Positions 1 to 64,000 of a stretch of 64,000 nucleotides of DNA are shown here, piece after piece. A program made the translations under genes and the position numbers. Origin of the DNA: Nitrosomonadaceae bacterium (lineage in GTDB: Bacteria > Pseudomonadota > Gammaproteobacteria > Burkholderiales > Nitrosomonadaceae). The stretch is from positions 35,245 to 99,244 of the forward strand of contig CAKKRD010000014.1 in the NCBI GenBank assembly GCA_919902515.1, read 5' to 3'. Every line of letters begins with the position of its first letter. Within the stretch, counting starts at the first letter, position 1. The notes below the pieces were generated by a model, which was not told the origin of the DNA, searched no databases, and saw only the letters and a program-made list of their open reading frames with translations.

Positions 1-910
1 CTTCCGCCCCACCGCGCTGGAAGCAGGCGCAGATTACGCCACCCAGAGTACGCACAAAGTGCTGTCAGCCTTCTCCCAATCCAGCATGATCCACGTCAAC
101 GATCCTGATTTCAATGAACATTTGTTCCGCGAGAATTTCAACATGCATACTTCCACCAGCCCGCAGTACAGCATGATTGCGAGCCTCGATGTGGCGCGCA
201 AGCAGGCGATGCTGGAAGGGTACAAACTGCTCTCACGTACACTGGAACTGGCAAAGGAAGTGCGCACGCAAATCAATTCCACCGGGGTATTCCGGGTATT
301 GGAGCTGCCCGATCTACTGCCTGATGAAGTGAAGCATGACAATATTCAGCTCGATCCCACCAAGGTCACGGTGGATATTTCCCGCTGCGGCTTCACCGTG
401 GAAGAATTGATTCAGGAATTGTTCGAGCGTTATAACATCCAGGTGGAGAAATCCACTTTCAATACCCTCACCCTGCTACTCACCATCGGCACCACCCGCA
501 GTAAAGTCTCGCGCCTTTACGACGCACTGATGCGCATTGCCCGCGAGGGCCGTGCTCCACGCCGACTCTACCAGAGCCCGCAGATCCCGTACTTTACCGA
601 CTTGAAATACCTGCCACGCGACGCATTCTACTGCGGCGGCGAACTGATGCCATTGCTGGACGAGCAGGAACAGGAAAACACCCATCTGACCGGCAGAGTG
701 TGCGCCGATCAGATCACACCCTACCCTCCTGGCATACCCGTGCTGGTGCCAGGACAAACCATTACCCAGGACGTCATACACTATCTGGTGTGCATGCTGC
801 GCTCACAGAAAAGAGTCGAGGTGCATGGAATCGTTTACGACGGCTACCTGCCATGCCTGAGACTGTTAACCCTCCCCGAGGAAAAAGGCTTGAAAAAGTT
901 GGCCAAATAG
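1..910 (+). CDS. Orn/Lys/Arg decarboxylase, C-terminal part (5' end outside window)
   Basis: ORF open from the window edge; C-terminal motifs TGRVCADQITPYPPGIPVLVPGQ typical of PLP-dependent Orn/Lys/Arg decarboxylases. Confidence 0.85.
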   Translation, partial: FRPTALEAGADYATQSTHKVLSAFSQSSMIHVNDPDFNEHLFRENFNMHTSTSPQYSMIASLDVARKQAMLEGYKLLSRTLELAKEVRTQINSTGVFRVLELPDLLPDEVKHDNIQLDPTKVTVDISRCGFTVEELIQELFERYNIQVEKSTFNTLTLLLTIGTTRSKVSRLYDALMRIAREGRAPRRLYQSPQIPYFTDLKYLPRDAFYCGGELMPLLDEQEQENTHLTGRVCADQITPYPPGIPVLVPGQTITQDVIHYLVCMLRSQKRVEVHGIVYDGYLPCLRLLTLPEEKGLKKLAK

Positions 911-998
911 GTAAAGATGACTGGCGCACAACAAACAATTCACGGCGGCTGATGCCGCCGTGTTTCATTCTGGCTCTGGAAAAACCGGGTATTAGCTT

Positions 999-2171
999 AT
1001 GTCAAATCTGATGAACACCTACTCGCAGTTACCCGTCACCTTCGTCAAAGGTGACGGCGTGTGGCTGTGGGACGACAACGGCAAACGCTATCTTGATGCG
1101 CTTGCTGGTGTTGCCGTATGTGGTCTGGGGCATTGTCACCCGGAACTGGTGAAAGCAATTTGCGAGCAAGCCAGAACGCTGATCCATACTTCCAACCTAT
1201 ACCATATCGGCAAACAGGAACAACTGGCCAGCAAGCTGGCCATTCTGTCAGGCATGGATAACGCATTCTTCTGCAATTCGGGCGCAGAAGCAAACGAAGC
1301 CGCAATCAAGCTGGCAAGGCTGTATGGCCATAACAAAGGCATAGATCTGCCCACCATCGTGGTGATGGAGAAATCCTTTCACGGCCGCACCATGGCGACC
1401 TTGACCGCAAGCGGCAATCGCAAGGTGCAGGCTGGTTTTGAACCGCTACTCACCGGCTTTGCGCGAGTTCCATACAATGACCTGGAAGCGGTGGCGCAAG
1501 TGGCGGTGCATAACAAGAATGTGGTCGCCATCCTGGTCGAACCGTATCAAGGCGAAGGTGGCGTCAATGTACCGCAGGCGCACTATCTGCAAGGCCTGCG
1601 CCACCTGTGTGACCTGCATGGCTGGCTGCTGATGCTGGACGAGGTACAATGTGGCATCGGTCGCAGCGGCAAATGGTTCGCCTTCCAGCACAGCGGCATC
1701 TTCCCCGATGTAATGACGCTGGCCAAGGGTTTGGGCTCTGGTGTAGCCATCGGCGCCTGCCTCGCGAAAGGTGTGGCGGCGCAGGTGTTCAAGCCGGGTA
1801 ATCACGCCTCCACTTTCGGCGGCAACCCGTTAGCCTGTACTGCGGCACTCACCACGCTGAATGTAATCGAGAAAGATGACCTGATACGTAACGCAATGGA
1901 ATTAGGCGATTTCATGCGGAGCGCGCTCAAGGCGCAGCTGGCTGACGTGGCGGGTATCACGCAGATTCGTGGTCAAGGATTGATGATCGGTATCGAGCTT
2001 TCCAAGCCCTGCGGCGAGCTGGTGAAGAAAGCATTGGAACAGGGACTACTGATCAACGTGACTTCAGATAAAGTGGTGCGCCTGCTCCCGCCACTGGTGA
2101 TGCAGCGGAATGAAGCGGAGCAGGTGGTAAACGCTGTATCAACGCTGGTGAAAGAATTTCTGAAAACGTGA
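999..2171 (+). CDS. argD: Acetylornithine aminotransferase
   Basis: Class III aminotransferase motifs (NSGAEANEAAIKLAR, LMLDEVQCGIGRSG, HASTFGGNPLAC); upstream of argF/argG. Confidence 0.93.
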   Translation: MSNLMNTYSQLPVTFVKGDGVWLWDDNGKRYLDALAGVAVCGLGHCHPELVKAICEQARTLIHTSNLYHIGKQEQLASKLAILSGMDNAFFCNSGAEANEAAIKLARLYGHNKGIDLPTIVVMEKSFHGRTMATLTASGNRKVQAGFEPLLTGFARVPYNDLEAVAQVAVHNKNVVAILVEPYQGEGGVNVPQAHYLQGLRHLCDLHGWLLMLDEVQCGIGRSGKWFAFQHSGIFPDVMTLAKGLGSGVAIGACLAKGVAAQVFKPGNHASTFGGNPLACTAALTTLNVIEKDDLIRNAMELGDFMRSALKAQLADVAGITQIRGQGLMIGIELSKPCGELVKKALEQGLLINVTSDKVVRLLPPLVMQRNEAEQVVNAVSTLVKEFLKT

Positions 2172-2264
2172 AGGCCAAGGGATAGCAGGACGGACCACCC
2201 TGCAGCCCGCAGTCTCCTTTGTGAACGGGTATACGCCCACCCCGATTATTTCATTGCGCCCAGC

Positions 2265-3185
2265 ATGCAACTCAAACACTTTTTACAATTCAATGATTTC
2301 ACCCGCGAGGAATTCGAGCATCTGTTCGAACGCGCGCGCTGGATCAAGCACGAATTCAAGCAATACCGGCGCTACTGGCCGCTGGAAGACCGTACCTTGG
2401 CGATGATTTTCGACAAGCATTCGACTCGTACGCGGCTGTCGTTCGAGGCTGGGATACATCAACTGGGCGGCGCGGCGATCTATCTCTCCACCCGCGATAC
2501 CCAACTGGGGCGCGGTGAACCAGTGGAAGACGCAGCGCGGGTGATTTCGCGCATGGTGGATATCGTCATGATCCGCACTTATGAGCACGACATCATTGAG
2601 CGCTTTGCCGCGCATTCGCGGGTGCCGGTGATCAACGGCCTGACTGACGAATATCATCCCTGTCAGATCATGGGCGACATTTTCACCTTCATTGAGCAGC
2701 GCGGCAGTATCGCTGGCAAGACAGTGGCCTGGATCGGCGATTCCAACAACGTCTGCAATACCTGGCTGCAAGCAGCAGAAGTATTTGATTTCAACGTGCA
2801 TGTCTCCACCCCACCCGGTTACGAAGTCGAACCGGAGCGGGCCGGGCTTTACGGCACCGACCACTACGAAGAATTTTCCAATCCGCATGATGCGGTAAAA
2901 GATGCCGATCTCGTCACCACCGATGTGTGGACCAGTATGGGTTTCGAGGCCGAAACCGAGGAACGGAAAAAGGATTTTGCCGACTTCCGCGTGGATGCCG
3001 AAATGATGTCCTGTGCCAAGAAAGAGACACTGTTCATGCACTGCCTGCCTGCGCATCGCGGTGAAGAAGTGGCAGCGGAAGTCATCGATGGGCCGCAATC
3101 GGTCGTGTGGGACGAAGCGGAGAACCGGCTGCACACACAGAAAGCGCTGATGGAATATCTGTTGCTGGGAAAGATTAATACTTAA
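2265..3185 (+). CDS. argF: Ornithine carbamoyltransferase
   Basis: FDKHSTRTRLSFEAG, HPCQIMGDIFT, MHCLPAHRGEEV motifs. Confidence 0.95.
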   Translation: MQLKHFLQFNDFTREEFEHLFERARWIKHEFKQYRRYWPLEDRTLAMIFDKHSTRTRLSFEAGIHQLGGAAIYLSTRDTQLGRGEPVEDAARVISRMVDIVMIRTYEHDIIERFAAHSRVPVINGLTDEYHPCQIMGDIFTFIEQRGSIAGKTVAWIGDSNNVCNTWLQAAEVFDFNVHVSTPPGYEVEPERAGLYGTDHYEEFSNPHDAVKDADLVTTDVWTSMGFEAETEERKKDFADFRVDAEMMSCAKKETLFMHCLPAHRGEEVAAEVIDGPQSVVWDEAENRLHTQKALMEYLLLGKINT

Positions 3186-3189
3186 GGAA

Positions 3190-3312
3190 GGTCTTAAGTC
3201 CGTTCGTGGTGAGCCTGTCGAACCATGAGTGGACTTAATCACCTATATTTTACCAGTTATCCCATGCCCTTCGACAAGCTCAGGGCGAACGGGAGACTTA
3301 ATCAGACCTTAC
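3190..3312. repeat. Inverted pair of REP-like repeats between argF and argG
   Basis: cgttcgtggtgagcctgtcgaaccatgag and, in opposite orientation, tgcccttcgacaagctcagggcgaacggga. Confidence 0.8.
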
Positions 3313-3366
3313 CTAAAGCGATTCTGGAAAGGACGCAGCTCAAGAATTATTTTCAATGGATCAAGC

Positions 3367-4608
3367 ATGAAAAAAATCAAAAAAACCGGTTTGTCCGAAG
3401 TGCGCAAGGTAGTGCTGGCCTTTTCCGGCGGGCTGGATACTTCCGTGATACTGAAATGGCTGCAGGACACCTATCAGTGTGAGATCGTCACTTTCACCGC
3501 AGACATCGGTCAAGGCGAGGAAGTGGAACCCGCTCGTGCCAAGGCGAAACAACTGGGTGTGAAGGAAATTTTCATCGAAGATCTGCGCGAAGAATTTGTG
3601 CGTGACTACGTATTTCCCATGTTCCGCGCCAACACTATTTATGAGGGTGAATACCTGCTGGGCACCAGTATCGCCCGTCCGCTGATCGCCAAACGACAAA
3701 TTGAAATCGCACGTAAAACCAAGGCAGATGCGGTTTCGCATGGCGCGACCGGCAAGGGCAACGATCAGGTTCGCTTTGAGCTTGGTTACTATGCGCTGCA
3801 ACCCGACATCCGCGTGATCGCACCGTGGCGCGAATGGGATCTTACGTCGCGCGAGAAACTTCTGAAATACGCGGAACAACACGGCATTCCGGTGGAAATG
3901 AAGAAAAAAGGCGGCTCGCCTTACAGCATGGATGCCAACCTGCTGCATATTTCCTATGAAGGCCGCGTGCTGGAAGATCCGGCACAGGAACCGGAAGAAT
4001 CGATGTGGCGCTGGAGCGTGTCGCCAGAGCAAGCACCCGACCAGGCCGAGTACCTTGACCTGGAATTCAGACAAGGCGACATCATTGCATTAAACGGCAA
4101 GAAGCTCTCGCCTGCAAGCGTACTTGCCAGACTCAACCAATTGGGCGGCAAGCACGGCATCGGCCGCCTGGATCTGGTCGAGAACCGCTACGTTGGCATG
4201 AAATCACGTGGCTGCTACGAAACCCCTGGTGGCACTATCATGCTGCGCGCCCATCGCGCCATCGAATCCATCACTCTCGACCGGGAAGTGGCGCATTTGA
4301 AGGATGACCTGATGCCACGTTACGCCACGCTGATTTACAATGGCTACTGGTGGAGTCCTGAACGCAAAATGCTGCAAACCATGATTGATGCCTCACAAAC
4401 TCATGTAAATGGCTGGGTGCGGGTAAAGCTCTACAAAGGCAATGTGATCGTGGTTGGACGGGATTCCAAGACCGATTCGCTGTTCGACCCCAACATCGCC
4501 ACTTTCGAAGAAGACAAAGGTGCCTATAACCAGGCGGATGCGGCGGGATTCATCAAGCTGAATGCACTACGGATGCGCATCGCAGCGAATTTGAAAAACA
4601 GAAAATAA
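3367..4608 (+). CDS. argG: Argininosuccinate synthase (start refined from ORF start 3229)
   Basis: [19 protein letters not shown]; the 46 codons upstream of Met3367 read through the REP-like repeat. Confidence 0.95.
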
Positions 4609-4644
4609 TTATTGAGCCGCTCGATTACCTAAGGAGAAAACGTC

Positions 4645-5130
4645 ATGCCGTCATTCGACATCGTTTCCGAGGTTGACAAGCAGGAAATCAGAAATGCGCT
4701 TGACCAGGTGAACAAGGAAGTCAGTACTCGCTTCGATTTCAAGGGGTCGGATGCGCGCGTGGAGCAGGCTGATTACAAGCTCACGGTTTTTGCTGACGAC
4801 GAATTCAAGCTAAGCCAGGTGCTGGACATCCTGATGGCCAAGCTTGCCAAACGCGGCGTTGATGTGCGCTGTCTGGACAGGGGTGAAGTAGAAAAAATCA
4901 GCGGCAACAAAGTTAAACAGCAGGTCACGGTGAAAACCGGCGTGGAAACTGAGTTGGCGAAGAAAATCATCAGGCTCATCAAGGATAGCAAACTCAAGGT
5001 ACAGGGCAGCATCCAGGGTGAAGCGGTACGTGTTTCAGGGGCAAAGCGCGATATCTTGCAGGAAGCAATTCAACTGATAAAGAAATCCATTACCGAATTT
5101 CCGCTGCAGTTCCAGAATTTCCGGGAATGA
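4645..5130 (+). CDS. yajQ: YajQ family nucleotide-binding protein
   Basis: [34 protein letters not shown]. Confidence 0.93.
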
Positions 5131-5153
5131 CTTGCTGACCTGTCACAGCAAAG

Positions 5154-5858
5154 TCATAACACCAGACCGGATACCCATTTAGTATACAAGCGCCGGGCGA
5201 TCCCATTTAATGCCGCTACCCGGTTAGCCAAATCCTGTTGCATCGCTTCCACCGATTGTATTGGCGGCCCGGAACCGCCGCCGGTTTCTCCGCTACCCGC
5301 TTCACACCAGGCTTCTACCATTTCTGCGGTCATTTCCACATGGCACTGCATTGCCAGGTGTTTGCCCAGCGCGAATGCCTGATTCTCGCAATAGCGGCTC
5401 GACAGCAGGCGGGTTGCAGCAACGGGAAACGTAAAGGTCTCGCCGTGCCAGTGAAATGACTCAAATTCTGACCGATCGCCGAACCATTCGCGGGCGACGG
5501 GATTATTCGCCACGCTGACTTCACCCCAGCCGAATTCCTTGACCGGACTCCTGCTCACCACACCACCCAAGGCTTTCGCCATCAATTGTCCGCCGAGACA
5601 GTGGCCCAATACCGGAATGTCGCTGGCCACCGCTTGCCTGATCAGCGCCAGTGCGGGCGCAATCCAGGGCAGATCGTCGTTTACGCTCATGGGCCCGCCC
5701 ATGAACACCAGTCCGCTGAATTGACCGGTACTGGAGGGAAGCGTCTCGCCGGCGTCGATTTTGACTAGCCTCCATGGAATAGCATGCGCGTCCAGAAATG
5801 TGGCCAAATAACCCGGGCCTTCAATGGGAGAATGTCTGAAAATTGCAACCGGTTTCAT
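5154..5858 (-). CDS. Class I glutamine amidotransferase (GMP synthase-like)
   Basis: GHCLGGQLMAKALGG nucleophile elbow; GLVFMGGPMSVND. Confidence 0.85.
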   Translation of the reverse strand: MKPVAIFRHSPIEGPGYLATFLDAHAIPWRLVKIDAGETLPSSTGQFSGLVFMGGPMSVNDDLPWIAPALALIRQAVASDIPVLGHCLGGQLMAKALGGVVSRSPVKEFGWGEVSVANNPVAREWFGDRSEFESFHWHGETFTFPVAATRLLSSRYCENQAFALGKHLAMQCHVEMTAEMVEAWCEAGSGETGGGSGPPIQSVEAMQQDLANRVAALNGIARRLYTKWVSGLVL

Positions 5859-5873
5859 GCGACTCCTTGCGAT

Positions 5874-7277
5874 CTAATTCCGGCTACGATGGAGTGGGCC
5901 AATTGCTTCGGTAGCCGCGAAATTACGTGAATAAGCGCGTTCGTAGCGCAGCAGAATATCGTGGTAGGTACGGACGGATTCCGTCAGGATGACCGCCTCA
6001 CCACCGCGGGCATAGCCATGCTTCAGATTAACGAAATATTCGCTGCGGCTCAGCAACGGCAATATTTTTTTCAGATCCACCCATGAATCCGGGCTCGATC
6101 CCAGGCGCTGCGCCAGAATGCGTGCATCTTCCACGTGACCATAGCCCAGGTTGTACGCAGCCAATGCGATCCAGGTGCGATCGGGTTCTGCGATACGCGG
6201 CGGCAACATTTCCTTCAGCAGCAACAGGTAACGCGCGCCGGCGAGTATGCTCTGCCGGGCATCGAGGCGATCAGTCACTTTCATCCTGTCGGCGGTGCTC
6301 TCTGTCAGCATCATGATGCCACGTACATTGGTGGGTGAAGTTGCCAGCCGATCCCAGTGGGATTCCTTGTAGGCCAGTGCCGCGATCAAACGCCAGTCAA
6401 TTCCCGTCAATTCCTCGGCATGGTGAAAATGGTCGCGCAAATCCGGCAGGGTCGTGCGCATTTTTTCCAGGATACCGCCCACGTCCATCTGATCCAGCCG
6501 CTGGATATGGCCGTAATACCGGTCAAGCAGGCGTTTCAAGGTGCCGTCCTGTTCGATTCGTTTAAAAAATTTCTGCGCCTTTTCCAGCAACTCCGGATCC
6601 GCATTTGGAGAGAAAGCCCATGCTTTGCCGGTTTCCTCACCTAAATTGAAGGCTGTTCTCAGATTTGGATAGAAGTTTTTTGCCAGATTGATCTGGGTAG
6701 AGTCAGCGATGGCATAGTCGATCTTGCCTTCTGCCAGCTTTGCCAGCAGCTCCTCAGCAGGAATATCCACTTCATTCCATTTTAAGCCGGGAACCTGCTG
6801 TTTTACTTCATTCAGCCGTTCAGCGTGTGATGTTCCGGCCGCTATCTCAATGCTTCTTCCGGCAAGGTCCTGGATATTTTTTGGCTTGGGGTAATCTGTG
6901 TTATAGGCTACCTGGGGTTGTGTACGCTGATAGACTGTGCCAAAACGAGCGCCTGATCCATGCTTGTCAGTAATATTCAAACCGGCAGCGAAGTGCCCCT
7001 GCGGATTTTCCAGAGCCAATAGCGCCTGACTCAATCTTGGCATCACTTTGAATTTTACCCCTACACCTAGTTCATTCGCGAATTCGGTAACCAGATCGAA
7101 CTCCAGTCCGGCATAACTGCCATCGGAATTCTCATAATAGGTATCGGGACTATTAACCGTAATGACCACCAGTTCATCCGTCTTGTCTGGTGGCGGCGCC
7201 GGCTTCTCATGCGAATTGCAAGCGGCGAGTAAAAGCCCACAGAAAACAAGTGCGGAAAATGGGGGAAAGATGCGCAT
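5874..7277 (-). CDS. mltF: Membrane-bound lytic murein transglycosylase F (SBP domain + SLT)
   Basis: Lipoprotein signal (LLLAACNS), SBP_bac_3-like part, SLT motif ALAYKESHWD...MMLTEST. Confidence 0.88.
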   Translation of the reverse strand: MRIFPPFSALVFCGLLLAACNSHEKPAPPPDKTDELVVITVNSPDTYYENSDGSYAGLEFDLVTEFANELGVGVKFKVMPRLSQALLALENPQGHFAAGLNITDKHGSGARFGTVYQRTQPQVAYNTDYPKPKNIQDLAGRSIEIAAGTSHAERLNEVKQQVPGLKWNEVDIPAEELLAKLAEGKIDYAIADSTQINLAKNFYPNLRTAFNLGEETGKAWAFSPNADPELLEKAQKFFKRIEQDGTLKRLLDRYYGHIQRLDQMDVGGILEKMRTTLPDLRDHFHHAEELTGIDWRLIAALAYKESHWDRLATSPTNVRGIMMLTESTADRMKVTDRLDARQSILAGARYLLLLKEMLPPRIAEPDRTWIALAAYNLGYGHVEDARILAQRLGSSPDSWVDLKKILPLLSRSEYFVNLKHGYARGGEAVILTESVRTYHDILLRYERAYSRNFAATEAIGPLHRSRN

Positions 7278-7370
7278 AGGATAGAAATGAGCGGAATACC
7301 GGGACATTCTGCCATGTTTTTGCCATAAACAAAGGGGGGATAAGCTGGTAAAATGTTCAACCTCAAAAAT

Positions 7371-7463
7371 GGAGAGGTACCGAAGTGGCCATAACGGCGC
7401 TGACTCGAAATCAGATGGTCAGGGTAACCTGGCACGTGGGTTCGAATCCCACCCTCTCCGCCA
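7371..7463 (+). tRNA. tRNA-Ser (anticodon CGA)
   Basis: Acceptor GGAGAGG/CCTCTCC, long variable arm, ctgaCTCGAAAtcag anticodon arm, GGTTCGAATCC T-loop, encoded CCA. Confidence 0.95.
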
Positions 7464-7539
7464 AGTCAACATCCATACGGTTAAAGTAGCGCCTTTGGCC
7501 TCATCGTGGCCCATCATCCCGGTATAGCGACTGCCCCCT

Positions 7540-9045
7540 ATGTTCGAACAAGCCTTCAGAAACATCGACGACATCCTACGCAAGGAATCCGGCTGCACTA
7601 CCGAGCTGGATTACACCGAACAGACCTCGTGGCTGCTGTTCCTGAAATATATCGATGGGCTGGAACAGGACAAGACCACCGAAGCTGCGCTGGACGGGAA
7701 GAAATACGCTCACATCCTCGACCAGCCGTACCGCTGGGAAAGCTGGGCCGCGCCCAAGGGCAAGGACGGCAAGCTCGATCACAACAAAGCGCTGACTGGC
7801 GACGACCTGCGCGACTTCGTCAACCTCAAGCTCTTCCCCTACCTGCACGGCTTCAAGCAGAAGGCCAGCGGGCCGAACACCATCGAATACAAGATTGGCG
7901 AAATCTTCGGCGAGATCAAGAACAAGATTACCAGCGGCTACAACCTGCGCGAGATCATCGACCACATCGACGAGCTGCGCTTCCGCTCCCAGACCGAGAA
8001 GCACGAACTGTCACACCTCTACGAAGCCAAGATCAAGAACATGGGCAACGCCGGGCGCAATGGCGGCGAGTATTACACCCCACGCGCGCTCATACGTGCC
8101 ATCGTGCATGTGGTGAACCCCAAGATAGGCGAGAAAATATACGATGGGGCATGCGGCTCGGCGGGCTTCTTGTGCGAAGCGTACGAATACCTCAAGCAGA
8201 CCAATCCCAAGCGCACCACCGCGCAGGACCGCATCCTTCAGGAGCGCACCTTCTACGGCAAGGAAAAGAAGTCGCTGGCCTACGTCATGGCGATCATGAA
8301 CATGATCCTGCACGGCATCGACGCGCCCAACATCGTCCACACCAACACGCTCACCGAAAACCTCGCCGACATTCAGGAGAAGGACCGCTTTGATGTGGTA
8401 CTGGCCAATCCGCCCTTCGGCGGCAAGGAGCGCAAGGAAGTGCAGCAGAACTTCCCCATCCGCACCGGCGAGACCGCCTTCCTCTTCCTCCAGCACTTCA
8501 TCAAGATGCTCAAGGCCGGCGGGCGCGGCGGCGTGGTCATCAAGAACACCTTCCTCTCCAACACCGATAACGCCTCCGTGAGCCTGCGCAAGCTGCTGCT
8601 GGAAAGCTGCAACCTGCACACCGTGCTCGACTGCCCCGGCGGCACCTTCCAGGGTGCGGGCGTCAAAACCGTGGTGCTGTTCTTCGAGAAAGGTGCGCCC
8701 ACCCTTCGGCATGGCTCAGGGCAGGCACGCAAAGTCTGGTACTACCAGCTTGATCCAGGCCGCAACATGGGCAAGACCAACCCGCTCAATGACGCCGACC
8801 TCATCGAGTTTGTGAAGCTGCAAAAGACCTTCGCTGACTCGCCCAAGTCCTGGAGCGTGGACGCCAAGACCATCGACCCGACAACCTTCGATCTCTCCGT
8901 AAAGAACCCGAACGGTGGGGAGGTAATCGCGCACCGCAGCCCGGAGGCCATCATGGATGAGATCGCTGCGCTGGACGCTGAGAGTGCTGAGGTGTTGGAG
9001 AACATCAAGCATGCCCTGAGCCTGTCGAACGGGACGCTGCTGTGA
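7540..9045 (+). CDS. hsdM: Type I restriction-modification system methyltransferase subunit
   Basis: NAGRNGGEYYTPRALIRAIV, DGACGSAGFL, VLANPPFGGKE (NPPF) motifs. Confidence 0.95.
   Translation: MFEQAFRNIDDILRKESGCTTELDYTEQTSWLLFLKYIDGLEQDKTTEAALDGKKYAHILDQPYRWESWAAPKGKDGKLDHNKALTGDDLRDFVNLKLFPYLHGFKQKASGPNTIEYKIGEIFGEIKNKITSGYNLREIIDHIDELRFRSQTEKHELSHLYEAKIKNMGNAGRNGGEYYTPRALIRAIVHVVNPKIGEKIYDGACGSAGFLCEAYEYLKQTNPKRTTAQDRILQERTFYGKEKKSLAYVMAIMNMILHGIDAPNIVHTNTLTENLADIQEKDRFDVVLANPPFGGKERKEVQQNFPIRTGETAFLFLQHFIKMLKAGGRGGVVIKNTFLSNTDNASVSLRKLLLESCNLHTVLDCPGGTFQGAGVKTVVLFFEKGAPTLRHGSGQARKVWYYQLDPGRNMGKTNPLNDADLIEFVKLQKTFADSPKSWSVDAKTIDPTTFDLSVKNPNGGEVIAHRSPEAIMDEIAALDAESAEVLENIKHALSLSNGTLL
8703..8727 (+). 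repeat. REP-like repeat inside hsdM coding sequence
   Basis: ccttcggcatggctcagggcaggca, encoding LRHGSGQA. Confidence 0.75.
9010..9035 (-). repeat. REP-like repeat at the extreme 3' end of hsdM
   Basis: catgccctgagcctgtcgaacgggac. Confidence 0.75.
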
Positions 9046-9064
9046 AAAACCCTGCCTTCTTGCT

Positions 9065-9183
9065 CGTCATTCCCTGTCACCCGCGCGAAAGCGGGGGGAA
9101 TGCGGGAACCCAGAAATCCGACAAAAACACCCCCGTCATTCCCCGTCACCCTCGCGAAGGCGGGGGGCAGGCGGGAATCCAGC
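9065..9183. repeat. Two tandem copies of a GC-rich palindromic repeat (cgtcattcc...gcgaaagcggg...gggaayccag)
   Basis: Copies at about 9065-9113 and 9134-9183. Confidence 0.85.
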
Positions 9184-9211
9184 AATTAAAAAATGTGATA
9201 ATGGTTTTCCT

Positions 9212-9676
9212 ATGAAAAGTCCTGCTGTTTACATGCTTGCGAGCGGGCAAAATGGCACGCTCTATATCGGCGTAACCTCCGATCTCATCAAGCGGGTCTG
9301 GCAGCATAGGGAAAGCGTGGTCGATGGGTTTACCAAAAAATATAGCGTGAAAATACTGGTGTGGTATGAGCAGCATGAAACCATGGACAGTGCCATCTGC
9401 AAAGAAAAAGCCATGAAAAAATGGCTGCGGAAATGGAAGCTCGCAACGATTGAAAAGACCAATCCACATTGGCTCGATTTGTGGCCTGAAATAACCGGAG
9501 AAGCTCCCTCCCCCATCATTCCCGCATATGCGGGAATCCAGTCATCCGGCAAAAACACTTACGTCGCTCCCTGTCACCCTCGCGAAAGCGGGAGGAATGC
9601 GGGAACCCAGCAAACTGATAACGATCTGGATTCCCGCCTGCGCGGGAATGACGGTTCTTTGGGTGGTGCGCGATGA
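9212..9676 (+). CDS. GIY-YIG nuclease family protein with repeat-encoded C-terminal tail
   Basis: AVYMLASGQNGTLYIGVTSDLIKRVWQH GIY-YIG core; tail SPIIPAYAGIQ / CHPRESGRNAGTQ / DSRLRGNDG is translated repeat. Confidence 0.88.
   Translation: MKSPAVYMLASGQNGTLYIGVTSDLIKRVWQHRESVVDGFTKKYSVKILVWYEQHETMDSAICKEKAMKKWLRKWKLATIEKTNPHWLDLWPEITGEAPSPIIPAYAGIQSSGKNTYVAPCHPRESGRNAGTQQTDNDLDSRLRGNDGSLGGAR
9513..9654. repeat. Three copies of the same GC-rich palindromic repeat, last one inverted
   Basis: catcattcccgcatatgcgggaatccag; cgtcgctccctgtcaccctcgcgaaagcgggaggaatgcgggaacccag; ctggattcccgcctgcgcgggaatgacgg. Confidence 0.85.
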
Positions 9677-10890
9677 AGGCAGGATGGCAGACCAAGACGC
9701 TGGGCGAAGTGTGCCAGATCAAGCCGCCGAAAAGCGAAGCCCGCGACCGGCTCGCCGCCGATGGACTGGTCTCGTTTCTGCCGATGGAAAACATGGGCAT
9801 CGGCGAGAAGTTTGTGCGGGCGACTCAAGCGAAACCGCTCTCCGCAGTCGTGGGAAGTTACACCTACTTCGCGGACGGTGATGTCCTGTTGGCAAAAATC
9901 ACACCTTGCTTCGAGAACGGAAAACTCGGGATTGCGGAAGGGCTGACCAATGGTATCGGCTTCGGGTCTAGCGAATACATTGTGTTCCGCCCCAACAAGA
10001 CGCTCAGCAAAGAATGGCTCTACTACTACCTGTCTCGCGAAACCTTCCGAGTCGAAGGCGCGGCGCGGATGTCGGGCGCTGTCGGGCACAAGCGTGTCTC
10101 GAAGGAGTTCATTGAAAGCTACCCGATTCCCGTTCCCCCGCTCCCCGAACAGCAGCGCATCGTCGACATCCTCGATGAAGCGTTTGACGGCATTGCCACT
10201 GCCAAAGCCAACGCCGCAAAGAACCTGCAAAATGCCCGCGCTCTGTTCGAAAGCCACCTCCAATCCGTCTTCACCCAACGCGGCGAAGGGTGGGTGGAGA
10301 AGCGGCTTGGGGATGTGGCAGAAAGTATGTCCACAGGCCCATTCGGAACAATGCTTCACAAGTCGGATTACGTTTCTGATGGCATTCCACTGGTAAACCC
10401 GATGAATATCGTAGAGTCAAAGATTGTTCCGTCGAGCAAAATGATGGTGAACGAAGAAACGAGAGATCGCCTGAGCAGCTATGTGCTCAAAACGAGAGAC
10501 ATAGTCATCGGGCGGCGGGGTGAGTTGGGGAGATGCGCGCTGGTAACTGAACGCGAAGCTGGATGGTTGTGCGGAACAGGATCGTTCTTCGTGCGACTTA
10601 AAAACTTGATGGATGGCAAGTTCTTCGTAGCATTTTTTGGTTCAGAACAATTCAAGGCAAGGCTTGAAGCAAATTCAGTGGGTACAACGATGAGCAGCTT
10701 GAATCACGGTATTCTGAACGAGTTACTCATCCCGGTTCCGCCAATTAAGGTGCAGAGAGTAATCATGGAACGAGTCAATAAACTCTTGTCCGAAACCCAA
10801 CGCCTCGAATCCCTCTACCAGCAGAAGCTCACCGCGCTCGACGCATTGAAAAAGTCGCTGCTGCACCAGGCTTTCAATGGGCAGTTGTGA
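9673..10890 (+). CDS. hsdS: Type I restriction-modification specificity subunit
   Basis: Two TRD halves with PIPVPPLPEQQRIVDILDEAF conserved region; ends ALKKSLLHQAFNGQL. Confidence 0.93.
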   Translation: MKAGWQTKTLGEVCQIKPPKSEARDRLAADGLVSFLPMENMGIGEKFVRATQAKPLSAVVGSYTYFADGDVLLAKITPCFENGKLGIAEGLTNGIGFGSSEYIVFRPNKTLSKEWLYYYLSRETFRVEGAARMSGAVGHKRVSKEFIESYPIPVPPLPEQQRIVDILDEAFDGIATAKANAAKNLQNARALFESHLQSVFTQRGEGWVEKRLGDVAESMSTGPFGTMLHKSDYVSDGIPLVNPMNIVESKIVPSSKMMVNEETRDRLSSYVLKTRDIVIGRRGELGRCALVTEREAGWLCGTGSFFVRLKNLMDGKFFVAFFGSEQFKARLEANSVGTTMSSLNHGILNELLIPVPPIKVQRVIMERVNKLLSETQRLESLYQQKLTALDALKKSLLHQAFNGQL

Positions 10891-10943
10891 GGCGGCTTGA
10901 CACAAAACTTGACTTACACTTGACACTCGATTAATCTTTTTCC

Positions 10944-11951
10944 GTGGCCTATGTTCCTCAATTCACCATCACCCCAGCCCTGCTTGCCGAAGTTGAGCAG
11001 GTGGCGGCGTTGCGCGAGCGCATTCAAAGCGCCGTGGTGGATCTTACCTGGGTTCCCGCCCTGCAGAAAGATACCCGCACCCGCAATGTCCATGCCTCGA
11101 CGGCCATTGAGGGCAACCCGCTGACCCTCGATCAGGTGCGCGCTCTGGAGGAAGGGCGCGAACTTTCCGCGTCCGGTGCGCGGCCCAAGCGGGAAGTCCT
11201 CAATTATTTCGCCGGGCTACGCTACGTGGAAAAAAACGCGGGCAAAAAGACCATCCGCCATGCGGACATTCTGGAGCTGCACCGGATTCTGGCCGGGGAG
11301 GTGATGGATCAGGGCGAGGCCGGGAAATACCGGATGATTGCTGTCCGGGTCGGGCAGTATCTCCCCCCTCCGCCGGATGCCGTTTCGGGGCTGATGTTCG
11401 AGTTGCTGGAGTGGTGGAACACGGCTGCAAAAAAATTCTCGCCGGTTCTCACTTCGGCCATTCTGCATTACCGCTTCGAGGCCATCCATCCGTTTGCCGA
11501 CGGCAACGGCCGCGCAGGCCGGGCGCTCGCTTTGTGGGAACTCTACCGGCGCGGCTTCGACACCCATCACATTTTTTCGGTGGACGAATATTACTGGGAG
11601 GATAGACCGAAATATTATGCCGCGCTGGACGGCGTGCGGCAGGCTGGAGAAGACATGACCGCCTGGTTGGAATACTGTGCGGCGGGACTCCGGCAAACCC
11701 TCGAACGGGCGTGGCTGCGGATTCAAACCTTCCAGGTGAAATCTACGGAGAAACTGGTCTTGCGCCCACGGCAGGAACAGCTTCTGCACCTGCTCCGCGA
11801 TCACGGCAGCATGGCCCCCGGCGAAATATGGAAGGCGCTGGGCGTGTCCCGGCAAGGTGCGATGGATTTATTGCGTCCGCTGCTTGACGCGGGGTTGGTC
11901 GAGAAGGTTGGCGGAAAAAAGATGGGGCATTACATTTTGCGAAACCTATGA
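10944..11951 (+). CDS. Fic family protein with C-terminal winged-helix-like domain
   Basis: HPFADGNGRAGR Fic motif; N-terminal STAIEGNPLTL inhibitory-helix-like motif. Confidence 0.93.
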   Translation: MAYVPQFTITPALLAEVEQVAALRERIQSAVVDLTWVPALQKDTRTRNVHASTAIEGNPLTLDQVRALEEGRELSASGARPKREVLNYFAGLRYVEKNAGKKTIRHADILELHRILAGEVMDQGEAGKYRMIAVRVGQYLPPPPDAVSGLMFELLEWWNTAAKKFSPVLTSAILHYRFEAIHPFADGNGRAGRALALWELYRRGFDTHHIFSVDEYYWEDRPKYYAALDGVRQAGEDMTAWLEYCAAGLRQTLERAWLRIQTFQVKSTEKLVLRPRQEQLLHLLRDHGSMAPGEIWKALGVSRQGAMDLLRPLLDAGLVEKVGGKKMGHYILRNL

Positions 11952-14266
11952 ACGAGGCCGAAACCCGTGCCGAGCATATTGATCCCGCCTTGAAGGCGGC
12001 AGGCTGGGGTGTGGTCGAGGGTAGCCGCATCCGCCGCGAGGTCATCACCCTTGGCCGCCTGCAAGGCGCCGGACAACGTGCCAAGCCGGAAATTGCCGAT
12101 TACGTGCTGGTGTACCGTAATCGCAAGTTGGCCGTGGTTGAGGCAAAAGCTTGGGATAAGCCCTATACCGAAGGGGTCGCACAGGCCAAAGCGTATGCCG
12201 GAAAAATGGCCATCCGCTACACCTACGCCACCAACGGCCAGAAAATTTACAGCATCGATATGCAGACGGGGCATGAGGGGGATGTGGCCGCCTTCCCCTC
12301 GCCGGATGAACTGTGGGCGATGACCTTCGCCGAAGCGAACGCCTGGCGCGACCGCTTCGCCGCGGTGCCGTTCGAGGACAAGGGCGGCTCGCATCCCAGC
12401 CGCTACTATCAGGACATCGCCGTCGAGCGGGTGATGGCGGCCATCGCGGAAAACCAGTTGCGCATCCTGCTGACGCTGGCGACCGGCACCGGCAAAACTT
12501 TTATCGCGTTTCAGATTGCCTGGAAGCTGTTCCATAGCCGCTGGAACCTCAAGCGCGACGCAGGGCGCAGACCGCGCATCCTGTTCCTGGCTGATCGCAA
12601 CATCCTCGCCAACCAGGCCTACAACGCCTTCTCCGCCTTTGCCGAAGATACGCTGGTGCGGATTGCGCCAGAAGACATCCGCAAGAAGGGGCGTGTCCCC
12701 AAAAACGGCAGCATCTTCTTCACCATCTTCCAGACCTTCATGGCTTCGGCAGGCTCAGCCACCGGGCCTGTCGAGGGGTATTTTGGTGACTACCCGCCGG
12801 ACTTCTTTGATTTTATCATCATCGATGAGTGCCATCGTGGCGGAGCCAACGACGAAAGCAACTGGCGCGGCATCCTGGATTATTTTACCCCCGCCGTGCA
12901 GCTTGGCCTGACCGCCACGCCCAAGCGCAAGGACAACGTGGATACCTATGCCTATTTCGGCGAGCCGGTGTATGTCTACTCGCTCAAGGAAGGCATCAAT
13001 GACGGCTTTCTCACCCCATTCCGCGTCAGGCAGTATGCCACGACGCTGGACGAGTACGTTTACACCTCCGATGACAAACTGGTCGAAGGCGAAATCGAGG
13101 CTGGCAAACTTTACGAAGAAAAGGATTTCAACCGCAGCATTGAAATCGTCGAGCGCGAACGATACCGCGTCAAACTTTTCATGGAGAGCATCGACCAGCA
13201 CGAAAAAACGCTGGTGTTCTGCGCCAACCAGGGGCATGCCCTCTTGGTGCGGGATTTGATCAACCAGACCAAGACCGTTACCGACCCGTGCTACTGTGTG
13301 CGCGTCACCGCCGATGACGGCGAACGTGGCGAGCAGTTCCTGCGGGATTTCCAGGACAACGAAAAAACCATACCCACCATCCTGACCACCTCGCAGAAGC
13401 TCTCTACCGGCGTGGATGCCCGCAACATTCGCAATATCGTGTTGCTGCGGCCGATCAATTCCATGATCGAGTTCAAGCAGATTATCGGGCGCGGCACGCG
13501 CCTGTATGACGGCAAGGATTACTTCACGATCTACGACTTCGTGAAAGCGCATCACCATTTCAGTGACGCGGAGTGGGATGGCGAGCCGCTTGAGCCGGAA
13601 GCGAAGGAAGCCTGGCCGGTGCTCACGCCGCGTCCGCCTGTCGAAGCACGAGAACCGGCGGCGGAATACCAGAAGCGGGAGAAGATCAAGGTCAAACTCG
13701 CCGACGGCAAGGCGCGCACCATTCAGCACATCATGGTCACGACCTTCTGGGGGCAGGATGGCAAACCACTTTCCGCGGCTGAATTTCTCAACATCCTGTT
13801 TGGCGACTTGCCGGAATTCTTCAAGGATGAAGACGAGCTGCGTGCGATCTGGAGCATGCCCGACACCCGCAAAAAACTGCTGGACGGTCTGGCTGAAAAG
13901 GGCTTTGGCAAAGATCAACTGGCCGAGATGCAGAAAATCATCGACGCCGAAAACAGCGACCTATTCGACGTGCTCGCGTACGTGGCCTTTGCCCTGATAC
14001 CGCTTACCCGCGAGGAGCGCGCTGCCCAGGCGATGGCGCTCATCAGCACGCACTTCAACAGCAAGCAACAGGTCTTTCTCGACTTCGTGTTGTCGCACTA
14101 TGTCAGTGTCGGCGTGGAAGAACTCGATCAAGCAAAACTGACGCCGCTGCTGCGTCTAAAATATCACGACTCGATTGCCGATGCCGTGGCTGACCTCGGC
14201 AAGCCGGATGAAATTGGCAGGGTGTTCAGCGGTTTCCAGAAATATCTTTACCAGGAAACGGCTTAA
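11948..14266 (+). CDS. hsdR: Type I restriction enzyme R subunit
   Basis: LATGTGKTFIAFQIAWKL Walker A, IIIDECHRGG Walker B, IIGRGTRLYDGKDYFTIYDF; ATGA overlap with fic. Confidence 0.95.
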   Translation: MNEAETRAEHIDPALKAAGWGVVEGSRIRREVITLGRLQGAGQRAKPEIADYVLVYRNRKLAVVEAKAWDKPYTEGVAQAKAYAGKMAIRYTYATNGQKIYSIDMQTGHEGDVAAFPSPDELWAMTFAEANAWRDRFAAVPFEDKGGSHPSRYYQDIAVERVMAAIAENQLRILLTLATGTGKTFIAFQIAWKLFHSRWNLKRDAGRRPRILFLADRNILANQAYNAFSAFAEDTLVRIAPEDIRKKGRVPKNGSIFFTIFQTFMASAGSATGPVEGYFGDYPPDFFDFIIIDECHRGGANDESNWRGILDYFTPAVQLGLTATPKRKDNVDTYAYFGEPVYVYSLKEGINDGFLTPFRVRQYATTLDEYVYTSDDKLVEGEIEAGKLYEEKDFNRSIEIVERERYRVKLFMESIDQHEKTLVFCANQGHALLVRDLINQTKTVTDPCYCVRVTADDGERGEQFLRDFQDNEKTIPTILTTSQKLSTGVDARNIRNIVLLRPINSMIEFKQIIGRGTRLYDGKDYFTIYDFVKAHHHFSDAEWDGEPLEPEAKEAWPVLTPRPPVEAREPAAEYQKREKIKVKLADGKARTIQHIMVTTFWGQDGKPLSAAEFLNILFGDLPEFFKDEDELRAIWSMPDTRKKLLDGLAEKGFGKDQLAEMQKIIDAENSDLFDVLAYVAFALIPLTREERAAQAMALISTHFNSKQQVFLDFVLSHYVSVGVEELDQAKLTPLLRLKYHDSIADAVADLGKPDEIGRVFSGFQKYLYQETA
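12743..12775 (+). repeat. REP-like repeat inside hsdR coding sequence
   Basis: gcttcggcaggctcagccaccgggcctgtcgag, encoding ASAGSATGPVE. Confidence 0.7.
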
Positions 14267-14405
14267 TACATGCGTAAGCAAGCCGTTAATACAAGAACTA
14301 GCTGACCTCTGTACGCGCACAAGCATAGGCGCGTTATGACAACGATGGCATGTCTGCGGTAGAGTTTGAAGCACAGTATTTCAGCAGGTGAAAAGGAAGT
14401 TTTGC

Positions 14406-14699
14406 ATGAAAACAACTATCGTCGTTGCTTTGGCATTATCGCTGCTTGCCGCACCTGTTCTTGCGCGGGACGTGATGTACCCGGTACTTCCCGGCACTTC
14501 GCTCCGGGATCATAGCAAGCCAGGTAGGTTAATCGAGGGGAATAACGTTTATCCGACCATACCGGGTACGTCGCTCAGGGATTATGGAAAGCCTGGATAC
14601 ACTGTTGATCGGCATGACGATGGATCGACCACTTTTCATCCGACGCTTCCGGGTACGTCGATCAGGGATTATGGCAAAACCGATTATTTCATGAAGTAA
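14406..14699 (+). CDS. Secreted small protein with three YPxLPGTSLRDYGKPG repeats
   Basis: Signal peptide MKTTIVVALALSLLAAPVLA then three degenerate repeats. Confidence 0.7.
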   Translation: MKTTIVVALALSLLAAPVLARDVMYPVLPGTSLRDHSKPGRLIEGNNVYPTIPGTSLRDYGKPGYTVDRHDDGSTTFHPTLPGTSIRDYGKTDYFMK

Positions 14700-14721
14700 T
14701 TGCCGCAAGTCCCGCCAGTCG

Positions 14722-15906
14722 CTAGTCTGGCAGTGCCGGAGTGATCTGCAGAGCGATGAATTGTGTAAATTGCCGGCTGCTGAAGTTATTGTCGGATACG
14801 AGTATCAACGTCGCTTTGCCCTCAAACTCCGGGCCGAAAGTGATCCCTTCAATATTGTCGAGTGCCAGAGTTGACCCATCGTCTTGTTTCAGCTCGGACA
14901 GATCAAGCAGCAGAGTCTTGGTCACAGCCTTGAAGTTTTGACCGGCTATCGATTCAAGACCGGAGATATCGGTGGCATTTCTTGCATCGACGTAAAACAG
15001 GCGGATGGTTTTGCCGGTAACCGGCGAGCCGGGCGTCTGGGCACCGAGTGCATAGGAGCGTTCGACAGTGATGAACTGGCGATCACCGACGGCAAGCATG
15101 TCCGTCAGCCCGTTGGTAGCATACAGGCCCGGTACAATTGGCGCGACGGCAACCTGCTCTACCTTATATACATACTCGGCTCCGGGCAACCCGGTGGCAA
15201 TGTCGAAGGACAGGATGCGCGCGCGCGATCCATTGCCCACAGCGGCTGGCGGGCTGTCCTGTGCCAAGCCGTTTTCAGTGGCGGTGTACAACGTGTTGCC
15301 ATCTTTCGAGATGGCCAGGCTTTCGAAAGCCAGGTTGTCATGAATGCCTTTGTCATCTGATCTGAGTCCGTGTGTGGAGCCCGATGGATGATAGTAATCG
15401 GGCACGGCGAAGTCGCGTACATGGCTGCCGTCGAGGTTCATCTCACGCACGGTGGGATTCCGGTACCCGGCACGGCTGCGCCGGCCTTCATTGCTCCAGT
15501 AAATCCTGTTGCGAGAGGGATCAAAGCGCAGCCCTTCGGGGTCCACCGTGTTTCTCTCAAAGGCGCCGCCACCCGGCTGCTGGATGATCGTAACCGCGTT
15601 AAAGCTCACACCGGCATAACCAGGGTTAGATGACCGTTGAAACTTTGCGAGATCCAGGCTCAATTCATAAAAGCGCGCCGGGTTGATGATGCTGCGGTCA
15701 TCGCTGATGGCGAAGTACCGGCCGCTATTTGCGCTGTAATCCAGGGAAGAAAGACCGCCCACAACTGTGCCGCCGAAAGTTGTGCCGCTGGGCACAATCT
15801 GCTGGCCCAGATAACTCAGGACGAAGCCGCCTGCGTGAACTGGCAAGGCCAATGAGCAGACGGCAACAACGATGACGCAAATTTTGCGAACGGAATTCAA
15901 TAGCAA
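14722..15906 (-). CDS. Secreted esterase-like activity of phytase family protein
   Basis: Signal peptide; GGLSSLDYSANSGRYFAISDDRS, DNIEGITFGP motifs. Confidence 0.8.
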   Translation of the reverse strand: MLLNSVRKICVIVVAVCSLALPVHAGGFVLSYLGQQIVPSGTTFGGTVVGGLSSLDYSANSGRYFAISDDRSIINPARFYELSLDLAKFQRSSNPGYAGVSFNAVTIIQQPGGGAFERNTVDPEGLRFDPSRNRIYWSNEGRRSRAGYRNPTVREMNLDGSHVRDFAVPDYYHPSGSTHGLRSDDKGIHDNLAFESLAISKDGNTLYTATENGLAQDSPPAAVGNGSRARILSFDIATGLPGAEYVYKVEQVAVAPIVPGLYATNGLTDMLAVGDRQFITVERSYALGAQTPGSPVTGKTIRLFYVDARNATDISGLESIAGQNFKAVTKTLLLDLSELKQDDGSTLALDNIEGITFGPEFEGKATLILVSDNNFSSRQFTQFIALQITPALPD

Positions 15907-15982
15907 ACTTCTTGCTCCAAAAATGGTGCTGGTTCAGGTCAGGTTATAATCGATTCTTTCACATGCAATCTCAGGAGTTACT

Positions 15983-16756
15983 TTGTTTAAACTCGTTGGC
16001 GCCCTGATAGGGTATTACTTCCTCGGAATTTCCGGGGCATTTATTGGTTATTTCCTGGGAAGTATTGTTGACCGTTATAGCGCTTACGGCATGGGCGGCG
16101 TTAACCCGCTCAGCAGAGGTCAGCGCCAGACAGTTTTTCTTGAAACTGTTTTTATTTTAATGGGGAAACTGGCTAAAGCAGATGGTCATATATCGAAAGA
16201 TGAGATTGAGCATGTCGAACAGTTTATTCAACAACTTGGCATGTCTGCTGAGCATAGACAACAAGCAATTGTTCTTTTTGAACGAGGAACCACCCCAGAC
16301 TTTGATTTTGAGCCGAACTTAAGGAGGTTTATGGCCATTTGTGGCCATACGCATAGCTTGAAACAAATATTGCTGGTCTATCTCATTGTTATGGCCTTGT
16401 CTGATGGACGCATTGATTCGGCTGAAGAGCGCTTGCTGATAGATATTGCCCGTCATCTTGGTTATGACCAGGCTGCATTCCAGCATATGCTGGATATGGT
16501 TTTAAACCAGTCGCACTTTGCTGGCGGTCAAACGACCTCTGCCACCGCTTTGGAGGATGCTTATAAAGCGTTAGGCGTGAGTAAGGAAAGTAGCGACCAG
16601 GAAGTCAAACGGGCTTATCGCAAGTTAATCAGCCAATATCACCCTGACAAGTTAATGGGCCAAGGTGTTCCAGAAGACATGATTGCTGTAGCCACCAAGC
16701 AAGCACAGGAAGTGCAGGTCGCTTATGATTTGATTGAAAAAAGTCGAAAACAATAA
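15983..16756 (+). CDS. djlA: DjlA-like co-chaperone (TerB-like + J domain)
   Basis: N-terminal membrane segment, MGKLAKADGHISKDEI, J domain AYRKLISQYHPDKL. Confidence 0.88.
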   Translation: MFKLVGALIGYYFLGISGAFIGYFLGSIVDRYSAYGMGGVNPLSRGQRQTVFLETVFILMGKLAKADGHISKDEIEHVEQFIQQLGMSAEHRQQAIVLFERGTTPDFDFEPNLRRFMAICGHTHSLKQILLVYLIVMALSDGRIDSAEERLLIDIARHLGYDQAAFQHMLDMVLNQSHFAGGQTTSATALEDAYKALGVSKESSDQEVKRAYRKLISQYHPDKLMGQGVPEDMIAVATKQAQEVQVAYDLIEKSRKQ

Positions 16757-16948
16757 CCGCTGTCAGACGCCCTGTTTGTGCAGGTATGTGATCTTCTAAA
16801 CCAGAATTTGGGATTGGGTTAAGCAGTAACCGCCGTCCGCTAACGGCCGCGAATCGCCTTATGGCCGACGGTTTCAGTTCGACACTGAGCAGACCTCAAA
16901 ACAAATGCTCAACTCAGTAAAATCTTCGCCACCATCGTTGGTAGCAGC

Positions 16949-17182
16949 TTAATCACGTTTTGCCCCGTCGTTTCTGACGGCCTCTTCACAGTCTTTAATG
17001 TCCTCACTTATTGCAGAAGGCAAATTGCTGCAATCTTGCATAACTTGTTTTTGAGTCTCGGCATCAGTAACTTTCAAAAAATATTCAGTAGCTATGATCT
17101 TTAATTTAAACGCTCCCAAAATGAGAATTGCTATAAGCCCAAATGCAAGAATCTTTGCTTTCATATCTTCATTCCTAATCAA
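16949..17182 (-). CDS. Hypothetical small membrane/secreted protein
   Basis: ORF with N-terminal hydrophobic segment (ILAFGLIAILILGAF). Confidence 0.45.
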   Translation of the reverse strand: MIRNEDMKAKILAFGLIAILILGAFKLKIIATEYFLKVTDAETQKQVMQDCSNLPSAISEDIKDCEEAVRNDGAKRD

Positions 17183-17338
17183 ATCAATTTTTCATCAGCG
17201 GTTCCCTAATCGAGCATAGGGGATCACGCATGCGCTATTTGCACTATAACATGAGGTTTTATGACTGCGGGGTCTCGACCTGTCACGCCTGCGTAAATGG
17301 CGGCTTTGGAGCTGAAGCTCAACCGTTCCCTCCTGGCG

Positions 17339-18151
17339 CTAACTCGGTGCCGGCAAGCGGCCGAGCAGCCGGAGAGCGAGCAAGACAGTAAGCGGGATAT
17401 AAATGAGCAGCCCCGTCATTCCTTGCAGAGATTCGCCGATCCAGAAAGTCACGGCGAGATTGAAGATCAGTACACCATAATAGAGCCCGCAACCAAGCAG
17501 CACGTGTCCAGTCACCGATTCGGCAGGAGGGAGGTGGGTCTGGGAAAGCTTGCGATCCAGGGGGAGATAGGCCAGCAGCGCGAGCAGGCTGACGGTGGCC
17601 CAGCCGATATAATTGGCCACTGGCACACCATAATGGATGCCAGGATCGGGATAGTAGTAAATCTTGCCAAGAAACCAGCGATCGCCAAGGAGCGTGACTG
17701 GATCGATGATGATATCGATAAACGTAAAAAAGAGGGTCGTGAGCAGCACGAGGGGCCAGCCCGTTCTCGCGGCGAGAGGGAACTGCATGCGGATGATACT
17801 GACGCCGGAACGGGTGCCAGTTGCGGGCAGCAGAAAGGCAAGGGCCATGCAATAACTCGCAAACAGAAGAAACACGAACGAGAGGGAATCCATGAAAGGG
17901 ATGTCTGCGATATACAATTCCTGGCCGACCGTCGAACCAGTGTAGAAGTACCAACCGAAAGGAATACCGATGCGAGTGGAAGAGAACTCGCACACAAATG
18001 CCACGATCCAGGTGATGGCCATGAAGTATCCCGTCCGCCGCCAGCCGACCAGGCGGCTCGCTATGAACAGGAAGACGGCGAGAAACACAAAAACATAGGG
18101 GCGGAGGACAGCCGTCTTGAGCAGGAGGTCGAAGAATTCCATTGGTTCCAA
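17339..18151 (-). CDS. Carotenoid biosynthesis protein (CruF/DUF422-like)
   Basis: Multi-TM; FEFSSTRIGIPFGWYFYT-like and GVPVANYIGW motifs. Confidence 0.8.
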   Translation of the reverse strand: MEPMEFFDLLLKTAVLRPYVFVFLAVFLFIASRLVGWRRTGYFMAITWIVAFVCEFSSTRIGIPFGWYFYTGSTVGQELYIADIPFMDSLSFVFLLFASYCMALAFLLPATGTRSGVSIIRMQFPLAARTGWPLVLLTTLFFTFIDIIIDPVTLLGDRWFLGKIYYYPDPGIHYGVPVANYIGWATVSLLALLAYLPLDRKLSQTHLPPAESVTGHVLLGCGLYYGVLIFNLAVTFWIGESLQGMTGLLIYIPLTVLLALRLLGRLPAPS

Positions 18152-18250
18152 GTGCGCGACTATATGAGAGAGTTCTACAGGTAAATCACTTTAGCATAAA
18201 CCTGAACCAATAAAATATCAGCGAATCAAATTACTCTGAAATTCCTCTAC

Positions 18251-20656
18251 TCAAGTAAACCTCCTCAAGGCAGCACAGGCTAAACCGTAGATCAGTACTG
18301 CCAGCAGGATCACCACGGAAAACCCCAGATGAATCGCCAGCAAGGTGGCGAGGACGGCCCCCACCACTGAGGCGCAACCGTTGATCGCCCATGCCCAGGG
18401 AATGGTGTCCTGGCCCGTGCCCGCCAGCCGCATCATGCCAGTAGGGAAAGGTATTCCCATGCACACCGCCAGCGGCGCGATCAGTACCACGGAAATAACT
18501 ATTTTTGCTGCATCAGGTAAATGGATCAGCGCCTGAAACAGGTCCGGCAGGATCGCGAGATAGAGCAGCGATATAGCGCCCATCACCATTACCGCTTGGG
18601 TGACATGCCTGCTGCCCGCCTCCTGCCAGCGTCCGGCAAGCCAACTGCCCACGGCAGCAAATACCAGGAATGCGCACAATACGGTCGCCACGGCATACAA
18701 GGGGTGAGCCAGAAACAGCACGAATTTCTGGATGAAAGCGATTTCCATGAACATGAAGGCCAGACCGATGGCAAGAAAGTACAGAGCCACCTGCGCGCTG
18801 GGCAAGGTACGCCGGCAACGCGACACGGCCAGCGGCGCCAGGATCAGCAGAACGCTTGCCGCAAATGCCTGCAGCAGCGTCGCCACCAGCAGCGGATAGC
18901 TCCAGTCGAGCAGCGGCATACCGCCCTGTTTGCGCAAGGTGAACAATTCTGCGGCTGCGTTCCATTTAAAGAAACGGAAAAAATGCGGCCGATCGTCAGT
19001 TGCCGGCTCGATGTAAAACTTGTAGCGATCGAGGAAGGTCTGCCGTTGCGGGCTCAGCAGGGCAACAGCGCCTTCGAAGAAATAGGACTGCTGCAGCAGG
19101 TTGTAACGGTTCGCTTCATCAGCGCGCATCCCTGGGTAATAAGCCAGGTCGAAAGAGCGCATACGGCTGAACTCCTTGATCGCCGCAATTTCCTGGGCCG
19201 TGAAATCGCTGTTCTTCACCAGTAGGGTGACGGTCTTCCAGCCGCGTATCATCGCCAGCCGGGCAGCAGGGTTGGGCACGCCGTCTCGTTCCAGAGCGGA
19301 CACCGCGGTGGCAAACAGTTTCAGCGCATCGCGCGGCGGCAGGGTGAGCCAACGGGTGACGGCCAGGATCCCGCCCGGCGTGAGGCGGTTCAGGTAGGTC
19401 TGCAGCGCTTCCACCGTGTAGAGATAGCTCTCACTCAGGCCGTAGAGCCCGGCCGAGGCAATGCCGAATGAATCCAGCAGCGCCACCTGGATCAGGTCAT
19501 AGCGTTCCTGGCTGGTGTTGACGAAGCCGCGCGCTTCGGCTGCGTGCACCTGCACCCTGGGCTGGCCGTAAAGATCGCCGGCAAAATCATGAAAACGTTG
19601 CCGGACCAGATCGATGATGTTGCGATCGAGCTCCACCGCATCAATCTCGCGGGCGCCGTGGTAAAGCGCCTGCAATACATCGCTGCCGGCCCCCGCACCC
19701 AGCACCACGACACGCGGACGTTCCAGCAGATGATAGGGCAGCGCCGAGGTGAGCTGGTCGAGATAGGCCAGCGGCGCGAGCTTGCCGTCAAAGCGCGTCA
19801 GCACCGCCGGGCCGTCTCCGTCCACGAACACCCCCAACTGCGGCGGCGGTTCGTCCGTGGCGTTGAGGCTCATCCCCGGCGCATGACGGAAAGGGATACG
19901 GGTGCTTTCCACCACCGTGATCTGCCCCAACGGACTGGAGCGTTCCTCGATCACCCGAGTTCCGGAAATGTTCAGGGTTTGGCTCAGATCCTTGTAGACG
20001 GAAGGATGCACTTGCAGCCAAGCGCCGGGTAGCGCCACAGCCACCAGTAAAGCCAGTCCGAGAAGCACTCCCATTAGCCATTTTGGCCGTATCTTCAGTT
20101 CGATGCTGGCAATCGCGGCAGCCAGCAGGGCCAATGCGGTGAGGACGACCAGCACCATCGGGGGCGGCACGAGAAACAGCACGCCGATCACGCCCAGGCT
20201 GCCTGCCCCTGCGCCCAGAATGTCGATAGCATAGATGCGCCCTGCTTCCCTGCCGAAGTACCAAAAGACCAGGCCGATGCCCAGCCCGCCGCAAAAGAAC
20301 GGCAACATCATCAGCAGATAAACGGCGAGCAGTTTGGCTAATTGGGTTTTGTCCCACAGCAGTTCGAGTGGATTGAAAGGGACCTGTTGCGCCAGCATGA
20401 ATGCCACGGGCATCAGAAAAGCCAGCCCCGTGGCGGCCATGACGTACACCAGGCCGAAGTACGGAGCAATTTTTTCCTTCAGCAAGGTCAGCGCCGTGCC
20501 GCTCGCCCCATAGCCCAGCATCGCCGCGCTGATGATCATGTAGGCGAAGTGATGCCACAGCACGATGCTGAACAAGCGCGTCAGCAGCACCTCATACGCC
20601 AATACACAGGCAGAGAGCAGCCCGATGGCAATGAATGGCGGGCGCGGCACAACCAT
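18251..20656 (-). CDS. Membrane-fused spermidine synthase-like methyltransferase
   Basis: Multi-TM domains flanking VVLGAGAGSDVLQALYHGAREIDAVELD. Confidence 0.8.
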   Translation of the reverse strand: MVVPRPPFIAIGLLSACVLAYEVLLTRLFSIVLWHHFAYMIISAAMLGYGASGTALTLLKEKIAPYFGLVYVMAATGLAFLMPVAFMLAQQVPFNPLELLWDKTQLAKLLAVYLLMMLPFFCGGLGIGLVFWYFGREAGRIYAIDILGAGAGSLGVIGVLFLVPPPMVLVVLTALALLAAAIASIELKIRPKWLMGVLLGLALLVAVALPGAWLQVHPSVYKDLSQTLNISGTRVIEERSSPLGQITVVESTRIPFRHAPGMSLNATDEPPPQLGVFVDGDGPAVLTRFDGKLAPLAYLDQLTSALPYHLLERPRVVVLGAGAGSDVLQALYHGAREIDAVELDRNIIDLVRQRFHDFAGDLYGQPRVQVHAAEARGFVNTSQERYDLIQVALLDSFGIASAGLYGLSESYLYTVEALQTYLNRLTPGGILAVTRWLTLPPRDALKLFATAVSALERDGVPNPAARLAMIRGWKTVTLLVKNSDFTAQEIAAIKEFSRMRSFDLAYYPGMRADEANRYNLLQQSYFFEGAVALLSPQRQTFLDRYKFYIEPATDDRPHFFRFFKWNAAAELFTLRKQGGMPLLDWSYPLLVATLLQAFAASVLLILAPLAVSRCRRTLPSAQVALYFLAIGLAFMFMEIAFIQKFVLFLAHPLYAVATVLCAFLVFAAVGSWLAGRWQEAGSRHVTQAVMVMGAISLLYLAILPDLFQALIHLPDAAKIVISVVLIAPLAVCMGIPFPTGMMRLAGTGQDTIPWAWAINGCASVVGAVLATLLAIHLGFSVVILLAVLIYGLACAALRRFT

Positions 20657-20658
20657 GA

Positions 20659-21384
20659 TTAATGTCCGCCGGTAAGCGGCACAAAACTCACAGGCACAAT
20701 CTGGCGGCTGGTCACCGAACCATCTGCCTGTTTCTCTACCAGCATTAAATACTGGGTCATGAAATGCGCACCGAGCGGGATCACCATGCGGCCACCCGGT
20801 TTTAGTTGCTTGAGCAGAGGTGGCGGCACATGGCTGGCAGCAGCCGTCACGATGATGGCGTCAAACGGCGCCGCTTCCGGCCAACCGTAGTAGCCGTCGC
20901 CCAATCTCACTTCCACATTGCCGTAGCCAAGAGATTTGAGCCGCTCGGCCGCCTCTTCTCCCAGCGGTTCGATGATTTCGATGCTGTAAACCGATTTGAC
21001 TATTTCTGCCAGAACAGCCGCCTGGTAGCCCGAGCCAGTGCCGATTTCAAGTACCTTGTCGCCTTCCTTGAGCTGCAGCAGGTCAGTCATCAGTGCGACG
21101 ATGAGCGGCTGTGAAATCGTCTGCCCATGGCCGATGGGGAGAGGGCGATTGAGATAGGCAAGCACAGCCATCCAGGCAGGCAGAAAACGATGACGTTCCA
21201 CTTTCTTCATCGCCACTATGACATCAGGACGGAGAGTGGCACTGCCGCTGTAGGGGGCCGCGGCGGCGACATCGGCCAGCACCTCCTCAACCATATTTTG
21301 GCGCAACATGTCGAACCCCCCGCCTTGTGACGGGAAGACACAACAGAAATAAAGGAATGCACCTAAGGCGAAGTGGCGTTTCAT
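20659..21384 (-). CDS. pcm: Protein-L-isoaspartate O-methyltransferase
   Basis: [39 protein letters not shown]. Confidence 0.92.
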
Positions 21385-21542
21385 GATTTCATTAAAGCAG
21401 ATTCCCGACACAGGTGCTGGCCAGAACCATATTTTGCCATCAAACGGTGGTTGCATATTCACTTCGACTTGCTGACCGCATATCGACACCGGGCGTCAGG
21501 CTGAAGTCCGGCCTACCGCTTCTGGCGGAGTTTTAGCGTAAA

Positions 21543-22523
21543 TCAGGATTCGTCTTGTGAGGAGCTCATGGGATAGCTTCTGATTAGCTCGTCACTCACT
21601 CGCGGGAGTTCTTCTGGCGGCAGGCCATCGCATCCCCCTGCAATTCTCCGGCCGCCGCCGCCGAAGCGCCGGCAGAATGCAGCCGCACTGATTCCGGCAA
21701 TCTGAGGGACGCGCAGACTCAAGCTGAAACTCGCATCGGCGTACGGCACCAGCACGGCGTGGGCGCGTTTCCAGTCGGAGGTGGCGAGATGGTTGGCGAA
21801 GCTGCCGATTACGCGCCTGGCCCATGCTGCATCAGGCAACTGGTGCAATGTCACGCCAGCGGTGTCGATCTCCGGCGCGCAAGCGAGCGCCTGCACCATA
21901 TCCGCAGTGCGGGCCGCGCGGATGCGCGCGAGCACCGGCTCCTGCTCGATGAATTGCTGCGCATCTTCGTAAGGCGCGAGCGTTCGGTAGAGTTCCGCTG
22001 GCGAGCAAACGAGATCGCTTTCAGAACCGCCATAGGCGTTGTAATTCAGGCATTCGCCCAAATCGCGCCAGGCCGCCACGGTGGCTGCGGGGACGGACAA
22101 TGTGCTCGCGAGCCGGGCTGCGGCTGCCAGCAGATTGTCGCCGAAAGCCGCTACCACCGCCCAGCTGCGATAGCGGCCTCCAAGCAAGCGATCCACGATG
22201 ATGCTGGTGCAGACCGCAGACGAGACATCGATCTCGATCTGAAGCAGCGGGTGCTGCGGCAGCGGGCTGCTTGCGTGGTGATGATCGAAATAGCGTACCT
22301 GCACGCCTGCCTGCAGCAGCGCCAGCAGCGCGCCGCGATTCCGATCTAGCGGAATATCCAGCACGGTAACGTCATCGCCGGGCGCGGCGATCAGGCGCTG
22401 CAACAGCGCAGTGTCGCGTTTGACGCCGGTTACCAGCACGGCATCGCGGGGCTGCGCCAGGCGCAGTTGGTGCAGGGCACAGATGCCGTCGGCATCGCCG
22501 TTGAAGACATCGAAAAAAGTCAT
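21543..22523 (-). CDS. DHH family phosphoesterase-like protein
   Basis: FNGDADGICALHQLRL, YFDHHHAS. Confidence 0.8.
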   Translation of the reverse strand: MTFFDVFNGDADGICALHQLRLAQPRDAVLVTGVKRDTALLQRLIAAPGDDVTVLDIPLDRNRGALLALLQAGVQVRYFDHHHASSPLPQHPLLQIEIDVSSAVCTSIIVDRLLGGRYRSWAVVAAFGDNLLAAAARLASTLSVPAATVAAWRDLGECLNYNAYGGSESDLVCSPAELYRTLAPYEDAQQFIEQEPVLARIRAARTADMVQALACAPEIDTAGVTLHQLPDAAWARRVIGSFANHLATSDWKRAHAVLVPYADASFSLSLRVPQIAGISAAAFCRRFGGGGRRIAGGCDGLPPEELPRVSDELIRSYPMSSSQDES

Positions 22524-24127
22524 GGCGCCTTTTTTGCCTGTAAGGCATTGCTCACCCGTTGCCGCAGCTCGCTGGCCGGTTCTCGCTCGGTGTCGAAAAC
22601 GATTGCAAAGGCACGCTCGTCAGCTTTCAGCGGCTCCTGCGTCGCGAGCTGGTGTGCGAGCACCTCGAGTGTCGCTTCGGAGGCATCCCTACCCGCGTGC
22701 TCGCGCTGCAGCAGGCGTCTGCGGAGCTCCTCATCTTTGGCTAGACAACTTACTATGACGAAAGGAACATCCCGTTCTGCCGCGAGTCGGCGCAGACTGT
22801 CTCGTTGCCAGCGCCGCAGAAAAGTCGCATCGACGATAGCTACACAACCCGCATCGAGGATGAGGCCAGCCATGCGTCGCAATTCCGCATACGTGGCTTG
22901 CGTCGCTGCTGCGACATAGATACCGCCGTCTACACCCGAACCGCTTTTCGCCTGCGGCGCGATGTGCTGCAACCGTTTGCGTTCGATATCCGAGCGCACC
23001 CGGACGGCACCTAATTCCTGCAGCAGCAATTGCGTCACGGTGGTCTTGCCCGAACCCGATAACCCATGCGTGATGACCAACCCAGGTCTCGTCGGTACGG
23101 TAACCTTGCTTGCATAACCGGCGTAGGCCGCATAGGTGTCGAGCGCCAGCTTTCTGTCCTCCACGCTCAGATGCGATTGGAAAGCGCGGATGCGCGCCAC
23201 CTTTGCCCGCACCATGGCGCGGTAGATTTGATAATAGCGCAGCAGGCGCAGGCCCGCATAATCGCCGGTCTCCTGCAGATAGGCATTGAGGAAGCGCCAG
23301 GCGAAATCCGGCCGGACGTGTTCGTCCAGGTCCATGACGAGGAAGGCGATCTCGTTGATGACGTCGATCCAGCGCAGATTGGGATTGAATTCGATACAGT
23401 CGAAGACCTGGATTTCTCCATCCACCAGCGCGATATTGCCAAGATGCAGGTCACCGTGGCACTCGCGGATGAAGCGCTGTTCGTGCCGCTGCGCGAACAT
23501 TGGCAGCAGCGTTGCATGCTGCGCGAGACTCCATGCCTCAATCAGCGCCAGGGAATCGCATTCAGCGGGGGTAGCGAGCAGGCTGCGAATCTGCACGAAA
23601 TTCTGACGCATTGCCGACTCGATGCTGGATGCACTACCGTAACCCTGATCGGGTCGCGCAGATTCAATGCGCTGATGGAAGGCGGCGACGGTGGCCGCAA
23701 TCGCATCGACATGTTCGACAGTCAGCGCGCCGCGCGCGAGGACGCGATCCAGCAGTCCTTCCTGCGCGAACTGGTGCATTTTTACCGCAAATTCAAACGC
23801 ACCCGATTCAGCGCCAAGCTTCGGTTTTTGTGGCATGCCGCCAATCGGGATGACATCCAAATAAAGCCGGGGCGCGAGCCTGCGATTTAGCCGCAGTTCC
23901 TCCTCGCAGAAAAAATGCCGCAGTTGCGGTGTCGTGAAATCAAGGAAGCCCAGGTTGACCGCCTTCTTGATCTTGTAGGCGTAAGGTCCAGTGAGCAGCA
24001 CAAAGGAGATGTGGGTTTCGATCAACGCTATTCTGTCGACGGCGTGCGGATAGCATGCCGGATCGAGTAATGCGTGGATGAGAGTCTCCTGTTCACACGC
24101 CGGAGTGGGAATGGCCTGGATATTCAT
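22520..24127 (-). CDS. Phosphotransferase-like + P-loop kinase bifunctional protein
   Basis: ECHGDLHLGNIALVDGEIQVFDCIEFN and C-terminal LVITHGLSGSGKTTVTQLL. Confidence 0.85.
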   Translation of the reverse strand: MNIQAIPTPACEQETLIHALLDPACYPHAVDRIALIETHISFVLLTGPYAYKIKKAVNLGFLDFTTPQLRHFFCEEELRLNRRLAPRLYLDVIPIGGMPQKPKLGAESGAFEFAVKMHQFAQEGLLDRVLARGALTVEHVDAIAATVAAFHQRIESARPDQGYGSASSIESAMRQNFVQIRSLLATPAECDSLALIEAWSLAQHATLLPMFAQRHEQRFIRECHGDLHLGNIALVDGEIQVFDCIEFNPNLRWIDVINEIAFLVMDLDEHVRPDFAWRFLNAYLQETGDYAGLRLLRYYQIYRAMVRAKVARIRAFQSHLSVEDRKLALDTYAAYAGYASKVTVPTRPGLVITHGLSGSGKTTVTQLLLQELGAVRVRSDIERKRLQHIAPQAKSGSGVDGGIYVAAATQATYAELRRMAGLILDAGCVAIVDATFLRRWQRDSLRRLAAERDVPFVIVSCLAKDEELRRRLLQREHAGRDASEATLEVLAHQLATQEPLKADERAFAIVFDTEREPASELRQRVSNALQAKKAP

Positions 24128-24466
24128 GCGAAAGATTGATCAGCCGATTGCGGGCTGCAGTGGACTGCGCAGTCTCCGTCAATGGATAGGAATTTCAATG
24201 CTACATTCCGATCTAGCATGGGCGGCTTCTATCCTTCATTAGATTCGAGCGTCAAGGTCCTGCCGGTATTGCAGGATGCAGCGCCGACCATCTGATCATA
24301 CGGGCAATAACGGCTAACATTTCGTTTGTAGGACAGATCCGCCAAACATTCAAGGCTAATCATGCCGACAATAACGGCGATCCCGGCCAGTGATGCCCCG
24401 CCGATTGATCCGTCAGGATAGGCATGGTGTCTGGCCTGTCACCACCGGTCTGCGCTGCATCCATTG

Positions 24467-24500
24467 CTTGACCGGAAAACCCCGTGGGTTCTACTATGGT
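24467..24500 (+). promoter_or_regulatory. Hairpin element copy 1
   Basis: cttgaccggaaAACCCcgtGGGTTctactatggt. Confidence 0.45.
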
Positions 24501-24542
24501 GCGATCGGGATTGATGGCGGCATTCAAACTTGAAGCTGTGAA

Positions 24543-24953
24543 ATGAAAAGTTACTTACTGTTACCCTTGGCTTTATTATTTCTGGCGACCTCTGCGCTGG
24601 CTGCAGACCCGGCTCCAGTTAAAGTGGCTGGAGCCAGCACCGTCGGCACCGTTACCGCCAAGATGCTGTTGGATAAAGGATTCATTTTCATCGATGTGCG
24701 CCGGGCGGAGGATTTCAACAATGGACATATACCGGGTGCCAGCCATCTGGCTGTCAACAGTGAGAATTTCACCGAGGAGAATTTGAGCGCCATTGTAAAA
24801 AAAGACCAGGCGGTGATTTTTTACTGCAATGGCGTCAACTGCAAGGGGAGTTCAATTGCCAGCGAGAAAGCCGTGGCATGGGGATGGAGCAAAGTGCTTT
24901 ATTACCGGGAAGGTTGGCCGCAGTGGAAAGAAGCCGGCTTGGTGGTTGAGTGA
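24543..24953 (+). CDS. Rhodanese-like domain protein, exported
   Basis: Signal peptide, FIDVRRAEDFNNGHIPGASHL, FYCNGVNCKGSS. Confidence 0.9.
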   Translation: MKSYLLLPLALLFLATSALAADPAPVKVAGASTVGTVTAKMLLDKGFIFIDVRRAEDFNNGHIPGASHLAVNSENFTEENLSAIVKKDQAVIFYCNGVNCKGSSIASEKAVAWGWSKVLYYREGWPQWKEAGLVVE

Positions 24954-25036
24954 CAGTAGCCATACCTGGGACAGGATTGATGCCGCACTGTTACGGGCGA
25001 CTGGATTTGAACGTTGGTGTTGTACGGGAGATTAAC

Positions 25037-25504
25037 TTGAAGAAAATTTTTGCTATTGCGCTGTGCCTTATCGCCACGACTGTGACGGCGAGTGATATTG
25101 ATGAACGTCGAGTCCTGCCGATTACCGAGATGCAACGAAACCATATTCTTACTGAAATGCGCGCGCTACTCGCAGGAACGCAGAATATTCTGTCCGCGCT
25201 TGCCACGGACGACATGGCAGCGGTGGCTCGTCATGCGCGCCCGCTGGGTACGGGCATGGCACACAAGGGCGAAGATCACATGCAGGCGGTGCTGCCGCAG
25301 GAGTTCATGCAGTTGGGCATGTCGGTGCATAAGGATTTTGACCAGATGGCCGCTGACGCAGAATCCTTGAAAGATTCCAGGCACACGCTGAAGCAATTAA
25401 GCGAGTCCATGAACAAGTGTGTTGCCTGCCACGCTGCTTATCAGATCCGCATTACAGATCAGCCCGCAAAGTTGCATACTCAACCCATGCAGCATAAACA
25501 TTGA
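25037..25504 (+). CDS. Periplasmic c-type cytochrome-like protein
   Basis: Signal peptide from TTG25037; single C-terminal CVACH heme motif. Confidence 0.7.
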   Translation: MKKIFAIALCLIATTVTASDIDERRVLPITEMQRNHILTEMRALLAGTQNILSALATDDMAAVARHARPLGTGMAHKGEDHMQAVLPQEFMQLGMSVHKDFDQMAADAESLKDSRHTLKQLSESMNKCVACHAAYQIRITDQPAKLHTQPMQHKH

Positions 25505-25512
25505 GCTTGATA

Positions 25513-25548
25513 CTTGACCGGAAAACCCCGGATGGGGTCTACTACGGG
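25513..25548 (+). promoter_or_regulatory. Hairpin element copy 2
   Basis: cttgaccggaaaACCCCggatGGGGTctactacggg. Confidence 0.45.
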
Positions 25549-25649
25549 AATCCATCTGGGTTGTAATGTGCAGCCCGGGCAGGAACCGGTAGGACTGCAC
25601 TCATGCAGCGCAGATCTCTGTTTCAACAAACGGGGTTGCTTCCATCCTG

Positions 25650-26786
25650 ATGCCAGAGAATCAACCGAGTAATCCCTCAATGCTGCTGCGCCGGGTAACC
25701 GGCGAGGATGGTGCGCCGTGTTTGCTGCTTACCGGCAATTGCACTTTGGTCGCGCTGGAGCAGCGGCTGCAGAAGTTATCCGATGAACTGGCCAGCTATG
25801 CCGCCGACCCGAGACTGCATTGGGATCTGACCGGGATCGAGCAGATGGATGATGCCGGGGCGGTACTGCTGTGGCGGGCCTGGGGTGCACGCCGCCCTCA
25901 ACACCTGCTGCTGCGGCCTGAACAGGAGCGGTTGTTCAGCCGCCTGGGGAAAACACCGCCGCTGCCTGCACCCCCTCCGCGCGATTTGCTGTGGCCGGTC
26001 ACGAAACTGGGCGGGGCGGTTTTTCTGTTGTGGGAACATTTGACCGGCATAGTCATACTGGCGGGCCAATTGCTGCTGGACATGAAGTATCTGGCGGGCC
26101 ATCCTGCACGTATTCCCTGGCGTGAAATTTCCGCTAATCTGTTTCGTACCGGTGCGCAGGCGCTGGGCATTACTGCGCTGGTGGGGTTTCTCATTGGCGT
26201 CGTGCTGAGCTATCTCTCTTCCAAACAGTTGCAGATGTTTGGCGCGGATATTTTCATCATCAACATTCTGGGCATGAGCATCATCCGCGAACTTGGTCCG
26301 ATGCTGGCGGCTATCCTGGTGGCGGGACGTTCCGGCTCTTCCATGACTGCGCAACTGGGCGTGATGCGGGTAACCGAAGAACTGGATGCGCTGACCGTGA
26401 TGGGTATCCCTCACAGTCTGCGGCTGGTGCTGCCAAAAGTTATTGGGCTCGGTATCGCAATGCCGCTGGTAGTGCTGTGGACCAGCGCCATTGCGTTGCT
26501 GGGAGGCATGGTGGTTGCCGAACTGCAGTTAGGACTGAGTTACCACTTTTTTCTCAACAAGCTGCCGGATGCGGTGCCGCTCGCCAATTTATGGCTGGGG
26601 CTGGGCAAGGGCGTGGTGTGCGGCATGATAATCGCGCTCATTGCCTGCCATTTTGGTTTGCGGATCAAATCCGACACCGAAAGCCTGGGTGCAGGCACTA
26701 CCAGTTCAGTGGTGACCGCGATCACTGTTGTCATTATCATCGATGCAATTTTTGCCGTTATTTTCTCTGATGTGGGAATCAAGTAG
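25650..26786 (+). CDS. MlaE-type ABC transporter permease with N-terminal STAS-like domain
   Basis: RELGPMLAAILVAGRSGSSMTAQLGVMRVTEELDAL. Confidence 0.92.
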   Translation: MPENQPSNPSMLLRRVTGEDGAPCLLLTGNCTLVALEQRLQKLSDELASYAADPRLHWDLTGIEQMDDAGAVLLWRAWGARRPQHLLLRPEQERLFSRLGKTPPLPAPPPRDLLWPVTKLGGAVFLLWEHLTGIVILAGQLLLDMKYLAGHPARIPWREISANLFRTGAQALGITALVGFLIGVVLSYLSSKQLQMFGADIFIINILGMSIIRELGPMLAAILVAGRSGSSMTAQLGVMRVTEELDALTVMGIPHSLRLVLPKVIGLGIAMPLVVLWTSAIALLGGMVVAELQLGLSYHFFLNKLPDAVPLANLWLGLGKGVVCGMIIALIACHFGLRIKSDTESLGAGTTSSVVTAITVVIIIDAIFAVIFSDVGIK

Positions 26787-26795
26787 GGCGATAAT

Positions 26796-27590
26796 GTGAT
26801 GACGAACGAAGTGAACGCAAACTGCATTATCGAGGTTGAAGGGCTGCATAGCCGTTTTGGCAACCATGTGGTGCACGAGGACATCAATCTGTGTGTGCAT
26901 CGCGGCGAGGTGCTGGCGCTGGTAGGCAGTTCCGGCAGCGGCAAGACCGTGCTGCTGCGACAGATGCTGGGTTTGGAAACACCGGCACAAGGGATAGTGC
27001 GGGTTTTTGGCCAGCCCGTACATGATGCCGACCGCAATGAGCTGCAAAGTATGCGCAACCGCTGTGGGGTTTTGTTTCAGAAGGGTGCCTTGTTCAGCGC
27101 ACTATCGGTGTTTGACAATATCGCGCTGCCAATGCGCGAGCTGCGCACGCTGGACGAGCGCATGATACGCGATCTGGTCATGCTCAAGCTCAAAATGGTG
27201 GAGATCGACGCGGAGCATGCGAACAAGATGCCTGCCGAGCTTTCCGGCGGAATGATCAAACGGATTGCGCTGGCACGTGCCATGGCACTGGACCCGGAGC
27301 TGCTGTTTCTGGACGAGCCAACTTCCGGGCTAGATCCGGTACTGAGCGAAGGCTTCGTCAAGCTGATTCAGGCATTGCGCACCGAATTGACGCTGACCAT
27401 CGTCATGGCGACACATGATCTGGACACATTAGCGGCACTGGCCGATCGCGTGGCAGTGTTGGCCGAGCAGCGCTTGTTGGCGCTAGGCAGTCTGGGGGAA
27501 GTAATTAGTATTAGCCACCCATTCATCACCAAATTTTTTCTCGGTGAGCGTGGTAAGAAGACGTTGGGAAATAATGGCTATATCTTATAA
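26796..27590 (+). CDS. MlaF-type ABC transporter ATP-binding protein
   Basis: GSSGSGKTVLLRQM, LSGGMIKRIALARAMALDPELLFLDEPTSGLDP. Confidence 0.94.
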   Translation: MMTNEVNANCIIEVEGLHSRFGNHVVHEDINLCVHRGEVLALVGSSGSGKTVLLRQMLGLETPAQGIVRVFGQPVHDADRNELQSMRNRCGVLFQKGALFSALSVFDNIALPMRELRTLDERMIRDLVMLKLKMVEIDAEHANKMPAELSGGMIKRIALARAMALDPELLFLDEPTSGLDPVLSEGFVKLIQALRTELTLTIVMATHDLDTLAALADRVAVLAEQRLLALGSLGEVISISHPFITKFFLGERGKKTLGNNGYIL

Positions 27591-27599
27591 GGAGGTATC

Positions 27600-28511
27600 A
27601 TGGAAAATCGTGCCCATGCCCTTGCAGCCGGTCTGTTCGTAATACTTCTGAGTATGGCAGTGGCTGCGGTCGCCGTTTGGTTCGGCGGTGAAACCGTGGT
27701 GCGTGACAGGTACTTGCTGGTGTCGGAAGTTCCGGTAACGGGACTGAATCCGCAGGCGGCAGTCCGTTACCGTGGCGTGAGCGTTGGCAAAGTGGAGGAT
27801 ATCCGTCTGGATCCGGAAAATGCGCACTTTATTTTTGTCCGCATTGCCGTTAATCGAGATGTGCCGCTGACCAAAAACACTTACGCACAGTTGGGTTATC
27901 AAGGTTTGACGGGCCTTGCATTCATACAATTGAATGATGATGGCAAACATGTTGAACGCATGCAGACTGATCCGGACAATCCCGCGCGGATTCCGCTGCG
28001 TCCTTCAGCATTGGATAACATAGCCGATGCCGGGCAACACCTGCTGAGCAATGCAAATGAACTGGCAGGACGTCTGAATACATTGCTGGGTGAGCAGAAT
28101 CAGGTGCACATCTCGCACATTCTGAAGAACGTGGAGGGAGCAAGCGGCCGTTTCGATAGCATCGCCGATCAATTGCAGCCGGGACTCAAGGCTTTGCCGG
28201 AATTGACCGCTGAAGCCAGCGTCACCCTGAGACGCGCCAGCCAGTTGATGACAGATCTCAACCAGATTGTGGTAAAAATAAATCAGCAGGGAGGGGCTGT
28301 TGACAGCCTGTCGCAGACTGCCGAAGAGCTTGCAGACACCCTGCCTAAACTGCGTGATGCAAGCCATGGTATCGCGCGCAACACTCGCAGTGTGGATCGC
28401 GTTCTGCTTCAACTGGAAGAACGGCCCCGCAGTCTGTTGTTTGGCAGACCGCCGCCGCCGCCAGGACCGGGAGAAGATGGTTTTATACCGCCACAGGGCT
28501 TATCCAAATGA
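27600..28511 (+). CDS. MlaD/MCE family substrate-binding protein
   Basis: N-terminal TM, VPVTGLNPQAAVRYRGVSVGKVEDIRLDP. Confidence 0.92.
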   Translation: MENRAHALAAGLFVILLSMAVAAVAVWFGGETVVRDRYLLVSEVPVTGLNPQAAVRYRGVSVGKVEDIRLDPENAHFIFVRIAVNRDVPLTKNTYAQLGYQGLTGLAFIQLNDDGKHVERMQTDPDNPARIPLRPSALDNIADAGQHLLSNANELAGRLNTLLGEQNQVHISHILKNVEGASGRFDSIADQLQPGLKALPELTAEASVTLRRASQLMTDLNQIVVKINQQGGAVDSLSQTAEELADTLPKLRDASHGIARNTRSVDRVLLQLEERPRSLLFGRPPPPPGPGEDGFIPPQGLSK

Positions 28512-29152
28512 AAAAAATTATTTTATTTGCAATGATGCTGCTCACAGGATGCGCCATCACGCCCCATGCCCAGATTCCGGCGGCAGTGTATGACTTTGGC
28601 TTGCAGCCGCCGACAGATGCCGCCGCTGCTTCTGCCCTATCGGGACAGCCACAGCCATGGGCAAGCCTGCTGGTAGCAGAGGCGACAGCCCCTGCATGGC
28701 TGGATAGCCAGGCGATTCAGTATCGTCTGGCGTATCACGATCCCGCGCAGACGCATAGTTACGCCAACAGCCGCTGGGCCGCTGCACCTGCGGCACTGCT
28801 CACCCAGCGCATCAGGAGCCGTATCACCGCCGTCACCAACAGCGGGGTGGTGAGTGCCGGTGATGGGGTGCGGGCGGATTACGCGTTGCGCCTTGAACTG
28901 GAAGAATTTTCCCAGGTATTTGATACGGTCGAGCAAAGTCGTGTGGTGGTCAGATTGCGTGCCAGTCTGGTCGAGCGCGGGACTCGCCGGTTACTGATTC
29001 AGCGCAACTTCAGCGTGGAACAGGTGGCTCCTGCGGCCGACGCCACGGGCGCGGTGCATGCCTTGACCGAAGCGGGTGACAGACTGACCGGAGATCTGAT
29101 CGACTGGCTTGCCGCAAAGCTGGAAGAAGAAGGGAAGAAAGCAGCAAAGTGA
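28508..29152 (+). CDS. ABC-type transport auxiliary lipoprotein
   Basis: Lipobox LLTGCAI; position directly after MCE gene. Confidence 0.8.
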   Translation: MKKIILFAMMLLTGCAITPHAQIPAAVYDFGLQPPTDAAAASALSGQPQPWASLLVAEATAPAWLDSQAIQYRLAYHDPAQTHSYANSRWAAAPAALLTQRIRSRITAVTNSGVVSAGDGVRADYALRLELEEFSQVFDTVEQSRVVVRLRASLVERGTRRLLIQRNFSVEQVAPAADATGAVHALTEAGDRLTGDLIDWLAAKLEEEGKKAAK

Positions 29153-29198
29153 GATTGAGTCAGGGGTAATCCCTCCATTTTTAACAGGTGTCAAAAGT

Positions 29199-29762
29199 AT
29201 GAAACGAGTAAAAATTGGGTTGTGCAGCCTTGTAATTACCCTCATTTTGAGTGGTTGTGCCACTACGGGTGGCGCAACCCCGGAAGGGAAACGTCAGGCT
29301 ATTCTCTCTATGAAAAACGAGACACTGTCGGCGCTTTATAAAGTTCGCCCTGGGGCGAGAGCCCAGATTGCAGCGGCGCCCGGTTATGCAGTTTTCAGCA
29401 ACGCCAATGTCAATGTAATTTTTGCCAGCTTCGGTGGCGGTTATGGGGTTGTCAGCGGCAACAAGACTAAGCCCGTTTTCATGAAAATGGGAGAGCTTGG
29501 TATCGGCTTAGGACTTGGTGTGAAGGATTTTCGCGCTATATTCATTTTTCATGATCAGGCAACCCTGACAAAGTTTGTCGACAGCGGCTGGGAATTCGGA
29601 GCACATGCCGATGCAGCGGCTAAGGCCAGCGACAAAGGCGCGGCTGTAGGCGGCGAGATCCTCCTCAGCGGCATAACAATTTATCAATTAACGGAAAGTG
29701 GGCTTGCGCTTCAGGCTACGGTTAAAGGGACTAAGTACTGGAAAGATGACGAGCTGAATTGA
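29199..29762 (+). CDS. SYLF/YSC84-like lipoprotein
   Basis: Lipobox ILSGCAT; AAAPGYAVFSNANVNVIFASFGGGYGVV. Confidence 0.82.
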   Translation: MKRVKIGLCSLVITLILSGCATTGGATPEGKRQAILSMKNETLSALYKVRPGARAQIAAAPGYAVFSNANVNVIFASFGGGYGVVSGNKTKPVFMKMGELGIGLGLGVKDFRAIFIFHDQATLTKFVDSGWEFGAHADAAAKASDKGAAVGGEILLSGITIYQLTESGLALQATVKGTKYWKDDELN

Positions 29763-29915
29763 GCGGCGCGCGCGTACATTTAGTCTGACGAAATAGATCG
29801 GAGTGTTATCGCATTGCAGTCAGGTCATCTGCCGTTTCTGGACTTTACCCGCTTTGCTGGAAATTTCTCAGCTTCTGGTTTGGAGCTATTTTAATGCCAT
29901 TTTTATGCGTAAGTA

Positions 29916-30016
29916 GGAAGAAGGGGATGCAGCCATTTACCATGCTAGACTTTCTGCATGCCTCGTCTCACCCGCACTGGCTTGATGTGTGAATAAGGGT
30001 TGCATCCCCTTTTTCC
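29916..30016. repeat. Imperfect inverted repeat pair (19 nt arms), MITE-like
   Basis: ggaagaaggggatgcagcc ... ggttgcatccccttttttcc-type right arm (ggttgcatccccttt ttcc), 17/19 match by eye. Confidence 0.5.
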
Positions 30017-30194
30017 ATTCTCGGCGGTGACCGGCGCTTGCGAAGCCGCCTGCGTGTCGAGCTGACAGAGTGCGCGTGTTGCGGCGAGCAGATCGAGTTT
30101 CATCGTGTGGGCTCCGTAGTGCAGAAAAAAGTGGCGGCATTGCCGTCGTGATATTGCACATGTAGAAAATAATTTGAACCTGGCCCCTTAATTT

Positions 30195-31169
30195 ATGGTA
30201 GAGATGAACCAACAAGCATTCGTACTACGTATTGCACCGAGCGGTGACGACAGGGTTCCCGAAGCTCTGTCCGAAAATCAGATAATCATCGGCTGGGCAG
30301 GGGCAGATGGCCTACTGGAACCATCGCTTTCGTGGGAGCAGTTTCGCGAGATCATTCGTTCCGTCTACTACGCCAATGAGGAAACGTTGCGCAAACCTGG
30401 TGCCGCATCCGGGCACATGTGGCGTTTCGTCAGAGAAATGAACGTCGGTGATCTTGTCGTCGTTCCCTACGGATCAGAATTTTTCGTAGCTACGATCAAG
30501 GGTCCAGCCACTTACAATCCCGCCAAAGTCGCCGATGACACAGCCTACAGGCGAGATGTTCAATGGCTTAACGACAAGAAACCAATTCGACGCGACGTAG
30601 CAAAGTCAGCTCTTATCTCTCGCATGAAGACCCAGGGGACTTGTGCCTATGCAACTGATTTGCTCGATGAAATAAAGGAATGTTTGCTTATTGTCTCGAA
30701 GGGCCAAGCGCCAACATTTCAAACCGACTTGCAGTCGCGCTTAATTCGAGAAACGTTGGAGGAGCTACGCAAAGGACGCATGGATAGCTTTGGCTTTGAG
30801 CGGCTGATCCAAACAGTTCTGACTGGCCTAGGTGCAGAAGATGCTCGCATTGTTCCGAGGTTACAAGACAAGGGTGCAGATGTTCTGGCCACATTCCGCG
30901 TAGCTGGCGCATTCCGTCAGGTCGTTGCTGTCCAGGCAAAACACTGGCAACCAAACCCGCCGGTCGGCAAAGAAGTGGTGGAACAACTCATCAAAGGCAT
31001 TGAGGCAGAGTCGGCCAATTTGGGTATGGTAATCACATCGGGCTCCATCTCTGATGAAGCAGTCCAGGCCGCCGAAAACTACTTCGAAGAAAAGGGAATC
31101 AAGATTGAGCTTGTTGATGGCGAGCAATTCGCCAAATTGATTGTCGAACATGGCATCAGCGCGAGCTAA
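30195..31169 (+). CDS. Mrr-like restriction endonuclease with N-terminal DNA/nucleotide-binding-like domain
   Basis: C-terminal GFERLIQTVLTGLG...DKGADVLATFRV...VVAVQAKHW (D-(Q/E)xK-like core). Confidence 0.8.
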   Translation: MVEMNQQAFVLRIAPSGDDRVPEALSENQIIIGWAGADGLLEPSLSWEQFREIIRSVYYANEETLRKPGAASGHMWRFVREMNVGDLVVVPYGSEFFVATIKGPATYNPAKVADDTAYRRDVQWLNDKKPIRRDVAKSALISRMKTQGTCAYATDLLDEIKECLLIVSKGQAPTFQTDLQSRLIRETLEELRKGRMDSFGFERLIQTVLTGLGAEDARIVPRLQDKGADVLATFRVAGAFRQVVAVQAKHWQPNPPVGKEVVEQLIKGIEAESANLGMVITSGSISDEAVQAAENYFEEKGIKIELVDGEQFAKLIVEHGISAS

Positions 31170-31389
31170 CCAGGTATTCCAGCGGACTGTCCTGCGCTTT
31201 TTTCATCCGCTGCACTCAAGCGTTGACGCTGTAGAAAAACCCTTTTTCCGCCATTTTCCGAACGAATTTCCTTCATCTGAAGCGCTGAATTTTTGCTTCA
31301 GTGAATCAGTTAGAATTTTTTACCGGTTGGGATTGTGCGAGGAGTGTCTGGCAGCTTAATGCGCTATTCCAACCACATGATTTAAGTTT

Positions 31390-32190
31390 CTACTTGAGTG
31401 CGCCGAATACTTCCTGCAGCAGCTTGTTGCCCTGACCGATCGGGTCTTTGCGGATGGCGCGTTCTTCTTCCGCCATCATCAGAAAGTAACCATCCAGGAT
31501 TTTTTGTGTCAGGTAGTTTTCGACGTCCACCTCTTTTTCCGTCACCAGGCCTAACTTCACGCCTCTGCGGATAAACTCGTTGAGTTGGTTGAGCAGTCCC
31601 GTCTGGGCAATTTCTTTTCGCACGATGGGCAGGAGTTTTTCGGCGAGAGGACCCGAGGTGGCATCGCGGAAGTATTCAGTAGCCGCATCATCATCGCCGG
31701 CAAGGATTCCTTTGGCATCTGCCACCGTCATTTTTCTCACGGCATCTACCAGCAATATCATCGCTTCAGGCGCCGCCGCTTCCGCCGTACGATTCATGGC
31801 GATGACCAATGCATCAGCATGCTTTTTCATGCCGAAACTGCGCATCACCCCTTCCGCTTTTTGCAGCGACCTGGGCAGCGGGATCCTGACTCCGGCATTG
31901 CCGAGAAATCCGTTGCTCACTGTCAGCTTGCTGGTCGCCACAGTGACGCTCTGAGCAAGCGCTTGCTTCAGGCCATCGACGGCTTCTTCGTTGGAAAGAG
32001 TGTCGATGCCGGCAGCGAAGACGGGCGAGGAAAGGAAGAATAAAATAAGCAAAGCGCTAGTGGCACGCAGCGACCGGCAGCTTCTGCCGTTCCAATTTGG
32101 AATGGAAACGATGGCCACGCTGCCTCCCGTTCCGGTTTCCGGAGGCATTGTTTTCCGGTAAGCAGGATCGAGGTATATAGTCTGCGGCAT
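31390..32190 (-). CDS. DUF4197 family protein
   Basis: GLKQALAQSVTVATSKLTVSNGFLGNAGVRIPLP. Confidence 0.85.
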   Translation of the reverse strand: MPQTIYLDPAYRKTMPPETGTGGSVAIVSIPNWNGRSCRSLRATSALLILFFLSSPVFAAGIDTLSNEEAVDGLKQALAQSVTVATSKLTVSNGFLGNAGVRIPLPRSLQKAEGVMRSFGMKKHADALVIAMNRTAEAAAPEAMILLVDAVRKMTVADAKGILAGDDDAATEYFRDATSGPLAEKLLPIVRKEIAQTGLLNQLNEFIRRGVKLGLVTEKEVDVENYLTQKILDGYFLMMAEEERAIRKDPIGQGNKLLQEVFGALK

Positions 32191-32210
32191 CTTGTCTCCC
32201 CGGGTATTCG

Positions 32211-33149
32211 TTATATCACGCCGGCTTCATGCGCCTGCTGGTCGGCGTGATAGCTGGAACGCACCATCGGTCCGCAGGCAGCATGGCTGAAACCCATCGC
32301 CACCGCGGCGCGCTCAAATTCCTTGAAGCCTTCCGGCGGTACATAGCGCAGCACCGGCAAATGTCCGGTACTGGGTTGCAGATACTGGCCGATGGTGAGC
32401 ATCTCGACAGCATGTTTACGCAAGTCACGCAACACCTCCAGAATTTCCGCGTCGGTTTCGCCCAAGCCCAGCATTAGCCCGGACTTGGTCGGAATTGCGG
32501 GAAACCGTGCCTTGAAATCCTGCAGCAGTTTCAGCGAATGGACATAATCTGCGCCGGGGCGGCACTGCTTGTAGAGGCGCGGCACGGTTTCGAGATTATG
32601 GTTCAGCACGTCAGGCGGGCAGGCAGATAATTTTTCCAGCGCGGCTTCCAGTCTGCCACGGAAATCAGGTACCAGGATTTCGATTTTTGTCTGCGGCGAA
32701 TGCGTGCGCACCTGGCGGATGCAGTCGGCAAAATGCTGGGCGCCGCCGTCGCGCAGGTCATCGCGGTCAACGCTGGTGATGACCACGTATTTCAGTTTCA
32801 TGGCGGCGATCGACTGTGCCAGATGCAGCGGTTCTTCGGCGTCCGGCGGCAGCGGTTTGCCGTGCGCCACATCGCAGAACGGGCAGCGGCGGGTGCAGAG
32901 GTCGCCCAGGATCATGAAGGTGGCGGTACCCTTGCCGAAGCACTCGCCGATGTTGGGGCAGGAGGCTTCCTCGCACACCGTGTGCAGCTTCTGTTCGCGC
33001 AGGATGCGCTTGACTTCGTAGAACTCCTGGCTGCTGGAGGAACGCACCCGTATCCATGACGGTTTGCGCAGAAATTCGGTCTGCAGAACAATTTTGATCG
33101 GGTTGCGCGCGGTTTTATCCGCGCCTTTCTGGCGGGTTTCAGTGGTCAT
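32211..33149 (-). CDS. lipA: Lipoyl synthase
   Basis: [36 protein letters not shown]. Confidence 0.96.
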
Positions 33150-33822
33150 GATGGTGGGAGCTTTTTCCTTCGATAATTCGTGTCTGTAATTTCTCTGCGA
33201 GCCTGCTGCTCAGCATCTCAAGTCCGTCGGCTATTCCAAGGTCATGCGTTTGCGTTACCTGCAATCCCGCATAGCCGCAGGGATTAATCGCGCTAAACGG
33301 AGTCAGATCCATGTGCACATTGAGTGCCAGGCCGTGGTAGCAGCAGCCGTTCTTTATTTTCAGACCCAGTGCCGCGATTTTGGCACCGTTCACATATACG
33401 CCGGGCGCATGCGTGCGGCCTTCGGCACTGATGTGATAGTCCTGCAGCAAGTCTATCACGGCGCTTTCCATTCTTCTGACCAGTTCACGTACCCCGAGTT
33501 TATGCCGGCGCATGTCCAGCAGCAGATAAGCGATGATCTGGCCGGGGCCATGGTAAGTGATTTGCCCGCCGCGATCGATCCGGATCACCTCAATGCCGTT
33601 GCTATGCAGCAGATGTTCCGGCTTGCCCGCCACCCCCTGGGTATAGACCGGCGGATGCTGTAACAGCCAGATTTCATCAGGTGTGTTCTGTGTGCGGGAC
33701 GCGGTGAAATCCTTCATTGCCTGCCACGTGGGCAGATAGTCCACCACGCCACGGTATCTGATTCTGAGCTTTGAATTTTCAGTTCCTGGTTCGAGATAAA
33801 AGGTATCCATGTCAAACTTCAA
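33139..33822 (-). CDS. lipB: Octanoyltransferase
   Basis: [20 protein letters not shown]; overlaps lipA. Confidence 0.95.
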
Positions 33823-33828
33823 AGCTCT

Positions 33829-34143
33829 TCAAAGCGTCATTACCACCGTTGGATGGTCGCACAATTCCTGATAGAGCGCATCCAGTTGAGTGCGGGAAAC
33901 GGCACGGACAGTGCAGGTGAGACTCAGATAGGTGCCTTTCTTGCTTATTTTTATTGCCATGCTGGTATCGTCAAAATCAGGAGCATGCCGTTTCACGATC
34001 ATCAACACCGCCTGGGGGAAACTTTGCTGAACAAGGGTGTGTTCCGCGCCAACGGCTGCTTGCCCCGCTAGTGTATCCGCGTGCCCCATGATCTTGATGG
34101 GGAAGTCGCAGGGATAGTCGATCAGCGAGGGTGGCTCAGTCAT
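33829..34143 (-). CDS. YbeD/DUF493 family protein
   Basis: LIDYPCDFPIKIMG; adjacent to lipB. Confidence 0.85.
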   Translation of the reverse strand: MTEPPSLIDYPCDFPIKIMGHADTLAGQAAVGAEHTLVQQSFPQAVLMIVKRHAPDFDDTSMAIKISKKGTYLSLTCTVRAVSRTQLDALYQELCDHPTVVMTL

Positions 34144-34177
34144 ATGTTTTCAGCGCAGATGGATTGGCAGCCCCACT

Positions 34178-35038
34178 TTAAGAGTTGGGGGTGTTGCCGC
34201 GCATGACCGTGACCTTGTAATTCTGGTAGAGCTGGTACAGTTGTGCAAACATTCTTCCGGGGCTGCCATCACCCACCGGCTTGCCATCGAGACGGGTGAT
34301 GGGCATGATTTCCTTGGTGGAGGAGGTCAACAGCAATTCCTGGGCGGTGCGCACTTCATATTCAGAGATTTCTCTCACCTCGTACGGAATGTCATGGGCA
34401 GCCGCCAGTTCCAGTACGACATCGTAGGTAATGCCGGGCAGCATCAGATGGTTCTTCGGCGGAGCCAGCAGAACTCCATCTTTCGCCACGAAAATATTGC
34501 TGGCCGCACCCTCGGTCATGAAGCCTTCCCGCAGCAGCACGGTTTCCACCGCACCCACGTCCACCGCCATCTGGCGCAGCAACACGTTAGGCAGCAGCGA
34601 AATTGCCTTGATGTCGCAACGCAGCCAGCGGTTGTCGCTGGCGGTGATGGCAGCAACACCGGTGGCAAGCAGCTCCTTTGGCGGGGTCAGCAGTGGGTTG
34701 CTCATGATGAATACCGTGGGCGCGACACCTTTGGGGAAAGCGTGATCGCGCTTGGCCACACCGCGCGTGATATGTAAGTAGAGATATTGGTCGTCACCCT
34801 CGTTAGCGGCGATGAGCCGTTCCAGCAGATCGCCCCACTCGGCATCGGTATGTGGATTTGTTATACGAATGCTGTCGAGGCTGTGCTGCAAGCGGCGCAG
34901 ATGCTCGGTCAATCGGAAAGGCCTGCGCGAATACACGGGGATCACTTCGTACACGCCGTCACCGAAAATAAAGCCCCGATCCAGCACCGGAATGCGTGCT
35001 TCTTCGATGGACATGAAGTCGCCATTGAGATAAATCAT
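34178..35038 (-). CDS. dat: D-amino-acid aminotransferase
   Basis: MIYLNGDFMSIEEARIPVLDRGFIFGDGVYEVIPVY; start refined. Confidence 0.9.
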   Translation of the reverse strand: MIYLNGDFMSIEEARIPVLDRGFIFGDGVYEVIPVYSRRPFRLTEHLRRLQHSLDSIRITNPHTDAEWGDLLERLIAANEGDDQYLYLHITRGVAKRDHAFPKGVAPTVFIMSNPLLTPPKELLATGVAAITASDNRWLRCDIKAISLLPNVLLRQMAVDVGAVETVLLREGFMTEGAASNIFVAKDGVLLAPPKNHLMLPGITYDVVLELAAAHDIPYEVREISEYEVRTAQELLLTSSTKEIMPITRLDGKPVGDGSPGRMFAQLYQLYQNYKVTVMRGNTPNS

Positions 35039-35069
35039 ACTGATCCTTGAAGGTTTCTGCGGTGGGAAA

Positions 35070-36212
35070 TTAATTGAGCAGCAATCGTATGCTATCCCAA
35101 GTGCGACCAAAAATGTTGGCGATACCCACGGTCTCCAGGGCCACCAGCGGGTACTCGGCCATTGGCTTGCCATCGAGTGAGAGCTTTACCATGCCCACTT
35201 TTTGCCCCGCACTGATGGGCGCAACCAGAGGCCGCTGGTATTCCATGGTGGCTTTCAGTTTATCGCTCTGCCCTTTCGGTAGCGAGAAGTAAAGATCCTG
35301 GCTGAATCCTGTCCGGAGCGTGTTCTGCGCGCCTTTCCATAGTTGCATGGTGGTCACCTCCTGTTCCTTCCGGTATAGGCGCACGGTATCGTAGAACTGA
35401 AAACCGTGATTCAACAGGCGCTGGCTTTCCATGGTGCGCATATTGTCGGAGGCAGTACCCATCACTACAGAGATCAGCCGCCGCTCGTTGCGTTTGGCGG
35501 AAGTGATCAGGCAGTAGCCAGCAGTCTGAGTATGCCCGGTCTTGAGGCCATCTACGTTGGGGTCGAGCCACAGCAGCCGGTTGCGGTTGGGCTGGGTAAT
35601 CTTGTTGTAGGTGTATTCCCGCAGCGAATAGAGCGGATAGTATTCCGGGAAATCCCGAATCATGGCTGCCGCCAGCAAGGCGAGATCGTGGACGGTAGTA
35701 AAGTGCTCTGGATGCGGCAGGCCGGTGGAATTGGCGAAGTGGGTATTTCCCATGCCCATGCGCTTGGCTTCCTTGTTCATCATTTGTGCGAAGGCGTCTT
35801 CCGAGCCGGCGATGGCTTCCGCCAGCGCGATGCAGGCGTCATTACCGGATTGGACGATCATGCCGCGTATCAGTTCGTCTACTGTTACCGGTCTGTTGGG
35901 CTCGATGAACATGCGCGAGCCTGGCGTGCGCCAGGCGCGTTCCGACACGGGCACGGTTTGAGTCAGGGTGATGCGCTTCTGTTTGATGGCAGAGAAAACG
36001 ACATGCGCTGTCATCAGTTTGGTCAGCGATGCCGGTTCGATGCGTTCATGGATATTCTGGCCGACCAACGTCTGGCCACTCTGGAAATCGATAAGAATGT
36101 AAGCCTTGGCGGCTACGGATAAAGCGGGTGACGGTGGTGGGTAATGCTTGGGTTGCTGGGCGAACATGGGGAACGCGTAACAGCACAGCACCAACGGGAG
36201 TAAAAGTTTCAT
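35070..36212 (-). CDS. dacC: D-alanyl-D-alanine carboxypeptidase (PBP5/6-like)
   Basis: EPASLTKLMTAHV (SxxK), SGNDACIALAE, KTGHTQTAGYC. Confidence 0.9.
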   Translation of the reverse strand: MKLLLPLVLCCYAFPMFAQQPKHYPPPSPALSVAAKAYILIDFQSGQTLVGQNIHERIEPASLTKLMTAHVVFSAIKQKRITLTQTVPVSERAWRTPGSRMFIEPNRPVTVDELIRGMIVQSGNDACIALAEAIAGSEDAFAQMMNKEAKRMGMGNTHFANSTGLPHPEHFTTVHDLALLAAAMIRDFPEYYPLYSLREYTYNKITQPNRNRLLWLDPNVDGLKTGHTQTAGYCLITSAKRNERRLISVVMGTASDNMRTMESQRLLNHGFQFYDTVRLYRKEQEVTTMQLWKGAQNTLRTGFSQDLYFSLPKGQSDKLKATMEYQRPLVAPISAGQKVGMVKLSLDGKPMAEYPLVALETVGIANIFGRTWDSIRLLLN

Positions 36213-36256
36213 GAGAGACCGTAAAAGGAAATCATTTGTGAGTTTGTCTGCGGTTG

Positions 36257-36532
36257 CTAGCGTTTGCCACGACACAGGCTGAAGCCATCGTTCCAGCCCG
36301 CGCGATATTGATTGTCGGCAGAAAAGCGGCGTTCATCCTTGTATCCGTAGGAAGTCTTCTTGGCGGTTTCGCAGCCATCGATATAACCATCCTTGAAAGC
36401 CGGTGGGTAGCCGGAAAGATTATAGGTGGGGCGCGTACTCGGCGGCAGCGGTCCGGCAGGGCGCTGATCCCGCCCCATTGTTGCACAACCCGCAAGCATT
36501 GAAACCATAAAAATTGCTGTGATTAAACGCAT
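36257..36532 (-). CDS. Hypothetical small lipoprotein
   Basis: Lipobox SMLAGCAT. Confidence 0.65.
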   Translation of the reverse strand: MRLITAIFMVSMLAGCATMGRDQRPAGPLPPSTRPTYNLSGYPPAFKDGYIDGCETAKKTSYGYKDERRFSADNQYRAGWNDGFSLCRGKR

Positions 36533-36560
36533 TGCGGTCCCGTTGACTGGATCCTGCCTT

Positions 36561-37484
36561 TTATCCCGCCCAACTCGCGATTCCCAGCAGTAGCAGCAGC
36601 ATCAGCCACAACACCAGGGTGCGCCAGATCAGACCGGTGGCGCTTTGCAGAAAGTCCATATCAGCTGCTTCGCCTATGCCCAATTCTGGGCGGTAGTGAA
36701 CGCTGCTGGCTTCTTGCAGCGAGTCTCCCAGGCGTACGCCCAGCGCACCTGCACCACTGGCAAGAATGATGCCTTGGGTATGATTCGTCCATGATGCGGC
36801 CTGCGCCCGCCAGCAATAAATCGCATCCTCAAAATTACCGGCGATGGCGAAACTCACCGCAGTCAATCTTGCCGGTAGCCAATCTATGGCTTTGAACGCC
36901 TTTGCGGCGAATTGGCCGAATGCGCCGAATTCTTCTTCCGGGCGACTGCCCCAACGCTCGCCCAGCAACTCCGCGAGACGATACAGCACCGCACCCAGCG
37001 GTCCCGGCAGCAAAGCAAAACAGACGATTACCCCGAACACGTAGCGGTGCGAATGCACCAGTCCCAATTCAATGGCAACCCGTGCAATCATCTCACTGCT
37101 GAGCTCATCGGCAGGTGTTCCGCGCCATTGCCGCAGCAGTTCTCGAGCCTGCGGCAGATCCCCATTCTTGAGGGCCCGGTTGATTTCGGCGAACAAGTGA
37201 TTGAACTGGTGAAAGCTAATGGTGAAATAAAGCACCACCACATTCCAGGCCCATGCCAGCAGTGGGCTCAAGCCAAGCAGAAAATAATAGATCACGCCGG
37301 TGAGCAGCAATAGCGGAAACACCGCAGCAATCCATGCTGCGATGCCATGACGGCTTACGCCGGTGTTGAAATAACGCTCCAGCGCATCGGCATAGGAGGA
37401 AAACAACAGTATGGCTTGATTGTGACGGTCAGTGGGACGCCATTGCTCCAGCAGGAGAGCAAAGATTATCGAGAACAAAGTCAT
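36561..37484 (-). CDS. CobD/CbiB-AmpE-like membrane protein
   Basis: Multi-TM; MTLFSIIFALLLEQWRP, LGPLGAVLYRLAELLGERWG. Confidence 0.7.
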   Translation of the reverse strand: MTLFSIIFALLLEQWRPTDRHNQAILLFSSYADALERYFNTGVSRHGIAAWIAAVFPLLLLTGVIYYFLLGLSPLLAWAWNVVVLYFTISFHQFNHLFAEINRALKNGDLPQARELLRQWRGTPADELSSEMIARVAIELGLVHSHRYVFGVIVCFALLPGPLGAVLYRLAELLGERWGSRPEEEFGAFGQFAAKAFKAIDWLPARLTAVSFAIAGNFEDAIYCWRAQAASWTNHTQGIILASGAGALGVRLGDSLQEASSVHYRPELGIGEAADMDFLQSATGLIWRTLVLWLMLLLLLGIASWAG

Positions 37485-37512
37485 TGCAAGGCGGCCATAG
37501 CTATGAGTCTGA

Positions 37513-38391
37513 TTATCGCAACACCGATTTGAGCAGCTTGCCCATCTCTGCGGGATTACGTGTCACTTTAATCCCGCATTCTTCCATCACCGCAAGTTTC
37601 TCCTGTGCCGTGCCCTTGCCGCCGGAGATGATCGCACCGGCGTGTCCCATGCGCTTGCCCGCTGGTGCGGTTACCCCGGCGATGAAACCCACCACCGGTT
37701 TCTGCATATTGTCCCTGACCCAGCGGGCGCAGTCTTCCTCGTCGGAGCCGCCAATTTCTCCCACCATCACAACCGCGTCGGTTGCGTCATCGTTGTTGAA
37801 CAATTGCATCACATCAAGGTGCTTCAAGCCGTTAACCGGGTCGCCGCCGATGCCGATACAGGTGGATTGCCCCAACCCCTGCTCCATCAATTGCGCCACT
37901 GCTTCGTAGGTCAAGGTGCCAGAGCGCGACACCACGCCGATGCGTCCCTTCTTGTGAATGTGGCCGGGCATGATGCCGATCTTGATTTCATCGGGGGTGA
38001 TGATGCCGGGGCAGTTGGGGCCGATCAGCCGGGTTTTCCGGCCCTGCATTTTGTAGCGGGTGCGCAGCATGTCGCGTACCGGAATGCCTTCAGTAATGCA
38101 GATCACCAGGTCCAGTTCCGCTTCCACTGCTTCATCAATCGCGGCGGCGGCGAACGGCGGCGGTACGTAAATCACCGAAACGGTGGCGCCGCTGGCCTGC
38201 TTCGCCTCCTTGACGGTGGCATAGATCGGGATGCCCTCGAAATCCTCGCCCGGTTTCTTCGGATTCACTCCGGCAACAAAACAATTCTTCCCATTGGCAT
38301 AGTCACGGCACATGCGAGTATGAAATTGCCCGGTCTTGCCGGTAATGCCCTGGGTCATGACGCGGGTGTTCTTGTCTATCAGGATGGCCAT
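37513..38391 (-). CDS. sucD: Succinyl-CoA synthetase alpha subunit
   Basis: [39 protein letters not shown]; start refined. Confidence 0.95.
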
Positions 38392-38393
38392 GA

Positions 38394-39560
38394 CTACACT
38401 CCCCTCGCTGCTGTGACAGCCTTTTCTGCAGCATCCGCCATATTGCTCGCCGAAATGATCGGCAATCCGGATTCGGCCAGGATTTTCTTGCCCAGATCCA
38501 CATTGGTACCTTCGAGACGCACCACCAGCGGCACGCTGAGTTGCACTTCCCGTGCTGCCGCCACCACGCCTTCGGCAATCACATCGCATTTCATGATGCC
38601 GCCGAATATGTTTACCAGGATGGCTTGCAGCTTCGGGTTGCGCAGCATCAGCTTGAACGCCTCAGCTACCTTCTCGGCGGTGGCGCCACCGCCGACATCG
38701 AGAAAATTAGCGGGACTGCCGCCATAGAGCTTGATGATATCCATGGTTGCCATCGCCAGTCCTGCACCGTTGACCAGACAGCCGATATTGCCATCCAGCG
38801 AAATGTAGGAAAGATCATATTTGGATGCTTCGATCTCCGCCGGATCTTCTTCGTCCAAATCACGCAAGGCGGCGATTTCGGGGTGACGGAACAGCGCGTT
38901 GTCGTCAAAATTCATTTTCGCGTCGAGCGCGAGAACGTGATCGTCAGCGGTAAGTATCAATGGATTGATTTCGACCAGCGATGCATCGGTGTTGTCAAAA
39001 GCCCGGTACAAGTTTTGCAGCAAGGCCCGCGTTTCGGTCACGGCGGATTCGGCAACACCAATCTTGCGAGCGATGTCATCGGCATCCTGATCGGCCAATC
39101 CTGCCAGCGGGTCGATCAATACTTTGTGAATTTTTTCCGGTGTGCTGGCGGCGACCTGTTCGATATCCATGCCGCCCTCGGAACTTGCCATCAGGCACAC
39201 GCGCTGGCTGCTGCGATCCACTACCATGCCGATGTACAGCTCCTTCTTGATGTCAGCGCCCTGCTCGAGCAGAAGCCGCCGCACAACTTGTCCTTGCGCA
39301 CCAGTCTGGTGGGTGACGAGTGTCATGCCCAGTATTTTCGCGGCAAGCTGCCTGACTTCGTCGAGCGATCTCGCCACTTTTACCCCGCCGCCCTTACCGC
39401 GTCCGCCAGCGTGAATCTGTGCTTTCACTGCCCACACGCTACCACCCAGCTTGCTGGCAGCCGCGACTGCCTGATCAACGCTGAAGCAGACGATTCCGCG
39501 CGGTGTGGCAACGCCAAATTCGCGCAGAATTTCCTTGGCCTGGTACTCGTGTATTTTCAT
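38394..39560 (-). CDS. sucC: Succinyl-CoA synthetase beta subunit
   Basis: [33 protein letters not shown]. Confidence 0.96.
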
Positions 39561-39615
39561 GTTGTTCCCGTTACTGCGCCTTACCCGCTGTCATGTGTTG
39601 CTTTGTTCTTGATGC

Positions 39616-40086
39616 TCAGTGCGTGGCTCCTTGACGCAGGCTGAGCAGCTCAACGTCGAAAATCAAGGTTGCATTTGGTGGAATCACGCCGTCGGCACCA
39701 GTGGCACCATAAGCCATGGACGGGGGGACAATCAGCATCCGCCGCCCACCAATCTTCATGCCAACAACGCCCTTGTCCCAGCCCTTGATCACCCGCCCTG
39801 CTCCCAGCAGAAATGAGAATGGGCTGCCACGATCGCGTGAGCTGTCAAATTTCTTACCTTTATTCAGCGGCCCAGCCGGGTCGAAAAACCAGCCTGTATA
39901 ATGAACCTCAGCCATTTTACCGACGGTTGCTTCTTCACCAGTTCCTTTTATGATCTCGGACGTTATGAGCTCGGTCACGCCAGTTGCTCCCTGCTTGGTT
40001 TGGGAAAATGCGGCCTGGGGCAGCAAAGTCATGCCCAAAATGAAGACACTCAAATTAAGCAGGGTGTTTACTTTAGACATGGTCAC
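39616..40086 (-). CDS. FKBP-type peptidyl-prolyl isomerase, exported
   Basis: [38 protein letters not shown]. Confidence 0.92.
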
Positions 40087-40186
40087 CTCAAAAAATAAAT
40101 TGAAATAATTAAATTATGATCGCGGACGAGCCACGATTTCACTACCAATCAGTTCCTTGCTGCTGGAAACGAGTTGATCCATACCG

Positions 40187-40266
40187 GATCAGGTTTGGCA
40201 AGAATCAGTATTTCCAGAGCCCCAAACTCTCAAGTATTATACTCGCTATGTTTAGTCCGTCATCAC
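40187..40266. repeat. Imperfect direct repeat, copy A (about 80 bp)
   Basis: gatcaggtttggcaagaatcagtatttccagagcccc...caagtattatactcgctatgtttagtccgtcatc. Confidence 0.55.
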
Positions 40267-40316
40267 AGCCCGATCAAGTCCAACTCGCTGTAACCAATTA
40301 GATTGAGGACACGAAC

Positions 40317-40775
40317 ATGCAGGAACACTTGAACGAGGAAACGCAACCGGGTGAGCCGGGGATGAGTTCAATACGTCTGCATGATTCACGTCTGGTGCGC
40401 GGTCTGTACCTGGCGCTGGGCATCGTCGCCCTGGTGCTGGCTGTATTGGGTGCGGTGCTACCGGTATTGCCCACCACCCCCTTCGTGCTGCTGGCTGCTG
40501 CCTGCTTTGCCCGCGGCTCGGAACGCTTTCATGACCGGTTGCTGGCCAACCGGTTTGCCGGCCCGCTCATCCGCGAATGGCGCGAGCATCACAGTATCCC
40601 GCGCCGGGTCAAGCGCTGGGTGTATCTACTGATGGCGTTGTCATTCGGTAGCTCGATCCTGCTGATGCCGGCTGTCTGGCAGCAGGTGGTGCTGGCCGTG
40701 CTGGGAATCGTCCTGGCAGTGTTTATCTGGCGCATACCGGTGAGAGATACGGATACCAGTTATAAGCAGAATTAA
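40317..40775 (+). CDS. YbaN/DUF454 family inner membrane protein
   Basis: VLGAVLPVLPTTPFVLLAAACFARGSERFHDRLL. Confidence 0.88.
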   Translation: MQEHLNEETQPGEPGMSSIRLHDSRLVRGLYLALGIVALVLAVLGAVLPVLPTTPFVLLAAACFARGSERFHDRLLANRFAGPLIREWREHHSIPRRVKRWVYLLMALSFGSSILLMPAVWQQVVLAVLGIVLAVFIWRIPVRDTDTSYKQN

Positions 40776-40800
40776 CCTCACATCATTGTTCCTGTATGCT

Positions 40801-40880
40801 GAGTCAGGTTTGATAGTGGCTGATGTTTCCAGAACCCTGGACTTTCAAGTATCATGCCCGGTATGTTTAGTCCATCAACG
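40801..40880. repeat. Imperfect direct repeat, copy B (about 80 bp)
   Basis: gagtcaggtttgatagtggctgatgtttccagaaccc...caagtatcatgcccggtatgtttagtccatcaac. Confidence 0.55.
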
Positions 40881-41013
40881 CGGCCTGCTCAGCAACCTCC
40901 TGTTGAACGGCAGACTTCTGGCCGAGCCTGAATTGCAAAATACTTGCAATCCACTTACTCACAGGTAACAGTTGCTGCGCGCACCAACAGAAAACCAGAG
41001 CATTAACTTGTAA

Positions 41014-42270
41014 ATGAATCCCATCCCAATAGAAATAATCGGTGCGGTGCTGTTCGGCGTTGCAGTCATCCATACTTTCTCGACCAAATTCTTCGAGCAT
41101 CTGGCACACACACGTCCGGCCCACGCCGGCGTCTGGCACTTGCTGGGCGAAGTCGAAGTGGTTTTTGGATTCTGGGCGATGGTGCTGATCGTGGCAATGA
41201 TGCTCATAGATGGCAAGCTGGCTGCCATTGCTTACCTTGACCGGCAGAGTTTTATCGAGCCGATGTTCGTATTCGCCATCATGGTGATTGCGGGCAGCCG
41301 TCCGATCCTGCAATTCGCGAAGCTCAGCGTCGAGGCGATCGCGCGGCTCATCCCCTGGTCGCGCGAGAAGGCGTTCTACTTCATTACCTTATCATTTGTG
41401 CCGCTGCTGGGTTCCTTCATCACCGAGCCGGCAGCCATGACACTGGCCGCGCTGATTTTGTTTGAACGCTACTACTCCAAGGGAATCTCGACCCGCCTCA
41501 AATATGTCACTCTCGGCGTGCTGTTCGTCAACATCTCGATCGGCGGGACGCTGACACCCTACGCTGCGCCACCGGTACTGATGGTGGCTGGCAAGTGGGG
41601 CTGGGATATCACTTTTATGTTCACCACCTTTGGCTGGAAAGCTGCGCTGGCGGTGCTGGTAAATGCCTTGGCGGCCACCTTACTGTTCCAGCGCGAATTG
41701 TCAAAAATGCAGAGTGAAGAGCAATCTGGGCAAACCGGCGTCCCCCTGCCGGTGATACTGGTACATCTTTTTTTCCTGGCCGGTGTAGTGGTGTTCGCCC
41801 ATCACCCGGTGGTCTTCATGGGTTTGCTGCTGTTCTTTCTCGGCTTTGCTCACGCCTATGAGCGCTTCCAGGACCGGTTGATCCTGCGCGAAGGATTGCT
41901 GGTCGCTTTCTTCCTTGCCGGTCTGGTCGTCCTGGGAGGGCAGCAGAAGTGGTGGCTGCAACCCATGCTGGCCGGAATGAACAGCACCACGCTCTTTTTC
42001 GGCGCCACCATGCTCACTGCGATCACTGACAATGCGGCGCTTACGTATCTTGGTTCTCTGATGGACGCGCCCAGCGCCGAGTTCAAGTATGCACTCGTTG
42101 CCGGGGCGGTCACCGGTGGCGGCCTGACAGTCATCGCCAATGCCCCCAACCCGGCAGGTTTTTCTATCCTCAAAGGCTCGTTCGAGGACGAAGCGATCCA
42201 TCCGCTGGGGCTGCTGGCTGCCGCGCTGCCGCCCACATTGGTTGCCGTCCTTGCGTTTCAGTTGCTTTGA
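41014..42270 (+). CDS. Putative Na+/H+ antiporter
   Basis: Multi-TM; FITEPAAMTLAALILFERYYS, TDNAALTYLGSL. Confidence 0.82.
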   Translation: MNPIPIEIIGAVLFGVAVIHTFSTKFFEHLAHTRPAHAGVWHLLGEVEVVFGFWAMVLIVAMMLIDGKLAAIAYLDRQSFIEPMFVFAIMVIAGSRPILQFAKLSVEAIARLIPWSREKAFYFITLSFVPLLGSFITEPAAMTLAALILFERYYSKGISTRLKYVTLGVLFVNISIGGTLTPYAAPPVLMVAGKWGWDITFMFTTFGWKAALAVLVNALAATLLFQRELSKMQSEEQSGQTGVPLPVILVHLFFLAGVVVFAHHPVVFMGLLLFFLGFAHAYERFQDRLILREGLLVAFFLAGLVVLGGQQKWWLQPMLAGMNSTTLFFGATMLTAITDNAALTYLGSLMDAPSAEFKYALVAGAVTGGGLTVIANAPNPAGFSILKGSFEDEAIHPLGLLAAALPPTLVAVLAFQLL

Positions 42271-42315
42271 TCTGTCCCGGTTGGATGCGGACGATATCAA
42301 TGGGAATGTGACAAA

Positions 42316-42485
42316 CTCAACTACCACCTACTAAAGTAGGTGGGTTGAGGCTCCGTCCGCCGCCCACTAAAAGTGGGCGAACCGTGGCGGACTACACTAA
42401 AACCATATTCACAGCGTGTGATGAAGCTCATAGCGTTTAAAAAAAACCTTAAATGCACCAGCTAAAGCTGGTGGTTTTAACCAAT
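42316..42485. mobile_element. IS200/IS605-like hairpin remnant or non-autonomous element (no transposase ORF)
   Basis: Three hairpins with TAAA-type loops: CTCAAC-ta-CCACCTAC TAAA GTAGGTGG-GTTGAG; CGCCCAC TAAAA GTGGGCG; CACCAGC TAAA GCTGGTG. Confidence 0.5.
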
Positions 42486-42622
42486 CGATGGAAAATAAAA
42501 AAGTGGGTGCTTCCGACAGGATGCAGAGTTTGCTGCTAATGGCGGGGGAGATTAGACAAGCTGATTCGTGTGAAGCGCAGGTCGAAGAGCGATCTTATAC
42601 ACTGCTGCCGGAGAAGATCCGT

Positions 42623-43453
42623 TTAGCTGCTACGTTTGCGAGCGAGACTGGTCTCCATCCATTTCTTGATACGGTTGGCGTCACCGCTGCGGGTATCCTT
42701 TCCGTTTGAATCAAGCAGTACGATGATAACCGGCTTGCCGGTTATGTTCGCCTGCATCACCAGGCAGCGCCCGGCCTCGCTGAGAAAGCCTGTCTTTGAT
42801 ACGTTAATCTGCCAGTTCCCACTACGCACCAGATTATTGGAGTTGATGAACTGCATACTGCGCCCGTCATCCGCGAGTTCTACCGCATGCGCGCTGGTGG
42901 TGGAAAACTTACGGATGAGGTCGTAGCCATACGCGGCCTCAACCATTTTCACCAGATCACGTGCGGTGGAAACGTTGGTGCTGCTCAATCCGGTGGAGTC
43001 AACAAAGTAACTGTTGCCCATGCCAAGTTCAAATGCCTTGTCATTCATCGCTGCAACGAATGCTCCAATGCCGCCTGGATAGGCACGCCCCAGCGCTGCC
43101 GCCGCGCGATTCTCGGAAGACATCAGTGCCAGTCGCAGCAGTTGCTGGCGGGTAAGACTGGCTCCCACCCGCAAACGCGAGCGGGTGTTCTTGAGGACAT
43201 CAATGTCAGCAGAATCAATGGTGATTTCCTCAGTCAGCGGCAGTTGCGCATCCAGCACTACCATTGCCGTCATCAGCTTGGTAATGGAAGCAATCGGCAT
43301 GATGGTGTCTGTATTCTTGCTATAGATAGCGCGCCCCTGCTGTGCGTCGAAAATCAGTGCGGCGCGGGATTTGAGATTCAGCCCCCCCTGCTGCGCAAAG
43401 GCACTACTGGTAAACACAAACATGATGCTCAGCGCGAGGATTACTTTGTTCAT
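42623..43453 (-). CDS. D-alanyl-D-alanine endopeptidase (PBP7-like)
   Basis: MPIASITKLMTAMVV, SSENRAAAALGRAYPGG. Confidence 0.88.
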   Translation of the reverse strand: MNKVILALSIMFVFTSSAFAQQGGLNLKSRAALIFDAQQGRAIYSKNTDTIMPIASITKLMTAMVVLDAQLPLTEEITIDSADIDVLKNTRSRLRVGASLTRQQLLRLALMSSENRAAAALGRAYPGGIGAFVAAMNDKAFELGMGNSYFVDSTGLSSTNVSTARDLVKMVEAAYGYDLIRKFSTTSAHAVELADDGRSMQFINSNNLVRSGNWQINVSKTGFLSEAGRCLVMQANITGKPVIIVLLDSNGKDTRSGDANRIKKWMETSLARKRSS

Positions 43454-43635
43454 TTTTCTTGCTCCGCTTGAGAAAACTCATCCGCCGTTCGCGGATTGTG
43501 GAACCTATTCCAGATAAGTTAACAAAAATCGGGAGATAGGGAAAGAACTTTATATCAATTCTAGGAGAAATTTGTGGGATATCGTTCTGGAACAACGGTA
43601 CCTTTGTACCCCATTTTTACTCTGATATCCGGTTT

Positions 43636-45444
43636 CTACCCTGGGTCATGCGCCAATTGCAGCCGTGTCTGTTCTTCCTGCTGTTGCAATTCCCACATAT
43701 GGGCATAGGTGCCATTCGCCGCCAGCAGCTCCCGATGACTGCCGCGTTCGATGATGCTGCCCTTGTCCATTACCAGTATTTGATCGGCATCGGCGATGGT
43801 GGAGAGACGGTGAGCAATGGTGAGTGTGGTGCGATTTGCAGCGATGCGCTTCAGTTCTGCCTGTATGGCTTTTTCCGATTTTGAATCCAGCGCCGAGGTG
43901 GCCTCGTCAAAAATGAGTATCTTTGGTTTTTTCAGGATCGCTCGGGCGATGGCAACGCGCTGCTTTTCCCCGCCGGAAAGTTTCAGTCCGCGTTCGCCCA
44001 CAGTGGTTTCATATTTGTCCGGCAGACTCTCGATAAAATCGTGGATGTGTGCCGATCTGGCGGCTTCAAATATTTCCTCGCAGCTTGCATCGGGGCGCCC
44101 GTAAGCGATGTTGTAATAAATGCTGTCGTTGAACAGCACCGTGTCCTGCGGAACGATGCCAATGGCTGCCCGTAGGCTTTTCTGGGTGACATCGCGGATA
44201 TCTTGATCGTTTATCAGAATACGGCCAGCGGACACATCATAAAAGCGGAACAGCAAGCGCGCCAGCGTGGATTTTCCCGACCCGCTATGCCCAACCACCG
44301 CCACATTGCAACCAGCGGGAATATCAAAGCTCACATCAAACAGAATCTGGCGATTTGGGTCGTAGCTGAAATTCACTTTTTCGAAGCGAATGGCTGCCTC
44401 TCCCGCAACGAGATCAGTGGTGCCCGGTTTATCCTTGATCTCCTCGTTTTCCGCCAGCAGGCTGAACATTTTTTCCATGTCCGCCAGTGAATGCTTGATT
44501 TCACGATAAACGAAGCCGAGGAAATGCAGCGGCATATACAGTTGCAGCATGAAGGCATTGACCAGCACCAGATCGCCCAGTGACATGGTGCCTTTGACCA
44601 CGCCGTCAGCCGCCAGCAGCATCAGCAGAGTCACACCGATTGCAATGATGGCGCTCTGGCCGGCGTTGAGTGCGGCGAGTGAGGTCTGGTTGCGCACTGC
44701 CGCAATCTCCCATTTCTGCATGTGCTCATCGTAGCGCCGCGCCTCCCATGCTTCATTGCCGAAATATTTTACCGTCTCATAGTTCAGCAGGCTGTCGATG
44801 GCGCGAGTATTGGCTTTCGAGTCCATATCGTTCATCGTGCGACGGAAGATCATGCGCCATTCGGTAATGAACAGGGTGAACACGATGTAGGCTACCAGTG
44901 TTACAAAAATGATCACCGAGAACCAGATGTCATATTTGGAAAGAAGAATGGCCGCCACCAGTCCGATTTCCAACAGTGTCGGCAGGATGTTGAACAGCAT
45001 GAAGTTGAGCAGGAAAGAAATGCCGCGCGTGCCTCGTTCGATGTCGCGCGACACGCCACCGGTCTGACGTTCCAGGTGGAAGCGCAGCGACAGCGCATGC
45101 AGATGACCGAATACCCTGATGGCCACCCGCCGGATCGCCCGCTGCGTAACCTTGGCAAATACTGCATCGCGCAATTCGCCGAACAGCGTGCTGCACAGAC
45201 GCAATGCCCCGTACCCCACCAGCAGTACTACCGGCAGCACCAGCATGGCCCGCGGCTGGTCGAGCGCATCGACGATTTCCTTCAGCACCAGCGGCACCGC
45301 GACGCTGGCAAGCTTGGCTATCACCAGCAGTATCAATGCCAATGCCACCCTGCCCTTGAACTCCCACAGGTAAGGCAGCAGGGTGCGGATGGTTTGCCAG
45401 TCATTGCGACTGGCTGTAGGTTTGTCCAAACGGGTGGGACGCAT
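43636..45444 (-). CDS. ATM1/HMT-type ABC exporter (TM + ATPase)
   Basis: VAVVGHSGSGKSTLARLLFRFYD, LSGGEKQRVAIARAILKKPKILIFDEATSALD. Confidence 0.92.
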   Translation of the reverse strand: MRPTRLDKPTASRNDWQTIRTLLPYLWEFKGRVALALILLVIAKLASVAVPLVLKEIVDALDQPRAMLVLPVVLLVGYGALRLCSTLFGELRDAVFAKVTQRAIRRVAIRVFGHLHALSLRFHLERQTGGVSRDIERGTRGISFLLNFMLFNILPTLLEIGLVAAILLSKYDIWFSVIIFVTLVAYIVFTLFITEWRMIFRRTMNDMDSKANTRAIDSLLNYETVKYFGNEAWEARRYDEHMQKWEIAAVRNQTSLAALNAGQSAIIAIGVTLLMLLAADGVVKGTMSLGDLVLVNAFMLQLYMPLHFLGFVYREIKHSLADMEKMFSLLAENEEIKDKPGTTDLVAGEAAIRFEKVNFSYDPNRQILFDVSFDIPAGCNVAVVGHSGSGKSTLARLLFRFYDVSAGRILINDQDIRDVTQKSLRAAIGIVPQDTVLFNDSIYYNIAYGRPDASCEEIFEAARSAHIHDFIESLPDKYETTVGERGLKLSGGEKQRVAIARAILKKPKILIFDEATSALDSKSEKAIQAELKRIAANRTTLTIAHRLSTIADADQILVMDKGSIIERGSHRELLAANGTYAHMWELQQQEEQTRLQLAHDPG

Positions 45445-45535
45445 CAGTTTATTTTCGCGAAAACGTTGGGTATGCCGGTTTCTTGCCTATCGCTATACAA
45501 TTTGCACAGCCAGCTTTCTGAAGGACCGGCAGGAA

Positions 45536-45745
45536 AGGAAATCACCCGCAACCTGACACGCTGCTCACCCGGGGTGCGATGCGCGATCTGTTTATTCCCA
45601 TTCGTACGATGCGATACGGGCCATTCTGAATGCAGAAGGGTTTGTGTTTCTGGATGGAGCGCGCAAGTGCTGGATTGACATTGCCTGGCGCAACTTTCGC
45701 TCCCAAGCGCGCACTTCCCTGGATCAGCCGCTAGAGCGCGGCACA
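45536..45745 (+). pseudogene. Decayed paralogue of the 48759-49166 gene
   Basis: Reads RDLFIPIRTMRY..(frameshift)..AILNAEGFVFLDGARKCWIDIAWRNFRSQARTSLDQPLERGT; start codon lost, about 75-bp internal deletion, 1-nt frameshift. Confidence 0.85.
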
Positions 45746-46873
45746 CTATGCTAGCGACAGTTTGATTTCCAGCGCCAGCCGCAACGCAGCTTCAGTGGTT
45801 CCGGCGAGCACGGTATAGTGACCCATTTTTCGTCCGGGCCGGGCATCGAGCTTGCCGTATAAGTGCAGTTTGACATGCGGATGCCGCAACACCTCTTCCC
45901 ACTTCGGTTCTCCCCGCCGCCACAAATCGCCCAGCAAATTTACCATCACCGCCGCTCCCTGCATCGCGGTGGCACCCAGCGGCAGGCCACAGAGTACTCG
46001 CACTTGTTGTTCGAACTGGGAAGTGACGCACGCATCCAGCGTGTAATGACCACTGTTATGCGGGCGCGGTGCAATCTCGTTTACCAGCAGGCGGCCATCG
46101 GCCAGTACAAAAAATTCCACGCATAACACGCCGTGGTAGTCGAGCTTCTCGGCAACCCGGATCGCGGTGTCGCATGCATCCCGGACAATCGCCCGGGATA
46201 TTCTGGCGGGAACGATGCTGACATCAAGAATGCCGTGGCGATGACGGTTTTCCGCTGCTGGGAATGCAGCCACCTCACCATCAAATCCGCGCGCCACCAC
46301 GACCGAAACTTCGTTATCCAGCGGCAGCAACTGTTCCAGTACGCACGGCTCCCGCTTCATGTCGGCGAATGCCGCATCAAGCTCCGCCGCGTTGCTGATC
46401 CGCGCCTGACCCTTGCCGTCGTAACCGAGGCGACTTACTTTGAGAATGCCGGGAAACAGCTCCGGATGCGTTTGCGGCAGTACTTCACTGGAGTCCTGGA
46501 CCACTGCAAACGGTGTAACCGCAAAACCGTTGGCCACTAGAAACTGTTTCTCCAGAATGCGATCCTGGGTAATGGCCACGCTGCCCGCAGGGGGGCTGAC
46601 GACACAATGTTCAGCCAGAATTCTAAGCGACTCTGCCGGCACGTTTTCGAATTCGGTGGTAACACCAGCGCAGGTGGAGGCTAGCTCACGCAAAGCATCG
46701 CTATCAAGGTAATCGGCTCGCAAATGCCGGTCGGCCACGTTGCCTGCGGGGCTGTCGTTAGCCGGATCCAGCACAGTGACGCGGTAGCCCATGCTTTGCG
46801 CCGCCATGGCGAACATGCGCCCGAGCTGGCCGCCGCCCAGGAGGCCCAGCATCGCTCCTGGCATGATGCTCAT
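45746..46873 (-). CDS. purK: N5-carboxyaminoimidazole ribonucleotide synthase
   Basis: [38 protein letters not shown]. Confidence 0.95.
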
Positions 46874-47361
46874 AACTTTGGCAGTGTCATCGCCTTGACC
46901 TTTTCTGCCTGCATTTTGCGGAAGGCCTCAAGCTGCTCGGCCATCGTCGGATCGGAGAGCGCCAGCAGGGCAATAGCAAACAAACCGGCGTTTGCCGCCC
47001 CCGCCTCGCCGATGGCGAAAGTGGCGACGGGAATACCTTTGGGCATCTGCACGATGGAAAGAAGAGAATCGAGGCCTTGCAGCTGCTTGGAAGTAACCGG
47101 TACACCCAGCACCGGCAGGGTGGTTTTGGCGGCGATCATCCCGGGGAGGTGTGCCGCGCCACCGGCGCCAGCGATAATGCATTTGAGTCCGCGCTCGATT
47201 GCGGTATCCGCATACTCGAACATACGGTCCGGGGTGCGATGGGCGGAAACCACCTGAGCTTCATAAGGTACGCCAAAATCCTTCAATATACTCGCCGCAT
47301 GCTGCATTACCTCCCAGTCGCTGTTGCTGCCCATGATGATGCCGACTAACGGTGTTTTCAT
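46870..47361 (-). CDS. purE: N5-carboxyaminoimidazole ribonucleotide mutase
   Basis: [41 protein letters not shown]. Confidence 0.96.
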
Positions 47362-47377
47362 TTAACGCCTCGCTGGT

Positions 47378-47842
47378 TTAGTTGCGGAGACTGGTATCCT
47401 TGGAGGCTGATTTCTCCATATCCTCCAGGTAGGGATAGCGTACATGCCCATAACGTATGACTAGTACCGCCAGCGCAACAAGTACTATCGAAGCGGATAC
47501 GCCCAGTAGCCGGATATTGTCCATTTCCTTGATATCCACAATCACATAGCGCGCCATCGCCACCATTGCGATATAAAGGGGGAACCGTACAGGCAGCTTG
47601 CCGGACTCGAAATACAACCCCACCATGGTCAGGATTTCCAGGTAGAGAAACATCAGCAGCAAATCCGCCAGAGTAACTCTGGCGTTGTCGATCATCAGCA
47701 TAGTTTCCTGGTAACCGGCGAATATCGTGGCGAGAGCGATAACGACTAACCCCACGTCTTCAAAGAAGTGTAGTGTCTGACGGGAATAACGGGCGGCGCG
47801 TTGATTTGGCATTTTATTGTCAGGAATTGTCAGAGTAAGCAA
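47378..47842 (-). CDS. PsiE-like phosphate-starvation-inducible membrane protein
   Basis: Multi-TM; LLLMFLYLEILTMVGLYFESGKLPVRFPLYIAMVAMARYVIVD. Confidence 0.82.
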   Translation of the reverse strand: MLTLTIPDNKMPNQRAARYSRQTLHFFEDVGLVVIALATIFAGYQETMLMIDNARVTLADLLLMFLYLEILTMVGLYFESGKLPVRFPLYIAMVAMARYVIVDIKEMDNIRLLGVSASIVLVALAVLVIRYGHVRYPYLEDMEKSASKDTSLRN

Positions 47843-47920
47843 CCACCTATAATACTACCTGTTCCAGATTACAACTCCATCACAAATGCAAATAGATACG
47901 ATAACTGGATAGATCAGCTC

Positions 47921-48682
47921 CTAGCCATTCAGCCTGGCCAGCATCCCCGCATCCACCCATCCCCTGCCATGCGCATTTCCCGCCAGCACGGCAAACGGTT
48001 GTGCCGGCTCACCCAGATCCGACAGCACCAGCGTAGCGCCGCTGAAGTCCTGCCCACGGGTGTAATCGCTGACTGTGATCACTGTGTCCAGGCCCGCTGC
48101 CAGCGCAGCTTTCAATCCGTTCTCGGAATCTTCCAGCGCGATGCAATGCTGCGCCGGCAGTCCAAGCTGTTCCAGCACCCACAGATAAATATCCGGCGCG
48201 GGCTTTTTGCCGGGGACGATATCACCCGCACCGATGACGTCAAACCAGTCCGGAGAATCCTCTCCCAAAGTGGACTTTAACAGCGCAATCACATTCTCTG
48301 GCGAGGTAGTGGTAGCAATGGCAATTTTTATGTTTGCTGCGCGCAACTCATGGATCAGGCGGGCAACGCCGGGACGCAGCGGAATTCCGCCGCGCTCAAG
48401 CAAGGCTACAAAATACCTGGTTTTGGCCTGGTGCAAAGCGGCGATCCAGTCATCCAGCCCGCTCCTGCTCAATTCGTCCGGGAGATATTTTTCCAGGTAA
48501 TGACGAATGCGCTCCTTGCCGCCGGTAATCGTCAGCAGCTCTCCATAAAGCTCGGCATCCCAGTCCCAGGCAAGACCAAACTCCGCAAATGCGGCATTGA
48601 AGGCAAGACGATGGCCGTCACGCTCGGTATCGGCCAGAGTGCCGTCAACGTCAAAGATCACCGTGCGTAGTGAATTGTCCAT
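47921..48682 (-). CDS. cbbY: HAD phosphatase, CbbY-like
   Basis: VIFDVDGTLADTERDGHRLAFNAAFAEFGLAWDWDAELYGELLTITGGKERI. Confidence 0.85.
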   Translation of the reverse strand: MDNSLRTVIFDVDGTLADTERDGHRLAFNAAFAEFGLAWDWDAELYGELLTITGGKERIRHYLEKYLPDELSRSGLDDWIAALHQAKTRYFVALLERGGIPLRPGVARLIHELRAANIKIAIATTTSPENVIALLKSTLGEDSPDWFDVIGAGDIVPGKKPAPDIYLWVLEQLGLPAQHCIALEDSENGLKAALAAGLDTVITVSDYTRGQDFSGATLVLSDLGEPAQPFAVLAGNAHGRGWVDAGMLARLNG

Positions 48683-48758
48683 AAGAATTTGGGGTATACC
48701 TGTTTTTCACACATCACTATACAATTTGCACAATTAGCTTTTCGAAGGATCGGCAAGA

Positions 48759-49166
48759 ATGGAAATCACCTGCTATCGCGACCAGGAAATAAGCCATGAG
48801 CCCCGCTTTCTACCGGCTGCCACCTACAACCTGGCAATTACGCTGCTTGCCCGGAGTGAGACGCGCAACCTGTTTGTTCCCATTCGCGCGATGCAATACC
48901 TGGCCATCTTGGATGCAGAAGAGTTTGTATTCCTGGATGGAGAGCGCAAATGCTGGATTGACATCGCCTGGCGCAACTTTCGATCCTCAGCGCGCACTTC
49001 CCTTGAGCAACCGGTAGAGTACGACGTCGTTTATTACCGTCACGGCCAGGCGGCCATCATGACACGCCTGCAAACAGAGTTTCCGCGTGCGCTGCAGGCT
49101 TTGGCCAGCAAGGCGAAGCTCGATGGCCCGGCGCGGGTAATCAAGTTTCCTGCGCCTCGGGCTTAG
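48759..49166 (+). CDS. Uncharacterised CBB-locus-associated protein (member 1)
   Basis: ORF resembling 50928-51290 and the fossil at 45536-45745. Confidence 0.8.
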   Translation: MEITCYRDQEISHEPRFLPAATYNLAITLLARSETRNLFVPIRAMQYLAILDAEEFVFLDGERKCWIDIAWRNFRSSARTSLEQPVEYDVVYYRHGQAAIMTRLQTEFPRALQALASKAKLDGPARVIKFPAPRA

Positions 49167-49171
49167 GTTCC

Positions 49172-49474
49172 TTAGTCGTCTTCTCCCAGTTCCGCATCCC
49201 AGCCCTCACTCTTGGCGGAAACAACCGCCTGCGCATAGAGTTGTGCATGCCGCCGCTGCAGATCCTCCGGCAACCGGCTGGGCAGATGCGCATAGGGTTC
49301 CCAGGCGGCATACACCTGCTCATACAGGTTCTGCATTTGTGACCCATCCCATCCGGCGCATGTTTCTGACTCAGGCAGAATACCGAACACCCAGGCATCG
49401 CGCACCATGCGGCCGAGGTGTGTCAGCCCCCCATTTTCGTCTTGGTCGATTCCTGCATAATGTTGTTTCATCAT
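49172..49474 (-). CDS. Hypothetical, CbbN-like by position
   Basis: ATGA overlap with a fossil cbbO C-terminus (HVNRLPDKLPVLYAGLTR*). Confidence 0.65.
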   Translation of the reverse strand: MMKQHYAGIDQDENGGLTHLGRMVRDAWVFGILPESETCAGWDGSQMQNLYEQVYAAWEPYAHLPSRLPEDLQRRHAQLYAQAVVSAKSEGWDAELGEDD

Positions 49475-49527
49475 CGCGTCAGCCCCGCATAAAGTACCGG
49501 CAACTTATCCGGCAATCGATTCACATG
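49472..49527 (-). pseudogene. Fossil 3' end of cbbO
   Basis: Translates HVNRLPDKLPVLYAGLTR* vs intact CbbO end DHVERLPEKLPLLYAGLTR*; 40/47 nt identical to 55600-55646. Confidence 0.85.
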
Positions 49528-49643
49528 CACCCTCATTCATAAGTCCGAATCCAGAAAAAAGTCTGCTGGAAAGCTCTACCGGCGTGTAATTTTCCTCTGC
49601 TTGCAGGATGTCGTAGTGATAATGAGACATGGGAACCGCCCAA

Positions 49644-50900
49644 TTATAAGGAATTCTCCCCATTGTAGATTATACGAGATGAAATGGTGCTAGCTGATCC
49701 AGCCATATCTGGTATCGCTGCGGGTTGGTCTGCAACAAAACTGATGCTGATTTTATCATGTGTGATCGGCTGAAAGCATTGGTTGGTAAAAGCGCGATAC
49801 TCAGGATGGGTGTGATAGCTCTCAATGACGTTGGCGTGCGCAAGCTGTACCAGCCAGCAGAAGCGGTATCGCGCTGGTTCGGCAATCGCCCAGCCAGCGA
49901 AAACGCGGCGTACACCGGGGATAGCACTTAAAGACGCGCGTCCTTGCGCTATCATGGCTTCCACCTGTTGCGTACTCACGTCTTCAGCGTTATAGATGAT
50001 GACATGCTCTACTGGTTGCCAAGGCCGGCACTGAATCAGAACCTCTGCCGCGCGTCCTGCCGACCCCCACAGGTGCATACAGAGTTTAATTTGCTCGCGC
50101 AGGCTATCTCTGACACCGCGCATCGTTTCGATATAGCCTTTGCCAGTGTCGGGCTGCAGATTGGAGCGAATTGTCCTGGCAGCGATATCGGATAATTCGG
50201 TGTAGCAGTTAATTTTAGCGATACCATTTAGAATCAATTTATGGTATTGCTCTTCGGTCAGTCCGCTACCGCCGTGCAGCACAAGCGGGATACCCAGCAT
50301 GTCATTGATGCGTTTCAAGCGCCCAAAATCCAGTTTAGTGCGACCCCGCTGGCGGCCATGCACCGTACCGATGGAGACCGCCAGACAGTCCACGCCCGTA
50401 CGCTCGGCATATGCTTTGGCCTCTTCTGCCGCAGTGTAAACACCCTCGCCGGGGTATTTGGCTGCGTTTTCACCCTCCCCACCGCCCACATACCCCAGCT
50501 CACCCTCTACGGCTGCGCCGCAGGCATGAGCCATATCTGCCACATGCCGGGTTTGAGCGATATTGACAGGAAATGACTCAAGCGAAGCATCCATCATCAC
50601 GCTATTGCAACCGAGATTAATTGCGCGCACGGCGGAGGCATGACTTGTCCCATGATCGGAATGGATGGCGATCGGTACCGAGGCGTTGCGTGCGGCATGT
50701 TCAACTGCCGGCATGATGAGTCCGAAGTCAAAATGCTCAAAGTGTGATTCAACAAGATTGAGAATGACGGGCGAACGACAGTGTTCTGCTGCCGTAACAA
50801 TCGCCTCCAAAAAATCAAGATTTACCAAGCCGAATCCACCTACCGCATAGTTATTATGGTAGGCATGATTCAGCATATCCCGCATATCCACGAGTGGCAT
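49644..50900 (-). CDS. Class II fructose-bisphosphate aldolase fused to C-terminal Dabb-like domain
   Basis: IAIHSDHGTSHASAVRAINLGCNSVMMDAS, LVLHGGSGLTEEQ; C-term VEHVIIYNAEDVSTQQVEAMIAQ..IPGVRRVFAGW..ESYHTHPEYRAFTNQCFQPITHDKISISF. Confidence 0.88.
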   Translation of the reverse strand: MPLVDMRDMLNHAYHNNYAVGGFGLVNLDFLEAIVTAAEHCRSPVILNLVESHFEHFDFGLIMPAVEHAARNASVPIAIHSDHGTSHASAVRAINLGCNSVMMDASLESFPVNIAQTRHVADMAHACGAAVEGELGYVGGGEGENAAKYPGEGVYTAAEEAKAYAERTGVDCLAVSIGTVHGRQRGRTKLDFGRLKRINDMLGIPLVLHGGSGLTEEQYHKLILNGIAKINCYTELSDIAARTIRSNLQPDTGKGYIETMRGVRDSLREQIKLCMHLWGSAGRAAEVLIQCRPWQPVEHVIIYNAEDVSTQQVEAMIAQGRASLSAIPGVRRVFAGWAIAEPARYRFCWLVQLAHANVIESYHTHPEYRAFTNQCFQPITHDKISISFVADQPAAIPDMAGSASTISSRIIYNGENSL

Positions 50901-50927
50901 GTTTTTCCCTATATCCTTTGCTGTGCT

Positions 50928-51290
50928 TTACACTTTTTCACACCCATGAATCAAGATCTGGTTGAGCGCTTGATGCAGGTCATCCAGTGCTGAGCCCATG
51001 ATGAGACCAGCGCAGTTATGATAAAGCCATAATTCACATGTGACGGGCTGATACAGATTATTGCGCGCGTGAATTTGAAATTCGCGCCATGCCATTACCG
51101 GTTGGTCATCGGCAAAACTGTCAACACATAACCAGATGGCGCTGTTAAGGATTACTACCAAACCGCGATGCAGCGGCAGTGGTACACGCAAGGGGCTGCC
51201 TAGTCGCAACAAGGCGAGGCGTCCCCGGTTATAACAGGCCGCTTCAATCTTCTTGGGAAAAATGCGCAAGGGGAGAGTCAACGTATCCAT
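50928..51290 (-). CDS. Uncharacterised CBB-locus-associated protein (member 2)
   Basis: AWREFQIHARNNLYQPVTCELWLYHNCAGLIMG aligns to AWRNFRSSARTSLEQPVEYDVVYYRHGQAAIMT of 48759 ORF; start refined. Confidence 0.75.
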   Translation of the reverse strand: MDTLTLPLRIFPKKIEAACYNRGRLALLRLGSPLRVPLPLHRGLVVILNSAIWLCVDSFADDQPVMAWREFQIHARNNLYQPVTCELWLYHNCAGLIMGSALDDLHQALNQILIHGCEKV

Positions 51291-51318
51291 ACCAGTTACA
51301 GCGCCATCGTTCACCTGT

Positions 51319-52290
51319 CTATTTTTTTGTTTCCGTATCGGTATTGGATTCACCATCGAGCTTGCCTTCGAGGAACACGCGGCTGGCTAGAATATCTTCC
51401 GCTTCAAGCGTCATGAGATCAATTTTGGCCAATGATTTCTTCGCTCCCTCAAACAAGCGATTGGCTTGGCGCAGCCGCGCCCGGTCAAGGGCGTTGCGAA
51501 TAGAGCGCGCGTTGGCGAAATGCTCCAGCTTCATGCGTAACCGGATATAGTCGTCGAATGCTTTTTCGCCCTCGGGACTGAAGCGGTAATTCTGCGCCGC
51601 CAGCATCAGTTTGGCGATTGCAAGCAATTCATCGGCGCTATAGTCGGGAAAGTCGATGTGGTGCGCGATACGCGAACGCATGCCAGGATTGCTATGGAAG
51701 AACTTTTCCATCCTGTCTTTATAGCCGGCCAGGATCACGACTAGGTCATCGCGGTTATTCTCCATCGTTTGCAGCAGGATTTCTATGGATTCAGCGCCAT
51801 AATCGCGTTCATTCTCGGGTTTATAGAGGTAATAGGCCTCATCGATAAACAGCACTCCCCCCATCGCTTTCTTCAGTACTTCTTTGGTCTTGGGGGCGGT
51901 ATGGCCAATATATTGACCCACCAGATCGTCGCGGGTGACGGAAACAAGGTGTCCTTCACGGACATAACCCAAGCGGTGTAAGATTTCGGCCATGCGTAGC
52001 GCTACAGTAGTCTTGCCGGTACCAGGGTTGCCGGTAAAACACATGTGTAGACTAGGTGCCCCGGCGGTCAGGCCCAATTTCTTGCGCACGCGGTCGACGA
52101 GCAATAGCGCCGCCGTCTCGCGGATGCGGGTTTTTACGGGTTTCAAGCCGATCAATTCACGATCAAGCTTATCCAGCACTTCCTTGATGTTGGAAGCGCG
52201 GAATTCTGCATCCAGATCAACCGGACTGCTATCGGAAGGGGTAAGTTCTTTCGTATGTTTTTTCACGTTTGATCCATACAATAAAGCCAT
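51319..52290 (-). CDS. cbbX: Red-type RuBisCO activase (AAA+)
   Basis: [74 protein letters not shown]; start refined. Confidence 0.95.
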
Positions 52291-52460
52291 GCAAACTTCA
52301 TTCGGGAAATCTATCAACCAAAATGACAGTTGTCTTGTGCTGGAAATCGGTTTTATGCAACAACAATACGGCAAATTCTTCGCCAGCAACAAAGAGCAGA
52401 AGGGGAGACGATAGAAGTCAATTTCTGTAACTCGTCAGTCTTCCTCCCACCCCAATCATT

Positions 52461-52490
52461 TCCCTTCCCCTTCAAGAAAAGGGGAAGGGA
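52461..52490 (-). promoter_or_regulatory. 12-bp perfect hairpin in cbbS-cbbX intergenic region
   Basis: tcccttcccctt caagaa aaggggaaggga; no T-tract on the transcribed strand. Confidence 0.75.
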
Positions 52491-52498
52491 GTCCTTCG

Positions 52499-52933
52499 TT
52501 AATACCGCTCACCCTCCGGCTTGTCGGTCGCATAGGAGTGGATAGTGTAGCTAATACTCCGGCCTGCCCCTTCTTGCCGCACCACACCAAAGCCCGGCTC
52601 TGTCTTCGGCCGATTGACAATATATGACATAGTTGGGCTCTCCACCCCGCGCGTCGAGTTAAACGCGGTTACGCGGATATAGTGGTTCGGGAACGTCTTG
52701 CGGCAGCTGTTGATTTCCATCAGAATCCCAGCAGGGTCCTTCAGGTCAAACATCGGGTTGCCAAACATTTCCCAATAGGTATTGCGTGGATGTGGGTCAT
52801 CGGTGTACTCGATACCTATCGCCCAGCCGTTCTTCAACGCATATTTGATTTGCGCCGAGATTTGCTTGTCCGTCAGCGGGGGCAGGAAAGAGAACTGACC
52901 TTGCGTGATACGATTTCCTACATTGGTCATCAT
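52499..52933 (-). CDS. cbbS: RuBisCO small subunit, red-type form IC
   Basis: ITQGQFSFLPPLTDKQISAQIKYALKNGWAIGIEYTDDPHPRNTYWEMFG. Confidence 0.96.
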   Translation of the reverse strand: MMTNVGNRITQGQFSFLPPLTDKQISAQIKYALKNGWAIGIEYTDDPHPRNTYWEMFGNPMFDLKDPAGILMEINSCRKTFPNHYIRVTAFNSTRGVESPTMSYIVNRPKTEPGFGVVRQEGAGRSISYTIHSYATDKPEGERY

Positions 52934-52955
52934 AATTATTTTCTCCTAGGTATGG

Positions 52956-54539
<1,584 letters not shown>

Positions 54540-54550
54540 TCATGTAATAT

Positions 54551-54590
54551 AATTATCATAAATAACAATCAAACTTATCGATAAGCTTGA
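54551..54590. promoter_or_regulatory. Putative CbbR operator, form IC promoter
   Basis: Palindrome tcaaacttatcgataagcttga in the divergent cbbL/cbbR region. Confidence 0.55.
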
Positions 54591-54623
54591 TAGACTAATA
54601 TCTATGGATAACAGGAGTGATTC

Positions 54624-55616
54624 ATGCGTCATAGCACCTTGCGTCAACTTGAAGTTTTTGAAACCATTGCCCGTCTGGGAAGTTTTACACGCGCCGCAGA
54701 AGAGCTATTCTTGACTCAACCCACGGTGTCGATGCAAATCAAGAAATTAACCGATGCAGTCGGTTTGCCGCTGTTCGAGCAAGTTGGCAAGAAAATGTAT
54801 CTCACCGATGCCGGACGCGAGTTGCATCAAACCTGCCGCGGCATTTTCGAACACCTCACGCAGTTCGAGATGGTTGCGGCAGATATGAAAGGGCTGAAGG
54901 CTGGCAAACTGCGGCTTGCGGTGGTGACTACCGCAAAATATTTCGCGCCGCGCTTGCTGGGGATGTTTTGCCAGCAATATCCGGGCGTCGAGGTCTCGCT
55001 CAAAGTGTCCAACCGTGCGCGCGTATTGGAACGCTTGGCAGACAATCAGGACGATCTCTATATCTTGGGTCAGCCGCCGGAGGAAGTGGATGCGGTGGCA
55101 CAGGCGTTCTTGGAGAATTCGCTGGTCGTGCTTGCACCGGTCAATCATCCGCTTGCCAATAAGAAAAGAATCACGCTTAGGCGTATAGCCGAGGAACCAT
55201 TTTTATCGCGCGAACCCGGTTCCGGCACGCGCATTGCGACGGAACGTATTTTCTCTGAACAGGGTTTGAAATTAAGAATACGAATGGAATTAGGAAGTAA
55301 TGAGGCAATCAAGCAGGCCATTATTGGCGGCCTGGGCATTTCAGTCTTGTCACGCCACACATTGGCGCTGGATGCGCCCATGGGACAACTCGCTGTGCTC
55401 GATGTGCAGGGCTTTCCGATTGAGCGGCAGTGGTACTACGCCTACCCATCGGGGAAACAGTTGTCTATTGTGGCGCAGGCATTTTTGGGTTATTTACAGC
55501 AAGCGCCGCAGCTTTTGGTTGAAGTACCTTGCCACCACGCGAATACTGGACACTGCCCGCTTCTCCCCAATGGCAAGGATGGGACGACGTTAACGGGTAA
55601 GCCCCGCATAAAGTAA
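54624..55616 (+). CDS. cbbR: LysR-type regulator CbbR (form IC cluster)
   Basis: LRQLEVFETIARLGSFTRAAEELFLTQPTVSMQIKKL; divergent from cbbL. Confidence 0.93.
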   Translation: MRHSTLRQLEVFETIARLGSFTRAAEELFLTQPTVSMQIKKLTDAVGLPLFEQVGKKMYLTDAGRELHQTCRGIFEHLTQFEMVAADMKGLKAGKLRLAVVTTAKYFAPRLLGMFCQQYPGVEVSLKVSNRARVLERLADNQDDLYILGQPPEEVDAVAQAFLENSLVVLAPVNHPLANKKRITLRRIAEEPFLSREPGSGTRIATERIFSEQGLKLRIRMELGSNEAIKQAIIGGLGISVLSRHTLALDAPMGQLAVLDVQGFPIERQWYYAYPSGKQLSIVAQAFLGYLQQAPQLLVEVPCHHANTGHCPLLPNGKDGTTLTGKPRIK

Positions 55617-57917
55617 CGGCAATTTCTCCGGCAGCCGTTCCACATGATCCACTACCATATAATTCTTTGCGCCGAAAATACGAGACACGTATTGATCGGC
55701 GCGCGGGTCGAGGCTCATGCAATAAGTGACGACACCGGAACGGCCCGCTTCTTCCACAGCTTTCTTGGTGTCATAACGCAGGTACTGCGGGTCACGTACA
55801 TCCACATCCGCCGGCTCGCCGTCGGTGATCACCAGCAGCAGTTTTTTGGATGAGCGCTGCAGTTTGAGGTAATGGCTAGCGTGGCGGATGGCCGCGCCCA
55901 TCCGGGTGGAGAGTTGTCCGGTCATACCCGCCAGCCGGGCTTTGGATGCTTCATTGTAAGGCTGATCGAAATCCTTGTAGCGATAATACTCTACATCGTG
56001 GCGGCCATCAGAACAGAAACCATGGATGGCGAAAGGATCGCCAATTTTGTTGATTGCATTGGCCAGCAGTACGGTAGCCTGACGGGTGAGATCCAGCACC
56101 GAGAAATCCTGCCCCGCGACTTTCTCATTGGTGGATTCGGACAGGTCGAGCAGCACCAGTACCGAAATGTCGCGAATTTTCCTGACCGAGCGCATCATGA
56201 AGCGCGGATCGGGTTGCATCCCCATGCGCATGTCGATCATGGAAGAGATGGCGGCGTTAAGGTCGATCTCATCACCGTCTTCCAGTTTGCGGATGCGCTG
56301 CACGCCTTGTGGCTGCATCGCATCGAGCAGGAATTTCATGCGTGAAATCTCGCGCTTGTACTGCATGGCAATGTCGTCGATGAGTTGCGTATCGCCCGAT
56401 TTGGCGCGTTTCTCCTGCACCGTTACCCAGGCGGGGCGCTCAAGCTGAATCTGGTAATCCCATTCGGAATAATGATAAGGCTGCGATACCGGTTCCTTGC
56501 CTTCTGACTCATTGTAGGAAACGCCTGCGTCTTCATAGGGAAAGAATTCTGTTCCCATCACCCAGATTTCCTGTGCATCGTCGCCGGCACCTTCTACTTC
56601 GACCTCGTTGGCGAACTCCATCACATTGACATACTTGCGCACCTGTTTGGGTTCGTTATAGCCAGCGGACAGCGATTTTTCGAAATCGAATTCCTCAAAC
56701 TCCCAGAAATAGCGGTTGTCATCCAGATAGGGTGCCGTCAATTGATCGGTGCGCGGGTTGAAAGGAATTTTCTTGTCTTTAATCTTGTGGGCAAGCTGCA
56801 CACCGATTTCCCAGGATATGTGGTGGCTATCGAGTTTGTCCTGTACCCGAGCGAACAGCGTACGGCCATCGGCTACCCATGCATCATGGTCCTGATAGGA
56901 CGGATCAAGCAGCGCTCGCGCCAAACGGTTAAGGTAATCGCCGATGCTCGCGTTCATTTCCGGTGTAGCGCTGTGCAATGCTGCCCAGATCTGGCGCAGG
57001 CCGGGAAAGCGGCGGATCGAGAGCGCTTCGACGCGTGCGTCCTCAATCACCGCAATCACCGCCATCTGCAGGGGATTGAGTGCCTCGGCAGAAATGGGGG
57101 TTTTCGTTTCCACCAGGTGCGCGGCAGCGTGGGCTGCCGCCGCGCGATACACCTCGCTGGCAACGACATCGCCATGTGCGTCATAGGCATCTGGCAGGTG
57201 GATGAAATAGCCCTCGATAAAGGGCTGATAGCCTTCGCGCGTTTCGAAATCGCCGGAAGTCGGTTTCATGAAAAAATCCCGCGCCCACAATGCGCGCAGA
57301 TACATGTTGATACGGCGCTGCACATCCACGAACAGAGTACCCTTGCGTTCTCTCTGCAGCACCGCCAGCGATTCCTTGGAATCTAGGCCGAAATACTTGA
57401 TCTGTTCTTCATAATTTGTGCGGTGCGCATGCGCGCCCCACAATGCCCAGCGGCGCAGACCGCCCAGGGTCAGTTGTCCGAACAGCACATCCAGTTTGTC
57501 CAGCATGGGGCGTATACCGCGCGGTGCCTGTGCGATCAGGGTGTTGAGGAATTGCAGGTATTGCTGGAACAGTTGTGCGTCGCCTAGGCGTTTGGCTGCT
57601 GTGGGTGCAGTGGCGAGCACGAGTTCGATTACTGCGCCGGAGGTTCTTGAAGCCAGCATCAAAGCCGCCGTTGCAAGCTCACCCACGACATCCTCGCCCA
57701 CCTCTTTGGCCACCTCGGGGGCTTCATCGATCCAGGTATCCACCAGCCCGCGTCCGCGTCCCAAGCCACGCAACGCAGAGGCGCCTTTCAGGTAATTGTC
57801 CAGGCCGCGCGGGGAGAAGACCTTGGTGGCTTCCGGCCAGATGCCACGCAACAAGGCGATGGACTCGGGTTCCAGGTCTTCCAATAATTCTTTGTAGTCG
57901 TCGAGATTGACACTCAT
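55590..57917 (-). CDS. cbbO: RuBisCO activase-associated VWA protein
   Basis: VLVLLDLSESTNEKV MIDAS-like motif, 775 aa, adjacent to cbbQ. Confidence 0.94.
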   Translation of the reverse strand: MSVNLDDYKELLEDLEPESIALLRGIWPEATKVFSPRGLDNYLKGASALRGLGRGRGLVDTWIDEAPEVAKEVGEDVVGELATAALMLASRTSGAVIELVLATAPTAAKRLGDAQLFQQYLQFLNTLIAQAPRGIRPMLDKLDVLFGQLTLGGLRRWALWGAHAHRTNYEEQIKYFGLDSKESLAVLQRERKGTLFVDVQRRINMYLRALWARDFFMKPTSGDFETREGYQPFIEGYFIHLPDAYDAHGDVVASEVYRAAAAHAAAHLVETKTPISAEALNPLQMAVIAVIEDARVEALSIRRFPGLRQIWAALHSATPEMNASIGDYLNRLARALLDPSYQDHDAWVADGRTLFARVQDKLDSHHISWEIGVQLAHKIKDKKIPFNPRTDQLTAPYLDDNRYFWEFEEFDFEKSLSAGYNEPKQVRKYVNVMEFANEVEVEGAGDDAQEIWVMGTEFFPYEDAGVSYNESEGKEPVSQPYHYSEWDYQIQLERPAWVTVQEKRAKSGDTQLIDDIAMQYKREISRMKFLLDAMQPQGVQRIRKLEDGDEIDLNAAISSMIDMRMGMQPDPRFMMRSVRKIRDISVLVLLDLSESTNEKVAGQDFSVLDLTRQATVLLANAINKIGDPFAIHGFCSDGRHDVEYYRYKDFDQPYNEASKARLAGMTGQLSTRMGAAIRHASHYLKLQRSSKKLLLVITDGEPADVDVRDPQYLRYDTKKAVEEAGRSGVVTYCMSLDPRADQYVSRIFGAKNYMVVDHVERLPEKLPLLYAGLTR

Positions 57918-57980
57918 GCTGCGCCCACCTTTTTACTTGTGCTCAGCCTTCTGCTGCGAAGCAACTGTCGGAATCCGTTC

Positions 57981-58784
57981 TCAGAAGAAGGTTGTCACGG
58001 TCGCATCCAGCGCATCGCGCATGTCAGGGTCATCGGTGATCGGACGTACCAACGCAACGCGGCAGGCAGCGTGCGCATTCACTCCCTTGGCGATCAGGCT
58101 GCCTGCGTAAATCAGCATACGCGTGGAAATACCTTCATCCAGGCCGTGTCCTTTGAGGTTGCGCGCACGCTCGGCGATCGAAACCAGTTTGTCGGCCACC
58201 GCTTCGCTCACCCCGGTTTCGTGCATTACGATTTCCGTTTCAGTGGCATGATCGGGATAATTGAAATCCATCGCGCCGAAGCGTTGCTTGGTCGATTGTT
58301 TCAGATCTTTCATCAGACTCTGGTAACCGGGGTTATACGAGATCACCAGTTGGAAGTCGGCGTGGGCGTGAATCAACTCGCCTTTCTTTTCCAGCGGCAA
58401 TACCCGCCTATTATCGGTCAGCGGGTGGATCACCACGGTCGTGTCCTGCCGCGCTTCAACCACCTCATCCAGATAGCAGATAGCGCCATAACGTGCAGCG
58501 ATGGCGAGAGGACCGTCCTGCCAGCGCGTACCCTGGGCATCGAGCAGGAAGCGGCCGACCAGGTCGGAGGCGGTCATGTCTTCGTTGCACGCCACGGTGA
58601 TCAACGGTCTCTTCAGCTTCCATGCCATGTATTCGACAAAACGGGTCTTGCCGCAACCGGTCGGGCCTTTGAGCATCATGGGCATGCGCACAGAATAGGC
58701 AGCTTCGTACAATTCCACTTCGTCGGCAACGGCACGATAGTAGGGTTCTGTGGTAACTCGGTACTGGTCGATGATATTGCTCAT
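57981..58784 (-). CDS. cbbQ: RuBisCO activase AAA+ ATPase
   Basis: [46 protein letters not shown]; start refined. Confidence 0.95.
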
Positions 58785-58823
58785 GTTGGATTCCTCAATG
58801 TCACTGGTTGTTTGCGGATAAAC

Positions 58824-58859
58824 AAAAGCCCCCGACCCTTGCGGGCAGCGGGGGCTTTT
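58824..58859 (-). terminator. Rho-independent-type hairpin between cbbS (IA) and cbbQ
   Basis: AAAAGCCCCCG...CGGGGGCTTTT stem followed on minus strand by TTTTGTTTAT. Confidence 0.8.
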
Positions 58860-58877
58860 GGGCAACCTGGCCGCTGC

Positions 58878-59234
58878 TTAAACGGTTTTGCCGCGGTAAA
58901 TCACCATGGCTGCACCCTGGGATTGGTTGAAATTGTTGTAACCAATCAGACGCACATGGTTGTTCGGGTTGGCTTTGTGGCAAGCTTCAGCTTCTGCCAG
59001 CACGTGGTCCACGTCGGTTTCGCCGAACATGGGTAGTTTCCACATGTACCAGTAGGAGTCCATCAGGTACTCCGGCTCGGTATGCTCGATCGCGGGGTTC
59101 CAGCCCTTGCTCACCAGATAGGTCACCTGCTTTCTGATATTTTCTTCAGTCATCGCAGGCAGGTAAGAGAAGGTTTCGAACTTGCGGCTAGCCGGATCGC
59201 TTACGCGCGATTTGTAATCCATCACTTCACTCAT
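58878..59234 (-). CDS. cbbS: RuBisCO small subunit, green-type form IA
   Basis: [38 protein letters not shown]. Confidence 0.96.
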
Positions 59235-59299
59235 GATTCACTCCTTGAATTTAATTGTAGGGCGGGCTGGGCCTTAGACCATTACCCGCCCTGTATTGT

Positions 59300-60721
59300 T
59301 TACTTGTGGGCCACGTCCAGCTTGTCGACAGTGTCAAACTCGAACTTGATCTCTTTCCAGGTTTCCATGGCAATCTTCAGTTCGGGGCTATGGGCAGCGG
59401 CCTTGGTCAGGATATCCTTACCCGCTTTCTCAATCTCTACTCCCTGGTTACGCGCTTCCACACAGGCTTCCAGTGCGACACGATTGGCTGCGGCGCCAGC
59501 AGCATTGCCCCACGGATGACCCAGCGTACCACCACCGAATTGTAGACACGCATCATCGCCGAAGATGGCAACCAGCGCAGGCATGTGCCATACATGAATA
59601 CCGCCGGAAGCGACCGGGAACACGCCAGGCATGGAACCCCAGTCCTGGTCGAAGAACAGACCACGGCTGCGATCTTCCTTGACGAATTTGTCGCGCATGG
59701 TGTCAATCCAGCCCAGCGTCGCCTCACGATCGCCTTCCAGTTTGCCGACCACGGTACCCGAGTGCAGGTGATCGCCCCCGGACAAACGCAGGATTTTGGT
59801 CAACACGCGGAAATGTATACCATGGTGCGGATTGCGGTCGAGAACAGCGTGCATGGCGCGGTGAATGTGCAACAACATGCCATTGTTACGGCACCAGTTG
59901 GCCAGACCCGTGTTAGCGGTTAAACCGCCGGTCAAGTAGTCATGCATGATAATCGGTGCGCCCAATTCCTTGGCAAACTCGGCACGCTTGTACATTTCTT
60001 CCGGGGTTGGTGCGGTCACGTTAAGGTAGTGACCTTTGCGCTCGCCGGTTTCACGCTCGGCCTTTTGGCAAGCTTCCACCACGAATTCGAAACGATCACG
60101 CCAACGCATGAACGGCTGGCTATTGACGTTTTCGTCGTCCTTGGTTAAATCCAGACCGCCACGCAGGCATTCATACACGGCGCGGCCGTAGTTCTTGGCA
60201 GACAAACCCAGCTTGGGCTTGATAGTGCAACCCAACAGCGCGCGGCCATATTTGTTCAAGCGATCACGTTCCACCTGAATACCGGCGGGAGGGCCACCAC
60301 AAGTCTTCACATAAGCGATGGGGAAGCGTATATCTTCCAAACGCAGCGCGCGCAAGGCTTTGAAGCCGAACACGTTACCGACCAGCGAAGTCAGCACGTT
60401 AACCACGGAACCCTCTTCGAACAGGTCGATCGGGTAAGCCACGAAAGCATAGAAGCAGGTGTCATCGCCAGGTACGTCTTCGATGCGGTAAGCGCGGCCT
60501 TTGTAGTAGTCCAGATCGGTCAGCAGATCGGTCCACACCGTGGTCCAGGTACCGGTGGAAGATTCGGCAGCTACTGCAGCAGCCACTTCTTCACGGGGTA
60601 CACCCGCCTGCGGGGTAATCTTGAAACAGGCCAGGAGATCGGTAGCCAGCGGGGTGTAATCCGGCGTCCAATAGGTATGCCGGTATTCTTTTACACCGGC
60701 GTTATATGTTTTCACTGCCAT
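59300..60721 (-). CDS. cbbL: RuBisCO large subunit, green-type form IA
   Basis: [47 protein letters not shown]. Confidence 0.98.
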
Positions 60722-60850
60722 AGCGTTTCCTCCAGTTAAATCCCGCTCATTTCCCGCAGAAGGAGAAATCGGGAGATCGTGTTACGAACATGACCATTTG
60801 CAAATTCCAGTCATAACTATATAGGCGAAGAACCATAAGAACAAATTAAT

Positions 60851-60885
60851 AATTATGATAATCATGATAAGATTAAGCTTATCAT
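60851..60885. promoter_or_regulatory. Putative CbbR operator, form IA promoter
   Basis: atgataatcat and gataag-attaag-cttatc palindromes in divergent region. Confidence 0.55.
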
Positions 60886-60906
60886 TCCCTGTAGCGTATC
60901 CAACCC

Positions 60907-61821
60907 ATGCTGCATGTTACTTTAAGACAATTAAAAGTATTCGAATCGGTTGCCCGTAACCTGAGCTTCTCGCGTGCTGCCGAGGAGCTCTATCTGACCC
61001 AGCCAGCGGTTTCGATGCAAATTAAACAGTTGGAAGACAACATTGGCCTGCCGCTGTTCGAGCAAATGGGCAAGAAAATCTATCTGACCGACGCTGGGCG
61101 CGAACTCTATCATTATAGCCGGGCTATTTCCCAGCAACTGGCCGATATGGAGTTGGCGCTGGACGAACTGAAAGGCCTGGAACGCGGCAAGCTCAATATT
61201 TCAGTAGTGAGTACCGCCAATTATTTTGCCCCGAACCTGCTCGCCAAATTTTGTCAGCGCTACAGTGGCGTTACCGTGAGTCTTAACGTTTCCAACCGCG
61301 AAACCGTGCTCAAGCAACTGGCCGACAATGTGACCGACCTCGCCATCATGGGTCAGCCGCCGGACGGCCTGGACATCGCCACGGAATCATTCATGGAAAA
61401 CCCGCTGGTAGTCATCGCTCCACCGAATCATCCACTGTGCAAGCTGCGCAAGATTCCGGTAAAAAGACTGGAGCAGGAAACCTTCCTGGTGCGTGAACCC
61501 GGTTCCGGTACCCGCAGCGCGATGGAGCGTTTTTTCGCGACGCACCACATCAGTATTAACCGCGGCATGGAAACGGACACCAATGAGGCGATCAAGCAGG
61601 CGGTGCAGGCAGGCATGGGATTAGGCATCATGTCGCTGCACACGGCCGAACTGGAATTGGAAACGAAACGGCTCAAGGTGCTGGACGTGCAGGATTTTCC
61701 CATCATGCGCCACTGGCATGTGGTGCATCGGAAAAACAAGCGCCTCTCAAGCGTGGCGCAAGCGTTCAGGGAATTCTTGTTGAAAGAGGCGCCCGGATTG
61801 ATGCCGGGGGTGAAGAAGTGA
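60907..61821 (+). CDS. cbbR: LysR-type regulator CbbR (form IA cluster)
   Basis: LRQLKVFESVARNLSFSRAAEELYLTQPAVSMQIKQL; divergent from cbbL. Confidence 0.94.
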   Translation: MLHVTLRQLKVFESVARNLSFSRAAEELYLTQPAVSMQIKQLEDNIGLPLFEQMGKKIYLTDAGRELYHYSRAISQQLADMELALDELKGLERGKLNISVVSTANYFAPNLLAKFCQRYSGVTVSLNVSNRETVLKQLADNVTDLAIMGQPPDGLDIATESFMENPLVVIAPPNHPLCKLRKIPVKRLEQETFLVREPGSGTRSAMERFFATHHISINRGMETDTNEAIKQAVQAGMGLGIMSLHTAELELETKRLKVLDVQDFPIMRHWHVVHRKNKRLSSVAQAFREFLLKEAPGLMPGVKK

Positions 61822-61854
61822 GGGGCTGAAGAAGTATTCAGCCCCTCCTTGGCA

Positions 61855-62583
61855 TTACTTGCCGGAGCCTCTGACGGCCTCGGTTGCAGCCGCATTAGCC
61901 GCCTCGCAGGCTATTCTCGCGTATGGACCCAACCCGCTGCAATCCGCTGCGGTGACAGCCCGGGGTAGAGGCACATTCTTGATCGCTTCCTGCGCGCTTG
62001 CGTTGCCTGCCTCGCAGGCTATCTTCGCGTAGGGATCCAATCCGCTGCAATCCACCCTCGTAACTGGCCGGGACTGAGATCCCTGCTGATATCCCTGAGA
62101 TTCTTGGGATGCCCCGGAACTGCTCGCGGGAGTACTGGCGCTTTCTCCGCCGGTGCTGTCTCTATTGCGCACAAACTGCTGTTTCGCTCCGGCAGAAACA
62201 AACAGGGGTGGGCCGTAGACATCGCTGTCATCCGGGTCAAATGTAACCCACGGGGTCAGCACCTCGCGGCTGCCGCGCTTCTCATACTTGAAAGCCCGGT
62301 CAGCCTGTCCTTCGTATATGTACCGCACACTCCACGATGTGCGAGTTGCCGCGCTGCCGTAATTCATGCAACGGCCGTGGATAGAGGCGTCTTTTGTCGC
62401 ACTGCCATTCTCGTCACACCGAAAACTTGCCCCCTTCGCGACTTTTACATCCGCCGGCAGATAGGGAACGACATGCTTGTTGTCGGTCAGCAGAGCGCCC
62501 AGTTCATCAGCAAATACATCGTTCGCCTGTGCGATGGCGAGCGAGGATGCCAACAACATACCGATTATCAAAGAATTTTTCAT
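61855..62583 (-). CDS. Secreted hypothetical with two C-terminal CSGLxPYAxIACEAxNA repeats
   Basis: Signal peptide; repeats at both protein and DNA level. Confidence 0.65.
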   Translation of the reverse strand: MKNSLIIGMLLASSLAIAQANDVFADELGALLTDNKHVVPYLPADVKVAKGASFRCDENGSATKDASIHGRCMNYGSAATRTSWSVRYIYEGQADRAFKYEKRGSREVLTPWVTFDPDDSDVYGPPLFVSAGAKQQFVRNRDSTGGESASTPASSSGASQESQGYQQGSQSRPVTRVDCSGLDPYAKIACEAGNASAQEAIKNVPLPRAVTAADCSGLGPYARIACEAANAAATEAVRGSGK

Positions 62584-62606
62584 TTAAGGAGCCTCTGTTA
62601 GTGGTG

Positions 62607-62966
62607 TTAGTGCTTGCCCTGTTTGCCGTGATTGCCATGATCACCGTGTTTGCCATGACTGCGGGCGTTGTCGCGCCCGTGCTTGCCATGCTCACCGGCC
62701 GCTTCGTCAGCCCGATCCAGCCCACGTTTTTTCTCTCCCCGCTCATCCCCTCTGCGCTCTCCGCGAGGGCCATCCCTATGATCCGCTCTATGTTCTCCCT
62801 TATGCTCGTCCCTGCGATCCCCTCTATCCTTTCTTTCCCGTTCCATCTTCATTGCAGGAGCAGGGGTCGTCGCTTGCGGGGCTGGTGCCGGAGCTTGCGC
62901 CAAGGCGCAGGTGGAAGCCAAGAATACGATTCCTGTCACAAACGCTGAAATTGTTCTGTTCATCAT
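62607..62966 (-). CDS. Secreted low-complexity His/Arg/Asp-rich protein
   Basis: Signal peptide then charged region ending HGKHGRDNARSHGKHGDHGNHGKQGKH. Confidence 0.55.
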   Translation of the reverse strand: MMNRTISAFVTGIVFLASTCALAQAPAPAPQATTPAPAMKMERERKDRGDRRDEHKGEHRADHRDGPRGERRGDERGEKKRGLDRADEAAGEHGKHGRDNARSHGKHGDHGNHGKQGKH

Positions 62967-63149
62967 TATCCTCTTTTAGTCATGTGCGAATTATATGCGG
63001 CGGAGCAGAAAGCCCATTCTTGCTGCTCCGGCGGCTTACGAAAAGGACAGGAATTCCCACCTCCTCATGTGTCCAACTCTATCCTTAACAGAATGACGGG
63101 TCAATATACGGCTGCAGGCCGTGGAAAAGGGCAAGCAGACTGTCCTGGC

Positions 63150-63737
63150 TTATTTCATCTTGCTGAGTGCGATGCGGAATTCTTCCAGTCTGGCTTCATA
63201 GTCCGGGGCATCACCGTAATCCAGAAACTGGGCATAGCGTGCATGGGTGCCGAGTATCTTGCGCGCGTGCTTGATCGGGCAAAAATATTGCTCGGTTCGC
63301 GCGAGGATCTCGCGTATATAGGCAACCAGCCCGGTTCCATAGGCACAGTAGGTACAGTGGAATTTCTCGATCCAGTTGAGGTAGCCGAGATGCTGCCGGT
63401 CAAACACGATGTAGTCGGCACGCTTAACTTTCACAATTTTGTAAATCGGGAAACAGGCCGCCTGGTAGAAGCTCACACACAGGTCCAGAATAAGCAGTGG
63501 GACGATCATGAGGTAGATGACGGGCCCGGTGATGAGGTTCTGCGGCCGGTTAGTCACCAGCCAGCGGAAAAATCCCTTCTTGAGCCGCAGGTGTGCCTGT
63601 CGGATGGAGCCTTCGAATTCGATGCGCTTTCCCTTGATCTGGAAGAACATGCTGGTCTGCTGCTCCTGCAGTGCTGTCTGCAGATCATTTTCGAGAGCCG
63701 TTATCTGGTTGAGTAAAGAGCGGATGCGATCGTTCAT
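63150..63737 (-). CDS. Conserved hypothetical membrane protein with FHCTYCAYGTG and FCPIKHA motifs
   Basis: Hydrophobic segment and conserved-looking Cys motifs. Confidence 0.65.
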   Translation of the reverse strand: MNDRIRSLLNQITALENDLQTALQEQQTSMFFQIKGKRIEFEGSIRQAHLRLKKGFFRWLVTNRPQNLITGPVIYLMIVPLLILDLCVSFYQAACFPIYKIVKVKRADYIVFDRQHLGYLNWIEKFHCTYCAYGTGLVAYIREILARTEQYFCPIKHARKILGTHARYAQFLDYGDAPDYEARLEEFRIALSKMK

Positions 63738-64000
63738 GAGGCTCCAATGCCGGTAAGCCGGGCTGGCTGATATTGTGAAGGGTTGACGCTTGCTGACCGG
63801 CGCGCTCTGGCGCTGTCAGCAATAAGCAGCAAAGCTCTAAGGTTGCTTATACCATTTCACTGGCACTTTGCGCTTTCAATTAATACGGTGCCTCTACTGC
63901 CGTGCCGGTGAGCATCTGCATTGAGGAAGATTAGCCGTCCGCTCAGTGCCAGAGGACTAAACCGCTTCGCGGTATGGGCGCTCCGATCCCGCGTCTGAGG

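Follow-up and report, generated by a model that had tools for sequence, protein, structure and literature searches.

The region analysed here, referred to as the window, is a stretch of 64,000 nucleotides from a Nitrosomonadaceae contig, and the host of this carbon-fixation region is an ammonia oxidiser. Two Rubisco systems are encoded in the window, namely a form IA system with cbbQ and cbbO and a form IC-like system with cbbX. The same region holds two short intact open reading frames (ORFs), here named P1 and P2, and a decayed duplicate of P1, as listed below.

45536 to 45745, + strand: decayed P1 duplicate with lost start codon, internal deletion and in-frame TAG, adjoining an ABC transporter gene
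47921 to 48682, - strand: HAD hydrolase that resembles CbbY by inspection, transcribed divergently from P1
48759 to 49166, + strand: P1, intact ORF of 135 aa, member of the form IA/CbbO-associated clade
49172 to 49474, - strand: CbbN-like ORF of 100 aa, without a Pfam or NCBIfam match, directly after cbbO in many relatives
49644 to 50900, - strand: class II fructose-bisphosphate aldolase (PF01116) with a C-terminal extension
50928 to 51290, - strand: P2, intact ORF of 120 aa, directly 3' of cbbX of the form IC system
51319 to 52290, - strand: cbbX, red-type Rubisco activase (TIGR02880, E = 5e-161; start estimated from the domain match)
52499 to 52933, - strand: cbbS of the second Rubisco (form IC-like, CbbX-linked), from its translation and kept beside cbbX in relatives
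52956 to 54431, - strand: cbbL of the second Rubisco (form IC-like), from its translation, start estimated
54624 to 55616, + strand: LysR-type regulator, CbbR-like, from its translation and related loci
55590 to 57917, - strand: cbbO, VWA partner of CbbQ in the form IA system, from CbbO searches and related loci
57981 to 58784, - strand: cbbQ, MoxR-type AAA+ protein of the form IA system, from its translation, start estimated
58878 to 59234, - strand: cbbS, form IA, from its translation and related loci
59300 to 60721, - strand: cbbL, form IA, from its translation and related loci

The gene neighbours named in the original prediction are those found here, since P2 lies between cbbX and the class II aldolase and P1 is flanked by the divergent CbbY-like gene and by the CbbN-like ORF, the latter arranged tail to tail with P1 at a distance of 5 bp. 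The ATG of P2 is placed at 51290, 28 bp beyond the end of cbbX, whose stop is at 51319. Starting in frame at 51356 would give a longer ORF, but this overlaps cbbX and is without orthologue support. Scans for promoters and terminators around P1 and P2 remained at chance level.

P1 and P2 are homologous, with 28% identity over 102 aa (BLASTP, E = 2e-7). Profiles built from about 25 to 30 orthologues of each group detect the other group at E values of 1e-9 to 1e-5, and alignment of the two profiles with hhalign gives E = 1.7e-7, so that the lack of profile similarity which would have refuted the proposed relationship was not encountered. The decayed copy is real as well, matching P1 with 84% DNA identity over 180 bp (E = 7e-47) and also matching the region upstream of P1 (79 bp at 80%). 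No copies besides these three were detected in the genome to which the window belongs (1.88 Mb, 82% complete). The claim of three copies therefore stands in that all of them exist, but they are not three recent duplicates, only the decayed copy having been recently duplicated from P1. Both P1 and P2 are under purifying selection, with a dN/dS of about 0.1 when P1 is compared with its more distant orthologues and with few changes in P2.

A scan of named genomes placed the closest relatives of P1 in the Nitrosomonadaceae, where 96 of 127 genomes gave matches with an E-value limit of 0.01; cross-hits to P2 are part of this number. Across the order (300 genomes), P1 was found in 50 genomes and a CbbO with about 70% or more identity to that of the window in 51, including three in which its gene is split or runs off the contig. 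According to set membership tallied by hand, P1 and the form IA CbbO are both present in 48 genomes, one of them in 5 and neither in 247 (Fisher p = 2e-49). Three CbbO genomes are without P1, one of which (G367) has a divergent member after cbbO-cbbN, and two P1 genomes are without such a CbbO, one of which (G017) has a decayed cbbO piece nearby. On contig C6 of the latter genome, near 6162-9678, an intact P1 lies close to this decayed form IA-type cbbO, and a divergent cbbO is located elsewhere in the genome.

In 80 named P1 loci, a CbbN-like gene was near P1 in 73 cases and cbbO was within 6 kb in 36; in most Nitrosomonas, the P1-cbbN pair is set apart from cbbO, P1 keeping just cbbN and the ABC transporter gene as neighbours. 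Among 29 Nitrosomonadaceae loci of P2, 28 have it immediately 3' of cbbX, the exception (L054) being near a contig end. All six genomes of the order with a P2 orthologue also have CbbX, while most of the roughly 30 CbbX genomes are without P2. The search of the order with P2 also returned divergent members in cbb surroundings (L101-L104), and at L102 the genes follow each other as cbbO, member, cbbN and carbonic anhydrase with overlapping gene ends. Searching plasmids with P2 and with the L102 member returned none.

Some of the history of the locus can be read from relatives. P1 directly adjoins the ABC transporter gene in several of them, and in the window and two near relatives, G119 and G122, this site is occupied by the decayed copy. 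A purK-purE-psiE-HAD block (45444-48682 of the window), common to G119 and G122, separates the decayed from the intact P1. The position after cbbN, held by cbbO in other relatives, is taken by the form IC cluster in the window and in G119. This suggests that the purK-purE-psiE-HAD cassette was inserted together with the P1 duplication and that the form IC cluster came afterwards, an order of events that is inferred. In other genomes, too, the PsiE-like membrane protein encoded in this block (47378-47842, - strand) is repeatedly found in the vicinity of family members, FBPase and purE/purK.

Neither P1 nor P2 matched Pfam or NCBIfam, and 21 diverse members searched against Pfam-A (E up to 1) and NCBIfam gave nothing credible, while a search of PDB sequences returned a single chance-level match. 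AlphaFold2 modelled both proteins with confidence (P1, pLDDT 86.4 and pTM 0.81; P2, pLDDT 89.4 and pTM 0.82, with two of its five models poor), and the predicted fold is the same in both, with the elements in the order E-E-H-E-E-E-E-E-H. The two models are not fully independent since the P2 alignment consists mostly of P1 rows. Foldseek comparison of both models with the PDB found no match at E up to 0.001, the best TM of about 0.36 being taken as no information; a very weak, non-significant similarity to helix-grip ligand-binding folds was seen.

P1, P2 and the members found across the class match the combined profile, A7, and the core AWxxFxxxxRxxLxxPV. The sites conserved throughout the family are A, N, D, W, F, R, L, P and Y, and the residues common to both clades look structural. 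The P2-type clade has in addition two invariant Trp and, at neighbouring sites, a Cys (99%) and a His (95%), which are C85 and H91 in P2 (numbering from Met); neither is present in the P1 clade, where the sites hold Tyr and a variable residue. Family proteins are about 115 to 140 aa long, folded in the models and apparently soluble.

At the level of the class, the A7 profile found members in 75 of 274 Gammaproteobacteria genomes. A Rubisco large-subunit domain was present in 71 of the 74 family-positive genomes tested and in 25 of 80 sampled family-negative ones (p = 2e-18), a few of these 25 being counted on weak matches alone, possibly to Rubisco-like proteins. Of 90 members, 54 are located no more than 10 kb from a Rubisco large-subunit gene (cbbL or cbbM), where about 1% is expected by chance, and 49 of these 54 are on the same strand as that gene. 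Together with the P1/CbbO co-occurrence described above, these figures bear out the expected link of homologues to cbb genes. When 80 larger loci were read, the recurrent placements were cbbL-cbbS-cbbQ-cbbO-member, cbbL-cbbS-cbbX-member and member-cbbM, with cbbO-member and cbbX-member spacings often of 0 to 4 bp or with overlapping genes. Genomes with two Rubiscos often have one member per system (L231, L232, L225 with L226, L228, L263). Genes for CbbY-like HAD proteins adjoin members or are near them in the window, L236 and L104.

When only genomes with Rubisco are considered, the family is associated with form I-type CbbO (47 of 56 versus 5 of 21, p = 1e-6). CbbO is not a universal partner, since several genomes with the family and Rubisco have no detected CbbO (G488, G494, G544, G617, G621, G622 and G462, CbbX not being covered); in G488 and in G617 the family is represented by two unlinked members. 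A distance correlation that picked CbbO as the partner (partial r 0.34-0.45) was discarded, and is not used as evidence here, because the signal was gone once seven loci were removed. Individual loci also deserve mention: in L269 and L295 a tandem pair of family members follows cbbO, and at L277 (6012-6332, + strand) a form IC-like cbbS, with neither cbbL nor cbbX in the neighbourhood, directly precedes the member and appears to be the relic of a form IC operon.

A quick maximum-likelihood tree was calculated for 108 members from only 124 columns, and many of its forks are unresolved. P1 falls in one main clade of the family and P2 in the other, and both clades span the class. A recent local duplication of P1 as the origin of P2 is thereby ruled out, and P1 and P2 are thus old, deep paralogues, each linked to a Rubisco system of its own. 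On the tree, partner labels cluster far more strongly than in shuffles (22 changes versus 54), with the convergent P1 group forming one clade and the cbbX-linked members needing four changes. This clustering supports specificity for a partner but does not prove it, because relatedness alone clusters labels.

Membership of the family in the Rubisco/Calvin-cycle system is, in our view, nearly certain. The Calvin-cycle accessory role, first suggested by repeated occurrence around a single locus, is now supported by genome co-occurrence and gene neighbourhood, and the link is stronger than the initial evidence for it. Since in CO2-fixing Gammaproteobacteria a member is usually found beside the genes of Rubisco and of its repair machines, the family is probably a missed Rubisco helper. 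Whether it acts more broadly, as a hitherto unrecognised factor that assists Rubisco in proteobacterial autotrophs in general, has a novel fold and serves forms IA, IC and II and two evolutionarily distinct activases, is in our judgement evenly balanced. The reading that we prefer, tentatively and with slightly less than even confidence, is that of an undescribed Rubisco accessory family most likely aiding activase-driven Rubisco repair, its mechanism being inferred. It is favoured because Rubisco is common to the contexts, the activase is the commonest immediate neighbour and form I-type CbbO is associated with the family. A Rubisco operon tends to have a member of its own, P1-type with form IA and CbbQO and P2-type after the form IC cbbX, further copies being located after cbbO or before cbbM. 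On this reading the protein most likely binds Rubisco or its activase and, as adaptor, recruiter or tuner, assists the activase-driven removal of inhibitory sugar phosphates, while CbbY-like phosphatases clear away the released product; both the binding and a role in repair rather than assembly are inferences. The many CbbX genomes of the order without the family count against the repair reading, as do the genomes with Rubisco but no detected CbbO and about 20 members with no recognised Calvin gene within about 6 kb. Furthermore, purified Acidithiobacillus ferrooxidans CbbQO acts on Rubisco in vitro with no such protein added (PMC4660213), and the family protein is therefore not essential for activase action there.

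Several other explanations have to be weighed against activase-driven repair. The family could provide a Rubisco assembly or folding factor, similar in function to RbcX, Raf1 or acRAF, that keeps hold of large or small subunits while the holoenzyme is being made. Such a role would agree with Rubisco being the sole partner common to the CbbX, CbbO and cbbM contexts, with its presence in the family-positive genomes without CbbO and with the lack of a catalytic residue conserved across both clades. We deem this rather unlikely, however, as the family is absent from many Rubisco genomes and its usual site is after the activase gene, not after cbbS. A role as a small domain that senses metabolites or regulates Calvin-cycle flux, binding a sugar phosphate or nucleotide and controlling CbbR, aldolase or other cbb proteins in a CP12-like manner, would explain why seven members that have no Rubisco close by are found next to tkt, gap, pgk, pyk or fba (aldolase) genes and why others adjoin cbbR, FBPase or aldolase, and the helix-grip resemblance points the same way; yet most members are placed with Rubisco and activase, the fold similarities are not significant, with TM at most about 0.36, and such a role appears improbable.

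The near-invariant Cys and His of the CbbO/CbbX-linked clade, together with its two Trp, leave room for a small enzyme acting, for example, on Rubisco inhibitors or products, but both residues are missing from the P1 clade and the family-wide conserved sites look structural, which makes catalysis very doubtful. Lastly, P1 is convergent with the cbb operon rather than inside it and in most Nitrosomonas is detached from cbbO, as would be expected of a passenger gene travelling with cbb operons without any Calvin-cycle role. We find this scarcely credible, given that the genome-level link holds even where the genes are unlinked, that three different Rubisco contexts and operon-like overlaps are involved, that the clades track the partner and that selection is purifying.

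Several small accessory proteins are encoded with Rubisco, among them RbcX, Raf1 and acRAF. The present family is likewise small and Rubisco-associated, but none of the 21 members matched any curated Pfam family, and to our knowledge the predicted order of elements fits none of the three, no direct structure alignment having been made. With the AAA+ Rubisco activases CbbX and CbbQO, the family shares operons, often with overlapping genes, and genome co-occurrence; unlike CbbX, CbbQ and CbbO, P1 and P2 are without an AAA+ or VWA domain, are only 120 to 135 aa long and show no sequence relation that we could find. CP12 is short, largely disordered and equipped with cysteine pairs. Our family is also small and linked to the Calvin cycle but is modelled as folded, and P1 has 2 Cys, with no conserved pair in its clade.

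The family, which was initially called undescribed, can keep that name as far as Pfam, NCBIfam, PDB sequences and the open literature are concerned, excluding nr, UniProt and subscription papers: we found no curated family, solved structure or open paper on it, and nothing in the open literature on cbbN or on the gene after cbbX. It may already stand in nr or UniProt as hypothetical proteins, since neither was covered by the search. A genome-wide screen for Calvin-cycle genes could not have detected it because that screen ranked Pfam domains and EC numbers (PMC7895386) and the family has no Pfam model. A lead for an earlier sighting is hyp3 (ACK80740.1), a hypothetical protein heading the co-transcribed cbb3 operon of A. 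ferrooxidans with cbbT, cbbK, pykA and cbbA (PMC2942843), as members L276, L279, L282, L283, L301 and L304 have a similar context; the likeness is one of context only, without sequence comparison. Rubisco accessory proteins determine whether foreign or improved Rubiscos function in new hosts, and a family present in about a quarter of the sampled gammaproteobacterial genomes, nearly always with Rubisco, could be a missing part in Rubisco transplants.

Two neighbouring genes of the window show features of their own. The CbbN-like protein is a conserved partner of form IA cbb operons, where its gene is located after cbbO or intervenes between cbbS and cbbQ (weak matches). The aldolase (49644-50900, - strand) is extended at its C-terminus by about 110 aa, which match Dabb (PF07876) only weakly and below the cut-off of that model, and aldolases adjoining other family members align across most of this extension.
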